Positions 1 through 64,000 of a stretch of DNA of 64,000 nucleotides are shown in pieces. A program made the translations under genes and the position numbers. The stretch comes from Aquipuribacter nitratireducens. Lineage in GTDB: Bacteria > Actinomycetota > Actinomycetes > Actinomycetales > JBBAYJ01. The DNA lies in assembly GCF_037860835.1 (NCBI RefSeq), contig NZ_JBBEOG010000009.1, positions 1 to 64,000 on the forward strand, in the 5' to 3' direction. Position 1 is the first letter of the stretch; the number at the start of each line of letters is the position of its first letter. The notes below the pieces were generated by a model. That model was given only the letters and a program-made list of their open reading frames with translations, ran no database searches and was not told the DNA's origin.

Positions 1-30
1 TTCCCCGGCCTCAAGCGGCGCCTCGGCGCG

Positions 31-642
31 TCACCTCCGCACCACACTCAATGGCGAAGAGCCCCCATTTGGAAGGACCGTAGGCTCCCGACCCGCTGGC
101 CTCGGCAAGCGCCTCGCCAGCTCTTCAGAGATCACGAAGACCTCGTCAGCCCGCCGACCAAGATCGAGGTATGACTCGCGAAAGGCAGCCCGGTACGGCG
201 CCTCGCGCGGACTGGACAACCAGTCGTCGCGCCCGTAGTAGACGACACCCGCAACCCAATGAGCCGTGGCCCACGCAGCGACGAAGGGATGGACGGTCAC
301 GAGCACTGCGCCGTCGAGGGCAGCGCGACGACCGATCTCCAACGCATATTTGTGATACGAGCGGCGCAACGAGTTCGGCGACGCGGAATCGCGGCGCCTT
401 AATCGGTGAGGGCGGACGTGAAGCGCCGAAGACGCGGCGACCTGCACGCGCCGGGCGGAATAGAGACTCCTACCTCTGGCGACGTCGCTTACGACCGAAC
501 GCCACGGGTCGACGACGACGACGCGCCCGGGGAAGGCCCCGATCAGAGCCAAGAGAATCTGATCCGGAGGTCGACAAAACTCCCGGCGCTCAACGTCGGC
601 GAGAGTCTCATATGACAAGACGAAGACAACATCACGGTTCAC
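31..642 (-). CDS. Glycosyltransferase, GT4-like, short at the C-terminus
   Basis: About 203 residues resembling the N-terminal Rossmann half of a family-4 type sugar transferase. Visible are VTVHPF, the YYGRDDW segment and FVISEELARRLP, followed by VLPNG, where the donor-binding half normally begins. The reading frame then runs only 11 more residues to a TGA, so the C-terminal half is missing. I start at the GTG at 642, which reads VNRDVVFVLSYE. A longer frame from 705 would overlap the upstream gene by 74 bases, whereas 642 overlaps it by 11. The window edge is 30 bases past the stop, so a frameshift with the rest outside cannot be excluded. Last gene of the minus-strand cluster inside the window. 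Confidence 0.6.
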   Translation of the reverse strand: MNRDVVFVLSYETLADVERREFCRPPDQILLALIGAFPGRVVVVDPWRSVVSDVARGRSLYSARRVQVAASSALHVRPHRLRRRDSASPNSLRRSYHKYALEIGRRAALDGAVLVTVHPFVAAWATAHWVAGVVYYGRDDWLSSPREAPYRAAFRESYLDLGRRADEVFVISEELARRLPRPAGREPTVLPNGGSSPLSVVRR

Positions 643-1501
643 TAGACGCCTCGAATCGGTAAATGAGGGGTGCCGACACTCCTTGATGCGCGTCGAGTAC
701 TCCACGCAGCATGGCCATCCCGTTGCGAATACCGTCGCGTCCCGACGTGACCTCTCCTAACCACCAGCGAAAAAGTTCGCTGCTAGTCACGACGGGTGGC
801 CTCAACCGGCGAACTTCAGGGTCAGCGCACAAGAGTGTCGAGTTCCTGCCGATCCAGTAGTGACGACGTCTACCATGGCCGCTTGTCGCCGTACGTAGGA
901 GCCACGAACGGCGACGTCGGCTGGCATCACCGAAACCGTGCGTCATGTCCGCAGTTTCACACACCGCAAGCGTGTAGCCCGCTCGCCTGGCTCGGGCAGA
1001 GAACTCAAAATCAACGACGTCCACGAAAAAGTCTTCTCGGAAGGGCCCGATGTCGCTGAGCGACTGCGAGGACAGTGTAAGCCCAGAAGTCAGCAGCCGA
1101 TGCGCGTCATCGGTCGAACCTTTTGCAAGATTGGGACGACCAGGCGAGAAGTGGCTGCCTTGCGCAACAACCCGTGGCCATGCAGGGTGCCGACGCATGA
1201 AGTCTAAGAGGACTGACAAGTAATTGGCAGCGGGCTCGGTGTCCTGGTCAAAGCAGCTGACCACGTCATCAGGTGCAGGCCGAAGCTGCGCGATGCCTGC
1301 GTTGAGAGCAGCGGCCAGGCCGACGTTTCCTCCACTGTAAATGTATTCGACGCCGCACTGGAAAGCGATCTGGGCAGTCACCGGCCGATGACTGTTGTCG
1401 ACTAAGGCGACGCGGTCGTACTGCCGGCAGAGGGACTCTAGAACGCTGCGGAATGCCTGCAGATCGGGCTCGAAGGCGACCACTACAGCGTGGGAGATCA
1501 C
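632..1501 (-). CDS. GT2 glycosyltransferase, rhamnosyltransferase-like
   Basis: 289 residues with a GT-A fold signature. The nucleotide-binding start is HAVVVAFEPD. DNSHR follows the first strands, and CFDQDTEP carries the acidic metal-binding motif typical of the RfbF-like rhamnosyltransferase group. GPFREDFFVDVVDFEF is the usual acceptor-side segment ending in an acidic pair. No membrane segment, so it acts on lipid-linked sugars at the cytoplasmic face. It begins with GTG 7 bases after the stop of the Wzy-like gene and overlaps the next GT, so it is part of the same transcript. Sugar specificity is inferred from family resemblance only. Confidence 0.85.
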   Translation of the reverse strand: MISHAVVVAFEPDLQAFRSVLESLCRQYDRVALVDNSHRPVTAQIAFQCGVEYIYSGGNVGLAAALNAGIAQLRPAPDDVVSCFDQDTEPAANYLSVLLDFMRRHPAWPRVVAQGSHFSPGRPNLAKGSTDDAHRLLTSGLTLSSQSLSDIGPFREDFFVDVVDFEFSARARRAGYTLAVCETADMTHGFGDASRRRRSWLLRTATSGHGRRRHYWIGRNSTLLCADPEVRRLRPPVVTSSELFRWWLGEVTSGRDGIRNGMAMLRGVLDAHQGVSAPLIYRFEASSEP

Positions 1502-1508
1502 GTCCGAT

Positions 1509-2858
1509 TCACCGCCCTGCTGTCCGAGTCGGCGCTAGGCGTCTTGTGGCCGCCTGACCGTCGTGCGGAGCAGCCATTCGGACGACACGGTCGAAGGCTG
1601 CGCAAATGCCGAGCATTAGCATGGTTGCAGACAGCGATTGAGTGAACGAGAATGTGTCGTAGGTAAGTGTTGAGAAGGAGAGTGCGCCTACTCCTCCTGT
1701 AAGTGCCCAAGCCAGAGACTTCACGCTTGCATTGCCAGGCACGGCGCGACGAGCGCGCCGACACAACAGCACGGCGCACACGATCGCTGCGAGCCAAGCC
1801 ACAAGCCCCAGAACCCCCTGCTCAACGACCGTGAGAAGAGCCTGGTTGTCGAGGAATCGGTAAACTTCGGGCCGATAGGTTCCGATGCCTATTCCGATGA
1901 CAGGGCTCCCGAGCCACAATTCGCTGATCTCGGCGTAGTCCTCCGTCCGAGCTGTGACGCTCGGATCCGTCGAGGCGTTGCGGAACAGGCTAGCGACGGT
2001 TCCGAGCACGCCGGGGGAAACAGCACGAAATAAGACGACGAATGCGATGCCGAGGATGACCACATTCACTCGCACTCGCTTTGACCAGCCGAAGGCTGCT
2101 AGAATCACGGCCACTCCAGCCGCCAGAACAGCGGAGCGCGAGACGGCAAGCGGCAACGCGGTCGCCATCAGACCCGCGGCCGCAAAATGGACGATCCGGG
2201 TCGCCCCCCGCGTTTGCGTTACGCACCATATGGCGATCGGGAGGGCAATGGCGGTGAGGACAGAGAACTCGATGGGATGCGCCGTGCCGCCGGAAACCCG
2301 TAGGAACTCCGACCTCGTGTTGACGTCAGTGTTCCCGTTGACTGCCAGGGGCAACACCTTGGTGATTACGCCGATGTCGAGGCCCAGCGCCCACTGGGCG
2401 AGCGCGAGCGCCGCCCCAGCCCCTCCTGCGATGGACCAGACGCTCAGGATGCGACCGAGACGGCGGGTCGACACGATGCTGGTGCTTCCCCACAGCGCCA
2501 AGCCCGACGCCGCGAGAAGCGCAATCATTGCCCGTTGAGAGCCTGCCAATTCCGCTCCTGCAGCTGGTCGCAACGGAGCCCAAGCCCAGGAGAACAGCGC
2601 AACTCCGAGGATCACGAGGACGCAGATGGCCATGGGTTGCCGGAGAGCGCCCGAGGTGGAGCGAAAAGACCGAAGACCCCAGAGAACTAGGAGGAAGCCT
2701 CCTAGTAGCCGGATAGGCGCGCCATGGGACTCGAGTGGGCCGGGCAGAACGTAAGTCGAGGGCAGCAGATAGATCAGGACGACCACTAGCCCCATGCCGG
2801 CTAGCGACGCGTCGCGAGGCTCAGGTGCCCCTGAAGAGCGGGGCGCGTCGTGACTCAT
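1509..2858 (-). CDS. O-antigen ligase/Wzy-like polysaccharide polymerase (cluster 1)
   Basis: 449 residues, almost entirely hydrophobic helices, with the Wzy_C/O-antigen ligase layout. There is a run of membrane spans, a large external loop around residues 170-200 (NGNTDVNTRSEFLRVSG), and a second loop near residues 295-325 ending in LGSPVIGIGIGTYRPE, the hallmark G-rich segment. It would join flipped repeat units on the outer face of the membrane. The ATG at 2858 overlaps the stop of the Wzz-like gene (ATGA), which fits co-translation of polymerase and chain-length regulator. Whether it polymerises or ligates cannot be told from sequence. Confidence 0.88.
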   Translation of the reverse strand: MSHDAPRSSGAPEPRDASLAGMGLVVVLIYLLPSTYVLPGPLESHGAPIRLLGGFLLVLWGLRSFRSTSGALRQPMAICVLVILGVALFSWAWAPLRPAAGAELAGSQRAMIALLAASGLALWGSTSIVSTRRLGRILSVWSIAGGAGAALALAQWALGLDIGVITKVLPLAVNGNTDVNTRSEFLRVSGGTAHPIEFSVLTAIALPIAIWCVTQTRGATRIVHFAAAGLMATALPLAVSRSAVLAAGVAVILAAFGWSKRVRVNVVILGIAFVVLFRAVSPGVLGTVASLFRNASTDPSVTARTEDYAEISELWLGSPVIGIGIGTYRPEVYRFLDNQALLTVVEQGVLGLVAWLAAIVCAVLLCRRARRAVPGNASVKSLAWALTGGVGALSFSTLTYDTFSFTQSLSATMLMLGICAAFDRVVRMAAPHDGQAATRRLAPTRTAGR

Positions 2859-3619
2859 CGTCCGTCGCGCGAGAGGACCGACCTTCTCGTGCGAGACCCT
2901 GCAGCCTCGCCGTCGGAAAGTGTCGCGGTGGTCGGACTACGTGACTCTAGCCCCTCGAAGAAGTCATTTGAGTCGTTATCAAAATCGGTCTCCATGGCTG
3001 GCTCTTCGCGACCTCGCCGACGCCGCCGCCTGGCATTCAACGCGGCATCGACGGCGAGGGACAGCACGCCGGCTAGGGCCGCGCTCCCGAGAACAAGAAC
3101 CGCAACGTTCCGGCTCCGACCGGGACGCTCGAGAGTCGGTTCGTTGGTCGGCACAGCTCGTGCGGCCACGAAGTAGGACCCTTCAGCAGCAGCCGCCTCC
3201 CGCTGGATCTCTTCGGTGAGCGGTGCCGCCTCTGCGACAACAGCGTCCGCCGTGGCCACCACCTGCTCCGCACTGGTTCCCACGACTTCCACCTCGACGA
3301 TGGAGAAGTAGCGGTCGACCGAGGTTGTGTAGGCGGCCGTCCCCCCGCGCGCCGCGATCTGCGCACGGGTGTTCGTCGACTCGAGGTTGTCGGCGAGGAC
3401 GGTGGCCATGAAACGGGCACCACCCGTCGTGAGATACGTGTTGTCGAACACCTCCTCGCTGTCAGGGGTCGGGGCGAGAACGACGACAGCAGTCGAGGAT
3501 CGCCAGGTCTCCGGGTAGGTGTCATATGTTTGCCAAGCAAGGAGGGAACCCAGAACCAAGACCGGGACGAAGACGTACCAGCGGCGCAGACACGCCATCA
3601 GAGCGGACACCGCATCCAT
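2855..3619 (-). CDS. Wzz-like chain-length determinant without kinase domain (cluster 1)
   Basis: 254 residues. The first membrane span is near residues 12-30 (YVFVPVLVLGSLLAW), followed by a short extracytoplasmic domain with STAVVVLAPTPDS. A second span lies near residues 175-200 (NVAVLVLGSAALAGVLSL), then an Arg-rich and acidic cytoplasmic tail. This is the Wzz topology but short, and there is no P-loop. I choose the ATG at 3619 because GGAGG lies about 6 bases upstream. The upstream in-frame extension is Arg-rich and would overlap the preceding gene. It sits between the beta-helix gene and the polymerase it likely controls. Confidence 0.8.
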   Translation of the reverse strand: MDAVSALMACLRRWYVFVPVLVLGSLLAWQTYDTYPETWRSSTAVVVLAPTPDSEEVFDNTYLTTGGARFMATVLADNLESTNTRAQIAARGGTAAYTTSVDRYFSIVEVEVVGTSAEQVVATADAVVAEAAPLTEEIQREAAAAEGSYFVAARAVPTNEPTLERPGRSRNVAVLVLGSAALAGVLSLAVDAALNARRRRRRGREEPAMETDFDNDSNDFFEGLESRSPTTATLSDGEAAGSRTRRSVLSRDGR

Positions 3620-3672
3620 CGTTGCCTCCGTAACCGGACGAGGGCCCGCCGTCAGGCGAGCCCTCGTCGCTG

Positions 3673-5529
3673 TCAGCTCCAGCCGCCGGGCGGCGCGACC
3701 ACCCGACCGCTCGTGTCGATATTGCCGTACCAGACGATCCACGTGCGGGCGGATGCGTCACCTCGAGCGATCGCATCCGCCCGCTCCTGCTCGGTCCTCA
3801 CGAACCGTGTGCCAGCCTCCGGCGAGATCGGTGTGCCTCCGCCGAACACGTTATTCCTCACTGTGATCATCTGCGGGCGGCCGTGACCACCGTCCCTGGA
3901 GTACATAGTGAAGTAGCCCGTGGGGTTCGCGAGGTAGTTCTCCTCGATGAGCACATTGTTGATGGGGCCGAAGTCGGTCTTGATCATGATTGCACTGGTG
4001 TTCCAGCCCGAGATCCAGTTCCTCCGGATGGTCGTGTCTCCCCCCTGCCAGAACTGGACGCCGTCATGGTGCTTGTCCTGATAGCGCGTACCGTCGCGCC
4101 AGATCTTGTTGTACTCGATGACCGTCTTGGCGGTGCCGCTCGAGCGGACAGGGTTGAGACCGTCGGTGTTGCCGGTGATGTTGCTGTGTCGCACCACCAT
4201 CGCCTCGCCGCCCACGGCCGCGCCACCCGTGTTCATCGTCGAGCGCTCGACGACCGCACGCCCACTACGAACCAAGAGCTTGTCGGAGAAGACCGAGTTG
4301 CGGAAACCGGTGTCAACACCATAGACGTCCTGTCGGGCAGTGATCGACTTGTCGGCGTGAACGACCCCGTCCTGCTCGAGCATGCCGTAGGCGCCGCCGT
4401 TAAAGAGTGCCTTTGTGCCCGCCACAGCGCCCGCGTTGGCGGCCCAGTCGTAAGTCAACGGGTTGAAGGCGAGCGTAGCTTGTGGCGTCGACGTGGCGGT
4501 AGCAGTCGGTGACGGGACGGGAGCCGACGTCGCGGTGGCGATGGACCCGTTCGAAACGCCGAAGGAGGTGGTGACCAGCGTCTGCAGCCCCCCTTGCGTC
4601 ACGCGAGCCGTTAGACGATGAGTGCCGTTCGCGAGCCGCGTGGTGTCCAGCGCGTTCGCCAGTTCCGCCGTCCCGCCCTCAAGGTCGTAGGGAGCGTTGG
4701 ACTCGGACTGACTCGGTTGCGTATCCGTGCCGCTGTCGAGCCAGAAGTCGACCTTGTCCGCGGCACCGCCACTCACCGAGAGGAAGATGTACGCGGTCCC
4801 GCTGACGGTCGTACCAGCAAGTGCGGACGCAGGCGAACGGGTGGCCGACTGGCTCCAGCTGAACGTGGCGCTCCCGCCACCGACCAGGCTGCCCGCTGGC
4901 GCCGTGGCAGCTGCAGTCGGGCTGGGGGTCGACGAAGTGGTAGAGGCCGTGGGCGACGGCTGGGCGGTCGTAGGCGGCGTCGTGGACGTGCTCGACGCAC
5001 TACCGGTCACCGAGGGCGTGGCGCTGGGGGACGGAGGCGGCGCCTGGGTGGCACTGGCACTGACTGTCGTTGACGGGCTCGGCGACGAAGTTGGCAGCGG
5101 TGCGGTCTTGTCCACCGTGAAGGTGGCAGACGAACGACTTTCCCCTGCCGAGCTCCTCACGATCACGCTGACCGTGTACGCCCCATTCGGGAGCGCAGAA
5201 ACCTGCAGTGGGACAGGATGACCCTTGGCCGTGTCGCCCAACAGATCGTACGGCGCTGTGCGCTCCACTCGCGGTGCGTCGAGGAGGTTCTCTGCAGAGA
5301 ACGTCACGCTCGCGCCCTTCGGGACGTTGACGAGCTCGACGTACACGGCGCCGGAGTTGACGACCGCGCCTGACAGCGGCCGCTCCGAGCCGTTTGCCAC
5401 CGTGGCGTAGACGAGCGTGGGCGTCGCGGTCACCACGGCGGCGTAAGCCGTACCGGTGACAACGAGGAGGGACAGCACAGTGATTTTCGCCGTTAGGGCG
5501 AGCCGGCGGATGGGACGAGGCAGGTTCAT
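3673..5529 (-). CDS. Secreted right-handed beta-helix protein with Ig-like modules
   Basis: 618 residues. The signal peptide is MNLPRPIRRLALTAKITVLS followed by a hydrophobic run ending TGTAYAA. Two Ig-like modules follow at about residues 35-150 and 215-330. A Ser/Thr/Pro linker separates them. The second carries KVDFWLDSG and SNAPYDLEGGTA, the same motif set as the giant protein at 8091-12962. The C-terminal half is a parallel beta-helix with recurring short strands (VIEYNKIWRDG, TTIRRNWISG, VLIEENYL, ITVRNNVFGG), a fold common in polysaccharide lyases and depolymerases. The start at 5529 has AAGGA 6 bases upstream. Export plus location suggests trimming or binding of the exported polymer, but I see no assignable catalytic triad. 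Confidence 0.8.
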   Translation of the reverse strand: MNLPRPIRRLALTAKITVLSLLVVTGTAYAAVVTATPTLVYATVANGSERPLSGAVVNSGAVYVELVNVPKGASVTFSAENLLDAPRVERTAPYDLLGDTAKGHPVPLQVSALPNGAYTVSVIVRSSAGESRSSATFTVDKTAPLPTSSPSPSTTVSASATQAPPPSPSATPSVTGSASSTSTTPPTTAQPSPTASTTSSTPSPTAAATAPAGSLVGGGSATFSWSQSATRSPASALAGTTVSGTAYIFLSVSGGAADKVDFWLDSGTDTQPSQSESNAPYDLEGGTAELANALDTTRLANGTHRLTARVTQGGLQTLVTTSFGVSNGSIATATSAPVPSPTATATSTPQATLAFNPLTYDWAANAGAVAGTKALFNGGAYGMLEQDGVVHADKSITARQDVYGVDTGFRNSVFSDKLLVRSGRAVVERSTMNTGGAAVGGEAMVVRHSNITGNTDGLNPVRSSGTAKTVIEYNKIWRDGTRYQDKHHDGVQFWQGGDTTIRRNWISGWNTSAIMIKTDFGPINNVLIEENYLANPTGYFTMYSRDGGHGRPQMITVRNNVFGGGTPISPEAGTRFVRTEQERADAIARGDASARTWIVWYGNIDTSGRVVAPPGGWS

Positions 5530-5694
5530 TTCGGTTCCTTCGAGGGGGAGACTCGGCTCCACGTCCATCGGGGCGCTGCCCCCTCGAGGTGACGAGTTCT
5601 GAGCAGATTCCACTGTATGGAGCACGATTAGCCCGATCGGCCCAGTGAGCGGGCGTGCGCGGAGCGCGGATGAGGCATTGAGGCGCTCCTCGGA

Positions 5695-6567
5695 TCAGTC
5701 ACGGAGGCTCCGCGCCTCGCGGTAGCGGGCGAAGACTGCGAGGAGGCGCATGCCTCCCTCGCCTAGGACGTAGTTGAGTCTGTCACGCAGCGGAAGCTGC
5801 CCACGACCGGCTAGCACCTTGCCCATGGCGCCGAGCGGGAGCCGGAAGCCTCGAACCGCCTCGATCAAGGGCGACCGGAGGTCTTCGCCCGCCTTGACTC
5901 GCTGCTCGAAGACGCCCCGTGAGGTCCGACGCAGCTTCTCGAGCATCTCGCTGTAGGTGACCCGGGCCGGGTGCCGGACGACAAGTTTGTCGTCATACAA
6001 CAGGGGCACGCCAGCGCGGGAGACCCGCAGGCCCCACTCGCGGTCGCCACCGGACATCAGGTCCGCGTCGAAGAGGCCGTAGGAGTCGAAGAGCGCGGCG
6101 GCGCAGAAGAGATTCGCCGTGACTGCCCAGCCATCCTCGACGTAGCGCTCCTGGGGGAAGGCGGACAGTGTCTCCCACATCTCGACCGGACCGGGCCGAC
6201 CAGGGGAGATCGCCTCTACCCGGACGTTGCCCGCCACGCGCAGGTACCCCTTCCGCACCCATGCGGTACCGCGTTCGACCCAGTCCGCCTCAGGCAGGCA
6301 GTCAGCGTCGGTGAAGGCGATCACGTCCCCTCGGGCGACGCGGATGGCGGCGTTGCGGGCACGGTACGAGCCAGCCTCCTCGACATACATGTAGCGCGAC
6401 ACCGGACTCCGATCCACGACATCCTTTAAACCGGGACAAGGCCCTCCGTTCTCGACGACCAGAACCTCGTAGTCGGTGACCGTCCGTTGTGACTCGAGTA
6501 GAGCAAGGGTCTTACTGAGAGTAGGTGCAGGACCACGCACGGGGATCACAACTGTTGTGACTGACAT
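5695..6567 (-). CDS. GT2 glycosyltransferase
   Basis: 290 residues. The N-terminus TTVVIPVRGPAPTLSKTL is a classic GT-A start. VLVVENGGP is the next conserved strand, GDVIAFTDADCLPE carries the DxD-type metal motif, and LMSGGDREWGLRVSRAG resembles the acceptor-site ED/DxEW segment. No membrane spans. The ATG at 6567 shares one base with the stop of the flippase gene (TGATG), so it is translationally coupled. Substrate unknown. A longer in-frame extension upstream is only the reverse of flippase coding sequence and is rejected. Confidence 0.88.
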   Translation of the reverse strand: MSVTTVVIPVRGPAPTLSKTLALLESQRTVTDYEVLVVENGGPCPGLKDVVDRSPVSRYMYVEEAGSYRARNAAIRVARGDVIAFTDADCLPEADWVERGTAWVRKGYLRVAGNVRVEAISPGRPGPVEMWETLSAFPQERYVEDGWAVTANLFCAAALFDSYGLFDADLMSGGDREWGLRVSRAGVPLLYDDKLVVRHPARVTYSEMLEKLRRTSRGVFEQRVKAGEDLRSPLIEAVRGFRLPLGAMGKVLAGRGQLPLRDRLNYVLGEGGMRLLAVFARYREARSLRD

Positions 6568-8063
6568 CACAACCCTCTCCTCATCACTGTCCGGACAGCA
6601 TCCCGAAGTCCCCGCTGCACCGCTCCCAGCACAACGAAGAGCGCTGCCCATGTCGCCACCAGGACGACGAGACGATCCCCGGGCTCCCACTCGCGCAACG
6701 CCAGCGCGACGGCTGCGCAACCGCCGGCGACGACTGCGGCGGCGAGTAGCGGGACCGCGACCGCTCTCGCCCATGCGAAGGGAGGCACCGGAGTCCCTCG
6801 TGTGGCCACGGCCATGCTCGGCACGAGAAGCAGTGCGGTGACGCAGGCGTAAGCCAACCCGACATCCCGGGCTGTTCCACCCAGCGCGAGGCCAAGGACA
6901 AAGGCCATCACGATGAGGGGCCGCGTGACGAGCCCCCAGTACAGCTGTGCGCGGGTCCTGCCAGATGACGCATAGAGCCACCCGGTTGTGGCGCTCATCA
7001 CCTGTGCGAGGGCCGCCACCGCTAGCACCTGAAATATGGGAACGGCACCCACCCATGCCTGCCCCAGGACGACTGGGACGCCGTCCGGCGCCGCAACAAG
7101 CAAGAGCAGGGTGAGGCTAATCCCCGCGTAGGTGGTAGGGCGCAGGAGCCGAACGTAGGCCTCGACATACCGGGCGTTGTCAGCTTGCAACCGAGACAGA
7201 GCCGACACGGCCACCGGGGCGATGGCATGCGTAATTTGTTGGACCGGCAGGAGGGTGAGTGTGTAGGCCCGGCCGTACAGGCCCAGCGCGGCCGCCCCAA
7301 GGTATCGGCCGATAAGGACGTTGTCAGCGTTTCGCGCCAAGTAGTTCAACACGCTGAATGCAGTTACATCGACACCGAAGGTGATAAAGCCTCTGAGTCC
7401 GGGCGCACGCAATGTCGGGCGACCCGGCCGCCAGTCGCACGACACCCATACGCTCAGGGTCCTGACGAGCGCCTGGACAAGCTGGAGCACGACTAGAGCC
7501 CACACTCCGGCGCCCAGCACAGCCGCGACAACCCCTGCCGCCGAACCCGCCACATAAGCCGAGACATCGCGTGCCGCTAACGATCCGAACCGCATCCGGC
7601 GCATGAGCAACGCCTGATGCTGCACCCCGAAGCCGGACACGAAGAAGACGGCGCTGAGGGCCAGCGCCACCGGTAGAACCGCCTCCTCGCCGTAAAAGCG
7701 AGCCAGCGCCGGGGCCGTGGCGGCCAGCGCAAGACAGAGACCCGCTCCGACGACCACGTTAATCCAGAAGAGGGCGTTGACCTGCTGCAACGTGACAGCC
7801 CTCCGCTGAACGACCGCGGCTGAGAGGCCTGCCTCCTTGAGCTGGTCGGCGAGAGCGGTCACAGCGACAACCATGCCCACTACACCGAAGTCGGCTGGCG
7901 TGAGCAGCCTGGCTAGGACGACCGTCGACCCAACTTGCAGCACGAAACGCGCCGCCTGGGCCGCGACCATGTACAACCCGCCTCGTCCGGCCCGTCCGCC
8001 CAGTGATTCCCGGGACGGGTCGGTCTCCCAACCGTCCCCGGAGGGCGGAGCGGTCACTGTCAC
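6567..8063 (-). CDS. Wzx-type lipid-linked repeat-unit flippase (cluster 1)
   Basis: 498 residues of the MOP/polysaccharide-transporter family with about 12-14 hydrophobic spans. The N-terminal segment GGLYMVAAQAARFVLQVGST followed by LARLLTPADFG is diagnostic, as is the internal ARNADNVLIGRYLGAAALG. It should move undecaprenyl-diphosphate-linked repeat units across the membrane. GTG start, 27 bases after the giant-protein gene ends. The downstream GT2 is coupled by TGATG. It is one of three Wzx-like genes in the window; the nearest in style is the one at 54628-56190. Confidence 0.92.
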   Translation of the reverse strand: MTVTAPPSGDGWETDPSRESLGGRAGRGGLYMVAAQAARFVLQVGSTVVLARLLTPADFGVVGMVVAVTALADQLKEAGLSAAVVQRRAVTLQQVNALFWINVVVGAGLCLALAATAPALARFYGEEAVLPVALALSAVFFVSGFGVQHQALLMRRMRFGSLAARDVSAYVAGSAAGVVAAVLGAGVWALVVLQLVQALVRTLSVWVSCDWRPGRPTLRAPGLRGFITFGVDVTAFSVLNYLARNADNVLIGRYLGAAALGLYGRAYTLTLLPVQQITHAIAPVAVSALSRLQADNARYVEAYVRLLRPTTYAGISLTLLLLVAAPDGVPVVLGQAWVGAVPIFQVLAVAALAQVMSATTGWLYASSGRTRAQLYWGLVTRPLIVMAFVLGLALGGTARDVGLAYACVTALLLVPSMAVATRGTPVPPFAWARAVAVPLLAAAVVAGGCAAVALALREWEPGDRLVVLVATWAALFVVLGAVQRGLRDAVRTVMRRGL

Positions 8064-8090
8064 TGCACTCTTTCTGCTTCGTAGGCCGGG

Positions 8091-11000
8091 CTAACTCGGC
8101 GGCGCAAGCACCTCATGGCTCACGTCCGTCGAGAAGCCTGCCACTCGGCCACCACCGACGACGTGCAACTGGCCGTCGATCACCCCAGCCGCCGCGCCAT
8201 GCCGCCCGGTTGGCATCTCACGCCAGGACGACCAAGCGCCCGTCGCTGGGTCGAAGACCTCCACGGCGCTGAAGGCGAGGCCGTCCGCTCGTGCCTCGCC
8301 ACCCGCGACGACCACCTTGCCGTCGAGGACGCCTGCCGCAGCGGTGCGTCGACCAGTTGGCATCGAGGGACCCGGCACCCAAGCGGACGCGTCGACGTCG
8401 AGGACCTCCATCGACGCCAGGGTCGGTGCCGTTGTGACGCCGGTTGACTCACGCGTTCGTCCCCCGACGACGTACATCCGAGTGCCGACGACGGCCGATG
8501 CCGCATTGTCCCGAGGCGTCGCCAGGCGCGGTCCGGCGGACCACCGTTCGGTCGTCGGATCGTAGATCTCAACCGTGTCCACGGAACGACCCTCCGTGTC
8601 CATTCCACCCACGACGATGAGGCGGCCCTGCAGCCACTGCGCCGTAGCGCCGCCCCGGGGGGTGGGCAGAGGGGGCAATGTAGTCCAGGAGTCCGTTGCC
8701 GGGTCGTAACTTGCGAACTGAGAGGTGGCGCCCGCGAAAGCCTCTGTAGATCCCCCCGCGACGTACAAGCGCCCTAGGTATGCCGTGACGGCAGGGTTTT
8801 CGACCGCGACACCGGGCAGCGGGGCACGCAGCGACCATGACTCGGATTCCGCGTCGTAAACGCGCAGCGTCGACTTCGGTCCAGAGCCGTTCTTTCCACC
8901 GATTACGTAGAGCTGGCGATCGATAGCCGTCCCTCCCGCGTCGAGGATGTCCTGCGGCAGCGGTGCGGCCTCCTGCCAACACCCGGTTTCGCGAGGGACA
9001 AGCACGGTCACCTGGCCGGCACCGAACTCCCCGACGAGCAGCGTGCCATTTGGCCCCGAGCCGATAGGCAAAGGGTCACGAAGGTTGTCCAGCAGCGGTT
9101 CATTCGCCACGACCGCCTCACCGTCAGGCGAGAGGCTGGCGTAGGCGAGGTTGTCGCCCAGCGAGTAGTTGCCGTAGATGAGACTGCCGTCCAGGAGGCC
9201 GCAGAAACCACCTTCGCTGCTGTACTCGACGATGCCATTGGTCGAGCGGTTCCGGCCAGTGTCGAGCAAGGGCGCCACGTAGTTGGTCGGCACCGGGACG
9301 CCCTGGAAGGAACCGTCGCCGAAGACGCACTCGCCGCGGGCCGGGTTCGGATGACCGTAGTAGCCGCCAGCCACGATGCGGTTGATCTCATCGTTCTGCG
9401 TTCCGGGGTTATTCCCCCCCTGCGTCCAAGGCCGAGTGTCGCCGAAGCCGAAACATGGTGCAATCGGCGAGGGAGGGTAGGACCCCTCGACGCCGAGGCC
9501 GTTGTCGGTGCCGTAGATCGTTCCGTTGCTGTGGAACGTGAAGTCGTACATGTTGCGTAGACCGCTGGCAAAGACCTCTACGTCACATGGGGCGGGACCG
9601 TACATGTCGCCCATGTTCTGGCAGCTGCCATCGAAAGTTGGGTCGTAGATGTCGGCGGTGATTAGCGCCGCCGACAGCGCCTGCTCGCCTCGGTCGCCGA
9701 ACTCGGTCGCCGCGAGGTTCGCACCGCCAGCGCCGGTGTTGCCCCCGATTGCCATGTAGAGCACGTCGTCCGGCCCGAAGTGAAGCGACGTCGGGCCGTG
9801 GTTGGCGTAAGAGCGGGGGAGTCCAGTGACGATGTCCTGCGTCGTAGCGAAGTCTGGGCCCGACAGTCGAGTGACACGACCCGAGTCGACGACGCCGTGG
9901 TCGGTCACAGGGGAGGAGTGAGCCACGAGGACGCGAACGTCTTCGGACGTCGACGTTGGCTCAACCGCTACTCCCAAGGCCAAGCGGTTGCCCAGCACCT
10001 CGACCGTGCGTTCCTTCACGAGTGTGTGGTCCGCGTTCAAGCGGAGAACGTGAAGGTCCCCGAAGAGATCTGTGACAAACACCTCGCCATCTGGACCGGT
10101 GGCGATTGAAGTCGGGAACGCGAGCGGCGAGGCGACGCGGTCGAAGACGAATGCCCCGGCTGAGTCCACTACGGGGTCGGCGGACACTGAGAATTGCGAA
10201 AACGAGAAGGGGATAGGGGTGCTGCTATTACGCGAGGTCGCCAGGACTCCCGCGAACGAGCGGGTACCGATGCGCGGGTCGATTCCCGCCGCGTCGAAGC
10301 TAAAGAACTCTCCGGGGAGAGTGGCTGTGCCGATCGATCGCAGCGGCTCACCCGTCACTGCGTACGTGCCAGCAAGGGTCCGCTTCGCGGGGTCCGTCCG
10401 GAAGTTAAGCGACACGGCGGCGCCAGCTGGCAGAACGACGCTGGCCTGCTTCTTGAAGATGGTCGCGCCGTCGAGCTCCACGGTGTACTCGAGCCTCCAA
10501 CCTCCGGGGACGCCGACGAGCTGCAGAGCAGCGACATTGCTCTGGCTGTAGCCGAACCAAAGTCCGGCCTTCTCGTACTTTCCTCGTGACGCCGGGACGT
10601 CGACGACCGTCGTAGACAGTGTCGTCTGGGCGAGGGGCCCGTCGAAACCCACACCGAGAGCGTTCTGCTGGTCACCCGTGTTCAGCGACCCCGAACTCGC
10701 CTGCACTGTCAGCCGCCCATCATTGAGATCCACTGCATAAGCGCTGCGGTCCCGAAGCATCTTGCCATCGGCGGTAGGCAGAACCGTTGAGAAGCCAGTT
10801 CCCGCACCCGAGGCGTCGATCATAAGCCCTGAGTCGTAGAGCCAGTTGAGGTCGTAAGGGGTCGGCACCTTGATGAGCTCGCAGGCGACGGGACTGCACC
10901 CACCACTGTCGCCGACCTGGACTGTGATCATGAGGGCGTCCGAGAACGCGCCCGGGCTGCTCGCAGTCACGGTTGTGGTGAAGACACCGGGACTGAGGCC

Positions 11001-12962
11001 AGCCGCGTTCACGGTGATGGAGACGAGTGACGGTGTAACGACTTCTTCCTGTGCCAGTCCGATGAAGGATGCGTCTGCTGTCAGTGCAACGGGCGTGCCA
11101 TCGGTGTCGGCGTCGACCGCGACCTGGAACGTGACGGGGTCCGCCCCTTCCGCCACCTCCACCGTGTACTCCTCTTGGGCAAAGGAAAGGCTGTTCGTGC
11201 CGTTGGACGTTGTGAAGGTCGACTGGAGAACGAGCGAGGTCGCTGTCGTGGTCACACGGGTCGTGTACGTGTGCTCTCCATCCGGGAGCGATGCTGAGTC
11301 AAACGGCAGCGCCGTCCCATTGGCGGCCTTCCCTACGAGGTCGAAGGGAGCCGATTGATCGACCCTAAATGGAGCGCTGGTCATGGCCGGGTCGTCGAGC
11401 CAGAACTCCACCTTTCGGACGTCCTCGTCCGGCTTGATATAGGCGTAGACGACCCCGGTCAGCGTTGCTCCGTCTAGCAGAACGCGACCCGTCCGACGAT
11501 CGTCCGTGCCATAAACCAGAGCGGCCGTCGCAGTCGTCTCACTGACAGTGGCCCGCACGATGAAGGAGGTGCCGGCGTGTGTCGTGGACGTAATGTCGAC
11601 ACGCGCTTCGGAAGTGCCCGAAGGCAGCGTCTGAGGATCAACCCGAACACGCAGTGTGCTGACTCCAGGCGACACCGGATCAAGGGAGGCGCTGGCCCAA
11701 GCGCGGTCAGCGGTCGCGATGGCGCTCACGACAGCCCCGTCCGACGTGGACAACTGGGCGGTCACTTCCTTGGCGGGCTCGGTCGGCGTGGCAAAGGTTG
11801 TCGTCGCCGCCGTGGTCGACAGAACAAGCCGCGCGACGGACTCGTTTCTTACGTTGAAGGTCGCGCTTGTCGTGCGGGTTGAGCCATCCACGAGAGTAGA
11901 ACGGGCAGTGACGCTGTGTAGGCCATCGGCAAGAGCGCGGGTGTCGAAAGGAACCGCGGTTGACGACGTGCCTCCATTCAAGTCGAAGGGTGCCGACTTT
12001 TCTGTTCGGTAGGGCGTGCCGGTCGCGCTCGGGTTGTCGACCCAGAAGCTCACCCGCGACACCGCCGGATCGGGCGCCGTGAAGACGTACACGTCCCCTG
12101 ACACGTCAGCACCCTCGAGCGGCCGACCATTCGATCGGTCGCTCCGCTCACTCACCACTATCCCCGTCGATGCACCGCTCGTCGCGACAGTGAAGCTGAC
12201 TGGCAACCGCAGGATCGCGTAGGTGCCCGTCGTCGGGGTGACGGAGATGGTCGCTTGGTGCGTGCCCACGCCAGAGACGACTGGGTCGGCCTCGATGCCA
12301 ATCGTCATCTCCGAGCCGCTCGGTCGCGCCGACGTGACGCTAGCCCAGGCGACGTCCACCGACACCTGCGCCTCGAATGTCGTCCCGGCAGGGGACGTCA
12401 CGCTGACGACCGCCCGGGCGGGCGATCCTGCCTCGCTGCCGGCGATAGCGACCGCAGACGGGCTCGCCGCCAAGCCAGTCTGATTACGGACCGTGAACGA
12501 TGCGGAGACGACACTTGCGGCACCGGCCGAGGTCGTCACACGAGCGGTGATTGTGTGCGTGCCGTCGGAGACTGCGGTTGTCGACCAGGCATTTGCTGTC
12601 GATGCCGACCCACCAGCGAAGTCCCAGGGTGCGGAGCGCTCGGAGCGGTAGGGCGTCCCGCTCATGTCCGGGTCGTCGAGCCAGAACTCGACACGCGCGA
12701 TACCAGCCCCGTCGTCAGGAACATAGACGTACGCGTTCCCCTGCAGGACGGCGGCCTCGAGCGTCGCACCATCCGATCGGTCGGCATGGCTGGAGACCTG
12801 AACCAACGGGGTGGCGGCAGCCGCGAGGCCAGGGGTCACCAACAGGCTTCCGGCAAGTGCGACGAGCGAGAGCAGAACGAGCAACGTGGTGCTGCGGCCG
12901 AAGCGTCCAAGCCAACGGGCCCTCGTTTGCGGCGTCAAGGAAACCGGCGAGACAGCGAACAT
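8091..12962 (-). CDS. Giant secreted Ig/BACON/propeller/kelch protein
   Basis: 1,623 residues. A signal segment lies at about 24-50 and ends GLAAAA. Three related Ig-like modules lie near 52-160, 262-375 and 480-590, each with a VxFWxDxP and SAPxD core. BACON-like beta domains (for example at 161-260, with AWASVTSARP) separate them. A concanavalin-like sheet domain follows near 700-920. A glucose/sorbosone-dehydrogenase-like propeller lies near 930-1330 (FGPDDVLYMAIGGNTG, VFASGLRNMYDF). Five kelch repeats (YVIGGKNG, YVAGGST, VVGGMD, YVVGGRT, VVAGGE) close the protein. The ATG at 12962 has GAAGGG upstream. It is co-directional with the flippase and GTs, so it probably binds or modifies polymer outside the cell. 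No sortase motif or C-terminal anchor is visible. Confidence 0.85.
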   Translation of the reverse strand: MFAVSPVSLTPQTRARWLGRFGRSTTLLVLLSLVALAGSLLVTPGLAAAATPLVQVSSHADRSDGATLEAAVLQGNAYVYVPDDGAGIARVEFWLDDPDMSGTPYRSERSAPWDFAGGSASTANAWSTTAVSDGTHTITARVTTSAGAASVVSASFTVRNQTGLAASPSAVAIAGSEAGSPARAVVSVTSPAGTTFEAQVSVDVAWASVTSARPSGSEMTIGIEADPVVSGVGTHQATISVTPTTGTYAILRLPVSFTVATSGASTGIVVSERSDRSNGRPLEGADVSGDVYVFTAPDPAVSRVSFWVDNPSATGTPYRTEKSAPFDLNGGTSSTAVPFDTRALADGLHSVTARSTLVDGSTRTTSATFNVRNESVARLVLSTTAATTTFATPTEPAKEVTAQLSTSDGAVVSAIATADRAWASASLDPVSPGVSTLRVRVDPQTLPSGTSEARVDITSTTHAGTSFIVRATVSETTATAALVYGTDDRRTGRVLLDGATLTGVVYAYIKPDEDVRKVEFWLDDPAMTSAPFRVDQSAPFDLVGKAANGTALPFDSASLPDGEHTYTTRVTTTATSLVLQSTFTTSNGTNSLSFAQEEYTVEVAEGADPVTFQVAVDADTDGTPVALTADASFIGLAQEEVVTPSLVSITVNAAGLSPGVFTTTVTASSPGAFSDALMITVQVGDSGGCSPVACELIKVPTPYDLNWLYDSGLMIDASGAGTGFSTVLPTADGKMLRDRSAYAVDLNDGRLTVQASSGSLNTGDQQNALGVGFDGPLAQTTLSTTVVDVPASRGKYEKAGLWFGYSQSNVAALQLVGVPGGWRLEYTVELDGATIFKKQASVVLPAGAAVSLNFRTDPAKRTLAGTYAVTGEPLRSIGTATLPGEFFSFDAAGIDPRIGTRSFAGVLATSRNSSTPIPFSFSQFSVSADPVVDSAGAFVFDRVASPLAFPTSIATGPDGEVFVTDLFGDLHVLRLNADHTLVKERTVEVLGNRLALGVAVEPTSTSEDVRVLVAHSSPVTDHGVVDSGRVTRLSGPDFATTQDIVTGLPRSYANHGPTSLHFGPDDVLYMAIGGNTGAGGANLAATEFGDRGEQALSAALITADIYDPTFDGSCQNMGDMYGPAPCDVEVFASGLRNMYDFTFHSNGTIYGTDNGLGVEGSYPPSPIAPCFGFGDTRPWTQGGNNPGTQNDEINRIVAGGYYGHPNPARGECVFGDGSFQGVPVPTNYVAPLLDTGRNRSTNGIVEYSSEGGFCGLLDGSLIYGNYSLGDNLAYASLSPDGEAVVANEPLLDNLRDPLPIGSGPNGTLLVGEFGAGQVTVLVPRETGCWQEAAPLPQDILDAGGTAIDRQLYVIGGKNGSGPKSTLRVYDAESESWSLRAPLPGVAVENPAVTAYLGRLYVAGGSTEAFAGATSQFASYDPATDSWTTLPPLPTPRGGATAQWLQGRLIVVGGMDTEGRSVDTVEIYDPTTERWSAGPRLATPRDNAASAVVGTRMYVVGGRTRESTGVTTAPTLASMEVLDVDASAWVPGPSMPTGRRTAAAGVLDGKVVVAGGEARADGLAFSAVEVFDPATGAWSSWREMPTGRHGAAAGVIDGQLHVVGGGRVAGFSTDVSHEVLAPPS

Positions 12963-12973
12963 GGTGCGGCCCT

Positions 12974-13537
12974 TCAGTATGCGGAACGGTTCCACAGGAC
13001 CGAGTCCAAGGTCCTGAGGCGGATGGAGGAGCCGATCTCGAGTACCCACTGCGAAGCGCGGCGCAGCACGAGTCGCTTCGACTCGTCCCGGTCCAGCGCA
13101 GAGAGGTCGTCGGCCTGCCATGGGGCGGTCATGCCCGGCGCGTCGCGGAGGCGTCGCCGGTTGTGTCGTTCGGAACGGAAGGCTCGGCGCGGCGGACCGA
13201 GCGGCGCCGCGTCGATCGAGAGCAGGCGATCTGAAAGCACCGTGACGGCCCCAGAACGCTGAGGCCCCGTTGACGAGGCCGGGTCGCGCACGACCAGCAA
13301 TCTCTCCGTCCCAACATGCCGAGGGAGCGGATGGTCAAGCAGGCGCTGACGTTGGCAGCGTCTGCCAACGAGGAGCAGTCCCCGCTCGGCTCGCCAGGAA
13401 GAGAGCCCGACCATTCGGGCGCAATTTCTACCGAGCCTTGGGCGACCGAGGCAGGATGCAACCATCGGTGTCGAAGGCTTCACGTTGCGTAGCGGGTCCG
13501 CAGAATTCGCCGGAGGCAGGGCCAAGGAGTTACTCAC
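12974..13537 (-). CDS. Degenerate sugar-transferase-like protein lacking the catalytic Asp-Glu pair
   Basis: 187 residues. The last 55 align without gaps to the C-terminus of the polyprenyl glycosylphosphotransferases at 42467-44023 and 61978-63624. APGMTAPWQ matches RPGLTGLWQ, DES-KRL matches RES-RRL, and LRTLDSVL...AY matches VRTVDVVL...AY, at about 40 percent identity. The usual SLDELPQL segment aligns with TGPQR-SGAV, so the catalytic DE pair is absent, and the N-terminal membrane domain is missing. Third codon positions are strongly GC in the C-terminal half, which supports real coding. GTG at 13537 has AGAGGT about 7 bases upstream. It lies 11 bases before the giant-protein gene. It could be a pseudogene remnant or a regulatory pseudoenzyme. 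Confidence 0.6.
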   Translation of the reverse strand: MSNSLALPPANSADPLRNVKPSTPMVASCLGRPRLGRNCARMVGLSSWRAERGLLLVGRRCQRQRLLDHPLPRHVGTERLLVVRDPASSTGPQRSGAVTVLSDRLLSIDAAPLGPPRRAFRSERHNRRRLRDAPGMTAPWQADDLSALDRDESKRLVLRRASQWVLEIGSSIRLRTLDSVLWNRSAY

Positions 13538-13738
13538 AGTAGACACCTCTTCCACCCTTGGGTCTCGAAGGGCGTGGAAACGCACGCCCCGTGCTCATCC
13601 CTCACGGAGACTACGGGCGAGTGGGACGCCGCGGTGGGGAACTCGGCAAATGACTTGCTGACCACATCAACGCGTGACGCCAAGAAAGATCGTCGTCACG
13701 ATTAGCGAGGTAGGACGCAGCCCACCACAGGCTAAGGG

Positions 13739-14662
13739 TCAGCCAGCTTCCGTCCAGCCCGCCAGCCAATCCGAACGTTCGGTCCAGAGTTCTCGAGACA
13801 CGGAACCTGGACGCGACGTCAGTGACCGCAGGCCCACTCCCGTTGCCATAAGGCCGAGCGCAACGCGACGACGGATCCCGTGCCATCGCTTGCGCGCTAG
13901 GTGCGCCCGTCCGCGCATTAGCAGCCGCTGCTTTGCCAGCGTCGACGAGCTTGAGGCTCCGACTGCGTGGACGATCTGCGCCGCGGGCGACACCGACGGG
14001 CGATAACCCGAACGCCACGCCCTCCAGCACAGGTCAGCGTCTTCGCCGTACATGAAGAACGCCTCGTCGAAGCCGTCAAGTTCGTCCCACACGAGTCGGG
14101 AGGTCAGCAAGAGGCACCCTGTCACGACGTCGACCGCCCGCTCACTGTCGCGCTGCCACTGCCCGAGCGACTCCGGGTCGAGCACCCGATTGCCGCGAAA
14201 CAGGGTCGACAGCCCGGTCGCGTAGCAGGCGAGGCTCCAGAGCGTCATCGCGCCCCAGCACGAACGGGGGTCGAGCGTGCCATCGGGCGCCACCGTCCGG
14301 CCGCCGACGATGCCGCGGCTCGGGTCTGCGTCATGGAACCTGACGAGCGCCTCCAGCGCGGCGGCCGTAACGAGTGTGTCGGGGTTGATGAGGGCGACAA
14401 GCCGGCCGCGGCTCAGTCCGACGCCAACGTTGCAGGCGCGCGCGAAACCGACGTTGACGTCCATCTGGTGCGCTCGAACCCCTGCAGCACGTGCTTGCGC
14501 GATGACCGCGCGTGTCTCGGACCCGCTCGCGTTGTCTACGACAACAACCTCGGCATCGAGGGACATGGTTTCGACTGCCGCGACCAGACTGTCTAGACAG
14601 CGGCGAGTCCAGTCCGGCGCCTCGTACGTGACAACGACTACGCTCAGGTCAGGTCCGCTCAC
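13739..14662 (-). CDS. GT2 glycosyltransferase, WbbL/rhamnosyltransferase type
   Basis: 307 residues. DLSVVVVTYEAPDWTRRCLD opens a GT-A domain. EVVVVDNASGSET and LVALINPDTLVT carry the WbbL-type NPD metal motif. ELDGFDEAFFMYGEDADLCW is the strongly conserved acceptor-side block of this group, and the C-terminus is basic. I start at the GTG at 14662, 4 bases after the acetyltransferase stop and preceded by AGGCGGGG. The earlier in-frame Met sits inside the acetyltransferase gene. About 200 bases without an evident gene separate its end from the next coding start. Confidence 0.88.
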   Translation of the reverse strand: MSGPDLSVVVVTYEAPDWTRRCLDSLVAAVETMSLDAEVVVVDNASGSETRAVIAQARAAGVRAHQMDVNVGFARACNVGVGLSRGRLVALINPDTLVTAAALEALVRFHDADPSRGIVGGRTVAPDGTLDPRSCWGAMTLWSLACYATGLSTLFRGNRVLDPESLGQWQRDSERAVDVVTGCLLLTSRLVWDELDGFDEAFFMYGEDADLCWRAWRSGYRPSVSPAAQIVHAVGASSSSTLAKQRLLMRGRAHLARKRWHGIRRRVALGLMATGVGLRSLTSRPGSVSRELWTERSDWLAGWTEAG

Positions 14663-14666
14663 CGCG

Positions 14667-15218
14667 TTACCCCGCCTCGGTGGTGGCTGGGGCGTCGGGA
14701 GCACCCCCGCGCCATCCGATGACCCGAGCGGGTGCACCGGCGACGATGGCTCCGCTCGGCACAGCCCGCGTAACGACGCTGCCTGCTGCGACGACTGCGC
14801 CGTCGCCAACTCTCACCCCGGGCAGCAGAACGGCGCGTACCCCCAGCCAAACGTCGGCGCCGACTATGACATCGCGCTCTTGCTTCGGCTGCTGCATCAC
14901 GGGCGCACCCCACACCGTGCCGTAGTTGCTGGCGGTGATAAAGACCTCCGGCGCCAGGAGGCAGTGGTCGCCGAGGACGATGCGCCCGGTCGAGTCCCCC
15001 GCCCACAGCGAGCTCCGCTCGCCCACGTGCACCTCGCGTCCGAGCGCTATCCGCTGAGCGTTGCGAAGGCTCACTGATGGCGACATCCGCAGCCCGGGGC
15101 CCGCGATGAGCCTCCGCCGCTGCTCGACGTGGGAGTAGCCGTAGAAGTTGACGATGCGCAGGACGTGGGCCCACAACCGCGGGTCGAACAACCGCCTCAG
15201 GTCCGAGCGCCGGCTCAC
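14667..15218 (-). CDS. Left-handed beta-helix acetyltransferase (hexapeptide repeat), cluster 1
   Basis: 183 residues. An N-terminal helical segment (DPRLWAHVLRIVNFYGY) precedes hexapeptide repeats (IALGREVHVGERSSLWAGDS, IVLGDHCLLAPEVFI). A long loop follows, then more repeats (VIVGADVWLGVRAVLLPGV, VGDGAVVAAGSVVTRAV, PSGAIVAGAPARVIG). This is the WcaF/NodL-type O-acetyltransferase layout using acetyl-CoA. The GTG start at 15218 overlaps the stop of the GT2 upstream (GTGA). It has a clear paralogue at 57258-57800, also next to a GT2 of the same type. It probably acetylates the repeat unit in the cytoplasm. Confidence 0.88.
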   Translation of the reverse strand: MSRRSDLRRLFDPRLWAHVLRIVNFYGYSHVEQRRRLIAGPGLRMSPSVSLRNAQRIALGREVHVGERSSLWAGDSTGRIVLGDHCLLAPEVFITASNYGTVWGAPVMQQPKQERDVIVGADVWLGVRAVLLPGVRVGDGAVVAAGSVVTRAVPSGAIVAGAPARVIGWRGGAPDAPATTEAG

Positions 15219-16087
15219 GCCACCGGCTCCCGACTCGTTGCATCCGTCGCCCACTCGCCCTGCCGGCCACGCGCGCGCCGCACCGCGGCCGTCAGCCGGA
15301 CGAGGAGCGAGACAACGACGTAGACCGCGACGTCGGCGGGGGTGGCCCGCCGCGAGCGCACGAGACCCAGAAGGTCTCCGCCGCGTGTGGCGGCCTGATC
15401 CGGTCCGAACTCCCGCTCGAGCGCCTCGTTGCCTAGCACGACGCGGGCGCGCCGGCGCACGAGCGCCCTTAGCGTTCGTGGCGCCGTCAAAGTGAAGACG
15501 ACGTCTGTCGCCGCCCTCTCTCCCGGGCCGAACTGCCGACGGATCCAGGCGTCGTCGTTGGTCACGTCTGGGAGCGCCGCCACGACGTCGGCGCCGCACC
15601 GGTCAACTGCGACAACCCCACTTCCGACGAGGTGCTCGCGTGCATACGGCAACCCCGACCACGTCCGCACCCACGACCTCACCCACACCGATGACTGAGA
15701 GGCGTCGATGTCGGAGCGGGCTGTTGCGACGTGAGGGCCCGGCCTTTCCGGCAGTGCCGACACGAGCGCGCTCAGCGAGTCGCCACTCAACTCCACGTCG
15801 GCGTCGAGCAGTACGAGCGGGTGCGCGGAAGCAAGCGCCACCCCGCGCCGGAGGGCAGCGGCCTTGCCGAGGGAAGGCAAGACCTCCACGCGCAGGGCAT
15901 GCCCCGCCGCGGTGAATGCCGGTACAAGCGAGAGAGCTTCGTCAGTCGTGGCGTCAGTCGAGCCATTGACGACGACGACCACGTCGACGCCAGGCCGGGC
16001 GCCATCAACGAGAGTCGTTAGGCAGCGCCGCAGGACCGCCGCCTCGTTGTGAGCTGGCACGACGACTGACACCCACGACTCGCTCAC
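15215..16087 (-). CDS. GT2 glycosyltransferase
   Basis: 290 residues. WVSVVVPAHNEAAVLRRCL begins the domain. VDVVVVVNGSTDAT and PLVLLDADVELSGDSL carry the nucleotide-sugar and DAD motifs. The C-terminal 40 residues contain one hydrophobic helix (ADVAVYVVVSLLVRLTAAV), suggesting membrane attachment. GTG start with GTGA overlap to the GT4 upstream. It is similar in organisation to the GT2 half of the fusion at 58041-59711, including the LPYAREHLVGSGV segment, which suggests the two act on comparable acceptors. Confidence 0.87.
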   Translation of the reverse strand: MSESWVSVVVPAHNEAAVLRRCLTTLVDGARPGVDVVVVVNGSTDATTDEALSLVPAFTAAGHALRVEVLPSLGKAAALRRGVALASAHPLVLLDADVELSGDSLSALVSALPERPGPHVATARSDIDASQSSVWVRSWVRTWSGLPYAREHLVGSGVVAVDRCGADVVAALPDVTNDDAWIRRQFGPGERAATDVVFTLTAPRTLRALVRRRARVVLGNEALEREFGPDQAATRGGDLLGLVRSRRATPADVAVYVVVSLLVRLTAAVRRARGRQGEWATDATSREPVA

Positions 16088-17367
16088 AAGCGCGACGCTT
16101 CGATCGGGCGTGCGGCGCCACCGCCCACGGGGCCACGCGCGCCACGTGCCCCCTTAGACAAGACGCGCTGCACGGCCGCCACGTAGGCGTGGGCGAAGCG
16201 GTCCCACGACAACTCGCCCTCGATGCGCGCGCGTCCGACCGCACCCATCCAACCTCGGCGTGCAGGGTCATCGAGGAGCGCGTCGACGGCGTCGGCCATC
16301 TCCTCGACTGTTTGTACGTAGACCGCTGCTTCGCCGGCGCTGCGGCGGGTCTCGAGGAGGTCCGTCGCGACGACGGGCAGCTCGCACGCCATGTACTCGA
16401 GCGTCTTGTTCATCGTCGAGCGCTCGTTGAACGCGCTCGGCGGATCGGGCGTGAGCCCGACGTCAGCAGCTGAAAGCCACGCAACGACCTCCGGCTGCTG
16501 CACGCGTCCGGTGAAGTGGACGTGGCCGTCGAGGCCGAACTGCGCTGAAAGCCGCCGCAGCCTGGGCTCGCTGTCGCCGAAGCCGAGGAGCACAAAGCGG
16601 ATGTCGTCGCGGCCGCGGTCACGAAGCGTCCGCGCCGTGTCGAGCACTCGCTCGACGCCGTCCTGCGGGCCCATGACGCCGACGTACACGACGAGGTTGG
16701 CGAATCGGTCCCGGGCGCCGGGCTTCGGTTCGCTGCGGCGCATGATCCTGTGGTCCGGCGTGCTCATGACGATGGTCGTCCGGTCGAGCGGCACCCGGCC
16801 GCGGCCCGTCGCTATCTCGCGGTAGCTCTCGTTCGGCGACACGACGAGGTCGGCGGTCGCGTAGCTCGCCCGCTCGAGCCACAGGAGGAGCCGGTGCAGG
16901 ACGCGGTCCCGGAACGAGCGTCGCCCGAACCGGTCCAGGAACACCTCCGGGCACAGATCGTGCTGGTCGTAGACGAACCCCTTGCCCCAGAGCCGCCAGA
17001 TCAGCGCGAGGAGCCAGTACGTGTCCGGGGGGTTGCACGCCTGGAGAACGGCGAAGCCCTCACTTCTGTGACAGCGCCACGACAACTGGGCGGTTCGTAG
17101 CCACGCCACGACGAACTCGCGGAAATAGCTGAGGATCCCGCTCGTCGGCGGCGGCGGCGCGTACGAGCGAACGGTGACGCCGTCGTGGTCGTGGACTTCT
17201 GCCTCATCGGGCGTTGCGCGCGGGCAGATGACCGTCACGCCGGTGCCGGCGGCGAGGAGGGCTCGCGCCTCGTTCTGCACCCGACGATCGAACCGGTACG
17301 GCATGTTCTGCACAACGATCAGGACACGCCCCCGCGGGGGCGCCTCGCGGGGAAGCGGGACGGTCAT
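16084..17367 (-). CDS. GT4 glycosyltransferase, first gene of cluster 1
   Basis: 427 residues with two Rossmann domains. The N-terminal domain starts VLIVVQNMPYRFDRRVQNEA, as in WbuB-like enzymes, and contains YDQHDLCPEVF. The C-terminal domain has VVYVGVMGPQDGVERVL, FVLLGFGDSEPRL and EYMACELPVVATD, the donor-binding block. It begins with ATG at 17367 behind GGAG. It is the promoter-proximal gene of the minus-strand cluster, with a 163-base divergent spacer separating it from the PqqD-like gene. A retaining sugar transfer to the lipid-linked intermediate is expected. Confidence 0.9.
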   Translation of the reverse strand: MTVPLPREAPPRGRVLIVVQNMPYRFDRRVQNEARALLAAGTGVTVICPRATPDEAEVHDHDGVTVRSYAPPPPTSGILSYFREFVVAWLRTAQLSWRCHRSEGFAVLQACNPPDTYWLLALIWRLWGKGFVYDQHDLCPEVFLDRFGRRSFRDRVLHRLLLWLERASYATADLVVSPNESYREIATGRGRVPLDRTTIVMSTPDHRIMRRSEPKPGARDRFANLVVYVGVMGPQDGVERVLDTARTLRDRGRDDIRFVLLGFGDSEPRLRRLSAQFGLDGHVHFTGRVQQPEVVAWLSAADVGLTPDPPSAFNERSTMNKTLEYMACELPVVATDLLETRRSAGEAAVYVQTVEEMADAVDALLDDPARRGWMGAVGRARIEGELSWDRFAHAYVAAVQRVLSKGARGARGPVGGGAARPIEASRL

Positions 17368-17518
17368 GGCTTCTCCAGGGGCAGGTCCCGGTCACCGGCG
17401 GCCACATGCAACATGCCGGGAGCGGGTCTCGAGTAGGGGCCGCCAAGACCCTATTGGGACGCGCGCGCGCGGCGTGTGCTTTTGCCGCCAATCCCCTGCC
17501 CAGCCCACTCATGGGCCT

Positions 17519-17524
17519 TAGGCT
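17519..17524 (+). promoter_or_regulatory. Candidate -10 box for a leaderless PqqD-like transcript
   Basis: TAGGCT fits the actinobacterial TANNNT -10 pattern and ends 6 bases before the GTG at 17531. Transcription would therefore start at the start codon itself. No Shine-Dalgarno sequence precedes that GTG, which agrees. I do not see a good -35 at normal distance. The divergent spacer 17368-17530 must also hold the promoter for cluster 1. Confidence 0.45.
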
Positions 17525-17530
17525 GGCGCC

Positions 17531-17836
17531 GTGCTGAAGCGGGTCGACGCGCGCCTCACCGAGGTCGAGGTCGACGGCGAGATCGCCGTCTACCACCCGA
17601 AGACGGACCGCGTCGTGCTTCTCAACTCTTCCGCGTCGGCGATATGGCGACGTTTGCCCGTGCGGGGCGTCCAGGACCTCGTCGACCATCTCGTCGACGT
17701 CTTCAATGTCAACGTTGACGAGGCGCGGGTGGGCGCTGAGACAGGGATCGCGCTGCTTGCAAACGAGCGGCTGTTGGCCGATGCCGATGACCACGTCGGC
17801 TACCCCGCCGATGACCTGCCCGATCAGCGGGCATGA
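17531..17836 (+). CDS. PqqD-like peptide-binding (RRE) protein
   Basis: 101 residues with the PqqD-family pattern. It has a short beta segment with VYHPKTDRVVLLNSSASAIW, then helices including LVDHLVDVFNVNVDEA. PqqD-like domains bind leader peptides for modifying enzymes. Alone they are also known partners of HprK-related kinases in surface-polysaccharide regions (the HPr-rel-A pairing defined for other bacteria). GTG start. The stop overlaps the start of the HprK-like gene (ATGA), so the two are made together. The substrate peptide is not identifiable here. Confidence 0.75.
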   Translation: MLKRVDARLTEVEVDGEIAVYHPKTDRVVLLNSSASAIWRRLPVRGVQDLVDHLVDVFNVNVDEARVGAETGIALLANERLLADADDHVGYPADDLPDQRA

Positions 17837-18612
17837 GCCTGCACCTGCTGGCTGGCGACGGCGCGCTCCTTGCACTCGACGGCGACTACGACATCCTCGC
17901 AGCGCTCGAGGCGCTCTGGCAGCCCTTCACAGCGGCCGACGGCGCAGGTTCGTCGGACGTCGAGCATGTGGTCGTACGGGATCTTGCAGAGGCGTCAGCC
18001 GTCGTAAACCGAACGCTCGTCGCCCGTCTGCAGTGGCCAGCTGTTCATGCGGCTGTCGTGGAAATCGGAGGCGGCGCGGTCGCTGTGCCCGCGGTGTCGG
18101 GCGCTGGGAAGTCGACGCTCTCGGCCGCACTTTGCTGCGCGGGTGCCGGCTACCTATCCGACGAGGCGCTAGTTCTCGACGACGCGCCCGTCACAGACGA
18201 GGCGTATGAGGGGCCAGTCTCGGCGCTGCCTTACCCGAAGCCGGTCGCCCTGAGCCGGTGGAGCGCCCGCGCCGTCGGCCTGAGCGAAGCCAGAGGCGTC
18301 GATGGCGAACAGCTTCTCGACGGGGATCGCGAACTTCTGTTTCCGGCGGCGGCGCTAGGCGGACCTTGCAAAGCGGTGCCGATCCTGAACGTTCTGCTAC
18401 CACGCCGAACCAGCGGCCCCCCGCGGCTAGAGCGGGTGCCGCGGATTGACGGTCTGCGGGCTCTGATTGATCTGTCGTTCAACCATTACCGCGACCCGGT
18501 GCGCTTCCTGCTTGCCGCAGCCGCGACAGTACGAGGCGCCGACGTCCACGTCCTGGAGATCGGCGAGCCGATGGCCACCGCCCGCTTGGTACACGAGTCC
18601 TTCAAACCATGA
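17833..18612 (+). CDS. HprK-related P-loop kinase
   Basis: 259 residues. After a mixed N-terminal domain, VPAVSGAGKSTLSAAL carries a Walker A loop (SGAGKST, residues 89-95), followed by YLSDEALVLD, the acidic segment typical of HPr kinase/phosphorylase relatives. No HPr or PTS gene is nearby. Coupled upstream to the PqqD-like gene. Its TGA stop overlaps a further ATG (ATGA at 18609-18612), so a third gene once followed. Related proteins in lasso-peptide and HPr-rel-A contexts phosphorylate or process peptide substrates, but the role here is unknown. Confidence 0.75.
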   Translation: MSLHLLAGDGALLALDGDYDILAALEALWQPFTAADGAGSSDVEHVVVRDLAEASAVVNRTLVARLQWPAVHAAVVEIGGGAVAVPAVSGAGKSTLSAALCCAGAGYLSDEALVLDDAPVTDEAYEGPVSALPYPKPVALSRWSARAVGLSEARGVDGEQLLDGDRELLFPAAALGGPCKAVPILNVLLPRRTSGPPRLERVPRIDGLRALIDLSFNHYRDPVRFLLAAAATVRGADVHVLEIGEPMATARLVHESFKP

Positions 18613-18713
18613 CTATGACGCGGACACCCACCCCAGACGTGGATCCGCCTACGGCCGGGCGCTCGTCGACCGCGTCGACGACGAGCAGCTCGACCTCCGG
18701 CTGCTCCTTCTGA
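18609..18713 (+). pseudogene. Truncated third gene of the PqqD/HprK operon
   Basis: An ATG overlapping the HprK-like stop opens a 34-codon frame beginning MTMTRTPTPDVDPPTAG. After about 20 codons it runs into pth-derived sequence read antisense and then stops at the TGA that forms the first three bases of the IS3-type inverted repeat. The natural reading is a coupled gene whose body was lost when the region was rearranged. The Ser/Thr-rich tail with one Cys could look like a modified-peptide core, but its composition comes from the pth fragment. Confidence 0.5.
18672..18710 (-). pseudogene. pth remnant, C-terminal piece
   Basis: 39 bases match 44283-44321 of the intact pth with one mismatch. 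On the minus strand they read [12 protein letters not shown]. The match stops exactly at the IS3-type inverted repeat. It is in the same orientation as intact pth and as the two other remnants at 21439-21483 and 22937-22989. Confidence 0.75.
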
Positions 18714-19093
18714 ACCGCCCTGGGTTCGGTGGAGGCTCTTGACCCTGGAAACGAGGATGGAGCCATGCCGAAGGAGAAGACGCCTGGGAAGCCCCAGACC
18801 CGGCGGTACAGCCAGGAGGAGAAGGACGCGGCGGTGCGCATGGTCCGTGCCCTGCGGGCCGAGCTCGGGACGAGCCAGGGGACGGTGCAGCGGGTCGCGA
18901 GCCAGCTCGGCTACGGCTCGGAATCGGTCCGGCTGTGGGTGCGCCAGGCGACGACGGCCGTGCGCCGGGGGTGACGAGCGAGGAGTCGGCGCGGTTGAAG
19001 GAGCTGGAGCAGGAGAACCGGGAGCTGCGCCGCGCGAACGAGATCCTGAAGCGGGCCGCAAGTTTCTTCGGGTCAATGCCAGTCTCGGGGGTG

Positions 19094-19297
19094 CCCGGTC
19101 GGGGTTCGCTCGTTTCTTCGCTGCCTCGGTCGTCGTCGTAGTGGTGTCGTACGTCAGCGCGGTCGATGGCTTGTCCGCGATGTGCGGCTCCGGCCGGGTG
19201 TCCTGACGTCCGCGGGGCGTGGCCTGATAGGAGCCTGTCGCGGCGGCGAGCCGTGCTGGATTGAGGCGTGCCCGCCCTCGCGGACGTCAGGACACCC
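19094..19297 (+). ncRNA. Candidate IS110 bridge RNA with target and donor loops
   Basis: Two stem-enclosed loops precede the transposase. Stem 1 pairs 19094-19106 with 19186-19198 (13 pairs, four of them G-U). Its loop contains GTTTCTTCG at 19112-19120, identical to the left target 19062-19070, and TCCGCGA at 19174-19180, the reverse complement of the right target 20433-20439. Stem 2 is a perfect 19-base inverted repeat (19196-19214 with 19279-19297). Its loop contains ATAGGAGC at 19227-19234, identical to the element right end 20424-20431, and CTGGATTGA at 19256-19264, matching with one gap the reverse complement of the left end 19073-19082. This is the arrangement known for IS110 bridge RNAs. 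Exact RNA ends are not known. Confidence 0.65.
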
Positions 19298-19327
19298 GCA
19301 CGTTCGACGTCTCTGGAGGAGCTGCTC

Positions 19328-20422
19328 GTGGTCATGATCGGCGCTGATTCGCACAAGCGGACCCACACCGTGGTCGTCGTCGACGAGGTCGGCCGCCGGT
19401 TGGCCACGACCACGGTGACGGCCAACTCCGAGGGTCACCTGAGGCTGGTGGAGTGGGCCGCCCGCTTCAGCGACCACGACACGGTCGGGGTCCGCTTCGC
19501 GCTCGAGGACTGCCGTCATCTGACCCGCCGCCTGGAGGCGGACCTCCTCACCGCCGGGCACCGGGTCCTGCGGGTGCCGACCCGCCTGATGGCCGACTCC
19601 CGACGTGCCGCGCGTGAGCCCGGCAAGTCCGACCCCATCGACGCCGAGGCCGTCGCGGTGGCCGCCCTGCGGCACCCGGACCTGCCGGTCGCCGAGCTGG
19701 ACGGCCCCGCCCGGGAGGTCAAGCTGTTGTCGGATCACCGCCGTGACCTGGTCAGACAGCGCACGAGGATCGCCGCGCAGGTCCGCTGGCATCTGCACGA
19801 GCTCGACCCCGACCTGCTCATCCCCAGCCGCGGTCTGCGCCGGCAGCGGGTGGCCCGTGAGCTGCTGCAGGAACTCGACCGCTTCGACGGCGTCGTCGCC
19901 CGGCTCGCGCGGCAGCTGCTGGAACGCTGCCAGGAACTCAGCGGGCAGATCAACGAGCTCGAACGTGAACTACGCGACCTGGTCGCGCGCCTGAACCCGT
20001 CCCTGCTGGCGGTGCCCGGCTGCGGGGTGCTGTCCGCGGCAGTGATCATCGGTGAGACCGCCGGCGTCCACCGCTTCCGCGACAAGGACGCCTACGCCCG
20101 CTTCACCGGCACCGCTCCGGTGCCAGTGTGGTCGGGCAGCAGCCGAGGCAAGGTCCGCCTCAACCGCGGCGGCAACCGGACACTCAACTGCGCCCTGCAC
20201 ATGATCGCCGTCACCCAGGCCCGCGGCGTCGGGCCCGGCCAGGCCTACCTGGCCAAGCAGACCGAGCGAGGCAAGGACCGCGTCGCCGCTCTCCGGCTGC
20301 TGCGCCGGCGCCTGTCCGACGCCGTCTACACCGCGCAGACCGTCGACCACCGCACACGCCTGCAGGAGCGCCCGCAGACGCGCCCGCAGCGGTCTCCCGT
20401 CCCGCTCGCCGTCGCGGCTTGA
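19328..20422 (+). CDS. IS110-family DEDD transposase
   Basis: 364 residues. The N-terminal RuvC-like DEDD domain is visible as IGADSHKRTHTVVVVDEVG, ALEDCRHLTRRLE and SDPIDAEAVAVAALRHPD. A coiled segment links to the C-terminal Tnp domain with LLAVPGCGVLSAAVIIGETA and RFTGTAPVPVWSGSSRG, the latter carrying the conserved Ser. I prefer the GTG at 19328 (GGAGG about 8 bases upstream) over the ATG at 19334. Length is normal and the frame is intact. It should act with the RNA encoded just upstream. Confidence 0.88.
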   Translation: MVMIGADSHKRTHTVVVVDEVGRRLATTTVTANSEGHLRLVEWAARFSDHDTVGVRFALEDCRHLTRRLEADLLTAGHRVLRVPTRLMADSRRAAREPGKSDPIDAEAVAVAALRHPDLPVAELDGPAREVKLLSDHRRDLVRQRTRIAAQVRWHLHELDPDLLIPSRGLRRQRVARELLQELDRFDGVVARLARQLLERCQELSGQINELERELRDLVARLNPSLLAVPGCGVLSAAVIIGETAGVHRFRDKDAYARFTGTAPVPVWSGSSRGKVRLNRGGNRTLNCALHMIAVTQARGVGPGQAYLAKQTERGKDRVAALRLLRRRLSDAVYTAQTVDHRTRLQERPQTRPQRSPVPLAVAA

Positions 20423-20463
20423 CATAGGAGCATCGCGGAGCTCGACCGCCAGCACAAGAAGTA

Positions 20464-21407
20464 GTCGCCTTCATCGACGCCAACCGCGACCTGATTGTGG
20501 ACGTCGTGGAAGGCAGCCGGCTCGGGGTCGAGCCCATCGTCACGGTCCTGCGTGAGGCAGGTCTGACGGTGGCCCCGAGCACGTACTACGCCGCGAAGCA
20601 GCGGGAGCCGTCCGCCCGCTCCCTGCGCGACGCCGAGCTGCGCCCGGCACTGCGCGGTCTGTGGGACGCGAACTACCGGGTCTACGGGGCGCGGAAGCTG
20701 TGGAAGGCGGCCCGCCGCGCCAGCCACTACGTCGGCCGGGACCAGGTCGCCCGGCTGATGCGCGCCGAGGGCATCGAGGGCGCCCGCCGGACCAAGCGGG
20801 TCCGCACCACACGCGCCGACCCGGCCGCGGCCCGGCACCCCGACCCAGTCCGTCGCGAGTTCACCGCACAGGCCCCGAACCAGCTGTGGGTGACCGACCT
20901 GAGCTACGTGCCCACGTGGGCGGGATCGCCTACGTCTGCTTCATCATCGACGCGTTCAGCCGGATGATCGTGGGGTGGCGGGTCGCCTCGACCATGCGCA
21001 CCGACACGGTGCTCGACGCGATCGAGATGGCCCGCTGGTCCCGCGGCACCCACCTGACCGGCCTGCGCTGCCACTCGGATGCCGGCAGTCAGTTCACGTC
21101 GCTGCGCTACGGCGAGCGACTGGCCGAGATCGGCGCGGTCCCCTCGATCGGCACTGTCGGGGACTCCTACGACAACGCCCTCGCGGAGACGGTGAACGGC
21201 TACTACAAGGCCGAGCTCATCCGCGGACCCGCCCGATCAGGACCGTGGAAGAGCGTCGAGGACGTCGAGCTCGCGACCCTCGGCTGGGTCCACTGGCACA
21301 ACACCCAGCGCCTGCACGGCTACCTCGACGACATCCCGCCCACCGAGTTCGAGGAGGCGTTCTACGCTGCTGCACGGACCGACCAGCCCTTGGTCGGGAT
21401 CCAATAG
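20464..21407 (+). pseudogene. IS3 orfB integrase, frameshifted
   Basis: The first frame reads from VAFIDANRDLIVDVV through APSTYYAAKQREPS, YGARKLWKAARR and PNQLWVTDLSYVPTWAG (first catalytic Asp). Near 20917-20925 the frame shifts and continues IAYVCFIIDAFSRMIVGWRV, LRCHSDAGSQFTSLRY (second Asp) and YDNALAETVNGYYKAELI (Glu). The DDE set is complete only if the frames are joined. The position is wrong for the programmed orfA-orfB frameshift, so the gene is taken as broken. Confidence 0.8.
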
Positions 21408-21438
21408 CCCGAGCCTCCACCGAACCCAGGGCGGTTCA

Positions 21439-21483
21439 GAGCTCGAGAACCGCTCCCCGCGGGCGAGGGCGTCGACGACGACT
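21439..21483 (-). pseudogene. pth remnant, middle piece
   Basis: 44 of 45 bases match 44679-44722 of intact pth exactly. On the minus strand they encode [14 protein letters not shown]. It is squeezed between the IS3-type right inverted repeat and the left end of the IS256-type element. Its last 8 bases (CGACGACT) recur at 22937-22944 as the apparent target duplication of that element. Confidence 0.8.
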
Positions 21484-22936
21484 GACTGAGCCCCATGGGG
21501 TGGTGGGCTTCGAGGGATCCTCGGTGCCCTACTTGCCGCTTTCGAGTGCGGCAGGTTCGTCAGTATCCACGGTGGTGCTGAGCAGCGCCATGGACTCCTC
21601 GGAGAGGTAGCGGCGGTCGCCGGCGATCCATTCGTCGTGCATGTCGATGAGGACCGCACCGACGAGGCGGATGACGGCGGCGGCGTTCGGAAAGATGCCG
21701 ACGACGCGGCTGCGGCGCTTGATCTCCTTGTTGACCCGCTCGAGGGGGTTGGTGGACCAGATCTTGCGCCAGTGGGCCTTGGGGAAGCCGGTGAAGGCGA
21801 GGACCTCGGCCTTTGCGTCGTCCATGAGGGGGCCGATCTTGGGGAAGGAGCCGGCGAGCTGGTCGCGGACCTCGTCCCAGGCGGTGGCGACCGCGGCGGG
21901 GTCGGGTTGGGCGAAGATCGTGCGGAACACCGCCGCGGCCATGTCGGCGTGGCTCTTGGGGACGTGGGCGAGCAGGTTGCGGACGAAGTGCACCCGGCAG
22001 CGCTGGTGCCCAGCACCCTGGAAGCAGCGGGTGAGGGCCTTCACCAGGCCGGAGTGCTGGTCGCTGATGACCAGGCGCACCCCGCTGAGCCCGCGCTGCT
22101 TCAGGCTGAGCAGGAACGCCCGCCAGAACGTCTCGTCCTCACCTAATCAGCGCTGTCACCGACATCAAGCCCCAGGACCTCACGGGAGCCGTCCGCGGCG
22201 ACACCGGTCGCCACCACCACGGGCCAGACGGGATGAGATCGACACGACCTGCCCGCCCTGGCCGGGCTTGTTCCGTACGTGCAGGTAGGTCGCGTCGAGG
22301 TAGACGTAGGGGAAGGTGGTGTGGGTCAGGGTGCGGGTGCGGAACGCGCCGACCGACTCATCCAGCTGCCCGCAGATCCGGGAGACCTCGGACTTGCTGA
22401 TGCCGGTGTCGGCGCCGAGGGCGACGACGAGGTCGTCGACGGCGCGGGTGCTGACCCCGTGGACGTAGGCCTCCATCACCACCGAGTACAGGGCCTGGTC
22501 GATCCTGTGTGTCGATGCGGCGACGAGGCTCGAGGAACCCCGGGTAGAAGGTGCCCTTGCGCAGCTTCGGGATGTGCAGCTGCACGTCGCCGGCCTTGGT
22601 GGTGAGCAGCTTCGGGCGGTGACCGTTGCGGTCGGTGACCCGCTCCTCGGAGCGTTCGTAGCGGGCGGCGCCGATCGTCTCGGTGGCCTCGAGCTCGATG
22701 AGCTCCTGCAGCACGGCGCGGACCGACTCACGGATCATGTCGACGCCGTCACCGGCGCGGAACGGCTCGAGCAGCTCCGACAACACGGACGGGGGCAAGG
22801 CAGACTGGGACACGGCCATCGGTGGCTCTCCTTCAGTGCGTGACTTGGTCGTTTCACACCGAAGATGCCGCCGATGGCCGCCTACATCAGGTCGCCTCGC
22901 CGCACCTCAAACCCCACCACCCCGCGGGACTCTCCT
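21484..22936 (-). mobile_element. IS256-type insertion sequence, degenerate
   Basis: 1,453 bases. The ends carry imperfect inverted repeats around GGGGTGGTGGG (left about 21488-21515, right about 22905-22932). It is flanked by the 8-base direct repeat CGACGACT (21476-21483 and 22937-22944), as expected for IS256 insertion. Removing it and one repeat copy rejoins pth sequence in register. It contains one mutator-type transposase broken by frameshifts. Confidence 0.8.
21529..22819 (-). pseudogene. IS256/mutator-type transposase, multiply frameshifted
   Basis: The N-terminal part from the ATG at 22819 reads MAVSQSALPPSVLSELLEPF and LRKGTFYPGFLEPRRR. The frame shifts near 22500 to QALYSVVMEAYVHGVSTRAV and PYVYLDATYLHVR (first catalytic Asp). 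A second shift near 22220 leads into DGSREVLGLDVGDS, which ends at a TAG near 22145. The last frame has LVISDQHSGLVKALTRCFQG (second Asp), CRVHFVRNLLAHVP and STNPLERVNKEIKRRSRVVG (Glu). At least three frame breaks make it inactive. Confidence 0.85.
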
Positions 22937-22989
22937 CGACGACTCGGCCGATGTTGTGGCGGGTCCCCTTAAGCGGATACCCGGGTTGC
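22937..22989 (-). pseudogene. pth remnant, N-terminal piece
   Basis: On the minus strand this reads PGYPLKGTRHNIGRVV, matching the pth N-terminus [16 protein letters not shown] including the catalytic His. It is more diverged at base level than the other two remnants. Homology ends at the PG of GNPG. Together with the middle and C-terminal pieces it outlines one pth copy on the minus strand torn by the two insertion sequences. Confidence 0.65.
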
Positions 22990-23067
22990 TGCTCCTCCCG
23001 CGCGGCGTTCGACTGGCGCGCCCGTCGCAAGACGCACTTGAAGCCGCTCTCGGGGCAGACTCGGACG

Positions 23068-23718
23068 ATGCCGAGAAGTGGGCCTGACGTACTGAGACGA
23101 GCGGTCCTGGCTTTCAGCATCCGCAGTCGCCGCCGCAAGGCCGCCGCGATCGGCCGCTTCCTCGCCGACCACGACGTCCGCGACTGCATCTTCGTCGGCT
23201 GCAGTCCCGGCACCAACCTCAACGAGGGCATCGTCGAGCGGGCCGTCGCAGCCCGCGCCCGGGTCTTCGCCGCCTTCGACGTCCTCCATGCCGAACCGAC
23301 GTGGCCGTTCCTCCGCGCCGACGCCACCCGCATGCCGTTTGCCGACGGCGCCGCGGACATGCTCCTGGCCAACGCCGTCATCGAGCACGTCGGCGACGAG
23401 GCCGACCAGCGGCGCTTCGTCGCCGAGCACGTGCGGGTGGGCCGCACGTTCGTCATCACGACGCCCAACCGGTGGTTCCCCATGGAGTCGCACACGGCGA
23501 CCCTGTTCCGGCACTGGTCGCCGCGCTGGCGGGCGAGCAGGAGCGAGTTCACCCGCCTGCTGTCGCTGCGCGAGTTCCGCGACCTCCTCCCGCCGGGCAC
23601 GCGGGTCGTCGGCCGGCCGTGGTCGGCGACGTTCACCGCCTACTACGCGGGACGGCCCCCGCTCGCGGACGAGCGGGGGCCGGGACCGGCGGAGCAGGCG
23701 GACGTCACATCCGCTTGA
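23068..23718 (+). CDS. Class I SAM-dependent methyltransferase, possibly N-terminally shortened
   Basis: 216 residues. DCIFVGCSPGTNLNEGIVER occupies the place of the SAM-binding loop. LRADATRMPFADGAADMLLA and NAVIEHVGDEADQRRFVAEH are the standard downstream motifs of this methyltransferase group, followed by TTPNRWFPMESHT. The start is uncertain. I use the ATG at 23068, which has no convincing Shine-Dalgarno, and the gene begins less than 100 bases after pth debris, so the true N-terminus may be lost. It converges on the beta-helix gene with a 14-base overlap. Substrate unknown, plausibly a sugar or lipid-linked intermediate. Confidence 0.7.
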   Translation: MPRSGPDVLRRAVLAFSIRSRRRKAAAIGRFLADHDVRDCIFVGCSPGTNLNEGIVERAVAARARVFAAFDVLHAEPTWPFLRADATRMPFADGAADMLLANAVIEHVGDEADQRRFVAEHVRVGRTFVITTPNRWFPMESHTATLFRHWSPRWRASRSEFTRLLSLREFRDLLPPGTRVVGRPWSATFTAYYAGRPPLADERGPGPAEQADVTSA

Positions 23719-25135
23719 GCGGCACCGACGAGCCGTCGGTGAAGAGGTTGCCGCTGAGGGCGGGGTAGACCTTCGTCGTCGCGATGAGCCCGCAGTTGCT
23801 GTAGCGGGTGTCGCGGCCGAAGCGGTTGTCCCGCAGCGTGACCGTGCGGAGCTCGACGAGGTCCTTGTGGTTGAGGTTGATCGAGCACTGGCCGCCGTCG
23901 ACGTGGTTGCGGCTGATCTCCGCGCTCGTCTTGGCGAAGTCCTGCGTGACCTGCACCGCCGCGTTGTGGGTGTTCTTCACGTCGATGGTGTTGTCGATCA
24001 CGCGGATGTTCGTGCCACCGAGGATCTGCACGCCGTCGTTGTGGGTCGCCTTGCCGCCCTGCAGCGGGTCGGAGGAGAAGTAGTGCGGGTCGTGGAGGTA
24101 GCTGTCCTCGATGAGGACGTTGCTGCCGTGGACCTTGATGTTGTCGACGCCACCGTGGACGTGGACCCGGCGGGCGGTGAAGTTCGCGCCCTTGATGCCG
24201 TCGAGCATGACCGACGGCTTCGAGGGGTAGACCTCGCTGTCCTGGATGACGAAGTTCGTCGCGGACGGGGTGACGGTGACGACACCCTCGACGCGGGTGG
24301 CCTTGCCGCCGCGGACGACCGAGCGCTTGACGACGACGTTCGGCGCCTCGACACGGAGGAAGCCGCGGATGTCCATCGCGTCGACGACCGTCCCGGCCGT
24401 CGTGATGCGGAGGTTGCCGTAGTGGACCTTGAGCGACGTGCCGGCGGGGACGCCGGTGGTGCTCGCGCTCGGCCGGCCGGTGCTGGGCGCCGGGGCGGGT
24501 GCGGGCGCGGGTGCCGGTGAGGTGCTCGGCAGGGCGGGGGCGCTGCTGGTGGCGACGGCGACGATCGAGCCGATCCCGACGGACAGCTGGCGGGCGGAGC
24601 CCGAGAGGTACGCGGTGGCGCCCGTGAGGCCCGGGCGCGTGATGCGGTCCGACGTCGACGAGGTCGCGCCGACCTGCCAGCCCGGGGTCGCGGAGCCCTT
24701 GATCCAGGCGCGGCCGGCGAGCGACACCGGCGACGAGCCGACGACGTGGCCCTCGACGGTGAGCGTCTGACCGGCGCGCAGCTTCTGCGGCAGGGTGACC
24801 GAGCGCAGCGTGCGCTCCGTGCCGTTGACGACGTGACGCAGGTCGAGGCGCATGGCGCCGTCCGGCATGAGCCGCACGAGCGCGTGGTAGCGGGTGCCGG
24901 CGTTCTGCGCCCGCAGCGGGACCCCGATGTAGAGGGGACCGCCCGAGGGCAGCTGCGGGACGGTGAACGACGACGCGACCCGGAGGTTGACCGCCGTGGC
25001 GGTCTTCGGCGTCGTGTGGGACGTGCCGGGGCGCAGGGTGACGGTGGCGGCGGAGGCCGGCACCGTGAACGACGCCGTGAGGGCGAGGACGAAGCCGAGC
25101 AGGAGCGCGAGCAGGCGCGAGCGGCTGGAGGTCAC
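23705..25135 (-). CDS. Secreted right-handed beta-helix protein (paralogue A)
   Basis: 476 residues. The GTG at 25135 opens a signal peptide (RSRLLALLLGFVLALTASFT ending PASAA). A beta-sandwich domain covers about 25-190, then an Ala-Pro linker (PAPAPAPAPAPS). The C-terminal beta-helix starts near 215 with GVPAGTSLKVHYGNL and repeats strands such as VVVKRSVVRGG, FVIQDSEVYPS, FTARRVHVHGGVDNIKVHGS and IRVIDNTIDVKN. It shares long identical stretches with the next gene, so the two are tandem duplicates. It probably binds or cleaves surface polysaccharide outside the cell; no catalytic set could be assigned. Confidence 0.8.
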   Translation of the reverse strand: MTSSRSRLLALLLGFVLALTASFTVPASAATVTLRPGTSHTTPKTATAVNLRVASSFTVPQLPSGGPLYIGVPLRAQNAGTRYHALVRLMPDGAMRLDLRHVVNGTERTLRSVTLPQKLRAGQTLTVEGHVVGSSPVSLAGRAWIKGSATPGWQVGATSSTSDRITRPGLTGATAYLSGSARQLSVGIGSIVAVATSSAPALPSTSPAPAPAPAPAPSTGRPSASTTGVPAGTSLKVHYGNLRITTAGTVVDAMDIRGFLRVEAPNVVVKRSVVRGGKATRVEGVVTVTPSATNFVIQDSEVYPSKPSVMLDGIKGANFTARRVHVHGGVDNIKVHGSNVLIEDSYLHDPHYFSSDPLQGGKATHNDGVQILGGTNIRVIDNTIDVKNTHNAAVQVTQDFAKTSAEISRNHVDGGQCSINLNHKDLVELRTVTLRDNRFGRDTRYSNCGLIATTKVYPALSGNLFTDGSSVPLKRM

Positions 25136-25266
25136 AGGAATCGGGCCTTCAGATCGGGTACCAGGGCAGGGGGGTCGGGGACTGACCGTCGCAGATGATG
25201 CACGGTGCGTGACGAGATCGCCAATTCGGCTCAACGAACGGACGCCCGGACGGCGTGTCGACGGCC

Positions 25267-27057
25267 TCATGACGTGGGGGCCATGTACTTGACGGTCACC
25301 GCGGCGCCGTCGGTGTACCGGTTGCCGCTCAGCGTCGGGTACGCCTTGGTCGTGAGGATGATCGCGCAGTTGCCGTAGCGGGTGGCCCGGCCGAAGACGT
25401 TGTCCCGCATCGTCACGCCGTACAGGTCGGCGAGCTTCTTGTGGTTGAGGTTCGTCGTGCAGCCGCCGCCGTCGGCCCAGTTGCGGCTGAACTCCATGCG
25501 GGTGACGGGGGCGTAGTCCTGAGTCACCTGCAGCGCGGCGTTGAGCTCGCGACGGCTGTCGAGGGTGTTGCCGATGACGACGATGTCGTCGCCGCCGAGC
25601 ACCTGGAGGGCGTCGTTGTGCGTGGGCCCGCCGTTCTGCAGGGGGTCGGAGGAGTAGTAGTGCTGCGCGTGGAGGTAGCTGCCCTCGATGCGGACGTTGC
25701 TGCCGTGGACCTTGATGTTGTCGACGCCGCCGTGGACGTGGACGCGGCGGGCGGTGAAGTTGGCGCCCTTGATGCCGTCGAGCATCACCGACGGCTGGGA
25801 GGGGTAGACCTCGGTGTCCTCGATGAGGACGTTGCGGGCCTTCGACCGGAGGGTGATGACGCCCTCGACGCGGACGGCGGGCCCGCCCCGCACGATCGAG
25901 CGGCGCACGACGACGTCGGCGGCGTCGATCCGCAGGAAGCCGCGGATGTCGAGACCGTCGATGACGGTGCCGGGCGTCGTCACGGTGATGTCCCCGTGGT
26001 GGACCTTCAGCTGAGTGCCGGCCGGCACGCCGGTGTTCGACAGGTCGGGCTTCACCGCGCCCGGCGTCCACACGGTGGGCGTCGGGGTGGGCGTCGGGGT
26101 GGGCGTCGGAGTGGACGTCGGAGTGGACGTCGGAGTGGTCGTCGGAGTGGTCGTCGTCGGCGTGGGCGTCGGCGTGGCGGTCGTGGTGGCGGTCGCCGTG
26201 AGGTCGCGGTACGCCGCGGCGACGGGCGTGGACGTCGTCGACAGGTAGGCGAAGAGCCCGGAGTCGCCGCTACCGGTCGTGGCGCCGGTGCTCTGCGTGG
26301 TGCTCAGCTGCCACGCGGGCGCCGTGGCGCCGGCCGCCCAGGCCCGCGACCGCACGACCGTGCTGCTGCCGCCGGACACGGACGCCTCGAACGCGAAGGC
26401 GACGCCGGGGCGGACGGTGAGCGGGACGGCGACCTCGGTGCCGACGGGCTTCTCGACACCACCGACGACCTGGCGGACGTCGAGGCGGACGGAGCCGTCG
26501 GGCAGGACCTTGACGCGCGGGCGGTAGCCGGTGCTCGTCCCCGTCATCCGGAGGTGGCCGGCCAGGTACAGGGCGCCGGACGACGGCAGGCGGTCGAGGG
26601 TGAACACGGTGCGCACGGTTCCGTCGGCGAAGGTGGTGCCGGTGGACCGGGCCGTCCCCGTGCCGGGCGCGGGGGCGAGGGTGCCCGAGGTCGCCGTGGT
26701 CGCGGTGGGGCTCGACGTCGCCGTGGCGGTCGGCGTGGCCGTCGCGGTGGCGGTCGGCGTGGCGGTCGGCGCCGGGGACGTCGTGGCGGTGGAGGTCGGC
26801 AGGACGACCGTGCGCGTCACGGCCTCCGTGCACGTCGCCGCGCCCCCGAGCGTCCGGCGCGACCCCGTCGAGGCCGGCGTCCAGCCGTTCTCGCCGGACG
26901 CGGCGGTGCAGTACGCCGCCGCGGCCGACGGTGCGGAGCCGGGCGTGCCCTGCGGCAGCAGACCGGAGGCGGCGACCGTCACGGCCGTGAGGACGACGGC
27001 GGCGCGCGTCCCTCTCGTCAGGGTGCGGCGGGCGTGGGCGGGGGGCAGGAGTCGCAT
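25267..27057 (-). CDS. Secreted right-handed beta-helix protein (paralogue B)
   Basis: 596 residues. The ATG at 27057 opens a signal peptide (TRAAVVLTAVTVAASGLLP, ending SAAAAY). A Thr/Pro/Ala-rich segment follows, then a beta-sandwich (VRTVFTLDRLPSSGALYLAG) like that of paralogue A. A (TP)n linker near 300-350 comes from repetitive DNA at about 26060-26190. The beta-helix repeats the same motifs: GVPAGTQLKVHHGDI, VVVRRSIVRGG, VLIEDTEVYPS and FTARRVHVHGG. Upstream is the divergent region shared with the cytidylyltransferase operon. Same likely role as A, with longer surface linkers. Confidence 0.8.
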   Translation of the reverse strand: MRLLPPAHARRTLTRGTRAAVVLTAVTVAASGLLPQGTPGSAPSAAAAYCTAASGENGWTPASTGSRRTLGGAATCTEAVTRTVVLPTSTATTSPAPTATPTATATATPTATATSSPTATTATSGTLAPAPGTGTARSTGTTFADGTVRTVFTLDRLPSSGALYLAGHLRMTGTSTGYRPRVKVLPDGSVRLDVRQVVGGVEKPVGTEVAVPLTVRPGVAFAFEASVSGGSSTVVRSRAWAAGATAPAWQLSTTQSTGATTGSGDSGLFAYLSTTSTPVAAAYRDLTATATTTATPTPTPTTTTPTTTPTSTPTSTPTPTPTPTPTPTVWTPGAVKPDLSNTGVPAGTQLKVHHGDITVTTPGTVIDGLDIRGFLRIDAADVVVRRSIVRGGPAVRVEGVITLRSKARNVLIEDTEVYPSQPSVMLDGIKGANFTARRVHVHGGVDNIKVHGSNVRIEGSYLHAQHYYSSDPLQNGGPTHNDALQVLGGDDIVVIGNTLDSRRELNAALQVTQDYAPVTRMEFSRNWADGGGCTTNLNHKKLADLYGVTMRDNVFGRATRYGNCAIILTTKAYPTLSGNRYTDGAAVTVKYMAPTS

Positions 27058-27144
27058 CGGTGTCCGTCCGTCTTCGCTTTCGGGGTCTGACACACCGGAT
27101 CGGGCACGTGACGAGGGGCCTGAAGGCGTGGACACGCCGACGAA

Positions 27145-27191
27145 CGGGTGATCCGCGCAGATCTCACCCGGGTGGACCAGCCCGTCACCCG
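27145..27191. promoter_or_regulatory. Three CGGGTGA half-sites in a divergent spacer
   Basis: CGGGTGA at 27145-27151 and TCACCCG at 27164-27170 form a palindrome with a 12-base gap. A second TCACCCG lies at 27185-27191, 21 bases (two helical turns) from the previous copy. They sit between the beta-helix gene (minus) and the cytidylyltransferase operon (plus), where an operator would act on both. The 7-mer is not rare in such GC-rich DNA, so this is only a candidate. Confidence 0.3.
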
Positions 27192-27244
27192 TCTGCGCGC
27201 GGCGCCCGGGCGGATACTGGCGGGATGGTCGAGGTGGGCGGCGC

Positions 27245-27661
27245 GTGAGCGCACGGATCGGGTACACGACCGGGGTGTTCGACATGTTCCACGTCGGGCA
27301 CCTCAACGTGCTCCGCGGCGCGAGGTCCCGCTGCGACCACCTCATCGTGGGCGTGACGACCGACGAGCTCGCCGAGCAGCGCAAGGGCCGCGCCCCCGTC
27401 GTCCCCCTGCTCGAGCGCATGGAGATCGTGCAGAACGTCCGCTACGTCGACGACGTCGTGACGCAGACGACGATGGACAAGCGCCTCGCGTGGGAGAACC
27501 TCAAGTTCGACGTCATGTTCGTCGGCGACGACTGGCGGGGCACCCCCGCCTGGGACGCCATCGAGGCGGAGTTCGGTGCGCTCGGGGTCGGGGTGGAGTA
27601 CCTGCCGTACACCCGGCACACCTCGAGCAGCGCCCTGCGCCGGTCGGTGTTCGCCGAGTGA
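27245..27661 (+). CDS. Glycerol-3-phosphate cytidylyltransferase-like protein 1 (TagD family)
   Basis: 138 residues, the usual length of TagD/TarD. GYTTGVFDMFHVGHLNVLRG contains the nucleotidyl-transfer motif HxGH (residues 16-19). DVMFVGDDWRGTP and the C-terminal YTRHTSSSALR correspond to the second signature. The expected reaction is CTP plus an alcohol phosphate giving CDP-alcohol and diphosphate. GTG start. It opens a GTGA-coupled operon of surface-polysaccharide genes. Whether the substrate is glycerol phosphate or another polyol phosphate cannot be read from sequence. Confidence 0.85.
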   Translation: MSARIGYTTGVFDMFHVGHLNVLRGARSRCDHLIVGVTTDELAEQRKGRAPVVPLLERMEIVQNVRYVDDVVTQTTMDKRLAWENLKFDVMFVGDDWRGTPAWDAIEAEFGALGVGVEYLPYTRHTSSSALRRSVFAE

Positions 27662-28092
27662 GGGTCGGCTTCACCTCGGGGGTGTTCGACCTGTTCCACG
27701 TCGGCCACCTCAACGTGCTGCGCCGCTCGCGGCTGGACTGCGACCAGCTCGTCGTCGCCGTCGCGGAGGACGACGTCGCGACGCAGCTGACGGGCCGGCG
27801 ACCGGCGGTGCCGTTCGCCGAGCGGCTCGCCGTCGTGCGCTCGATGCGCCCGGTCGACGTCGCGATCGGTCGGATGTCGACGGACGTGCTCGACCTGTGG
27901 CGGCAGGTGCGCTTCGACGTCTACTACAAGGGCGGGGACTGGCCCGGCAGCCCCCGCGGCGACGCCCTCGAGCGCGCCTTCGCCGACCTTCCCGTCGAGA
28001 TCGTCTACTTCCCCTACACCCGGCACACGTCGAGCGCGCGGCTGCGGGAGGTCCTCGGCGAGACCGGCCCCGCCGCACCGGCCGACGCCTAG
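27658..28092 (+). CDS. Cytidylyltransferase-like protein 2 (TagD family)
   Basis: 144 residues, overlapping protein 1 by GTGA. VGFTSGVFDLFHVGHLNVLR carries HxGH (residues 14-17). VYYKGGDWPGSPRG and PYTRHTSSARLRE match the downstream motifs. It is a divergent tandem copy of the previous gene; differences such as EDDVATQLTGRR replacing TDELAEQRKGRA suggest a different partner or substrate. The pair may be a heterodimer, or may make two CDP-activated alcohols. The stop TAG doubles as part of a TAGGCT box before the next gene. Confidence 0.85.
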   Translation: MRVGFTSGVFDLFHVGHLNVLRRSRLDCDQLVVAVAEDDVATQLTGRRPAVPFAERLAVVRSMRPVDVAIGRMSTDVLDLWRQVRFDVYYKGGDWPGSPRGDALERAFADLPVEIVYFPYTRHTSSARLREVLGETGPAAPADA

Positions 28093-28095
28093 GCT
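28090..28095 (+). promoter_or_regulatory. Candidate internal -10 box (TAGGCT) before the GT4 gene
   Basis: TAGGCT ends 7 bases before the GTG at 28103. It is the same hexamer and near the same spacing as before the PqqD-like gene at 17531. It would give a leaderless internal transcript of the operon. It overlaps the stop codon of the preceding gene, and no -35 is evident. Confidence 0.35.
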
Positions 28096-28102
28096 GGGCC
28101 GG

Positions 28103-29290
28103 GTGCCGCAGAGGTCCGGGCCGGCGACGGTCCTCGTCGCCCACCCCGGCGGCGAGCTGTACGGCTCCGACCGGGTGCTCGCCGAGTCCGTCGCGGGACT
28201 GCGCGAGGCGGGGCTCGACGTCGTCGTCGCGCTCGCGGGCCCCGGTCCGCTCGTGGCGCGGCTCGAGGCGCTCGGCGCGCGGGTGACCGTCTGCCGCACG
28301 CCGGTGCTGCGCAAGCAGTACCTGTCCCTGGTCGGCCTGCTGCGCCTGGCCCGGAGCACCGCGGCCGGCCTACGGCCCTCGTGGGCGCTGCTGCGTGCCA
28401 CGCGGCCGGTCGCCGTCCTCGTCAACACCGTCACGGTGCCGCTGTGGATCGTGCTCGCACGGCTGCTGCGCGTCCCCGTCGTGTGCCACGTCCACGAGGC
28501 GGAGCGCAGCGCCCGCCCGCTCCTGCGGCGCCTGCTCGCCCTGCCGCTGCTCGGCGCGCGACGGGTCGTGACGAACAGCCGCTTCAGCGAGGGAGTGCTG
28601 CTCGACGCGGTGCCGTCCCTCGCGAGCCGGACGCAGGTCGTGCCGAACGGGGTCGAGGGACCGTCGGCGTGCGTGCCGCCGCGGGCCTCGCCCGACGGGG
28701 AGGTCCGTCTCCTCTACCTCGGTCGGCTGTCACCGCGGAAGGGCCCCGACGTCGCCGTCGCCGCGGTCGCCGCGCTGCGGGACCGCGGGGTGCCGGCGCG
28801 GCTCGACGTCGTCGGGGCCGTGTTCCCCGGCTACGAGTGGTTCGAGCAGGAGCTGCGCGACCAGGTGCGGGCGCTCGGCCTGACCGACCGGGTCGCGCTC
28901 CACGGCTTCCGGCCCGACGTGTGGCCGTGGCTCGCCGGGTGCGACGTCCTCCTCGTGCCGTCCCGGACGGACGAGCCGTTCGGCAACACCGCGGTCGAGG
29001 GGGCCCTGGCCGCGCGGCCCGTCGTCGCGAGCCGCACCTCCGGCCTGCTGGAGGCGACGAGCGGCCTGCGGGCCGCCCGGACCGTCGCCCCGGACGACCC
29101 GGACGCCGTCGCCGACGCCGTCGTCGCGATCCGCGACGCGTGGGCGCACGTGCGGGACGACGCGCTCGCGGACCGCGCGTACGCCGCCGACCGCTACTCC
29201 CCCACCGCCTACCGGCGCCGTGTCGCCGACGTCGTCGCCGGCGTCGTGTCCGACGTCGCCCCCGGCGTCGTCCGGGGGTCCCGTCCGTGA
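28103..29290 (+). CDS. GT4 glycosyltransferase
   Basis: 395 residues. ATVLVAHPGGELYGSDRVLA is the GGxxxS/G-type N-terminal loop of GT4 enzymes. VVPNGVEGPS starts the second domain. LLYLGRLSPRKGPDVAVAAV and DVLLVPSRTDEPFGNTAVEG (with the acidic EPFG block) bind the nucleotide sugar. It is expected to add a sugar to the lipid-linked unit in the cytoplasm. GTG start without a Shine-Dalgarno; the stop overlaps the flippase start (GTGA). Confidence 0.9.
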   Translation: MPQRSGPATVLVAHPGGELYGSDRVLAESVAGLREAGLDVVVALAGPGPLVARLEALGARVTVCRTPVLRKQYLSLVGLLRLARSTAAGLRPSWALLRATRPVAVLVNTVTVPLWIVLARLLRVPVVCHVHEAERSARPLLRRLLALPLLGARRVVTNSRFSEGVLLDAVPSLASRTQVVPNGVEGPSACVPPRASPDGEVRLLYLGRLSPRKGPDVAVAAVAALRDRGVPARLDVVGAVFPGYEWFEQELRDQVRALGLTDRVALHGFRPDVWPWLAGCDVLLVPSRTDEPFGNTAVEGALAARPVVASRTSGLLEATSGLRAARTVAPDDPDAVADAVVAIRDAWAHVRDDALADRAYAADRYSPTAYRRRVADVVAGVVSDVAPGVVRGSRP

Positions 29291-30780
29291 CCGTAGGCCC
29301 GGTGACGCCGGGCGTCCTCGGAGCCGGCCGCGGTCGCTCCGCCGTGGCGTGGAGCGGGGCGTCGGTGGCGGGCCGGCAGGCCTTCCAGCTGCTGTTCGCC
29401 CTCGTCCTCGCCCGCGTGCTCGGCCCCGAGGGCTTCGGCGTCGTGAGCCTCGCGACGGTGTACGTCACCCTCACCGTGCTCCTGCTCGACCTCGGCCTGG
29501 CGGCGGCGCTCGTGCAGCGACCCCGGCTCCCAGCGGGTCTCGCAGGTGCGACGGCGACGGCGAACCTCGGGGTCGCGGTCCTGCTGGGCGCGCTGACGCT
29601 GCTGCTCGCCGGGCCGCTCGCCGGGTTCTTCGACGCACCCGCCCTCGCGGACGTCCTCGTGCTCCTCGCCCCCGCCCTGCTCGTCAAGGCCGCCGCGGTC
29701 GCGCCCCGGGCGCTGCTCGTGCGGGACCTGCGGCTGCGGCCCGTCGCGGTCGCCGACCTCCTCGGCGCGGGCGCGGGCTGCGTGGCCGGGCTCGTGGCGC
29801 TCGGGCTGGGTGCCGGCGTGCTGTCCCTCGTCGTCCAGACGGTCGTCCTCGACGCGGTCGCTGCGACCGTCCTGCTGGTGGCGGCGCGCGGCCCGCTGCC
29901 CAACGCCCGGCTCCGGCTGCTGCGGGACTCGCTCGGCTTCAGCGGCCAGGTGCTCGCGACCGGGCTCGTCGCGTTCCTGTCCCGCAACACCGACAACGTC
30001 CTCGTCGGACGGGTCCTCGGCACGACCGCCCTCGCGTACTACGGCATGGCGTACCGGGTCCTCGTCCTGCCGGTCCAGCTCGTCGGTCAGACGGTCAACC
30101 GCGTGATGTTCCCCGCCTTCGCCCGCATGGCCGACGACCGCGACCAGCTGCACCGCACGGTCCTCGTCGCCACGCGCGCGCTCGCGCTCGCCGCGGTGCC
30201 GGCGATGGGGCTCGCCGCCGTGGCCGCATGGCAGCTCGTCGAGGTCGTCCTCGGGCCCGCGTGGCGGCCCGCCGCGCCGCTCGTGGCGGTGCTCGCGCTC
30301 GCGGGGGCCCGGGAGACGGTCTTCTACGTGACCCCCACCCTCGCCAAGGGGCTCGGCCGGGGCGGCACTGTCCTGCGGTTCGAGCTGCTGTCGACCGCGG
30401 TGCAGGTGACCGGCGTCGTCATCGGCCTCGCGTTCGGGGTGCTCGGGGTGGCCGTGGGGTACGCCCTTGCGGGCGTCGCGCTCGTGCCCGTGCTCCTGCG
30501 GCTGCAGCACCGCCTCGCCGGTGTGCGCGCCCGCGAGACCCTGCGCTGCGTGGCGCCGCCCCTCCACGCGAGCGCGTGGGGCGCCGGCGCCTACCTCCTC
30601 GTCACGCTCGCCGGGTGGCCCCCGGTCGCCACCCTCCTGCTCGGCGCGACCGCGTACCTCCTCGTGCTGGGCCTCGTGCTGGGCCTCGTCCACCGCCGCA
30701 GCACGGCGTCGACGGTCAGGCTCCTGCGGGGCGTCCGGCGCGGAGCGGGCGACGGTCCCGTCCAGGAGGTGCCGACGTGA
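29287..30780 (+). CDS. Wzx-type flippase (cluster 2)
   Basis: 497 residues with the MOP-flippase pattern. WSGASVAGRQAFQLLFALVL, ARVLGPEGFGVVSLATVYV and FLSRNTDNVLVGRVLGTTAL are all recognisable, with about 12-14 hydrophobic spans. It moves lipid-linked repeat units outward. GTG start coupled by GTGA on both sides. It is the only Wzx in the plus-strand operon that also carries a Wzy, so the two probably serve the same polymer. Confidence 0.9.
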   Translation: MTVGPVTPGVLGAGRGRSAVAWSGASVAGRQAFQLLFALVLARVLGPEGFGVVSLATVYVTLTVLLLDLGLAAALVQRPRLPAGLAGATATANLGVAVLLGALTLLLAGPLAGFFDAPALADVLVLLAPALLVKAAAVAPRALLVRDLRLRPVAVADLLGAGAGCVAGLVALGLGAGVLSLVVQTVVLDAVAATVLLVAARGPLPNARLRLLRDSLGFSGQVLATGLVAFLSRNTDNVLVGRVLGTTALAYYGMAYRVLVLPVQLVGQTVNRVMFPAFARMADDRDQLHRTVLVATRALALAAVPAMGLAAVAAWQLVEVVLGPAWRPAAPLVAVLALAGARETVFYVTPTLAKGLGRGGTVLRFELLSTAVQVTGVVIGLAFGVLGVAVGYALAGVALVPVLLRLQHRLAGVRARETLRCVAPPLHASAWGAGAYLLVTLAGWPPVATLLLGATAYLLVLGLVLGLVHRRSTASTVRLLRGVRRGAGDGPVQEVPT

Positions 30781-31856
30781 GCGCCCGCCTCCTCCTCCTC
30801 ACGCCCAACCTCGACAACAACTCCCTCGGCCGCACGTACTGCCTGTGGCTGCTCGCCCGGGCCTGCGGCATGTCGGTGACGGTCGCCTCGCCGAAGGGCG
30901 AGCGGGTGTGGGCGCCGCTCGCGGAGCACGAGCTGGCGGCGGCGTGCCACCGGGTGGCGCCCCTGGAGCCGGGCGGCTCCCTCGACCCCCGCCTGCTCGC
31001 CATGGCCCGGGACTGCGACCTCGTCGTGGCGGTCAAGCCGGTGGAGAACAGCTTCGGGCTCGGGCTCGCGCTCACACGGGCGACCGGGCGCCCGCTGCTC
31101 CTCGACGTCGACGACCCGGACATCGAGGTGCGGACGACCTGGCTGCCGTGGCCCGAGCGCGCGGCCCGTCGCCTCCTCACCCCCCGGTACCGGACGCTGC
31201 GGCGGCTGCGGCAGGAGGCGACCCGCGTGCCGCTGCTCGTGAGCAACCCCGAGCTGCAGCGGATGTACGGCGGCCGGCTCGTGCCGCACGTGCGCGAGGC
31301 CGCCCCCGCAGGCGCCCCGTCCGCGTCGCGCCACCCGGTGGTGCGGTTCGTGGGGTCCGTCCGCCCGCACAAGGGCGTCGACGTGCTCCGGGCCGCCGTC
31401 GCCCGGCTCCACGGTCGCGGCTTCACGCTCGAGGTGACGGGCGCGGCACCTCCCGACACCGCGCCGTGGGAGCGCTGGCTCGGGACGACGTCGCTGGCGG
31501 AGGGCGAGCGGCTCGTCGCGACGGCCGACGTCGTGGCGGTCCCGAGCCTCGCGTCGGAGTGGTCGCCGGCGCAGCTGCCCGTCAAGCTCGTCGACGCCCT
31601 GACGGCGGGGGCGTGCGTCGTCGCCTCGCACGTCGGTCCCGTCCCGTGGGCCCTCGACGGCAGCGGGGTGCTCGTGCCGCCCGGCGACGTCGACGCCCTC
31701 ACCGACGCCCTCGCTGGCCTCGCCGACCCCGCCCGCCGGGCCGAGCTCGGGCGGCGCGCGCGCACACGCGCTCTGCAGGCGTTCTCCGTCGAGGCCGTCG
31801 CACCCGTCTTCGCGGAGGAGGTGGCGGCCGCGTGCCGGACGTCAGCGACGGCGTGA
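30777..31856 (+). CDS. GT4-like glycosyltransferase
   Basis: 359 residues. The N-terminus LLLLTPNLDNNSLGRTYCLW differs from the usual GGxE start but keeps a SLGR loop. DCDLVVAVKPVENSFGLGLA and LLLDVDDPDIEVRTTW follow. The C-terminal domain is typical: VVRFVGSVRPHKGVDVLRAA, ADVVAVPSLASEWSPAQLPV and GACVVASHVGPVPW. GTGA coupled to the flippase and to the next GT2. Sugar unknown. Confidence 0.85.
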   Translation: MSARLLLLTPNLDNNSLGRTYCLWLLARACGMSVTVASPKGERVWAPLAEHELAAACHRVAPLEPGGSLDPRLLAMARDCDLVVAVKPVENSFGLGLALTRATGRPLLLDVDDPDIEVRTTWLPWPERAARRLLTPRYRTLRRLRQEATRVPLLVSNPELQRMYGGRLVPHVREAAPAGAPSASRHPVVRFVGSVRPHKGVDVLRAAVARLHGRGFTLEVTGAAPPDTAPWERWLGTTSLAEGERLVATADVVAVPSLASEWSPAQLPVKLVDALTAGACVVASHVGPVPWALDGSGVLVPPGDVDALTDALAGLADPARRAELGRRARTRALQAFSVEAVAPVFAEEVAAACRTSATA

Positions 31857-32797
31857 CGGGGACGACGCGCGGGAACGGCGTCGTCGTGGCCGTCCTCACG
31901 TACCTGCGGGTCCCCGAGCTGCTGCGCGTGCTGCCGGAGCTGAGGACGCAGGCGGCGGACCTGGCGCGGCCCGCGCGGGTCCTCGTCGTCGACAACGACC
32001 CCGCGGCCGGTGCGCGGGACGCGGTCGAGGCCGCCGGCCTGCCCGGCGTCCACTACGTCCACGAGCCCGAGCCCGGGATCGCAGCCGCCCGCAACCGCGC
32101 CCTCGACGAGGCCGCGCAGGAGGCGCTCCTCGTGTTCGTCGACGACGACGAGGTGCCGTCACCGGGGTGGCTCGCGCAGCTCGTCGCGACGTGGGAGACG
32201 CACCCCGGTGCCGCCGCGGTCGTCGGCCCGATCGACTGCCGCTTCGACCGGCCCCCCGGGCCGTGGGTGGCCAAGGGGCGCTTCTTCGACCACCGGCGCC
32301 TACCGACCGGCAGCACCGTCGACGTGGCCGCGACCAACAACCTGCTCCTCGACCTGCGCGCCGTCGACCGGCTCGGGGTGCGCTTCGACGCACGGTTCGG
32401 CGAGAGCGGGGGGTCGGACACCCTGTTCACGCGGGAGATCGCGACACGGGGCGGTGTGATGGTGTGGTGCGCGGAGGCGACGGTCACCGACCGCGTGCCC
32501 GACGCGCGGGTGCGCCCGGCGTGGGTGCTGCGGCGGGTCCGGCGCGGGGGCAACACGTGGAGCCGCACCTCGGTGGCCCTGGCACCGCCCGGCCCACGCC
32601 GGTGGCGGGTCCGGGCGTCGCTGCTGGTGTCCGGCGGCGCCCGCGTCGCCCTCGGCGCCGTCCGCGCGCTCGTCGGCACGCTGCTGCCGTGGACCGCGCA
32701 CCAGGCGCGGGGCGTGCGGCTCGCGGCCCGGGGTCTCGGCATGGTGACGGGCGCCGTCGGTGTGGTCGACCACGAGTACCGGAGGGCGCGCAGGTGA
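31853..32797 (+). CDS. GT2 glycosyltransferase
   Basis: 314 residues. VVVAVLTYLRVPELLRVLPE begins the GT-A domain. RVLVVDNDPAAGARD, YVHEPEPGIAAARNRALD and ALLVFVDDDEVPSPGW (metal-binding DDDE) are canonical. FGESGGSDTLFTREIATRGG is the acceptor-side region. I use the GTG at 31853 because it gives the GTGA overlap seen throughout this operon; an in-frame GTG also exists at 31832. The C-terminal 70 residues contain a weakly hydrophobic helix. Confidence 0.87.
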   Translation: MTGTTRGNGVVVAVLTYLRVPELLRVLPELRTQAADLARPARVLVVDNDPAAGARDAVEAAGLPGVHYVHEPEPGIAAARNRALDEAAQEALLVFVDDDEVPSPGWLAQLVATWETHPGAAAVVGPIDCRFDRPPGPWVAKGRFFDHRRLPTGSTVDVAATNNLLLDLRAVDRLGVRFDARFGESGGSDTLFTREIATRGGVMVWCAEATVTDRVPDARVRPAWVLRRVRRGGNTWSRTSVALAPPGPRRWRVRASLLVSGGARVALGAVRALVGTLLPWTAHQARGVRLAARGLGMVTGAVGVVDHEYRRARR

Positions 32798-34257
32798 GGG
32801 GGACGACGACACACCCGATGAGCCGCACGACGACGGACGGGTCGACCACGACGACGGCCGCGGCGGCGGTGACGACGGCCGCGGCGGCGGTGACGACAAC
32901 GCCAGCCGTGTCGGCCGTCCGCGTCGCGGCGGTGGCGGTCCTCGTCTGCCTCGCGTTCGCCGGGGTCAGCGGCATCCCCCGCGCGGCGCAGCTCGGGGTG
33001 CTCGTCGTCGCGGCGACGGCGCTCGCGGTCACGGCCCTCGCGCGGCACGCGAGCACACGGGCGGCGGTACCCGTGGCGGCAGCCGTCACGCTGCTCGTGT
33101 CGGTGCCGGTGACGCGGGTGCCGAACGCCTCGACCCTCCTGCTGCTCGTCCTCGCCGCGCTCGCGGCGCTGGGCACGGTCGGGGTGGTCGCCACGAGCCG
33201 GCGGGCCCTGCCGCACGGCACGTGGCTGTGGCTCGCCCTCGTCGGCGTGCTCGCCGCCGCGACGCTGCTGGCCGGGCACGACGGCGGGCTCGTCGGGCTG
33301 CTCGTCGTGGCGCTCGCCGCGTTCCCGGTGTTCGTCCTCACGGGGGTCGCCGGCCCGGACGGGCACCGGCTCCTCGCCTCTGTCGTCGTCGCGCTCGCCT
33401 GCACGCAGGCGGTGCTCGCGCTCGTCGAGCCGTGGCTGTTCCCCCGGCACCTGTGGGCGCCCGCGCAGCTGGGGTCGGCCGGTCAGGTGGTCCCCCTGCG
33501 CAACGAGGTGATCGGGGGCCTCGAGCGCTCGCAGGGCACACTCGGGCACCCCCTCCCGCTCGGGATGCTCCTGCTCGTCGCGCTCGCGCTCGCCGCACCG
33601 CTGCTGCGCTCGCGGCCGTGGCTGCGCACGGGGGTGCAGGGCCTGCTGCTCGTCGGCATCGTCATGGCGGGTGCCCGGACCGCGCTGCTCGTGGCGGTCC
33701 TGCTGCTCGCCCTCGCGTCGGCGGGCCGGGTGAGCGTCGCGCGCGTGCTCGTCGCCACCGGCGCCGTCGGCGTGGCCGTGGTGACGGCCCTCAGCACGAT
33801 CGACGACCTCGGCGACCGCGCAGCCGCGATCGAGTCGTCCGGCTCGTTCCAGCACCGCCTCGAGGCCCTCCGGTCGTTCGAGCGTCTCCTGCTGTGGCAG
33901 GACCTCCGCGCGGTCCTCCTCGGGAACGGCTACGGCTCGGGGGCCGAGCTGCGCAGCGCCGGACTGCTCCAGCAGGACGGGTTCGCCGCCGTGGACAACC
34001 AGCTCGTCCTCACCCTCTCCCAGGGCGGCCTCGTCGCGCTCGGCCTGCTCACCGTGCTGCTCGTCCGGGCGCTCCTGCGCTCCGGACCCGAGGTCCGCCC
34101 CGCCGTGCTCGCGTGCCTCGCCATGGTCGTGCTGTTCGACGTGCTGCTGTGGCCGAGCACCGCCGCCCTGCTCGCGCTCGTGCTCGGCCTCGCCATGGCA
34201 CGCGGGCCCTCGCCGGCCGCCGCCGACCCGGCCGTACCCGCCACGAGGGCGCCGTGA
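32794..34257 (+). CDS. Wzy/O-antigen-ligase-like polymerase (cluster 2)
   Basis: 487 residues. A Thr/Ala-rich N-terminus is followed by about 12 membrane spans. The large external loop near 235-260 has VVPLRNEVIGGLERSQGTLG then HPLPLGML, as in Wzy_C proteins. A second loop has SFERLLLWQDLRAVLLGNGY ending in a G-rich segment. GTG start, GTGA coupled on both sides. It would polymerise the units delivered by the Wzx two genes upstream of it in the operon. Confidence 0.87.
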   Translation: MRGTTTHPMSRTTTDGSTTTTAAAAVTTAAAAVTTTPAVSAVRVAAVAVLVCLAFAGVSGIPRAAQLGVLVVAATALAVTALARHASTRAAVPVAAAVTLLVSVPVTRVPNASTLLLLVLAALAALGTVGVVATSRRALPHGTWLWLALVGVLAAATLLAGHDGGLVGLLVVALAAFPVFVLTGVAGPDGHRLLASVVVALACTQAVLALVEPWLFPRHLWAPAQLGSAGQVVPLRNEVIGGLERSQGTLGHPLPLGMLLLVALALAAPLLRSRPWLRTGVQGLLLVGIVMAGARTALLVAVLLLALASAGRVSVARVLVATGAVGVAVVTALSTIDDLGDRAAAIESSGSFQHRLEALRSFERLLLWQDLRAVLLGNGYGSGAELRSAGLLQQDGFAAVDNQLVLTLSQGGLVALGLLTVLLVRALLRSGPEVRPAVLACLAMVVLFDVLLWPSTAALLALVLGLAMARGPSPAAADPAVPATRAP

Positions 34258-34892
34258 CCGCCGAGGTGCTCGTCGTCTGCACCGCCAACGTCTGCCGGTC
34301 CCCCGTGGCCGCGGCGCTGCTCGACCGCCGGGTGCACGCGAGCGGCCGCGGCGACCTGGTCGTGCGCTCCGCCGGCACCGCAGCCGTGACAGGCGCAGGC
34401 GTGTGCCCCGAGGCCGTCCGGCTGCTGCTCGGCGCCGAGGACGGCGCCCCCGACGGTGGCGACCCCCTGTCCAGCCACGCCGCCCGGCCCGTCGACCGCG
34501 CGGCTCTGCGGGCGGCGGACCTCGTGCTCGTCATGACCCGGGACCACCGGGCCGCCGTAGCGGCACTCGACCCTCTGAGCAGGTCCCGCACCTTCACCCT
34601 CCGCGAGGCGGCCACCCTGGGGGAAGCCGTGGGGGTCGGTGACGCGGCGGACGTCACGCGCCTCGTCGAGGCGATGGACGCCGCGCGGGGCCTGGTGCCG
34701 CTGGCCGCCGCGCCGCCCTCCGGCTCGTGGCGGCGACTGCGACGGCGCCGGACCGAGGTCGACGCCGGGGTCGACGTCGCCGACGCGCACACCGACCGCG
34801 TGTCCCACGCCGCCGTCGCCGCGCTCCTCGACGACTCGGTCGCCCGTCTCGCGGCTGTCCTGGCAGGGCCCCGCCGCGTCGCCTCCGGCTGA
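34254..34892 (+). CDS. Low-molecular-weight protein tyrosine phosphatase (Wzb-like)
   Basis: 212 residues, longer than the usual 150. The P-loop CTANVCRS lies at residues 9-16 (C-x5-R-S), followed by AALLDRRV and SAGTAAVTGAGV. VLVMTRDHRAAV is the standard second motif. The usual Asp-Pro loop is degenerate (GVGDAADVTR). Last gene of the plus operon, it converges on a BY-kinase 13 bases away, which it likely dephosphorylates to control chain length. The C-terminal extension is Arg-rich then acidic. Confidence 0.87.
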   Translation: MTAEVLVVCTANVCRSPVAAALLDRRVHASGRGDLVVRSAGTAAVTGAGVCPEAVRLLLGAEDGAPDGGDPLSSHAARPVDRAALRAADLVLVMTRDHRAAVAALDPLSRSRTFTLREAATLGEAVGVGDAADVTRLVEAMDAARGLVPLAAAPPSGSWRRLRRRRTEVDAGVDVADAHTDRVSHAAVAALLDDSVARLAAVLAGPRRVASG

Positions 34893-34905
34893 CGTCGCCC
34901 GCGCC

Positions 34906-36357
34906 CTACCGGCGGAGCGCCGGGTCCTCCCGGGGCGCGGTCGGCCCGTCGGGACGCCGCAGCGTCAGGGGCCCCGGCCACGCCCGGCCGCCGGCTCGTC
35001 GCCGCGCGCGCCGGTCCTGCTCGTAGCGGTAGGCCCGGTCCGCGCGGCTGCGACCGCGGGGCACGGCGGTGAGGACGGTGCCGATCAGCGAGGCGCCGAC
35101 CCCGCGCAGCGCCGAGACCGCCGCGCTCACGTGCTCCCGCCTCGTCGAGCCGTGCCGGACCACGAGGACGGCCCCGTCGGTCGCGGCGGCGAGCACGAGG
35201 GCGTCGCTGACCGGCAGCACGGGCGGGGTGTCGACGACGAGGACGTCGCACCGCTCGGCGAGGTCGGCGAGCAGGGCCGCCATGTGGCGCGAGCCGAGGA
35301 GCTCGCTCGGGTCCGGCGGGATCGTGCCGGCAGGCAGCACCTGGAGCATGCCGCTCCCCCACCGCACGAGGACGTCGTCGACCCGATACTGCCCCGCGAG
35401 GACGTTGCTCAGGCCCACGGCCCCCTCGATGCCGAGGACCTCCGCCACCCGGGGCCGCCGGAGGTCGGCGTCGACGACGAGCACCCGCCGGCCCGACTGG
35501 GCGAGGGTGAGCGCGAGGTTGCACGCCGTCGTCGTCTTGCCCTCGCCCTGGACCGCCGACGTCACGACGAAGCGACGCGGCGGGTTGTCGACGTCGACGA
35601 ACTGCAGGTTCGTGCGGATCGTGCGGAAGCCCTCCCCGCGGTCGTTCTCGGGGTCGAGCACCACGAGCGGCCGGGAGGCAGCGGTCGGGTCGTTCTGGAC
35701 CATGCCGAGCGGGCTCGCGGCTGTCAGCGCCGTGAGGTCGGCAGGACCCCGGACGGAGGTGTCGACCGCCTCCCGGAGCAGAGCGAGGCCGGCCCCGACG
35801 GCCACGCCGAGGGCGAGGCCGAGCAGGAGGTTGAGCACCGGGTTCGGCGTGACCGGAGCGGCCGGCGCGACGGCGGGCGAGGTCACGGTGACCTTGACCG
35901 GCGACGGCCCGCCGGCACGCGGGGTCTCCAGCTGCTCGATGACCTGACCGAGCTGCACCGTCACGGCGTTCGCGAGGGCGGCCGCCTCGTCGGCGTCGGC
36001 GGCCGTGGCCGAGACGTCGAGCAGGACGGTGTCGGCGGGGTTGACCGCGTCGACGCGACCGCGGAGACCGGCGACGTCGGTGTCGAGGCCCAGCTCGTCG
36101 ATGACGGGCTCCAGGACCTGCGGGCTGTCGACCACGTCGGTGTAGGAGGCCACCCGCTGGAGCGTGAACTGCGAACCCTGCAGCAGGGTCGTGGAGCCGT
36201 CGGAGGCGGACAGCGCGACGAACGACGTGGTCTGCGCGCGGTACACGGGGTCGGCGACGGCCGTCGCCGCGACGGCGCCGACGACGCCGAGCACGAGCGC
36301 CACCAGCACGGTGACCCAACGACGCCGCAGCACGAGCACGTAGTCGCGGAGGCTCAT
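34906..36357 (-). CDS. Wzz-BY-kinase fusion (bacterial tyrosine kinase)
   Basis: 483 residues. A Wzz domain comes first: the first span is VTVLVALVLGVVGAVAAT, the extracytoplasmic part has RVASYTDVVDSPQVLEPVID, and the second span is PNPVLNLLLGLALGVAVGAG. The kinase domain follows, with Walker A SAVQGEGKTTTACNLA, Walker A-prime VLVVDADLRRPR and Walker B DVLVVDTPPVLPVSD. The C-terminal tyrosine cluster is minimal (AYRYEQ) within an Arg-rich tail. It controls polymer length with the phosphatase encoded convergently next door. Confidence 0.9.
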   Translation of the reverse strand: MSLRDYVLVLRRRWVTVLVALVLGVVGAVAATAVADPVYRAQTTSFVALSASDGSTTLLQGSQFTLQRVASYTDVVDSPQVLEPVIDELGLDTDVAGLRGRVDAVNPADTVLLDVSATAADADEAAALANAVTVQLGQVIEQLETPRAGGPSPVKVTVTSPAVAPAAPVTPNPVLNLLLGLALGVAVGAGLALLREAVDTSVRGPADLTALTAASPLGMVQNDPTAASRPLVVLDPENDRGEGFRTIRTNLQFVDVDNPPRRFVVTSAVQGEGKTTTACNLALTLAQSGRRVLVVDADLRRPRVAEVLGIEGAVGLSNVLAGQYRVDDVLVRWGSGMLQVLPAGTIPPDPSELLGSRHMAALLADLAERCDVLVVDTPPVLPVSDALVLAAATDGAVLVVRHGSTRREHVSAAVSALRGVGASLIGTVLTAVPRGRSRADRAYRYEQDRRARRRAGGRAWPGPLTLRRPDGPTAPREDPALRR

Positions 36358-36484
36358 CGCGCAGGCCCTGCCGCCGCGCGCCGGGCTCCCCCTCGCGACC
36401 TCATCCGGGCAGCGTACGGCCCCGTGACCTGCGGCAGGGGCTCACCGGGCATCGCGTCACCGCGGCCGCCGCGTGTCGCGGTCC

Positions 36485-39481
36485 TCAGCCGCCGCCGGCC
36501 TTCGCGCGTTCCCGCCCGGCGTCGGTCACGCACCAGCCGGACGAGCCCGGCTGCTGGACCGGCTCGACGACGACCCGCCGGCATCTGTCGCGCACGGCCG
36601 GCGCGGTGAGGGTCACCTGCCGGGTGGTGCTGTGGGTGGCGCCGTCGTCGTCGGTGACGGTGAGCCGGATCGTGTAGGTGCCTGCGGCCGCGTACGTGTG
36701 GCCGGTGGTGGCGCCGGCTGCGACGGCGCCGTCCCCGAAGTCCCAGGCCCACGCCGTGACGGTGCCGTCGGGGTCGCTCGAGGCACGCCCGTCCGCACTG
36801 ACGGCGAGGCCGCTGACGGTCGTCGTGAACGAGGCCGTGGGAGCGCGGTTGCCCGGCGGTGGGGGCGGCGGCGCGGTGACGGTGACCTGCCTGCTGGTCT
36901 GCGCCGTGGCGCCGGCGTCGTCGGTGACGGTGAGGGTGACCGTGTACGTGCCCGGGGCCGCGTAGGTGCGGATCGCGGTGGGCCCGCTCGCGGTCGTGCC
37001 GTCCCCGAAGGCCCACGCGTAGGAGGCGACGGTGCCGTCGGGGTCGCTGGACGCGCGCCCGTCGACCGTCACCCGCAGGTCGCTGGTCGTCGTCGTGAAG
37101 GACGCGGTGGGCGACTGGTTGGCCGGGAGCTGTCCCAGCCCGAGGGCGTGGTGCGTGGCGACGGTCTGCGGGGTGAGGACCGAGTGGTAGACGGCGACCT
37201 CGTCGACCTGCCCGTCGAGGTAGTCGCTCGCGGGGCGGTTGGGCCACCCGGACAGGTTGTCCCCACCGACCCGCCAGTACCCGGTGACGGGCGTCGCGGA
37301 GGTCGTCGCGGCGTTCTGCGCGACGAGGGCCCCGTCGACGTACAGCTTCTGCCCGTCCGTGCCGAGGGTGCCGACGACGTGGTGCCACTGCCCGTCGACG
37401 ACCGCGGTGGCGCTCCGCAGCACACGGCTCGCGCCCGGGTAGACGCCGAAGCCCACCCGCCCGCCGCTGTCGACGTACAGGTGCCGGTCGAAGGTCTGGC
37501 TGTTGCCCGTGCGCTGGTTGCCGAACCCGACGATCTTCCCGCCGGCGGTGCTCGAGGTGCGGACCCACGCCTCGACGCTGAACACCTGCGGCCCCATGAC
37601 CGCCCCGCTCGACGCGGCCGAGCCCGTGCTCGTGCCGCTGAAGCCGACCGCCCCGTCGGGGTCCCCGACGACGGCCCCCGGCACCTGCCGGGTGGCCCCC
37701 GACGAGAGCGTGAGGTCGTCCCCGCCGGCCCGGTCCTTCACGGGGCCCGACGCCTCGCCGAGACGCCACAGGTGCTGGGCGCCGTCGGCCCGCACCCGGC
37801 GGGGGTAGCTCGTGAGGGCCGTGCCACCGGCGACCGTCGTCGTCACGGTGTTCCCGCGGTTCTCGTTGCCGACGCCGTCGCGCACGTAGACGCGGTAGGC
37901 GTACGTCTGCCCGGGGACGACGTCGGTGTCGGTGAACGACAGGTACGGCCGGTCGAAGCTCGCGGAGTCGACCGTCACGGTGTGGACGGGGGCGCTCACC
38001 TGCCCGTTGCGGACGACCCGGTAGGTGAGGGCGCGGTTGTCGTAGTCCCACGACGTCTGCCACGCGACGCGGACGCTGCCCGGCTCGAGGGTGTCGAGGA
38101 CCGGCGTGAGCGACGCGGACGACTGCGGGCCGATGACCTCCGGCCGCAGGCCGTGGCGTGCGAACCGGACGAGGCCCTGCTGCCGGATGTTCATCGCCTC
38201 CGTGAACTCGCCGCCGAACGCGACGTAGTCCGCGTTGCCGGTGACCGACCACGGGCCCTGGTTCTGACCCGTGTACGTGCCGGCGTCCATGTAGGGGTAC
38301 CAGTGCAGCGCGTCGGGCCGGGGCAGCCCGCCGAAGTCGAAGTAGCGGCCGGAGTCGACCGAGTTCGGCAGCAGCGTCCCCTTGGGCTGTGTGGAGAAGG
38401 CAAGCGCGCGGTCGAAACGCCACGGGGTCGTCTGACCGAACGACCCGACGTTGCCGCAGTAGTGCGCGTGCCCCGCGGCGTACACGGTGTCCCCGACGGG
38501 CGCCACGCTGTAGTGGTCGCCGTGGCAGTCCGCGACCCACGTCAGCTGCCCGTCGCCCGCCCGGGCGGCGAAGACGCCTTCGAGGTTGCCGACGGCGAGC
38601 GAGCCGAACGTGAAGCCCGTCCCGTACAGCGTGTCGCCGTCGACCGCGAGGCTCGTGATGCCGCCCCGTTCGCCCCCGTTGCGGATGACCGCGGCCGCCG
38701 GCACCGGCAGCGAGGAGCCCGTGACGGGGTCGAGCGCCCCGAGACCCTTGACCCCGTTGCCGTTGAGCCCGAGGAACTTCCCGCCGACGTAGAGGCGGCT
38801 CCCGTCGCGCGTCAGCGTGAGCGCCTGCACCGGCTGGTCCTGCGCGGTGGGCGCCCAGTCGAGCAGCGCCCCGTCCGAGGCCCGGAACGCCGCCAGACGG
38901 GTCCGCGGCACTCCGTTCGCGCTGAGGAAGCTGCCGCCGACGTACACCGTGTCGTTCGTCGCGGCGATCGCGCTCACCCGGGCGTCGAGGTGGGCGTCGA
39001 AGGCGTGCACCGCCCGGCCCGTCACCGCGTCGAACGCGACGATCCGCTCGTGGCGCACCCCGGACGCGGACGTGAAGTCACCCCCGACGTAGACCCGCCG
39101 ACCGTCCGGGCTCGCGGCGACCACGTGCCCGGTCGCGTTCAGCCACTCCGTGAACGTCGTGTCGCGCTGCCCGGTGCGGATGTCGTAGACGAGGACGTTG
39201 CGCCGGTCGACCTCGTTCTGCCCCGGAGCGGAACCGGCCGGCCGTGCCGTCGTGAAGCTGCCCGCCGCCCACACGCGGTCGCCGATGACGGCCTGCGACC
39301 ACACGACGCCGTTCACCTGCACGGTCGGCAGCGCGTCCGCCGCGACCGTCGCGGGGGTCCCGGGCGGCGGGACCGTGTCGCCCGCCGCGGGCACCGACGC
39401 GACGAGGGCCGACGCGGCCACCGCGAGAACCGTGAGGGCGGCTCCCGCCACGCGACGCAAGCGTCGGGCCGGACGTGACAT
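36485..39481 (-). CDS. Secreted beta-propeller/FN3/LamG/PKD protein
   Basis: 998 residues. A signal peptide covers 1-33 and ends SVPAAG. A beta-propeller covers about 50-430 with repeated V-GGxF strands (VYVGGDFTSASG, VYVGGSFLSANG, LYVGGKFLGLNG). An FN3-like domain lies near 460-560 and a LamG/concanavalin-like domain near 580-770 (VFSVEAWVRTSS, GQWHHVVGTL). Two PKD domains lie near 780-960 (PTASFTTTTSDL and PTASFTTTVSGL, each with SSDPDGTV). The tail is basic with a Cys pair. The ATG at 39481 has GAGGTG just upstream. It likely adheres to or processes extracellular polymer; no anchor motif seen. Confidence 0.85.
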   Translation of the reverse strand: MSRPARRLRRVAGAALTVLAVAASALVASVPAAGDTVPPPGTPATVAADALPTVQVNGVVWSQAVIGDRVWAAGSFTTARPAGSAPGQNEVDRRNVLVYDIRTGQRDTTFTEWLNATGHVVAASPDGRRVYVGGDFTSASGVRHERIVAFDAVTGRAVHAFDAHLDARVSAIAATNDTVYVGGSFLSANGVPRTRLAAFRASDGALLDWAPTAQDQPVQALTLTRDGSRLYVGGKFLGLNGNGVKGLGALDPVTGSSLPVPAAAVIRNGGERGGITSLAVDGDTLYGTGFTFGSLAVGNLEGVFAARAGDGQLTWVADCHGDHYSVAPVGDTVYAAGHAHYCGNVGSFGQTTPWRFDRALAFSTQPKGTLLPNSVDSGRYFDFGGLPRPDALHWYPYMDAGTYTGQNQGPWSVTGNADYVAFGGEFTEAMNIRQQGLVRFARHGLRPEVIGPQSSASLTPVLDTLEPGSVRVAWQTSWDYDNRALTYRVVRNGQVSAPVHTVTVDSASFDRPYLSFTDTDVVPGQTYAYRVYVRDGVGNENRGNTVTTTVAGGTALTSYPRRVRADGAQHLWRLGEASGPVKDRAGGDDLTLSSGATRQVPGAVVGDPDGAVGFSGTSTGSAASSGAVMGPQVFSVEAWVRTSSTAGGKIVGFGNQRTGNSQTFDRHLYVDSGGRVGFGVYPGASRVLRSATAVVDGQWHHVVGTLGTDGQKLYVDGALVAQNAATTSATPVTGYWRVGGDNLSGWPNRPASDYLDGQVDEVAVYHSVLTPQTVATHHALGLGQLPANQSPTASFTTTTSDLRVTVDGRASSDPDGTVASYAWAFGDGTTASGPTAIRTYAAPGTYTVTLTVTDDAGATAQTSRQVTVTAPPPPPPGNRAPTASFTTTVSGLAVSADGRASSDPDGTVTAWAWDFGDGAVAAGATTGHTYAAAGTYTIRLTVTDDDGATHSTTRQVTLTAPAVRDRCRRVVVEPVQQPGSSGWCVTDAGRERAKAGGG

Positions 39482-39698
39482 GGGCACCTCGGATGCTGGT
39501 CTCCGGCCATGACTGTGGCCGGTCGCCACGGTAACCCAGGATCACGACAGCGGCGGTCCGATTGGTCGGAACTGTGGACGACGGCCACTCAGCGTGAGTG
39601 AAGAGGCGGTATCCGTCATCGAGTCGTTCGGGACCGTACCGACAGTGAGGCCCGTCGCCGACGTCGCCCATGGCCGCGCCGCGTTCACGCGGGACGCG

Positions 39699-40406
39699 TC
39701 ACCGGGTGGCGTCGCCCCGGAAGACGACGACGGTCGGTGACCCCGGCAGGCTCACCCGCACGAGGACGTCGTCGCGCTGGTCCTCCGGCAGGACGAACAC
39801 GTAGGTGCCCCGGGCCGACCCCCCGGCCGGGACCGGGCCGGTGAGCGGATCGGCCGGCGCCCCGCTGACAGCGCCGGCCTCCGTGCCGGCGTAGGCGAGG
39901 GAGACGGCCACCCCGTCGATGTCGAGGGGCGCGGCGCGCGGGTTGTCGACCTCGACGGTGACCGCGAGGCCCGGGCCGGCGACCTCACCGGGTCCGATGG
40001 CGTCGACGTCGACGGCAGTGAGGGAGGTGAGCGCGACGCTGACCTCGCCCTCGGTCTCGACGGTCCGCTCCAGCGGTGCAGGAGGCAGTGTGATGCGCGT
40101 CGGTGTCGGGACCGGCTCGAGGCCGCCCTCACCGGCGGGGGGAGGCACGACCCGGGTGGCGGTCCCGGCCGGCGTCCCGCCCGGCGGCGTCGCACCGCTC
40201 GGCAGCGCCTCACGCTCCGGCGCGGGAGCGGTGCCGGCCGGGGCCGCCGGGCCGAGCGTGGGGCCCGCCGCTGCCGGTGCCGTCGCGACCGTCGTCCCGG
40301 AGCTTCCGGGGGGACCGTCGGCGGTGTCTCCGCTGCACCCGCTCGCGCCGACGGCCACAACGGGGGCGAGGAGCACCACGAGGGCAGCCGCGCTCGGCCG
40401 CCTCAC
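39699..40406 (-). CDS. Putative lipoprotein with DUF4352-like domain
   Basis: 235 residues. GTG start, hydrophobic segment AAALVVLLAPVVAVGA, then SGC, a plausible lipobox with Cys near residue 26. A Pro/Ala/Gly-rich linker leads to a beta-sandwich (VSVALTSLTAVDVDAIGPGE, LAVTVEVDNPRAAPLDIDGV, RGTYVFVLPEDQRDDVLVRV) that resembles DUF4352-type stability domains. It overlaps the CDP-alcohol transferase gene by GTGA, so the two are co-expressed. Function unknown, with surface placement inferred. Confidence 0.7.
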   Translation of the reverse strand: MRRPSAAALVVLLAPVVAVGASGCSGDTADGPPGSSGTTVATAPAAAGPTLGPAAPAGTAPAPEREALPSGATPPGGTPAGTATRVVPPPAGEGGLEPVPTPTRITLPPAPLERTVETEGEVSVALTSLTAVDVDAIGPGEVAGPGLAVTVEVDNPRAAPLDIDGVAVSLAYAGTEAGAVSGAPADPLTGPVPAGGSARGTYVFVLPEDQRDDVLVRVSLPGSPTVVVFRGDATR

Positions 40407-41194
40407 GGGACGAGTCGCCGGTCGAGCCCCCGCATCGTCCGGTACCACGCGACGCACGCGAGCAGGAGGTAGCCGCTCGCGGCCGCGAACATGACGCCGT
40501 AGCCGACGAGGAACGCGACGGGGCTGCCGAGCAGCAGGAACACGAGGCAGAGGACCCCGTAGTCGAGGGGGATCTTGGCGAGCGCCCGCACCAGCGACGG
40601 GCGCCGGGAGTCCGGGCCGAGCACCCGGGCCTCCCCGCCGACGTTGCGGCGCAGCTGTTCGTTGAGGATCTGCCCGAAGAACGACACGGCCCCGACGACC
40701 GCGTAGCCGAGCGGGAGGAGGAGGACCGCGTCGGGCAGGTCGGTGAACCGGTACAGGCTGACCGCAACGGCGAGGTGGAGGCTCGAGATCTTCACGCAGT
40801 CGACCATGTGGTCGAGCCACTCCCCCGACACCGAGCTCTGCCTGCGCAGCCGTGCGAGCTGGCCGTCGGCGGCGTCGAGGGCGTAGCCGAGCACCAGGCA
40901 CGCGCTGACGACGACGCCGGTGAGCCAGCCGACGGGGACGAGGACGAGCACGGCGATCGCGGCGAAGGAGAACGCCGCGCTGATCGCCGTGACGTGGTTG
41001 GGCCGCAGTCCGGCGAGGTACGCGAGGACGGCGAACCTGCGACCGAGCCACCGGTTGACGTACAGGGAGTAGGCGGGCGCGCCCTTGCCGGACTTCTGGG
41101 CGGCGTTCATGCGTCGGAGCACGTCGCCGTAGCGCTCGGGGGGACCACCTCGGCCCGCATGACCGGGACGAGGGTGCGCCCTCGTCGTGCTCAT
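40403..41194 (-). CDS. CDP-alcohol phosphatidyltransferase family protein
   Basis: 263 residues. The family signature D-x2-D-G-x2-A-R-x8-G-x3-D-x3-D is complete at about residues 107-132 (DAADGQLAR ... SGEWLDHMVD). Around it are six hydrophobic spans, as in phosphatidyl- and CDP-alcohol transferases. An N-terminal amphipathic part (AYSLYVNRWLGRRFAVLAYL) precedes them. It transfers a phospho-alcohol from a CDP donor, or a phosphatidyl group to an alcohol. ATGA overlap with the DUF1972 glycosyltransferase gene and proximity to two cytidylyltransferases suggest polymer decoration rather than housekeeping lipid synthesis. Confidence 0.85.
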   Translation of the reverse strand: MSTTRAHPRPGHAGRGGPPERYGDVLRRMNAAQKSGKGAPAYSLYVNRWLGRRFAVLAYLAGLRPNHVTAISAAFSFAAIAVLVLVPVGWLTGVVVSACLVLGYALDAADGQLARLRRQSSVSGEWLDHMVDCVKISSLHLAVAVSLYRFTDLPDAVLLLPLGYAVVGAVSFFGQILNEQLRRNVGGEARVLGPDSRRPSLVRALAKIPLDYGVLCLVFLLLGSPVAFLVGYGVMFAAASGYLLLACVAWYRTMRGLDRRLVP

Positions 41195-42345
41195 GGTGAC
41201 CACCCGCTGCCGCGCAGGCGGCGACCGCTCGGCCGCGGTCGCTGGACGCGCCCGGCCCTCAGGTCCTCGCACAGGGCCTCGTACTGCTCGGCGACGGTGT
41301 CCCAGTCGTAGGCCTTGGCGCGCTCGCGCGCCCGGAGGCCGCGCAGCTCGACGTCGTCCGGGCTCGACTCCGCCTCCGACACGAGGCGACCGACGTCCGC
41401 GGCGGTGCGGAAGAACTCGGCGCCGGCGTCCTCGACGACCTCGCGGTTGAACACGCTGTCGAAGGCGAGGACCGCCGCGCCGGCGCCGATCGCCCTGAGG
41501 AGGGACGGGTTGGTGCCGCCGACGGAGTGCCCGTGCACGTAGGTGCACGCGTTGGCGTACAGCTGGTCGAGGAGGTCGGGGTCCCAGACACCGCCGAGGA
41601 ACCGGACCCGGTCGTCGGCGAGGGCGTGCACCCGCCGGGTGTAGGCGTCCGCGTACGGCGCGGAGCCCACGACGACGAGCGGCAGCCGCGCCGTGCTCGA
41701 GACGTAGCCCTCGACGACGAGGTCGACCTGGTTCTCCGGCTCGAACCGGGCGACGACGAGGTGGTACCCACGCGGCCGGAGACCGAGGGGCCGGAGCACC
41801 TCGGGGCGGCGCTCGTCGAGCAACGGTGCGCCGTACGCGATCTGTCGCGTGGGAGCCCCGAACTCCTCGCGGTAGTAGGCCGCGATGCCCTCCGCGTCCG
41901 CGATCAGGGCGTCGGACCACCGGACCGCGAGCGACTCCACGACCCGGTAGTAGCGCCGCCCCGCCGGCCCCCACTTGGCCCGGCGCCACTCCAGCCCGTC
42001 GACGTGGGTGGTGACCGGGACGCCGCGGGCGCGGAGGACGGGCAGCAGGGGCGCGTTCGCCGCGTTGAACACGACGGCGGCGTCCGGCCGCCGTGCGCCC
42101 ACCGCGTGGGCGACCGACTGGACCGTGTGGCTCAGGGTCTCGAGGGAGCGCCGGCGCAGGGCGGGCAGGTGGACGAGTCGCATGCCGCGGTGCTCTGCGG
42201 GCCGGTCCGCCCCGACGGTGGTGCGGCAGTAGACCGTGATGTCGTGACCCATCGACGCCAGGCGGGAGCCGACCTCTTCGACGCACGTCTCGAAGCCGCC
42301 GTAGCGCGCCGGGACGCCGCGCGTCCCGATCAGCGCAATCCTCAC
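41191..42345 (-). CDS. DUF1972/GT4 glycosyltransferase (WchF/WsaD-like)
   Basis: 384 residues. RIALIGTRGVPARYGGFETC is the DUF1972 N-terminal hallmark of rhamnosyltransferase-type GT4 enzymes. VTTHVDGLEWRRAKWG follows, and the donor domain has YHLVVARFEPENQVDLVVEG, FLGGVWDPDLLDQLYANA and VHGHSVGGTNPSLLRAIGAG. I prefer the GTG at 42345 over the GTG at 42357, because GGAAGGG ends too close to the latter. It typically adds the second sugar onto the lipid-linked primer made by the adjacent polyprenyl glycosylphosphotransferase. Confidence 0.88.
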   Translation of the reverse strand: MRIALIGTRGVPARYGGFETCVEEVGSRLASMGHDITVYCRTTVGADRPAEHRGMRLVHLPALRRRSLETLSHTVQSVAHAVGARRPDAAVVFNAANAPLLPVLRARGVPVTTHVDGLEWRRAKWGPAGRRYYRVVESLAVRWSDALIADAEGIAAYYREEFGAPTRQIAYGAPLLDERRPEVLRPLGLRPRGYHLVVARFEPENQVDLVVEGYVSSTARLPLVVVGSAPYADAYTRRVHALADDRVRFLGGVWDPDLLDQLYANACTYVHGHSVGGTNPSLLRAIGAGAAVLAFDSVFNREVVEDAGAEFFRTAADVGRLVSEAESSPDDVELRGLRARERAKAYDWDTVAEQYEALCEDLRAGRVQRPRPSGRRLRGSGWSP

Positions 42346-42466
42346 GCGGCCACACACCCTTCCGTGCTGAAGGGTCAGTGTGGCATCCGGATGATCTCCG
42401 ACGTAGGACCTGCGTCCTGCACGTCCCGGAATCGCCCGATCGGGTGACGAGCTCCTGGCAGCCGCC

Positions 42467-44023
42467 TCAGTACGCGCCGCGTCGCCGCAGGACGACGTCG
42501 ACCGTCCGCACGAGGATCGTGAGGTCGAACCCCAGGGACCAGTTCTCGACGTAGCGGACGTCGAGGCGGCGGCTCTCCCGCCACGACAGGTCGGAGCGCC
42601 CGCTCACCTGCCAGAGCCCGGTCAGGCCGGGGCGGACGAGGAGCCGCCGCGCGATGAAGCGGTCGTACTCGGCCGCCTCCACCGGCAGGCTCGGCCGCGG
42701 CCCCACGAGGGACATCTCCCCGCGCACGACGTTGACGAGCTGCGGGAGCTCGTCGAGCGACGTGCGGCGGAGCCAGGCGCCCACCCGAGTCACCCGGGGG
42801 TCCGCCTTGAGCTTGAAGAGCAGCCCGGCGCCCTCGTCGGCGTCGAGCAGCTCCGCGCGGCGCTGCTCGGCGTCGGTGCGCATCGTGCGGAACTTCAGCA
42901 TGGTGAACGTCGTCCCGTCCTTGCCCATGCGGGTCTGACGGAACAGCGCCGGGCCGGTGCTGTCGAGGCGGACGGCTGCGCCGATGCCGACGAGCACGGG
43001 CGCGAGCACGAGCAGCGCGAGCGCCGACACAACCCGGTCCGCGATCGCCTTGAGGACCCGGCGGGGACCGTCGAGCTCCGGGCGGTCGAGCCGCACCACG
43101 GGCAGGCCGCACACCGCGGACAGCGAGACCCGTGGCCCGATCGCCTCGACGAGGGGCGGGGCGATGGCGAGCTCGCGGCCGGCCGCCTCGAGCTGCGCCT
43201 GCAGCCCCCGGAGGTCCTCGATCTCGGCGAGGCCGAGCCCCGGGCACAGCATGACGACGTCCGCGTGGCAGCGCTCGCTCGCCGCCACCACGTCACGCAC
43301 GGCCCCGAGGCGGACCGGCGTCGAGACGTCCGGCTCGGGCCGGTCGGGAGTGCACGCCGCGACGACGTGCCAGCCGTGGTAGCGGTCACGGTGCATCCGC
43401 TGCGACAGCAGCCGCACGTCGTCGGCCGGACCGACGGCGAGCACCCGGACGCTCACCGCACCCGCGCGGTGTGCGGCGTGGGCGCGGGCGCGGACGACCC
43501 GTCGGGCGGCGCCGGTCGTCGCGCACAGGAGGGTGACGAGGAGCAGCGCCCCGCCGGCCCACTGCGCCGGGAGCAGTGCCCACCCCACCGCGAGCACGAC
43601 GACGGTGAACGCCGCGGCCGCAGCGATGACGCGCTGCAGCTCGGCGGACCCGCTCCAGAGGAAGCGTGGCTCGTAGGCGCGGCTCAGCAGCAGGCACCCG
43701 AGCCACAGCGCCACCGCGACAGGCGCGGCGGCCAACGCCAGGGCAGGGAGGTCGCCGGCGAGCACCCACCCGCCCAGCGGGACGAGCGTCGCGAGCGACG
43801 CCGCCACGAGGTCGGCCGCGACCGTGTGCGTCGACCGCCGCCGGGACGCGAGAACAGGGCGCTGCTCCTCCACCTGCGAGCGCTCGGTGATCGGCGCCGG
43901 TCGCGGTCGCGGCGCCCGCTCCGCGCGGACGAGCTCACCGAGCACGTGGAGCTGCTTGCGCACCGACGCGGGGAGGGGGTCGAGACTCGGGCCCAGGGTC
44001 TCCTCGAGCGGCTGGTCGGCCAC
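42467..44023 (-). CDS. Polyprenyl glycosylphosphotransferase, initiating enzyme (cluster 2)
   Basis: 518 residues. Four to five membrane spans come first (from AADLVAASLATLVPLGGWVL). A nucleotide-binding-like CoA-fold domain follows (VRVLAVGPADDVRLLSQRMH). The catalytic sugar-transferase domain has FRQTRMGKDGTTFTMLKFRT, RRTSLDELPQLVNVVRGEMS (with the catalytic Asp-Glu), GPRP and RPGLTGLWQVSGRSDLSWRE, ending RRRGAY. It moves a sugar 1-phosphate from a UDP sugar to undecaprenyl phosphate. The start at 44023 (GTG) has GGGAGG 7 bases upstream. First gene of the minus operon 44023-39699. Confidence 0.92.
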   Translation of the reverse strand: MADQPLEETLGPSLDPLPASVRKQLHVLGELVRAERAPRPRPAPITERSQVEEQRPVLASRRRSTHTVAADLVAASLATLVPLGGWVLAGDLPALALAAAPVAVALWLGCLLLSRAYEPRFLWSGSAELQRVIAAAAAFTVVVLAVGWALLPAQWAGGALLLVTLLCATTGAARRVVRARAHAAHRAGAVSVRVLAVGPADDVRLLSQRMHRDRYHGWHVVAACTPDRPEPDVSTPVRLGAVRDVVAASERCHADVVMLCPGLGLAEIEDLRGLQAQLEAAGRELAIAPPLVEAIGPRVSLSAVCGLPVVRLDRPELDGPRRVLKAIADRVVSALALLVLAPVLVGIGAAVRLDSTGPALFRQTRMGKDGTTFTMLKFRTMRTDAEQRRAELLDADEGAGLLFKLKADPRVTRVGAWLRRTSLDELPQLVNVVRGEMSLVGPRPSLPVEAAEYDRFIARRLLVRPGLTGLWQVSGRSDLSWRESRRLDVRYVENWSLGFDLTILVRTVDVVLRRRGAY

Positions 44024-44209
44024 CGGAACGCCTCCCGTCCTCGTCGTGCGGCGAACCGGTGCTGCGCGCGCCGGACGGTCGGTGCGCGGGGGGTCCACCC
44101 GGGAGGGACGCTAGGCGATGTCGCCCCGCTCCGTGACGGGTTTCGCGCAAACGGGTGAGGAGTTCCGTGGACCATCACTCACGGTGGCGAGCCGTCACCG
44201 AACAGGTGA

Positions 44210-44803
44210 TCAGGTTGCTGTGTGGAAGCGACCCTGAGCGGCAGCGAGACCCTCTGTGAGGACCATCTCGACGGCGTCGGCGGCGTCGACGACGAGCAGC
44301 TCGACCTCCGGTTGCTCCTTCTTCGCGAAGCCGGAGAGCACGAAGTCGGCGGGGTCCTGCCGCCCCGGGGGCCGTCCGATGCCGCAGCGAACCCGCACGT
44401 AGTCGCGGGTGCCGAGGGACTGCGAGACCGACCGCAAGCCGTTGTGGCCGCCCTCGCCCCCGCCGATCTTGAGCTTGAGGCGGCCGAGGTCGAGGTCGAG
44501 CTCGTCGTGGACCACGACGACGTGGTCAGGCTCGACCTTGTGGTAGCGGGCGAGCCCGGCGACCGGTCCACCGGACACGTTCATGTACGTGGTGGGCTTC
44601 GCGAGCACGACGCGCGGCCCGGGCGCCCCGCCGGGGGCGGCACCGAGGCGGGTCTCGACGACCTGCGCCTGGTGCCGGGAGCTCGAGAACCGCTCCCCGC
44701 GGGCGAGGGCGTCGACGACGACCTGGCCGATGTTGTGCCGGGTCCCCTCGTAGCGGGGACCGGGGTTGCCCAGGCCGACGACGAGCCACGTGCCGTCGCT
44801 CAT
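44210..44803 (-). CDS. pth: Peptidyl-tRNA hydrolase
   Basis: 197 residues, normal length. [20 protein letters not shown] has the invariant Asn of GNPG and the catalytic His. [13 protein letters not shown] and [20 protein letters not shown] (catalytic-site Asp) follow, then [13 protein letters not shown]. It cleaves peptidyl-tRNA released by stalled ribosomes. It lies 74 bases after rplY, the common actinobacterial order. Partial copies of this gene lie at 18672-18710, 21439-21483 and 22937-22989. Confidence 0.97.
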
Positions 44804-44822
44804 GCCGACCTGGGCCTCTCCC

Positions 44823-44861
44823 TGGTGCTGCGTGGTGCTGCGTGGTGCTGCTGGTGCTGCG
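44823..44861 (+). repeat. Four tandem TGGTGCTGCG units between rplY and pth
   Basis: Ten-base units at 44823-44832, 44833-44842, 44843-44851 (one base short) and 44852-44861. They occupy half of the 74-base spacer between the two housekeeping genes. Likely slippage-derived; no hairpin is needed to explain it. Confidence 0.7.
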
Positions 44862-44877
44862 GGCGAGCGAGCCGGCC

Positions 44878-45555
44878 TCAGGCCTGCTCGGCCTCCTGCG
44901 CGGCGTCCTCGGCGGCGGCGTCGCCCTCCGCCGCGGCGGGCTCACCGGCAGCGGGCTCCTCCGCGCCGGCCGCCCCGGCGCCGACCTCGGCCTCCGCCTC
45001 GGCGAGCTCGGCGTCGAGGTGGGTCTCGTTGACGCTGACGACGAGCGCCTCGGGGTCGGTGACGAGCGTGACGCCCTCGGGCAGCACGACGTCCTTCGCG
45101 TGGAGCTGGAAGCCGGCCGGCTTCTCGTCGACGTCGACGTGGAGGCTCTCGGGCAGGTGCGTCGCCTCGGCCTCGATGAGGAGCGTCTGGTGGTCGACGA
45201 CGACGACCGTGCCGCCCATCGCCTCGCCGTCGGTGACGACGGGGACCTCGACCTGGACCTTCTCGCCGCGGCGGACGGTGACGAAGTCGACGTGCTCGAT
45301 GAAGCCCTTGATCGGGTCGCGCTGGACGAACTTCGCGAGCGCGAGGTGCTCGTCGCCGGACAGGTCGAGCGTGACGACGGCGTTGCGGTGCTTGAGCGCG
45401 AGCATCGTCTCGTGGCCCGGCAGGGACAGGTGGAGGGGGGCCTCGCCGTGGCCGTAGACGACGGCGGGCACCTTGTCGGCCCGGCGCAGCCGGCGCGCCG
45501 CGCCCTTGCCGAACTCGGTGCGGCTCTCGGCGGGAAGGCGGATGTCGGCAGACAC
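44878..45555 (-). CDS. rplY: 50S ribosomal protein L25, CTC type
   Basis: 225 residues. The N-terminal 5S-rRNA-binding domain reads [20 protein letters not shown] and [20 protein letters not shown]. The C-terminal TL5/CTC domain has [20 protein letters not shown] and ends in an acidic Ala/Glu tail. GTG start with GAGGAG about 7 bases upstream. It precedes pth in the same direction. The prs/glmU genes often found upstream are not here; instead a terminator-like hairpin and a polysaccharide-type gene follow at higher coordinates. Confidence 0.95.
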
Positions 45556-45713
45556 GGTGGTGCTCCTCAGCTGGTCGCGGGGACTTCTCGGACGGTCTCG
45601 GCTCGACGACGCAGCGGGGCCGCGTCTCGTCGATGACGGTCCGGCCGGAGGCCGGCCCCTCGCCGGGACAACTGCGACAGCCTAACCGACGCGCACGACA
45701 GGCACGACGGGCC

Positions 45714-45735
45714 GGAGCGCCGGCGACGGCGCTCC
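45714..45735 (-). terminator. Hairpin terminator after the PRTase-HAD gene
   Basis: A perfect 9-base stem (GGAGCGCCG paired with CGGCGCTCC) closes a 4-base loop, beginning 6 bases after the stop at 45741 on the minus strand. No U-tract follows, as is usual for actinobacterial terminators. It isolates rplY-pth from the upstream transcript. Confidence 0.6.
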
Positions 45736-45740
45736 TCCTG

Positions 45741-46724
45741 TCAACGGCGGCTCAACCCATCCAGCAACCTGCGCCCGAACCGCGACGCCCGCTCGCGGTT
45801 CCTGGCAACCTCGCGCGGCAGCCGCCAGCGGACCTGGTCGAGTCGGCGGGCCGGCCGCCCGACGGGCACGCCTGGGTAGACCATCTGACGTACATCGGTG
45901 CAGAAGACCGGTCGTCCAGCGATCTCGGCGATGCGCTGCGCCTGCCGCACGTCGCTCTCGATGAAGAGCCACGCGCTCGTCCGCCGGTACACCTCAGCCT
46001 TCCGCTCGGCGTGGTCCGAGGCGGCGCGACGCTCCTCGTGGCTCCCGGCCGGGTGCATCACCAGTTCCTTGTACCGGATCCCGTGGGCGGCCAGCCAGCG
46101 CTCGGTCTGCGGCCGGTACCGCTCGAGGCGCGATGTCACCAACCACCCCACCTCACGGGCCGGAACGAGCCGGGGTGGGACGTCGTCGATGAACGCCTCG
46201 TACGGCGCCCCGTCGGCCTCGCTCCCTTCAGGATCGCGGCAGAGGACTCCGTCGATGTCCATGCATGCCTGCCCGAGGTGTGTGTGGTGGAGCACGTTCC
46301 ACTCGAAGGCTCTCGGGACCGGGACCACGGAGTGGTGGTAGTCGACCCGCTGCTCGCCGTCGAGGCGCGCAGCGTAGACAACCCCGTACGAGATTCGTTC
46401 CTCCAGTACGTGCCCCCTCACCTTGTCTCTGGCCTCGGCGAGCGCGCCGCCGTAGTGGAGGCTGTCGTCGACGACGAGTATCCGGCGGGCGCTCGCGATC
46501 ACATCGGCAGGTGATCGGTTGCGCATGCGCTGGCCGGCCCCTAGCAGACGACCTGCGAGCAGACCCTCGAGATCGGCGAGCGGCGTGTGGAGGTGGAGGG
46601 CAAGGAGGTTGGCGGCGAGCAAGCCGCTGCGAGGGATCCCGGCGACGATGTCGATGTCGCGTGGCAGGCGATCGGCCCACTGCACGACGTCGCGGCCGAG
46701 GTCGGCGACGCTTCTGTACTCCAT
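45741..46724 (-). CDS. Phosphoribosyltransferase-HAD-like fusion protein
   Basis: 327 residues. The N-terminal half is a type I PRTase fold: DIVAGIPRSGLLAANLLALH and RRILVVDDSLHYGGALAEAR, the PRPP-binding loop. The C-terminal half starts near 150 with ACMDIDGVLCRDP, a HAD motif I (DxD), and continues LVTSRLERYRPQTERWL (motif II-like) and LFIESDVRQAQRIAEI (a motif IV-like ES/D segment). The pairing suggests transfer or removal of a phosphorylated group on a nucleotide or sugar. ATG at 46724 with GGAGG 5 bases upstream. Downstream hairpin at 45714-45735. Substrate unknown. Confidence 0.72.
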   Translation of the reverse strand: MEYRSVADLGRDVVQWADRLPRDIDIVAGIPRSGLLAANLLALHLHTPLADLEGLLAGRLLGAGQRMRNRSPADVIASARRILVVDDSLHYGGALAEARDKVRGHVLEERISYGVVYAARLDGEQRVDYHHSVVPVPRAFEWNVLHHTHLGQACMDIDGVLCRDPEGSEADGAPYEAFIDDVPPRLVPAREVGWLVTSRLERYRPQTERWLAAHGIRYKELVMHPAGSHEERRAASDHAERKAEVYRRTSAWLFIESDVRQAQRIAEIAGRPVFCTDVRQMVYPGVPVGRPARRLDQVRWRLPREVARNRERASRFGRRLLDGLSRR

Positions 46725-46781
46725 GTCCGCCTCCGGTTGTCTGGAGATTGGGGTCTCGAGGTGGCCGGGTCGCTGAGGACC

Positions 46782-47837
46782 CTAGCGACGGGCGACGCCG
46801 GAGGGGTCCCGGTCGCCGCTGCTCCCGACAGCCGTGCGTCGGGACGCGCCGCGGCGCGCCCACGTCACGAGACCGGGTAGCGCGAACAGCCACTGCACGG
46901 GCGCGGTCGCGCGGCAGCGCGCCAACACGGCACCGGCCCCGAGCGCGACGACGGCCCCGACCAGCGCGAGGACCGCCCAGTTCCTGACGCCGGCCGCGAC
47001 CAGGAGCCCGATCACCACGGTGGCGACGGGGAAGTGCGACACGTAGTAGACGAGCGATGCCTCCCCGACGTGTCGCAGCGGTCGCGTCCACGTCATGCGC
47101 GCGACCACGGGCGCGAGCTGCACGCCGACCATGAGGCCGCCGAGCGTCGCGAGCGCGGTGGGCGGACCGTACCCAGAGGTGGGGTCGGCGGCGTCCACAA
47201 CCGTGCTACCGACGACCCACTGGACGACGACGAGCAGGAGACCGACCGGTACCACCCAGCGGGACCTCGTCAGCCACCGCCACACTGCGAGCCGGCTCCG
47301 TACCAGGTGACCGAGCATGAACAGGGCGAAGAGGTAGACCAGTCGCTCTGTGTACTTGGAGCCGGTCGGCGCGAGGACAGCGAGAGCGAAGGACACCGCG
47401 ACGACCCATGACGCAGGCAGGGCACGGAGCATCCAGGCAGCGGCGAAGAAGACCAGGAGGAACAGGAGGAACCAGAGGTAGGTGCCACCGCGCGCGTAGA
47501 GGAACGGCGAGGCCACCGGCCAGGTGACGACGGCGAACACCGCCGTCCACACGAGGTACGGCCAGCCGATGTTCGACAGCTTCCCGGAGAAGTAGCGGCT
47601 TGGCGGCTTCTCGAGCGCGCGGCCCAGCAGCATCCCGGAGAGGATCACGAGCAGGGGGATACGAAAGGGCGCGAGGTACGCGTTCGCCGCCTCCACCCAT
47701 CCCGGCGCGGTGACGCCGTCCATCTCCGTGAGCACGACGGCGTGATAGACGACGACGAGGACGACGGCCGTGCCGCGCAGCAGGTCCATCCACTCGTGGC
47801 GAGACGCTCGAGGGCGTCCTGTCTCGTCCGGTGTCAC
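46782..47837 (-). CDS. Acyltransferase-3 family membrane protein (OafA/WecH-like)
   Basis: 351 residues with about ten membrane spans. HEWMDLLRGTAVVLVVVYHA has the R and H typical of the family. FRIPLLVILSGMLLG, then YLVWTAVFAV and YLWFLLFLLVFFAAAW follow. SLVYYVSHFPVATVVIG near the C-terminus is the conserved HxP region. It would move an acetyl or other acyl group onto sugars across the membrane. GTG start. It follows a hairpin at 47955-47975 and precedes the PRTase-HAD gene by 57 bases, probably in one transcript. Confidence 0.87.
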   Translation of the reverse strand: MTPDETGRPRASRHEWMDLLRGTAVVLVVVYHAVVLTEMDGVTAPGWVEAANAYLAPFRIPLLVILSGMLLGRALEKPPSRYFSGKLSNIGWPYLVWTAVFAVVTWPVASPFLYARGGTYLWFLLFLLVFFAAAWMLRALPASWVVAVSFALAVLAPTGSKYTERLVYLFALFMLGHLVRSRLAVWRWLTRSRWVVPVGLLLVVVQWVVGSTVVDAADPTSGYGPPTALATLGGLMVGVQLAPVVARMTWTRPLRHVGEASLVYYVSHFPVATVVIGLLVAAGVRNWAVLALVGAVVALGAGAVLARCRATAPVQWLFALPGLVTWARRGASRRTAVGSSGDRDPSGVARR

Positions 47838-47954
47838 GGTGATGCCCCTCGTCGACGGGTCGCGTTCTCGGCCGCGTCTCCCTCGACGTCACTCGACGAT
47901 GACGCATGAATGCGGACCGACGCGAGTCCTGGTGGCCCGGTGCGACGTGGGGTT

Positions 47955-47975
47955 TGTCACGTCGCTCCCGTGACA
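47955..47975 (-). terminator. Perfect hairpin immediately after the secreted-protein gene
   Basis: TGTCACG pairs with CGTGACA around a 7-base loop. It starts at the base after the stop codon of the gene at 47976-49181 (minus strand). No U-run follows. It could instead be a protein-binding palindrome in the upstream region of the acyltransferase gene. Confidence 0.5.
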
Positions 47976-49181
47976 TCAGTCCGCGACGTCGGGCCGGCCG
48001 TAGTCCTCGGGTAGGACCTCGAGGGCGTCCCACGGGAAGTCGGCGAGAACCTCGTAGGTGGGCGTCCCGTCGAGTAGCTCCTCCCAGGGGTTCTGGCCGG
48101 TCGCCTGCTGCTCCGGCACGCCGCTCTCCGTGGTCACCGCGAGCGTGTCTGCGCGGTCGGTGACGACGAAGCCGTACTCCTGACCAGCCCGGGCGATCAT
48201 CTCCGCGACGGGGTGAAGATCGAGCGCTTCGACGTCCACGTCGTCGTCGAGGCGCAACCGCGTGCCCTCGGGGACGGCGTCGGGGTCGTCGCTCCAGCCG
48301 TCAGAGCGCTGCGCGGGCCAGCTGTACTCCTTCCACGTCGCGGGCTCCGGGATCGCCAGCGCGACAGCGTGCTCGATCCGCCCCGCGCGGACGTCCGCGA
48401 TGCGGACCATGCCGGCGGTGTGGGACAGCCCGGTGGCGGTGGAGCCCCAGCCGTCCTCGAAGATGCCCTCGCTCTCCGACACCTCGTCGAGACGGCCGCC
48501 CCAGCAGGCGTACCAGCCGCCTTCGCGCTCGTCGGCGCGCCAGAACTCCCACAGCTGGTCGGTGGTCGGCGAGTAGACCGACAGCGCCCGGTCTCGGCCC
48601 TCGGCGGGTTCGGCGCCCTCGGGGATGGGGACCTCGGCGAACTGGTCGTCCCAGCCGTCGGGCAGGTAGCCCTTGTCCTGGCAGTCGTCGAAGGCGACGT
48701 CCGTTGTCGGCGTGCCGGGTTCGGCCACGTAGTAGCTGTTGTTGTAGTCCCACACGTTGAGGGAGGCGACTCCCCCGTACCGGTCGGCGAAGGAGGCGAG
48801 CAGGTGGTCCCGCAGCGCCTCTGACCGCTCGTGCAGAGGCGCGTCCGACACGTCCTCCCGCCACAGGCTGTCCGCCGAGAACGGGTAGCCCGCGAGGGAC
48901 TTCGAGGCCGCCGACGGCTCGGACCGCGGGTCGACGACTACCGCCTCGCTCGGCACCGGGTTCGACGCCTCGGATCTGTTGTCGCGCGCCTGCGGCCCGA
49001 CGGGCTCCTCGACCGCGGCGGCGGGAGGCGAGGCCGTCATTCGTGGCGGGCTCGCCGTCCTCTCCCAGGTGCCTGCGCCGAGCGCGACGGCAGCGAGCCC
49101 GCCGACGGCTCCGACGGACAGCAGCACGATTCCGGTCCGCGAGGAAGCGGACCCCGTCGTGCTGTCGTCCGTGTCGGTCAT
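47976..49181 (-). CDS. Exported protein of an unrecognised conserved family (paralogue 1)
   Basis: 401 residues. An N-terminal membrane anchor (TGIVLLSVGAVGGLAAVALG) is followed by a disordered linker and a domain of about 280 residues. Its blocks are [72 protein letters not shown] and [20 protein letters not shown]. It shares nearly all of these with the protein at 50381-51934. I do not recognise the family by name. The density of Trp and Tyr on a secreted sheet-like domain would suit carbohydrate binding or hydrolysis, which is inference only. Confidence 0.75.
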   Translation of the reverse strand: MTDTDDSTTGSASSRTGIVLLSVGAVGGLAAVALGAGTWERTASPPRMTASPPAAAVEEPVGPQARDNRSEASNPVPSEAVVVDPRSEPSAASKSLAGYPFSADSLWREDVSDAPLHERSEALRDHLLASFADRYGGVASLNVWDYNNSYYVAEPGTPTTDVAFDDCQDKGYLPDGWDDQFAEVPIPEGAEPAEGRDRALSVYSPTTDQLWEFWRADEREGGWYACWGGRLDEVSESEGIFEDGWGSTATGLSHTAGMVRIADVRAGRIEHAVALAIPEPATWKEYSWPAQRSDGWSDDPDAVPEGTRLRLDDDVDVEALDLHPVAEMIARAGQEYGFVVTDRADTLAVTTESGVPEQQATGQNPWEELLDGTPTYEVLADFPWDALEVLPEDYGRPDVAD

Positions 49182-49251
49182 GCCTCTCCCGGCTAGGCCC
49201 CGTCGTTCGTTCGCAGCGCCAGGATAGGCGGGTAGGAGCGATGACCTGCGG

Positions 49252-50289
49252 TCAGCGGCCGGTGATCTGCTCGGCGAAGAAGTCGTCGAAGGGCCGGAGG
49301 TACTGCTCGGCGAGGTCGGAGGCCGCGGTCCGCGCCCAGGGCCCCCGGAGCATGGCGTCGAAGGTGGACCGGAACTCTTGGTACGCGGCCGCATCGGAGG
49401 CTGAGTAGCACACCTGCGCACCTGTCTTCCCCAGCCCGGCGACGAGTCCTTCGAGGTGAGGCAGCGGAGAGGCCTCTGGTCGCGGGTCGAACAGGTCGGT
49501 GAAGGCGCGGACCAGCAGCAGTCGGAAGTTCTTGTCGCGGAAGGGCCCTCTCGCGCGCAGGAAGCGCCGGTAGGTGCTGATGACGTAGTTGAAGTGCAGC
49601 ACCCCGCCCTGCGGCATCGCGACGAGCAGCCGCTCCTGAGGGGTGTGTAGCTGGCCCCAGAAGGTCGTGTCGAACGTGTGGAGCTGCCCGTCCACCTCGG
49701 CGTCGTGACCCATGAGGCGATGCGGCGGGAACGAGCGGAGCCACTCGACCGAGGCGACCATGTCCCAGGTCGCCGCCAATGTCCGACCCCGTGCGGCGAA
49801 CCACGGATCCCATGCCGGCTCGACACCAACGGCGACCGCGTCGTGCGCCACGGCGCGCTCGAACTGCTCCCGGTGAGCACCCGAGCCCGGGAGGAACAGG
49901 TCGGCGTCGTGCAGTAGGACGTGGGTGCTCTTCGACGCCCGTACACCGGTGATGATCTGGTAGGCGTGATTCCGTCCAGGGTCGCCCAGCCGCGGCAGGA
50001 TGCCTCTCTCCGGTTGCGGGAGCGGCAACAGCCGCAGCTCACCGGGCCAGTCCGCCGCCGACTCGGCGCAGATGCCGCGGACCTCGTCCGTCAGCCGGTC
50101 CGGCAGCACAACGGTGACCCGCCGATGCTCCGGATCCTGCAGACGCGCCGTCGCGAGCGCCATGCGGAGGAACACAGGCAGGTCCCCTGGTACCGGGAGC
50201 AGCAGGTCGTAGCCCGGTTCCCGAGGGCCGTCGTACTCACCCCAACGCGACAGCCGGGCACGCCACAGCGGGCGGGCAGCGGACGGCAT
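49252..50289 (-). CDS. GT-A-like glycosyltransferase, unassigned family
   Basis: 345 residues. GYDLLLPVPGDLPVFLRMAL, EHRRVTVVLPDRLTDEVRGI and THVLLHDADLFLPGSGAH give a GT-A-like order with a DAD metal motif. VDGQLHTFDTTFWGQLHTPQ and GVLHFNYVISTYRRFLRARG follow. There is no signal peptide or membrane span. It sits between two paralogous secreted proteins. The nucleotide-sugar transferase call rests on motif order; specificity is unknown. Confidence 0.6.
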   Translation of the reverse strand: MPSAARPLWRARLSRWGEYDGPREPGYDLLLPVPGDLPVFLRMALATARLQDPEHRRVTVVLPDRLTDEVRGICAESAADWPGELRLLPLPQPERGILPRLGDPGRNHAYQIITGVRASKSTHVLLHDADLFLPGSGAHREQFERAVAHDAVAVGVEPAWDPWFAARGRTLAATWDMVASVEWLRSFPPHRLMGHDAEVDGQLHTFDTTFWGQLHTPQERLLVAMPQGGVLHFNYVISTYRRFLRARGPFRDKNFRLLLVRAFTDLFDPRPEASPLPHLEGLVAGLGKTGAQVCYSASDAAAYQEFRSTFDAMLRGPWARTAASDLAEQYLRPFDDFFAEQITGR

Positions 50290-50320
50290 GGCACCCCCTG
50301 TCGACGAAGGTCCGGCGGTC

Positions 50321-50353
50321 GTCCGGGCCGCCTCAACCGTAGGCGGGCCGGAC
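50321..50353 (-). terminator. Long hairpin between two minus-strand genes
   Basis: 50321-50332 (GTCCGGGCCGCC) pairs with 50342-50353 (GGCGGGCCGGAC) with one internal mismatch zone and a 9-base loop. It lies 28 bases after the stop of the gene ending at 50381 and before the next start at 50289, so it probably ends that transcript. Confidence 0.5.
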
Positions 50354-50380
50354 CCGTACCGCCTGTCAGTGCGTGCCGTG

Positions 50381-51934
50381 CTACTGCGGCCTGCCGTAGT
50401 GCATCGGAAGAACCTGTACGTGCTCCCACGGGAAGTTGGCCAGCACGGCGTAGGACGGCGTACCGGCGAGGAGACCGACCCAGGGGTCGGTACCAGTCCG
50501 GGCCTTCTCGGCCGCCCCGGACTCAGTCGTGACGGCGAGCGTCCCCGCCTTGTCGGTGACGATGAATCCGTGCCTCTGACCGGCCACGGCGATCATCTCG
50601 GCGACCGGGTGGAGGTCGAGCGCAGCGACGTCGAGCTTCGGGTCGAGGCGGAAGCGGATGCCTTCGGGCATGGCGTGTGGATCGGTGCTGAATCCGTCGG
50701 AGCGCTGGGCAGGCCAGCTGAACGTCTTCCAGTGAGCAGGTGCAGGGATGGCGACGTTGACCGCGTGGTCGATGCGCCCGGCGCGGATGTCGGCGATGCG
50801 CACCATGCCGGCGGAGTTCGCCAGTCCTGTCGCGGTCGAGCCCCAGTTTCCTTCGAAGATCCCGTCGGACGTCGAGGCGTCGTCGATCCGGCCGCCCCAG
50901 CACGCGTACCAGCCGTCCGTGCGCCTCTCCATGCGCCAGAACTCCCACAGTTGGTCGGTGCCTGGGGAGTAGACGGAGAGGGCGGCGTCGCGCCCGACGG
51001 CCGGAACCGCGCCGTTCGGGACAGGAACCGACCCGAAGATCGTGTTCCAGCCGCTGGGCGTGTAGCCCTTGTTCTGACAGTCGTGGAAGCGCACCGGCAC
51101 TCGTGGTACTTCGGGGCCTGCCTCGTAGTAGCTGTTGTTGTACTGCCACACGTTGAGGGACGCGACGCCGCCGTAGAGGTCGGCGAAGGATGCGCGGAGG
51201 TGCGCCGCCATGGCGGCGCTCTCCGGATGGAGCGGCGCTGTCCGGACATCCGCCGTCCAGACACGGCTCTTCGCGAACGTGTAGGCAGCGGACGACGCGA
51301 CAGGGCTCGGGCTCACCGTCGGGGACGGACTCACCGTCGGGGACGGACTCACCGTCGGGGACGGACTCACCGTCGGGGACGGACTCACCGTCGGGGACGG
51401 ACTCACCGTCGGGGACGGACTCACCGTCGGGGACGGACTCACCGTCGGGGACGGGCTCGGCCTCTTGCCCGGCTTCTTGGTGGGCGCCGCCATGCGCGCG
51501 TACTGCCCCTCGGCCCAACTGGACGCGACGACATGCCGGCGCGCGCGAGAGCCGGAGGTGGAGTCGCTCGCCGACGACATCCACGCGGCGACTCGCGAGT
51601 CGCTGGAAGCCGCCCAAGAGGCAACAGGGGAAGCGGCCGACGCCTCGGACAACTGGCTCGTCGGGGCCATCGCCGTCGCCTCGGCGGCCGACGTCGGCGT
51701 CGAGCCAGGAAGCACGGCCCCCGCGGCCGACCCGAGGCCGGAGGACGGCGCCACACCTGCGCGCGGCGCCGTCGCATCAGCCCACCGCGCGATCTGGAGG
51801 AGACGCGCCGGCCCGCTCGAGCCCTCGGGCATGAAGACCTCTTCCGACTGCGCAGTCGCTGCCCCAGCAACGAGGGAGCCAGCGGTCACGGTGGCGAGCA
51901 GAGTGGCAACGAGGGCAGTGCGACGTGGAGGCAT
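50381..51934 (-). CDS. Secreted protein of an unrecognised conserved family (paralogue 2)
   Basis: 517 residues. The signal peptide is [20 protein letters not shown], ending GAATAQ. An Ala/Ser-rich region follows, then eight copies of PSPTVS, then the same domain as the protein at 47976-49181. Its blocks are [74 protein letters not shown] and [20 protein letters not shown]. Unlike paralogue 1 it appears fully exported with a long wall-spanning linker. The ATG at 51934 is chosen because the signal peptide begins there. Confidence 0.78.
51312..51455 (-). repeat. 18-base coding minisatellite, 8 copies (PSPTVS)n
   Basis: The unit GGACTCACCGTCGGGGAC repeats eight times with almost no variation, encoding PSPTVS on the minus strand. 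Base-level near-identity points to recent expansion by slippage or recombination. Copy number changes of whole units keep the frame and would lengthen or shorten the linker. Confidence 0.9.
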
Positions 51935-52248
51935 GAGGAGACGTCCATCTCGAGCAGGGGGTGGTCTCCCCTGAAGGACGGTCGAACCACGGCGCGACGG
52001 GAGCACTGCGACGGCGGACCACCCGCGATGAGGAGGCCGTTGGACGCATCGTCATCGTGAGGCCCCACGGCTGCCGAGCGTTGGGCCGGTGGGGCGACAC
52101 ACTCGGCTACCAACGGGACGCACCGTGTCCATGTGAACGGCGATGGGCCTCCGCGCGCTCCTGTCGGTTAGCCTCGAGGGCGGCGCGGACGGTGCGGACT
52201 GCGGCAGATCCATCACCGAGCCGACCGTCGAGCCCCTTGGAGCCGCAC
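51935..52248. promoter_or_regulatory. Divergent spacer between secreted protein and Wzz
   Basis: 314 bases with no gene. It must hold promoters for the minus-strand secreted protein and the plus-strand Wzz-Wzy pair. A TANNNT box (TAGCCT, 52169-52174) is the best -10 candidate for the plus side, about 75 bases before the ATG. I found no convincing -35 or operator. Confidence 0.35.
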
Positions 52249-53322
52249 ATGACGCAGCAATGGCCGAGCGCCTACGCCGAGCCGCCCGGCGAGCAGGGCC
52301 CCGGCGCTCTCCGGCGTCACGGGGAACGCCTTCTCCGTCGCTGGTACATCAGCGCCCCGCTCGTTCTCGTCGGCGCGGCCGTCGGCGTCGCCGCTGCGGC
52401 GGCAGCGCCGCCGTCCTACACCGCGGAGGCGCGGCTGGTGGTCGGTGGTCAGACGCTCGAGGCACGCTCCGTGCCCGGCGTGGTCTTCGCGACTCAAGAG
52501 CTTGCCGAGAGCTACTCGCGCTTCGTGGACGACGCGGCCGCGACGGGACGCGTGCAGGAGCTGGTCGGGATCCAGACCAGCGAAACGATCACCTCGGTGA
52601 GCGCGTCGCCGATCCCTGAGTCGAGCGTCATGATCGTCGAGGTGAGCGGCAGCGACGCGGAGGACGCGCAGCGGACAGCACAGGCGCTGTCGGAGGCGCT
52701 CGTCGACCAGGTCTCGGGCGTCTCGACGCAGGACGAGGCGGAAGGGGCTCTCGCGCGCTACGAGGAGCTGAGTACGGAGGCGTCGCAGCTGCAGGCGGAG
52801 ATCGCGAGCCTCGAAGCCGACCTCGCCCAGCTCGGCACGAGTGGCGCGGGGGGGGCTCGGGGTCCGGAGGCGGATGTCCTTCGTGCTGAGGTCGCCGCCG
52901 CACAGTCACGCCTGAGCGTCCTGACGCTGCGGCAGGAGGCGGCCGGTGACCGGTACCTCGAGCTCACCACCACCGACCAGGTGAGCCTGACCCTCGTCCG
53001 GGACGCCGAGGTGGTTGCGGATGGACGTTCCCTGCTTCTCCTGCTCGGTGGTGTCGTCGGCGCTGCCGCGGGCCTCGCCGTCGCACTGGCGTTGGCCGCT
53101 CGGAGGCAGGCCGCCGGTCCCCGGCTGGTGCGTCACCAGGTAGCCCCCGGCGGCCCGGCACGCTCGCCGCAGCGCCCGACCGAGGACACCTCCGGGTCCC
53201 GCGTCGAAGGTGGCGACGCGGCCGCCGTCGTCAGCGTGGACGATGGCGTCTCGCCCTCCGAGGACGACCCCTTCGACGCCCTGCGGGGCGAGCGCCCCGG
53301 CGAGGTGTCTGGCCGCCGATGA
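52249..53322 (+). CDS. Wzz-like chain-length determinant without kinase (cluster 3)
   Basis: 357 residues. The first span is YISAPLVLVGAAVGVAAAAA near residues 32-52. An extracytoplasmic domain follows with ARLVVGGQTLEARSVPGVVF and FATQELAESYSRFVDDAA. A coiled-coil covers about 165-245 (YEELSTEASQLQAEIASLEA). The second span is SLLLLLGGVVGAAAGLAVAL, then a cytoplasmic acidic tail. The ATG at 52249 has TTGGAG 7 bases upstream. Its stop overlaps the Wzy start (ATGA). No P-loop, so any kinase must be separate. Confidence 0.85.
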   Translation: MTQQWPSAYAEPPGEQGPGALRRHGERLLRRWYISAPLVLVGAAVGVAAAAAAPPSYTAEARLVVGGQTLEARSVPGVVFATQELAESYSRFVDDAAATGRVQELVGIQTSETITSVSASPIPESSVMIVEVSGSDAEDAQRTAQALSEALVDQVSGVSTQDEAEGALARYEELSTEASQLQAEIASLEADLAQLGTSGAGGARGPEADVLRAEVAAAQSRLSVLTLRQEAAGDRYLELTTTDQVSLTLVRDAEVVADGRSLLLLLGGVVGAAAGLAVALALAARRQAAGPRLVRHQVAPGGPARSPQRPTEDTSGSRVEGGDAAAVVSVDDGVSPSEDDPFDALRGERPGEVSGRR

Positions 53323-54653
53323 CCACGGGTGTCGTCTCGGGCGACCGGTCAGAGGTGGAAGAGGCGGCCGTTCGCCAGGGCCTGCCCCTGTACGTCTGGG
53401 CGTTCACGCTCCTCGTCCCGCTCAGCATGTTCACCGGCCAGGCAGGGGCCCTTGGCGTCCCGCTCCCGCTCGACAGGTTGGTCCTGGCGACGGGTATCGG
53501 CCTCCTCATCCTCACGCCGGCCGCGTGGTCCCGCCTCCGGCTGCGCCCGGTCCACGTCGTCATGGGCGTTGCCGTGGCGGGGATCGCGCTGTCCGCGGCC
53601 GCCACCGGCGTCCTGCTGGACCAAGTGGCGCTGTTCGCCCTGCTCGACCGGGTGCTCGTGCCCTTTCTGCTCTTCGCCCTCGCGCCAGTGGTGTGGTCCA
53701 CGCCGCGACGGCGTGCGCTGCTCGTCAAGGTGGTCGTCGTCACGGGGCTGTACCTCGGGACCACCGCGCTGCTGGAGATGGTGGCGCCGCAGCTGGTATG
53801 GCCGGCCTACATCGTCGATCCGGAGGTCGGCATCCAGTACGGCCGGGCGCGGGGACCCTTCGTCGCCTCCGAGGCGGCGGGACTCGTCCTCGGCATGGCG
53901 GGGGCCGTGAGCGCCCTCGGCGTCGCGCGCCTGCACGGGACGTGGCGGTCACTCGCCGGCCTGTCGGTCCTGCTCTGCACCATCGGCACCGCCCTCACCC
54001 TCACCCGCTCGATCTGGCTCGGCACCGTGCTGGGGCTGCTGGCGGTGTGCGTCCTCGAGCGCCGACTGCGCCTGCCGGCTCTCGTGCTCACGGTGTCGAC
54101 GGCACTCGTGGGCGTCGTGGTCGTCGCCTCCGTCCCGACCCTGCAGGAGTCCTTCACCGACCGTGCCACGACCTCGCGGTCCCTCTTCGACCGTGCCAAC
54201 ACCAACGCCGCGGGGCTCAGAGTCGTCGAGGACCGGCCGCTGACCGGCCTCGGCTGGACTCGCTTCGCGGCCGGGGAGGGCATGGACTACATCCGACAGG
54301 CCGACGACTACCCGTTGACCAATGTGCGCATCGAGATCCACAACGTGCCGCTGTCGCGGGCGGCGGAGACGGGCCTGCCGGTGGCCCTGGCGTACGTCGT
54401 CGCCGTCCTGCTCTCCCTCGTCACGCCGCTGCTGCGACACTACGACGGGGAGCAGCACGGCTGGCGCCTCGTGGCGGTCGCGAGCGTCCTCATGTGGCTG
54501 ACGGCCGCGATGCTGAGCCCAGTCCCGTACCCGACCGCCAACTACCTCGTATGGCTGCTCGCGGGCGTTGCGGCGGCACCGGTCCTCACGCGGGACGGCG
54601 GGGACCCGTGGGCCGCCGTCCGGCCGCTCAGTCCCCCGACGCCCGCGAGGTGA
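53319..54653 (+). CDS. O-antigen ligase/Wzy-like polymerase (cluster 3)
   Basis: 444 residues with about 11 membrane spans. FTLLVPLSMFTGQAG opens the first. YIVDPEVGIQYGRARGPFVA then SEAAGL is the large external loop. LTLTRSIWLGTVLGLLAVC and RVVEDRPLTGLGWTRFAAGE are the Wzy_C-type hallmark regions, the latter being the second loop. It would polymerise repeat units at the outer membrane face. ATGA overlap with Wzz. It converges with the flippase gene, with which it overlaps by 26 bases at the 3' ends. Confidence 0.88.
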   Translation: MTTGVVSGDRSEVEEAAVRQGLPLYVWAFTLLVPLSMFTGQAGALGVPLPLDRLVLATGIGLLILTPAAWSRLRLRPVHVVMGVAVAGIALSAAATGVLLDQVALFALLDRVLVPFLLFALAPVVWSTPRRRALLVKVVVVTGLYLGTTALLEMVAPQLVWPAYIVDPEVGIQYGRARGPFVASEAAGLVLGMAGAVSALGVARLHGTWRSLAGLSVLLCTIGTALTLTRSIWLGTVLGLLAVCVLERRLRLPALVLTVSTALVGVVVVASVPTLQESFTDRATTSRSLFDRANTNAAGLRVVEDRPLTGLGWTRFAAGEGMDYIRQADDYPLTNVRIEIHNVPLSRAAETGLPVALAYVVAVLLSLVTPLLRHYDGEQHGWRLVAVASVLMWLTAAMLSPVPYPTANYLVWLLAGVAAAPVLTRDGGDPWAAVRPLSPPTPAR

Positions 54654-56190
54654 GGGTCCGCCACATGTCTGCGACCTCACGCCGCACGCGGGGCCACGCG
54701 GCGGCGAGAAGCACCCCGACGGCCGCAGCGACGGACCCGGCCACGAGCACGGTGACGACCGCCCCCTGCTCGTCGAGCAGGAGGGCGCTGCCGAGCGCGG
54801 CCCCGGCCATGGCAGCTGCGACGAGGAAGGGGCGCACCACCGAGCCGATGACGTCGACGAGCGAGACCGGCGTCCCCCGTCCGGCGAGGTAAAGCCCGAC
54901 GGGCGCGAGGGCCACGCCGATGACGGCGGTGACCGCGGCGACGCCCTCGATGCCCCACGGTGTGCCGACGAAGAAGCCAGCGATGCCGATCGGGCGGCTC
55001 ACGAGCGCCCAGCGCGCCCACTGCCACGCTCGCCCGGACGTCGCGTACAGCCATCCGTTGGTGTACCCGACGACACCCGCCAGTCCGGCGATCGAGAGCC
55101 ACCGGAAGACGGGCACCGCCTCCGTCCACTGCGGACCCAGCATGATGGCGACGACGTCGTCGGCGAGGACGACGAGCACCAGGACGAGCGGCATGCAGAC
55201 GTAGGAGAGCCCGGCGACGACCGTCAGGTAGTAGCGCCGATACCGCTCGTCGTCGCCCCACAGCGCCCCCAGTGTCGGGCGCATGACGTTGGCGACGGGC
55301 TGGAGAACCTGCTCGAGCGGCGCGTGGAGGAGGTTGTACGCCCGCGAGTACAGACCCACCGGCGGGGCGCCGAGGAACGCACCGATGACGACCGCGTCGG
55401 CGTTCTTCCCGACGTAGTTGACGAGGTGGAAGCTCGACACCCCGCCGCCGAAGTGGAGCATCCCGCCGATGCCGGAGCGCCGGCGCGGCGGTCCGGGCCG
55501 CCACGGCACCGCCGCCCACGCCAGCGCGACCCCGAGCCCGGTCTGGACGATGACCTGTATGACGAGCGCCCAGTAGCCCGCACCGAGAAGGGCGGCGGCG
55601 ACGGAGGCGAGGATGCCGAAGACTACGGAGACGCCCTGCCGGATCGCGACCTGCCGGTACTGCAGGCGCCGCATGAGCAGGGCGTGGTGCTGGACGCCGA
55701 GCCCCGCGAGGGCGAACGACGTCGCCGTGGCGAGCGTGATGCCGAGGAGCTCCTCGCGGCCGAAAGCGAGCGCCACGAGCGGCGCGCTGGCCATGGCGAG
55801 AAGCATGAGGACGGTGCCGAGCGCGACGTTGAGCCAGAACAGGGTGCTCGACTGAGCGTGGTCGATGCGCGGACGCTGGATGACGGCCTCGCTGATGCCG
55901 AGCGTGCCGACGACCGTGACGAGCCCCGTGATGGCGGTGACGATGGCGACGAGACCGTAGTCGTCGGGGGACAGGATCCGCGCGAGGACGGGGATGCTCG
56001 CCAGGCGGACGGCGTAGGCGATGCCCTGGGTGCCGACGTTCCACGCGATGCCGCGGGCGCTGCGACCGCCGGCGCCCGCCATCTCCGGACGCTCGAGTGC
56101 GGCGTCGCGCGCCGCGTGGCGTGCCTCGCGGCGGGCGGCCTGCCGGGCGGCGGAGCGGGCACCGGCGCGCGTCCGGAAATCCGCCGTCAC
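54628..56190 (-). CDS. Wzx-type flippase (cluster 3)
   Basis: 520 residues. After an Arg/Ala-rich cytoplasmic N-terminus come RGIAWNVGTQGIAYAVRLAS, ARILSPDDYGLVAIVTAITG and FHLVNYVGKNADAVVIGAFL with GAPPVGLYSRAYNLL, the MOP-flippase pattern, over 12-14 spans. It closely resembles the cluster 1 flippase (shared GVQHxALLMRR and GWLYATSGR). GTG at 56190 overlaps the GT2 stop (GTGA). An upstream in-frame extension is antisense-like Arg/Gly-rich sequence and is rejected. Confidence 0.9.
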   Translation of the reverse strand: MTADFRTRAGARSAARQAARREARHAARDAALERPEMAGAGGRSARGIAWNVGTQGIAYAVRLASIPVLARILSPDDYGLVAIVTAITGLVTVVGTLGISEAVIQRPRIDHAQSSTLFWLNVALGTVLMLLAMASAPLVALAFGREELLGITLATATSFALAGLGVQHHALLMRRLQYRQVAIRQGVSVVFGILASVAAALLGAGYWALVIQVIVQTGLGVALAWAAVPWRPGPPRRRSGIGGMLHFGGGVSSFHLVNYVGKNADAVVIGAFLGAPPVGLYSRAYNLLHAPLEQVLQPVANVMRPTLGALWGDDERYRRYYLTVVAGLSYVCMPLVLVLVVLADDVVAIMLGPQWTEAVPVFRWLSIAGLAGVVGYTNGWLYATSGRAWQWARWALVSRPIGIAGFFVGTPWGIEGVAAVTAVIGVALAPVGLYLAGRGTPVSLVDVIGSVVRPFLVAAAMAGAALGSALLLDEQGAVVTVLVAGSVAAAVGVLLAAAWPRVRREVADMWRTLTSRASGD

Positions 56191-57161
56191 GCGGTGGGCG
56201 TCCGCGACGGGACACGGGCCAGCCAGACCTCCGCCTCGGCGCGCACGTCCTGCGGGACCTGCGCCGCGGCCCACCGCTCGGCGCGCTGCCGGAGCACACC
56301 GGGAGCGGCCGCGGCGACCGCGGCTCGGGCGATCAGGCGGGGTTCGCGCCGGCGCACCGCCAGGCCGGCGTAGGTGCGCGCAGCGTCCCAACGCCGCCCG
56401 GAGCGCAGCTCGAGGTCGCCCCAGATGAAGTCCCAGCTGTCGAAGTCGCCCTCCACGCCCTGCTCGGCCTGCAGCCGCTCGAGGCGAGGACGCAGGGCCG
56501 CCTTCGCGGCCCGGCCGTTGGCGGTGCCGCGGGACAGGCCGCCGCCGTGGACGAGGTAGCCGACAACAGGTCGGTCGACCACAGCGAGCGGCGCGACCAA
56601 GGAGACTCGGACCCACATCTCGTAATCGCCGTGGTGGCGCATGTCCTCGTCGAACCCACCGACCTCCTCGACCACGGAGCGGGCGACGACCGTGCCGGAG
56701 CCGCCGCCGGGGATGAGGTTGGTCGCGACCTGGCGGCGCTGCATGCCGGGCGGCGGGGGGGCCTGCCACGACAGGATGCGCAGGTCGTCGTCGACGGATA
56801 CCGCGCCCGCCGTCACCCAGCCCGCTCCGGGCGTCTGCTCCACGGCGGCCAGCTGGGCGCTCAGCTTGTCCGGGGCCCACAGGTCGTCGTCGTCGAGATA
56901 GGCGACCCACGACGCCGTCGTGGCGGCGGCGCCGGCATTGCGCGCGGCGCACGGCCCCCCGTGCGGCCGCGGAGACGGCACCACCCGGAAGCGGGGGTCG
57001 CCGAGGGCATCGACGACGCGCTCGGCGACGCCGCCCTCGCCGTCGTCGACGACGACGACCTCGAGGTCCACGCCGGTCTGCCACGCGACCGTGCGCAGGG
57101 TGCGGTGGAGCAGGTCGGGACGGTCGTGCGTCGGCACGACCACGGCGACGTCCGCCCCCAT
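56187..57161 (-). CDS. GT2 glycosyltransferase
   Basis: 324 residues. ADVAVVVPTHDRPDLLHRTL, LEVVVVDDGEGGVAE, PCAARNAGAAATTASWVAYL and DDDDLW (metal-binding acidic run) define the GT-A domain. GFDEDMRHHGDYEMWVRVSL is the acceptor-side block. I prefer the ATG at 57161 to the GTG at 57164, because GGAGG lies 5 bases before the ATG but too close to the GTG. The last 90 residues are helical and basic. Coupled to the flippase gene. Confidence 0.88.
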   Translation of the reverse strand: MGADVAVVVPTHDRPDLLHRTLRTVAWQTGVDLEVVVVDDGEGGVAERVVDALGDPRFRVVPSPRPHGGPCAARNAGAAATTASWVAYLDDDDLWAPDKLSAQLAAVEQTPGAGWVTAGAVSVDDDLRILSWQAPPPPGMQRRQVATNLIPGGGSGTVVARSVVEEVGGFDEDMRHHGDYEMWVRVSLVAPLAVVDRPVVGYLVHGGGLSRGTANGRAAKAALRPRLERLQAEQGVEGDFDSWDFIWGDLELRSGRRWDAARTYAGLAVRRREPRLIARAAVAAAAPGVLRQRAERWAAAQVPQDVRAEAEVWLARVPSRTPTA

Positions 57162-57257
57162 CACGCCCTCCCGTCCGTTGCTGGCACGAGTCGAGAGTAC
57201 GGGCGGCTGCCGAGAGCGGCGTCCGGCGGGGGCCTGGTCACCGCCGGGCCGGAGAAC

Positions 57258-57800
57258 TCAGACGGGCTCCGGCTGTGGTGCGCCGTCGCGGAATCCGACC
57301 ACCCGCGCCGGGGAGCCGACGACGATCGCACCGGCCGGGACGTCGCGGGTGACGACCGACCCTGCACCGACGATCGCCCCGTCCCCTATCGTCACGCCCG
57401 CCACGACGACGACCCGCACCCCGAGCCACGCACCGTCGCCGATGACGACGTCCCGCTCGCGCCGCGGCTGGTCCATGATGTGGGTCCCCCAATGGCTGCC
57501 GTAGTCGCTGGCGGTGATGAACACCTCGGGTGCCAGGACGCAGCCGTCGCCGAGTCTGATCCGACCGCTGCCGTCCCCGGCCCACAGCGCGGAACGCTCG
57601 CCGATGTACACCCGCTGGCCGACCGTGATGCGCTCGGCGTTGCGCAGGCTCACGTTCGGCGACATGTGCAGGTCCGGCCCGGCCGTGATCAGGCGGCGTT
57701 CCTCGACGTGCCCCCAGGCGTAGAGATGGACGAGGCGGAGAACGTGAAGCCACGTGCGGGGGTCCAGCAGACGGAGTGCGGCGCGTGTCGTGGTCGTCAC
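57258..57800 (-). CDS. Left-handed beta-helix acetyltransferase, cluster 3
   Basis: 180 residues. DPRTWLHVLRLVHLYAWGHV precedes hexapeptide repeats (ITVGQRVYIGERSALWAGDG, IRLGDGCVLAPEVFITASDY, VVIGDGAWLGVRVVVVAGVT, IGDGAIVGAGSVVTRDVPAG). It is a clear paralogue of the protein at 14667-15218. I use the GTG at 57800, which has AAGGGG 7 bases upstream; an upstream in-frame ATG at 57821 has no such site. It starts divergently from the GT2-WecG fusion across a 240-base spacer. Confidence 0.86.
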   Translation of the reverse strand: MTTTTRAALRLLDPRTWLHVLRLVHLYAWGHVEERRLITAGPDLHMSPNVSLRNAERITVGQRVYIGERSALWAGDGSGRIRLGDGCVLAPEVFITASDYGSHWGTHIMDQPRRERDVVIGDGAWLGVRVVVVAGVTIGDGAIVGAGSVVTRDVPAGAIVVGSPARVVGFRDGAPQPEPV

Positions 57801-57987
57801 AGAGGTCCCCTTCCCTGCCACGGCAGAGCAGGACCGTAGCCGGACCCGCTGGCGCTGACCAGGCCCGAGGCCGGGACCAGGCAGGTGCAGTGGGCGTCAT
57901 GAGCGGGTACCGCCATCCATGCCGTCCCGCGCACCGAGTGGACCCGACGAAGCGCGCCACGTACTGTCGGAGCCAGCCACCGTTGGC

Positions 57988-58030
57988 CGGGTGGCGTCGA
58001 CCACCCGTCTGGGTGGTTTTTCCTTTTTCC
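57988..58030 (+). promoter_or_regulatory. Attenuator-like pair of mutually exclusive hairpins
   Basis: CGGGTGG (57988-57994) can pair with CCACCCG (58001-58007). The overlapping ACCACCC (58000-58006) can instead pair with GGGTGGT (58011-58017), whose stem is followed by a T-rich run (58017-58021 and 58024-58028), an intrinsic-terminator shape. The two folds share one arm and exclude each other. The element ends just before AGGAGG and the GTG at 58041. A simple terminator for a short upstream RNA is the alternative. Confidence 0.5.
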
Positions 58031-58040
58031 AGGAGGCCAC

Positions 58041-59711
58041 GTGACGCACACGCTATCGGTCGTGGTGCCCGCGCACGACGAGGCAGAGGTCGTCGCCCGC
58101 TGTCTGTCCTTCCTCGCCGAGATGCCCGAGGGCGAGGTCCTCGTCGTAGTCGCAGCCAACGGCTGCTCCGACCGGACCGCGGCCGTTGCCCGTAGCGCCG
58201 CCGGCGACCGCCGCGACGTCGTCGTCCTGGACCTGCCGGAGCCCGGGAAGGTGCGCGCCCTGAACGCCGCGGACGAGGTGGCTGGTGACGTCTTCCCCCG
58301 CGTCTACCTGGACGCGGACGTCGTCGTCGACGCGGCCGCTTTGCGCGGGCTGCGCGACGCCCTCACCGCCTCCGACGCCCCGCGTGTCGCGGCCCCGGCG
58401 CCCCGCTTCCGGCTCGACGGCCGTCCGTGGCCGGTCCGTGCCTTCTACGACGTCTTCACGCGTCTGCCCTACGCCCGCGAGGGCCTCGTCGGGCTGGGCG
58501 TGTACGCGCTCAACGCTGCTGGCCACGCGCGCCTCGGCCACTTCCCCGACCTCGTCGCGGACGACCTCTATGTCCAGCGGCTCTTCGACGCCGACGAGCG
58601 GGTCGCGACCCCCGCGGCCTTCGACGTCGAGACCCCGCGGACGACGGCGGCGCTGGTGAGGGTCCGCACGCGTGTCGCGACGGGCAACGCGCAGCTCGCC
58701 GCGACGCACGCCGGCGACCGCTTCGCCAGCACGACCGGCGGCACGACGGCCGCGCTGCGCTCCCTCGTCCGCGAGCGGCCCGGGCGCCTGCCCGCCGTGC
58801 TCTGCTACGCGCTCCTGACGGTCGCCGCCCGCCTGCGGGCACGGCTCGGTGGTCGGGCCGCGACGGCCCGGTGGGAGCGCGACACGACGACGCGCGCCGC
58901 CGCGGAGGAGCCGGGGGGGACCGTGGGGTCCGGCGCCGAGCGCAAGGTGCGCCTGGACATGCTCGACTTCGACGCCGTGACGGCCGACGACGTCGTGGAC
59001 CGGGTCGTCGCCGACGCCTCGTCGGGCCGAGGCGGGGTCATCGTCACCCCCAACATCGACATCATGCAGCAGTGCCGCGACCCCGAGATGGCGGAGGTGT
59101 TCCGCGCCGCCGACCTCGTCGTGGCCGACGGCGCCCCCGTCGTGCTCGCGAGCCGGCTCGTCGGGGACCCCCTGCCCGAGCGCGTCACCGGTTCGGGGCT
59201 GGTCCCCCTCCTCTCGCAGGCCGCCGCGGAGCAGGACCTGTCCGTGTTCCTCCTCGGCGCGGCCCCCGGTGTCGCCGACCGCGCCGCCGAGCGGCTGAGG
59301 GACGAGGCACCGGGCCTGGACGTCGCCGGCACGTACTGCCCGCCCCTCGGCTACGAGCACGACCCGGAGGAGCTGCGGAAGATCGACAAGGCCGTCACCG
59401 CCGTCGCCCCGGACATCGTCTTCGTCGCCCTCGGGGCGGGCAAGCAGGAGCGGCTGTCCCACCGGCTCGCCGACCTGCTTCCGGGCACGTGGTTCCTCGG
59501 CTGCGGCGCGGCCCTCACGATGGTCGCCGGCGAGGTGCCGCGGGCGCCGGGCTGGCTCCAGGGCCTGGGCGTCGAGTGGGTGCACCGGCTCGTCATGGAA
59601 CCGCGCCGCCTCGCCCGCCGCTACCTCGTCGACGACGCGCCCTACGCCGTCCGGCTGCTGCTGTGGTCGGTGCGGAACTCCCGCCGCCGTCCCCTAGCGT
59701 CGACTGCGTGA
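58041..59711 (+). CDS. GT2-WecG/TagA fusion glycosyltransferase
   Basis: 556 residues in two domains. Residues 1-290 form a GT2: THTLSVVVPAHDEAEVVARC, LVVVAANGCSDRTAA, RVYLDADVVVDAAAL and LPYAREGLVGLGVYAL. Residues 310-540 form a WecG/TagA/CpsF domain: LDMLDFDAVTADDVVDRVVA, IVTPNIDIMQQCRD, DLVVADGAPVVLASRL (the VADG Asp is the expected base), RVTGSGLVP and FVALGAGKQERLSHRL. One polypeptide would thus perform two consecutive transfers. GTG at 58041 after AGGAGG, preceded by the hairpin pair. The GT2 half resembles the GT2 at 15215-16087. Confidence 0.9.
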   Translation: MTHTLSVVVPAHDEAEVVARCLSFLAEMPEGEVLVVVAANGCSDRTAAVARSAAGDRRDVVVLDLPEPGKVRALNAADEVAGDVFPRVYLDADVVVDAAALRGLRDALTASDAPRVAAPAPRFRLDGRPWPVRAFYDVFTRLPYAREGLVGLGVYALNAAGHARLGHFPDLVADDLYVQRLFDADERVATPAAFDVETPRTTAALVRVRTRVATGNAQLAATHAGDRFASTTGGTTAALRSLVRERPGRLPAVLCYALLTVAARLRARLGGRAATARWERDTTTRAAAEEPGGTVGSGAERKVRLDMLDFDAVTADDVVDRVVADASSGRGGVIVTPNIDIMQQCRDPEMAEVFRAADLVVADGAPVVLASRLVGDPLPERVTGSGLVPLLSQAAAEQDLSVFLLGAAPGVADRAAERLRDEAPGLDVAGTYCPPLGYEHDPEELRKIDKAVTAVAPDIVFVALGAGKQERLSHRLADLLPGTWFLGCGAALTMVAGEVPRAPGWLQGLGVEWVHRLVMEPRRLARRYLVDDAPYAVRLLLWSVRNSRRRPLASTA

Positions 59712-60934
59712 GCCGACGCGTCGCCTACCTGACCGCCGTCTACCCCGCGCTCTCCTGCGCCTTCATCGACCGGGAGGTCGACGCCCTCCGCGCGGAGGGC
59801 CGTGAGGTCGTCACCTTCTCCGTGCGCCCGCCGTCGCCGACCGACCTGGGCACCGAGGCGGCGCGCGGGCGTGCGGCCGCGACGCCGACGATCCTCGGCG
59901 ACGGGGTGCTTCCCGTGCTCGCCGCGGTCGCTCGCCTCGCGCTCCGCCGCCCAGGGGTGCTCGTGCGCGGGCTGCGGCGGGCGGTCGGGACCGGCGCACC
60001 GCGCCTGCGGAGCCGAGTGTGGCAGGTCTTCTACCTGCTTGAGGCGGTCCGGCTCCTCGAGCTCATGCGGGCCGCTGAGGTGCGGCACGTCCACGTCCAC
60101 TTCGCGAACAACGCGGCCGACATCGCCAGGGCCGCGGTCGCGCTCGGCGGGGACCTCGACGGAGCGGGCTCCTGGTCGTGGTCGTTCTCTATGCACGGCC
60201 CGACCGAGCTCGAGGACCCGGTCGGCTTCGACGTGGCGGCCAAGGTCCGCTCGGCCGACTTCGTCGCCTGCATCAGCGACTTCTGCCGCAGCCAGCTCAT
60301 GCGGTGGACGACGCCGCAGGAGTGGGACCGGCTCTACCTCGTGCGGATGAGCGTCGACGCCGAGCGCTACCGGCCGACCGAGAGACCGGATCGCGACCCG
60401 GCGGCGCCGTTGCGCGTGCTCTTCGTCGGGCGCCTCGTGCCGGAGAAGGGCCCGAGCGTGCTGCTCGACGCCGTCCGCCGGATGCCCGACGTCCCGCTGG
60501 AGGTGCAGGTCGTGGGCGCCGGCGACCTCGCCGACGATCTCGCCGCCGTCGTCGCACGGCATGGTCTGGGCGACCGGGTGCGTCTGGTCGGACCACTCGG
60601 CCAGGACGAGCTGCCGGCTCGTTACGGGTGGGCGGACGTGTTGTGCCTGCCGAGCTTCGCCGAGGGCCTGCCGGTCGTCCTCATGGAAGCCATGGCCACG
60701 GGTCTGCCCGTCGTCACCACCCCCATCGCGGGAGTGGGCGAGCTCGTCGAGGACGGTGTGTCCGGTCTGCTGTGCCCGCCCGGGCGGGCCGATTTGCTCG
60801 CCGCGTGCCTGCGCCGGCTCGCCGAGGACCCGGCCCTGCGTCGGCGCCTCGGCGCCCGCGGGCAGCAGCGGGTGCGCCAGGAGTTCCTCCCCGGCCCGAA
60901 CGCGGCCGCGCTCGACGCGCTCCTGCCCGGCTGA
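59708..60934 (+). CDS. GT4 glycosyltransferase
   Basis: 408 residues. RVAYLTAVYPALSCAFIDRE is the SxTFI-like N-terminal motif of this GT4 group. VHVHFANNAADIARAAVALG follows, then SMHGPTELEDP, LRVLFVGRLVPEKGPSVLLD and VLCLPSFAEGLPVVLMEAMA with GLPVVTTPIAGVGELV, the donor site. The GTG overlaps the previous stop (GTGA), and TAGCGT ends 7 bases before it, a possible leaderless internal start. The last codons lie inside a minisatellite that supplies the stop codon. Confidence 0.9.
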   Translation: MSRRVAYLTAVYPALSCAFIDREVDALRAEGREVVTFSVRPPSPTDLGTEAARGRAAATPTILGDGVLPVLAAVARLALRRPGVLVRGLRRAVGTGAPRLRSRVWQVFYLLEAVRLLELMRAAEVRHVHVHFANNAADIARAAVALGGDLDGAGSWSWSFSMHGPTELEDPVGFDVAAKVRSADFVACISDFCRSQLMRWTTPQEWDRLYLVRMSVDAERYRPTERPDRDPAAPLRVLFVGRLVPEKGPSVLLDAVRRMPDVPLEVQVVGAGDLADDLAAVVARHGLGDRVRLVGPLGQDELPARYGWADVLCLPSFAEGLPVVLMEAMATGLPVVTTPIAGVGELVEDGVSGLLCPPGRADLLAACLRRLAEDPALRRRLGARGQQRVRQEFLPGPNAAALDALLPG

Positions 60935-61059
60935 CCTGCCTGCCCGGCTCGACCTGCCTGCCCGGCTGACCTGCCTGCCCGGCTCGACCTGCCTGCCCGG
61001 CTCGACCTGCCTGCCCGGCTCGACCTGCTGCCCGGCTCGACCTGCTGCCCGGGTCGATC
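60922..61059 (+). repeat. Minisatellite of 15-18 base units between convergent genes
   Basis: About eight copies built on CTGCCTGCCCGGCTCGAC. Variants lack 3 bases (CTGCTGCCC) or read CTGAC in place of CTCGAC. It begins in the last codons of the GT4 gene and ends about 10 bases before the stop of the convergent GT2 gene. The GT4 TGA is created by a CTGACC variant. No hairpin function is evident. Confidence 0.85.
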
Positions 61060-61069
61060 CGTTCCTCGC

Positions 61070-61978
61070 TCAGGCGGCGGCGAGCGGGAAGCGGCTGGCC
61101 CGGCGGGCGGCGAACAACTGCAGGAGCGGAAGCCACGTGCGCGGACGGCGCGCGAGCCACCCCAGCCTCGCTCGCGCCTCGCCGCTGCGACCGGCGCGCT
61201 GCGCGGCCCTGGCCTCGTCCCAGTGGACGCGGGCGTAGGCCTGCTGGCGCAGCCGGGCGTCCATCCAGGAGCTGGTGGCGTGGGAGTCGATGATGTCGTC
61301 GAAGCAGCGGCGCGTGGCGTCCCAGTCGCTCGAGGCCTGCGTGTCGTGCATGTGGTAGAGCACCGTCGGCCGCGGCAGCGCGACCCCCGGCGCGCGCTCC
61401 ATGACGCGCAGCCACAGGTCAAGGTCCTGCGCGCGCGGCAGCGGCCGGAACCCGCCGACGCGGTTCAACAGCTCCCGGCGGACCATGGTGCCGCTCGTCG
61501 TGATGACGTTCCCGGGCACCAGTAGCCGCCTCGGGCTGAGCCGTAGCGGACGCCGCCACGCGTTGCCCATGACGAGGCCGGTCGTCGTCACCGACGGCGC
61601 GGTCACGAGACCCTCCCCCTCCCCGGCGGCGACGAGGAGCTCGAGGTGGCGCGGGAGCCACTCGTCGTCGGAGTCGAGGAAGGCGACCCACGTCGCGGTG
61701 GCGTGCGTGATGCCGGCGTTCCGGGCGCGCCCGCTGCCGCCGTTCTCCGGCATCCGCACGAGCGTGGCGCCGTGGGCGAGGGCGACGTCCGGGCTGGCAT
61801 CGCTGCTGACGTCGTCCACGACGACGACCTCGGTCGGCCGGACGGTCTGCGTGGCGACGCTGCGCAGGGCCCGGTCGAGCATCTCCGCGCGGTCGCGCAC
61901 CGGGACGACCACGGCCACGTCGACCGTCGGGCGCCCGTCCCTTGCCGGTACGTCCGGCGTCCGCTGCTCGAGCGTCAT
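61070..61978 (-). CDS. GT2 glycosyltransferase
   Basis: 302 residues. VDVAVVVPVRDRAEMLDRAL, TEVVVVDDVSSDASPDVALA, GSGRARNAGITHATATWVAF and LDSDDEW (metal motif) form the GT-A domain. GFRPLPRAQDLDLWLRVMER is the acceptor-side segment. A basic helical C-terminus follows. The ATG at 61978 shares one base with the stop of the polyprenyl glycosylphosphotransferase (TGATG), so it is coupled to the initiating enzyme and may add an early sugar. Confidence 0.88.
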   Translation of the reverse strand: MTLEQRTPDVPARDGRPTVDVAVVVPVRDRAEMLDRALRSVATQTVRPTEVVVVDDVSSDASPDVALAHGATLVRMPENGGSGRARNAGITHATATWVAFLDSDDEWLPRHLELLVAAGEGEGLVTAPSVTTTGLVMGNAWRRPLRLSPRRLLVPGNVITTSGTMVRRELLNRVGGFRPLPRAQDLDLWLRVMERAPGVALPRPTVLYHMHDTQASSDWDATRRCFDDIIDSHATSSWMDARLRQQAYARVHWDEARAAQRAGRSGEARARLGWLARRPRTWLPLLQLFAARRASRFPLAAA

Positions 61979-63624
61979 CAGTAGGCGCCCCGCGCCTGGA
62001 GAACGGCGACCACGGTCCGGGCGAGGATGCGCAGATCGAAGCCGAGCGACCAGTTCTCGACGTACCGGACGTCGAGGCGCGTCGACTCCTCCCACGAGAG
62101 GTCGGAGCGGCCGTTGACCTGCCAGAGGCCGGTGATGCCCGGCGGCACCAGCAGGCGCCGCATCGTCGTGGCGTCGTACTCCTCGACCTCGCTGGGCAGG
62201 GGTGGGCGAGGTCCCACTACGGACATGCTGCCGAGGGCGACATTGAGCAGCTGCGGGAGCTCGTCCAGCGACGTCCGCCGGAGGAAGCGGCCCACCCGCG
62301 TGACGCGCGGGTCGTCCTGCATCTTGAACAACGGACCGGCGCCCTCGTTGTCGCCGACGAGCGCCAGGAGCCGCGCCTCGGCGTCGGCGTGCATCGTCCG
62401 GAACTTGAGGATGGTGAAGGGCCGGCCGTTGCGACCAACGCGGACCTGCCGGAACAGGGCCGGCCCGGGGCTGTCGAGCCGGATCGCGAGCCCGACGACC
62501 AGGAACACCGGCGAGAGCACGAGCAGAGCCAGCCCAGCGGCGAACCTGTCGCCGAGCGCCTTGACGAAACGGCGGGGACCGCCGAGCTCGGGTGGGGAGA
62601 GGTGGACGACGGGAAGGCCGCAAACGGCCTCCAGTGACACTCTCGGGCCTACGGCCTCGACCATAGGCGGCGCGAGCGCCACTTCTCGGCCCTCGGCGTG
62701 GAGCGCTCGCTCGAGGACGTCGATCGCGGTGAGCCGCGCCCCGCCCGAAGGGGCTACGAGCACGAGGTCGGCGTGACTGCGCGCGGCGGCGAGGACGACG
62801 TCCTCAGGGCCGGACACGGGGTCCAGCAGCAGCAGGCCGTCCTCGGTGTCCAGGGCAGCGTGGCGCATGCCGCCGGGCTCGGCGGCCGCCACGACGTGCC
62901 AGCCGTGGTACCGGTTGCGGTGGATGCGTGCGGCAAGACGGACCGCCTCCTGAGGCTCCCCGACGACCAGAACACGTCGGCGGGTGACGCCGCCGGCGTG
63001 ACGGCGCTGGAGCTGCTCCCGCATGATCGAGCGGGAGAGCAGGGTGAGGCCGAGCACGAGCGCGACCCCCACGATCCCTACGGGTGCCCAGACCTGCGGT
63101 AGGACCAGCCAACCAAGGGTGCCCATCACCGCCAGGGCGACGACACCGGAGACACTGACTCGGTAGTTCTCCGAGGCGCCGTGAACGAGGAAACGGTTCT
63201 CGTAGGCCCGGCCGAGCCCGAGGGCGCACACCCACACCGCGGCGACGAGAACGGAGGCGAGGAGCACCGCGACCGGGAAGCTCAATGGACCGGCGAGATT
63301 CCAGACCGCCTGCTGACCGACGATGACGGGCGCCAGGGAGCCGACCACGAGGGCGACGAAGAACGCCACCAACGCATCCGCCGCGGCGAGGGCCCGCACG
63401 TGCCGCCGATGGGTGGAGCCGAACACCGGTCGGGTCTCGTCCGCAGCGTGAGACACCGAGGGCACATAGGCGCCGACACGTTGGGCGTCACCCGCGCCAG
63501 AGGTGGAGGAGTTGGTGGCGGAGGCGGTCCGCACGTCGACAATCCGGGGTGCTACCTCGCCGGCGTCGATCAGCCGACTACCCGGCGCGTCAGCGCGCGA
63601 CATCTCGTGCTGAGGGGCGCTCAC
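61978..63624 (-). CDS. Polyprenyl glycosylphosphotransferase, initiating enzyme (cluster 3)
   Basis: 548 residues. A polar N-terminus is followed by four to five membrane spans (AADALVAFFVALVVGSLAPV onward) and a CoA-fold-like domain (RRVLVVGEPQEAVRLAARIH). The sugar-transferase domain has FRQVRVGRNGRPFTILKFRT, RRTSLDELPQLLNVALGSMS (with the catalytic Asp-Glu), GPRPPLPSE and PPGITGLWQVNGRSDLSWEE, ending ARGAY. It is a paralogue of the enzyme at 42467-44023. I choose the GTG at 63624: it overlaps the stop of a small leader ORF (GTGA) and has GAGGG upstream. A Met at 63603 lacks a Shine-Dalgarno. Confidence 0.9.
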   Translation of the reverse strand: MSAPQHEMSRADAPGSRLIDAGEVAPRIVDVRTASATNSSTSGAGDAQRVGAYVPSVSHAADETRPVFGSTHRRHVRALAAADALVAFFVALVVGSLAPVIVGQQAVWNLAGPLSFPVAVLLASVLVAAVWVCALGLGRAYENRFLVHGASENYRVSVSGVVALAVMGTLGWLVLPQVWAPVGIVGVALVLGLTLLSRSIMREQLQRRHAGGVTRRRVLVVGEPQEAVRLAARIHRNRYHGWHVVAAAEPGGMRHAALDTEDGLLLLDPVSGPEDVVLAAARSHADLVLVAPSGGARLTAIDVLERALHAEGREVALAPPMVEAVGPRVSLEAVCGLPVVHLSPPELGGPRRFVKALGDRFAAGLALLVLSPVFLVVGLAIRLDSPGPALFRQVRVGRNGRPFTILKFRTMHADAEARLLALVGDNEGAGPLFKMQDDPRVTRVGRFLRRTSLDELPQLLNVALGSMSVVGPRPPLPSEVEEYDATTMRRLLVPPGITGLWQVNGRSDLSWEESTRLDVRYVENWSLGFDLRILARTVVAVLQARGAY

Positions 63625-63656
63625 GCACACCCTCGGCCGCGGTCTCGGTCGTGCAT
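63621..63656 (-). CDS. Eleven-residue leader ORF coupled to the initiating enzyme
   Basis: AGGAGG lies 6 bases before an ATG at 63656 that reads MHDRDRGRGCA and stops at a TGA overlapping the GTG start of the transferase (GTGA). The ribosome site of the leader is the strongest in the area, so translation of the big gene probably depends on it. The peptide is Arg-rich with one Cys near the end. Coupling, attenuation and simple chance are all possible. Confidence 0.5.
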   Translation of the reverse strand: MHDRDRGRGCA

Positions 63657-63969
63657 TCGGTTCCTCCTGGAAGGGCTGCTCCTTGCGGTCACGACGCCTC
63701 TTCCTCGAGCACGACCTACCCAGAGTGCCCCACGCACCGCGGTAGGTCCACCGCTCGCATGCACCGCTACCGCAGACGTCGATCACGTAGTACCCGAACG
63801 CGCGCCGACCATGCCGTCGGGAGCGGGACCCGCTCACGACCTTTCGCCCTGAAACCGCTCGCAGGCCCTGCACTCGCAGCAGGATCATCACGTGCAGAAG
63901 ACCTTCGTGCCGCGTCTGCGGCGAGTTGAGGTCCGCGGCCGGACCGGTACCCCGACACGACAGGAGGAA
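63657..63969. other. Spacer upstream of the cluster 3 initiating enzyme
   Basis: About 310 bases with no convincing gene on either strand. A 7-base inverted repeat (GCGGTAG, CTACCGC) with a 20-base loop lies near 63739-63775. The promoter of the minus-strand leader-transferase unit must be here. I could not place a -10 or -35 with confidence. Confidence 0.3.
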
Positions 63970-64000
63970 GTGCGGACCTTCGACGTCTTCGAGACCGTGC
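63970..64000 (+). CDS. Possible start of a HAD-like protein, cut by the window edge
   Basis: AGGAGGA precedes a GTG that reads VRTFDVFETV before the window ends. FDVFETV resembles HAD motif I (hydrophobic run, Asp, then Thr). The distance from AGGAGG to the GTG is only 2 bases, which is short, and only ten codons are visible. Confidence 0.25.
   Translation, partial: MRTFDVFETV

Follow-up and report, generated by a model that had tools for sequence, protein, structure and literature searches.

A probable remnant of a phosphoglycosyl-transferase gene in a polysaccharide cluster of Aquipuribacter nitratireducens

Why does a tightly packed polysaccharide gene cluster contain an open frame that resembles a sugar transferase only at its very end? 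An earlier, sequence-only reading of this stretch of A. nitratireducens DNA (here called the window, 64,000 nt) described a 187-residue frame at 12974-13537 as a sugar-transferase pseudoenzyme, and proposed that it is a retained regulatory or scaffold protein rather than debris. We investigated the locus and found that only the C-terminal end of the frame can be traced to a transferase. We put a probability of roughly three in four on the frame being what is left of a decaying phosphoglycosyl-transferase gene, formerly located between a glycosyltransferase gene (13739-14701) and a gene for a Kelch protein (8091-12962), and we are fairly confident that ordinary gene decay is at work.

The gap and the intact transferases of the genome

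The cluster occupies about 0.6-17.4 kb of the window on the minus strand and encodes glycosyltransferases, a Wzy-type protein, a Wzx-type flippase, a hexapeptide transferase, and a large secreted Kelch protein. The frame lies in a gap between two of its genes:

12963..13738, no strand: gap between neighbouring cluster genes, 776 nt (from the gap list)
13739..14701, minus strand: upstream gene, family 2 glycosyltransferase (PF00535, E 2e-18)
8091..12962, minus strand: downstream gene, 1623-aa protein with an apparent signal peptide, glucose/sorbosone dehydrogenase-like with Kelch repeats (Pfam PF07995, PF01344, and others)

All other gaps in the cluster measure 69 nt or less, or are overlaps, so that this gap is by far the largest. 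In a cluster packed this tightly, it is the place where a lost gene would be expected. The gap (12963..13738) matches no Rfam family and contains no sigma-70-type promoter pattern and no terminator pattern. The Kelch gene was unmatched in the eight relatives searched, and both flanking genes were unmatched in the two congeners searched. The 1623-aa Kelch protein carries repeated Ig-like segments, with its Kelch repeats at the C-terminus, and its N-terminal part resembles a window gene at about 4489-4917 (36%).

The edge of the cluster is marked by insertion-sequence transposase genes (18.7-20.4 kb). They comprise an orfA-like transposase fragment (HTH_Tnp_1, just under the Pfam cut-off) and an IS110-family transposase (18729-20422, plus strand). 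A PqqD-like small protein and then a 259-aa protein with a P-loop-like motif are encoded at 17531-18612 (plus strand), divergently from the cluster. Decayed gene remnants are a general class of feature in polysaccharide gene clusters. The locus described here shares with that class an oversized intergenic gap, a truncated gene, and insertion sequences at the cluster edge, and we found nothing that distinguishes it.

Does the cluster encode another enzyme that could initiate its polymer? Only two genes in the genome carry the PF02397 domain, at 42.5 and 62 kb of the window, and both lie outside the polysaccharide cluster:

42467..44098, minus strand: intact phosphoglycosyl transferase A (PF02397, E 3.7e-66; TIGR03025, 373 bits, cut-off 295.55)
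61978..63891, minus strand: intact phosphoglycosyl transferase B (PF02397, E 1.2e-67; TIGR03025, 383 bits)

For the PF02397 type, this confirms the earlier statement that the cluster otherwise lacks an initiating enzyme of its own. Two PF00953-type proteins are encoded on other contigs of the genome. The genome measures 3.8 Mb, and both of its PF02397 enzymes fall within this one 64-kb window.

A transferase end and an unrecognisable upstream part

The open frame itself is real. It runs from 13585 to 12974 on the minus strand, with 203 codons from the first possible start (GTG 13585), and starting at GTG 13537 gives the 187 codons at 12974-13537 that had been described before. Chance frames of comparable length are common in this GC-rich window, and so the openness of the frame says little by itself. 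We divide the frame as follows:

12977..13168, minus strand: remnant, the C-terminal end of a large monotopic phosphoglycosyl transferase, 64 codons, RHNRRRLRDAPGMTAPWQ...NRSAY (profile, tblastn)
13169..13210, minus strand: possible extension of the homology, 14 more codons (tblastn of L005)
13211..13537, minus strand: remainder of the 187-codon frame, with no similarity above controls
12974..12976, minus strand: stop of the frame, TGA, 11 nt ahead of the next gene's ATG at 12962; sequence TACTGAAGGGCCGCACCATG

The tail is homologous to the very end of the C-terminal region in large monotopic phosphoglycosyl transferases of the PF02397/TIGR03025 type. In the large enzymes of this type the catalytic core is C-terminal, following a helix bundle and a further domain (PMC10942596). 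Ungapped alignments join the tail to the two intact transferases in this window (72 aa at 40% and 60 aa at 42% identity), for which the sequence-only reading had noted a match over the last 55 residues, and also to dozens of enzymes in other genomes across the order. A profile of 21 enzymes from the order scored the whole frame at 38.6 bits (E 2.5e-14 for one model against a search space of one sequence), while the frame minus its tail scored -1.7 bits. In tblastn, the tail gave E values of about 1e-9 (down to 3e-9), and L005 aligned over 79 aa at 38% identity to 13210-12977 of the window (E 1.9e-9). Searched against 395 other genomes of the order, the tail found transferases at 37-46% identity, with per-genome E values of 1e-7 to 5e-8 in many genomes, and nearly all of the enzymes matched are frames of about 460 aa or more. 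The homologous end is thus 61-64 codons long (at least about 60, perhaps 78).

Could so short a similarity be due to chance? No Pfam model, PF02397 included, matched the frame at E up to 1, no NCBIfam model matched it at E up to 0.1, and no solved structure was matched. A search against PF02397, one of the checks proposed with the earlier reading, accordingly came back empty, and it was the profile of 21 relatives that detected the tail. However, the score against that profile, the E values repeated in genome after genome, and a match that finishes precisely on the Ala-Tyr common to these C-termini, just ahead of the stop codon, refute a chance similarity. The tail carries the C-terminal end of the PF02397 type (PG.TG.WQ...AY). 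Like the WbaP/EpsZ/WcaJ-type transferases (PF02397 Bac_transf, TIGR03025), it keeps PG.T..WQ, the residues L, W, I, T, and V, and the terminal Ala-Tyr; unlike them, the frame has no N-terminal helices, sensor-like domain, membrane anchor, or Asp-Glu dyad, has replaced 10 of 24 near-invariant tail residues, and falls below Pfam and NCBIfam detection. These results establish a homology to the transferase C-terminus that is real but short. They show the last 61-64 codons to descend from the C-terminal end of a phosphoglycosyl transferase; the rest of the enzyme was not found at the locus. For the tail, the sugar-transferase descent proposed earlier was right.

What, then, is the upstream part? 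We compared it with the family by frameshift-tolerant local, in-frame local, in-frame tail-anchored, in-frame global (over the catalytic domain), and frameshift-tolerant anchored alignment. No transferase signal beyond that of shuffled or unrelated real DNA was found upstream of the tail in any frame, with frameshifts allowed. The in-frame tests gave P values of 0.05 to 0.7, not above shuffles. Frameshift-tolerant anchored alignment gave P values of 0.00-0.17 against shuffles, and one frameshift setting gave 0.003 against shuffles but 0.17 against real unrelated DNA. Since 17-25% of unrelated DNA from the window scores as high, we discount this similarity, although the single low value is a point against a pure remnant. 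As a positive control, we mutated gene A in silico to 0.3-0.4 substitutions per site, and it was usually detected (median z 6-16), even with 16 indels, a result favoured by the presence of gene A itself in the profile. When the upstream 123-139 residues were aligned by eye to various parts of the enzymes, several placements seemed persuasive but were mutually contradictory, and none exceeded shuffled sequence.

A strongly diverged but complete catalytic domain, collinear to the start of the frame, would be another way to read the locus. MAFFT does stretch the 187-residue frame over the full catalytic domain of both A and B, at 30-33% apparent identity. However, the upstream columns common to all three sequences number 21, against 21.3 +- 3.0 when the first 123 residues are shuffled. 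Together with the global profile scores and the unrelated window DNA that does equally well, this leaves such a domain very improbable.

Neither the catalytic Asp-Glu dyad (SLDELPQL) nor the segment due to carry it can be recognised in any frame. No membrane or re-entrant helix aligns ahead of the catalytic core; the frame before the tail is Arg-rich, and nothing among the Pfam and NCBIfam models or the solved structures resembles its first 120 residues. The sequence-only reading was correct that the dyad and the membrane domain are gone. It understated the loss, since nothing ahead of the last 61-78 codons can be recognised. The catalytic core and the membrane part are thus absent, replaced, or beyond recognition, and not simply mutated at two residues. 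With about 61-78 of roughly 500 or more codons left, the frame lacks parts needed for function, as a remnant would. The codon usage of the upstream part does not look clearly coding either, with a codon score of -0.10 that falls between the true-frame and wrong-frame ranges and is close to that of another frame (-0.11). A fold prediction was unstructured (mean pLDDT 33), and since an intact-domain control at equal alignment depth reached only 42, the prediction decides nothing.

Decay or retention of the tail

Is the tail still under selection? Its mean identity to 42 intact tails is 0.40, whereas the intact tails average 0.67 among themselves, with a lowest per-sequence mean of 0.54. The surviving tail, on these alignments, proves far more diverged than any intact copy compared. 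It keeps 14 of 24 near-invariant residues; those lost include G15, L16, G21, R22, D34, Y37, N40, and D46 (numbered in the 64-residue tail). Differences at codon positions 1, 2, and 3 stand at 0.38, 0.46, and 0.51 for the remnant, compared with 0.27, 0.20, and 0.43 between intact tails. Under the simplest correction, the ratio of position-2 to position-3 rates is 1.09 in the remnant lineage (bootstrap 0.59-1.90), against 0.37 in the intact lineages (leave-one-out maximum 0.70). A composition-corrected ratio of 0.55 (bootstrap 0.14-1.35, with third positions near saturation) leaves room for some remaining constraint. Selection on the amino acids of the tail therefore appears relaxed, to an extent that is not precisely measured.

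The earlier reading had pointed to coding-like third positions. GC3 is indeed 0.86 in the conserved tail. In a simulation of neutral decay starting from a GC3 of 0.94, however, values fell to 0.85 to 0.80 (sd 0.06) at 0.2-0.3 substitutions per site, and the observed value lies within one standard deviation of 0.80. A GC3 of 0.86 is what neutral decay would give, so that third positions cannot separate retention from decay, and we dropped them as a sign of retention after this simulation.

The 64-codon tail contains no stop and no indel, and its codon score (0.09) is within the coding range. How much weight should this carry? At 0.3 substitutions per site, the probability of finding no indel is 0.56-0.32 if indels make up 1-2% of substitutions and about 0.01 if they make up 8%, the share being assumed over the range of 1% to 8%. 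An uninterrupted tail is thus unremarkable at the low share and unlikely under pure neutral decay at the high one. The absence of stops and indels is the sole observation that favours retention, with a weight that depends on the indel rate. It also carries a selection bias, because only an uninterrupted part would be recognisable. A further 143 open codons upstream, given the frame of the tail, have a P of 0.017 in shuffles, which also counts somewhat against simple decay. Debris is not proven, because the tail has no stop or indel and there is no close relative for a proper dN/dS.

Relatives offer a further view. The 395 other genomes of the order, among them two congeners, yielded no short form, and every strong tail match in those genomes falls in a frame at least 300 aa long. 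When a consensus tail was searched against 59 genomes, one other orphan transferase tail was detected (G007:C10:132539-132706), and its match is interrupted by a stop. This fragment (locus L062, about 1540-1640, minus strand) covers about 33-45 codons, and the surrounding DNA is broken in all frames. Like the tail in the window, it represents a short piece from the end of a transferase of this family, and the DNA is otherwise broken. It differs in that, a few dozen codons on, it is bounded by a stop and by sequence that does not look coding, whereas the frame in the window is open for >200 codons. Its position in stop-ridden DNA indicates that orphan C-terminal tails arise as debris in this order.

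Might the tail, freed from catalytic constraint, have been kept open for another purpose, either as a translated leader that controls how the Kelch gene is translated or as a small partner of the intact transferases? We consider this rather unlikely overall. The leader is the most reasonable functional alternative and a possible one: ribosomes that terminate on the TGA (12974-12976) would start again on the ATG 11 nt further along, coupling the frame to the Kelch gene, and selection would keep the frame open but not its amino acids. The TGA overlaps the likely ribosome-binding site of the next gene (GAAGGG), GGAAGAGG lies 8 nt ahead of the possible start at GTG 13537, conserved residues have been lost and yet the tail has no stop or indel, and the frame is longer than shuffles usually give. 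However, tight spacing between stop and start is usual in operons of every kind, and the intact gene would have passed it on. The upstream part, moreover, does not look clearly coding, and long frames arise readily by chance in this DNA. On balance, a leader is unlikely.

The retained pseudoenzyme would be a soluble 187-aa protein that binds or regulates an intact transferase. It would fit the open frame and the coding-like GC3 of the tail, and there is precedent in principle for proteins that regulate such transferases, as with EpsW acting on EpsZ, although EpsW is a response regulator and not a pseudoenzyme (PMC12802240). Against it stand the loss of near-invariant residues, the near-equal rates at codon positions 2 and 3, the lack of a short form in any relative, and an N-terminal part unlike any known model or structure; the unstructured fold prediction counts little. 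We regard a pseudoenzyme as quite unlikely, and the proposal of a regulatory or scaffold protein is unsupported.

What the remnant means for the cluster

We therefore favour decay of a former transferase gene. Deletion or recombination may have removed the membrane and catalytic parts, and the leftover tail would then have drifted largely without selection on its amino acids. The long upstream frame would be a chance or unrelated open frame in GC-rich DNA. As the Asp-Glu dyad, the substrate-binding core, and the membrane anchor all belong to the missing part, the remnant can have no transferase activity. If the cluster does make a polymer, initiation would need to come in trans, from either intact PF02397 enzyme or from either PF00953-type protein.

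In annotation, the frame should be counted neither as an initiating enzyme nor as a regulatory pseudoenzyme. Altogether, our analysis suggests that this cluster (cluster 1) lost its own initiating enzyme and that, if still active, it relies on an enzyme encoded elsewhere in the genome.
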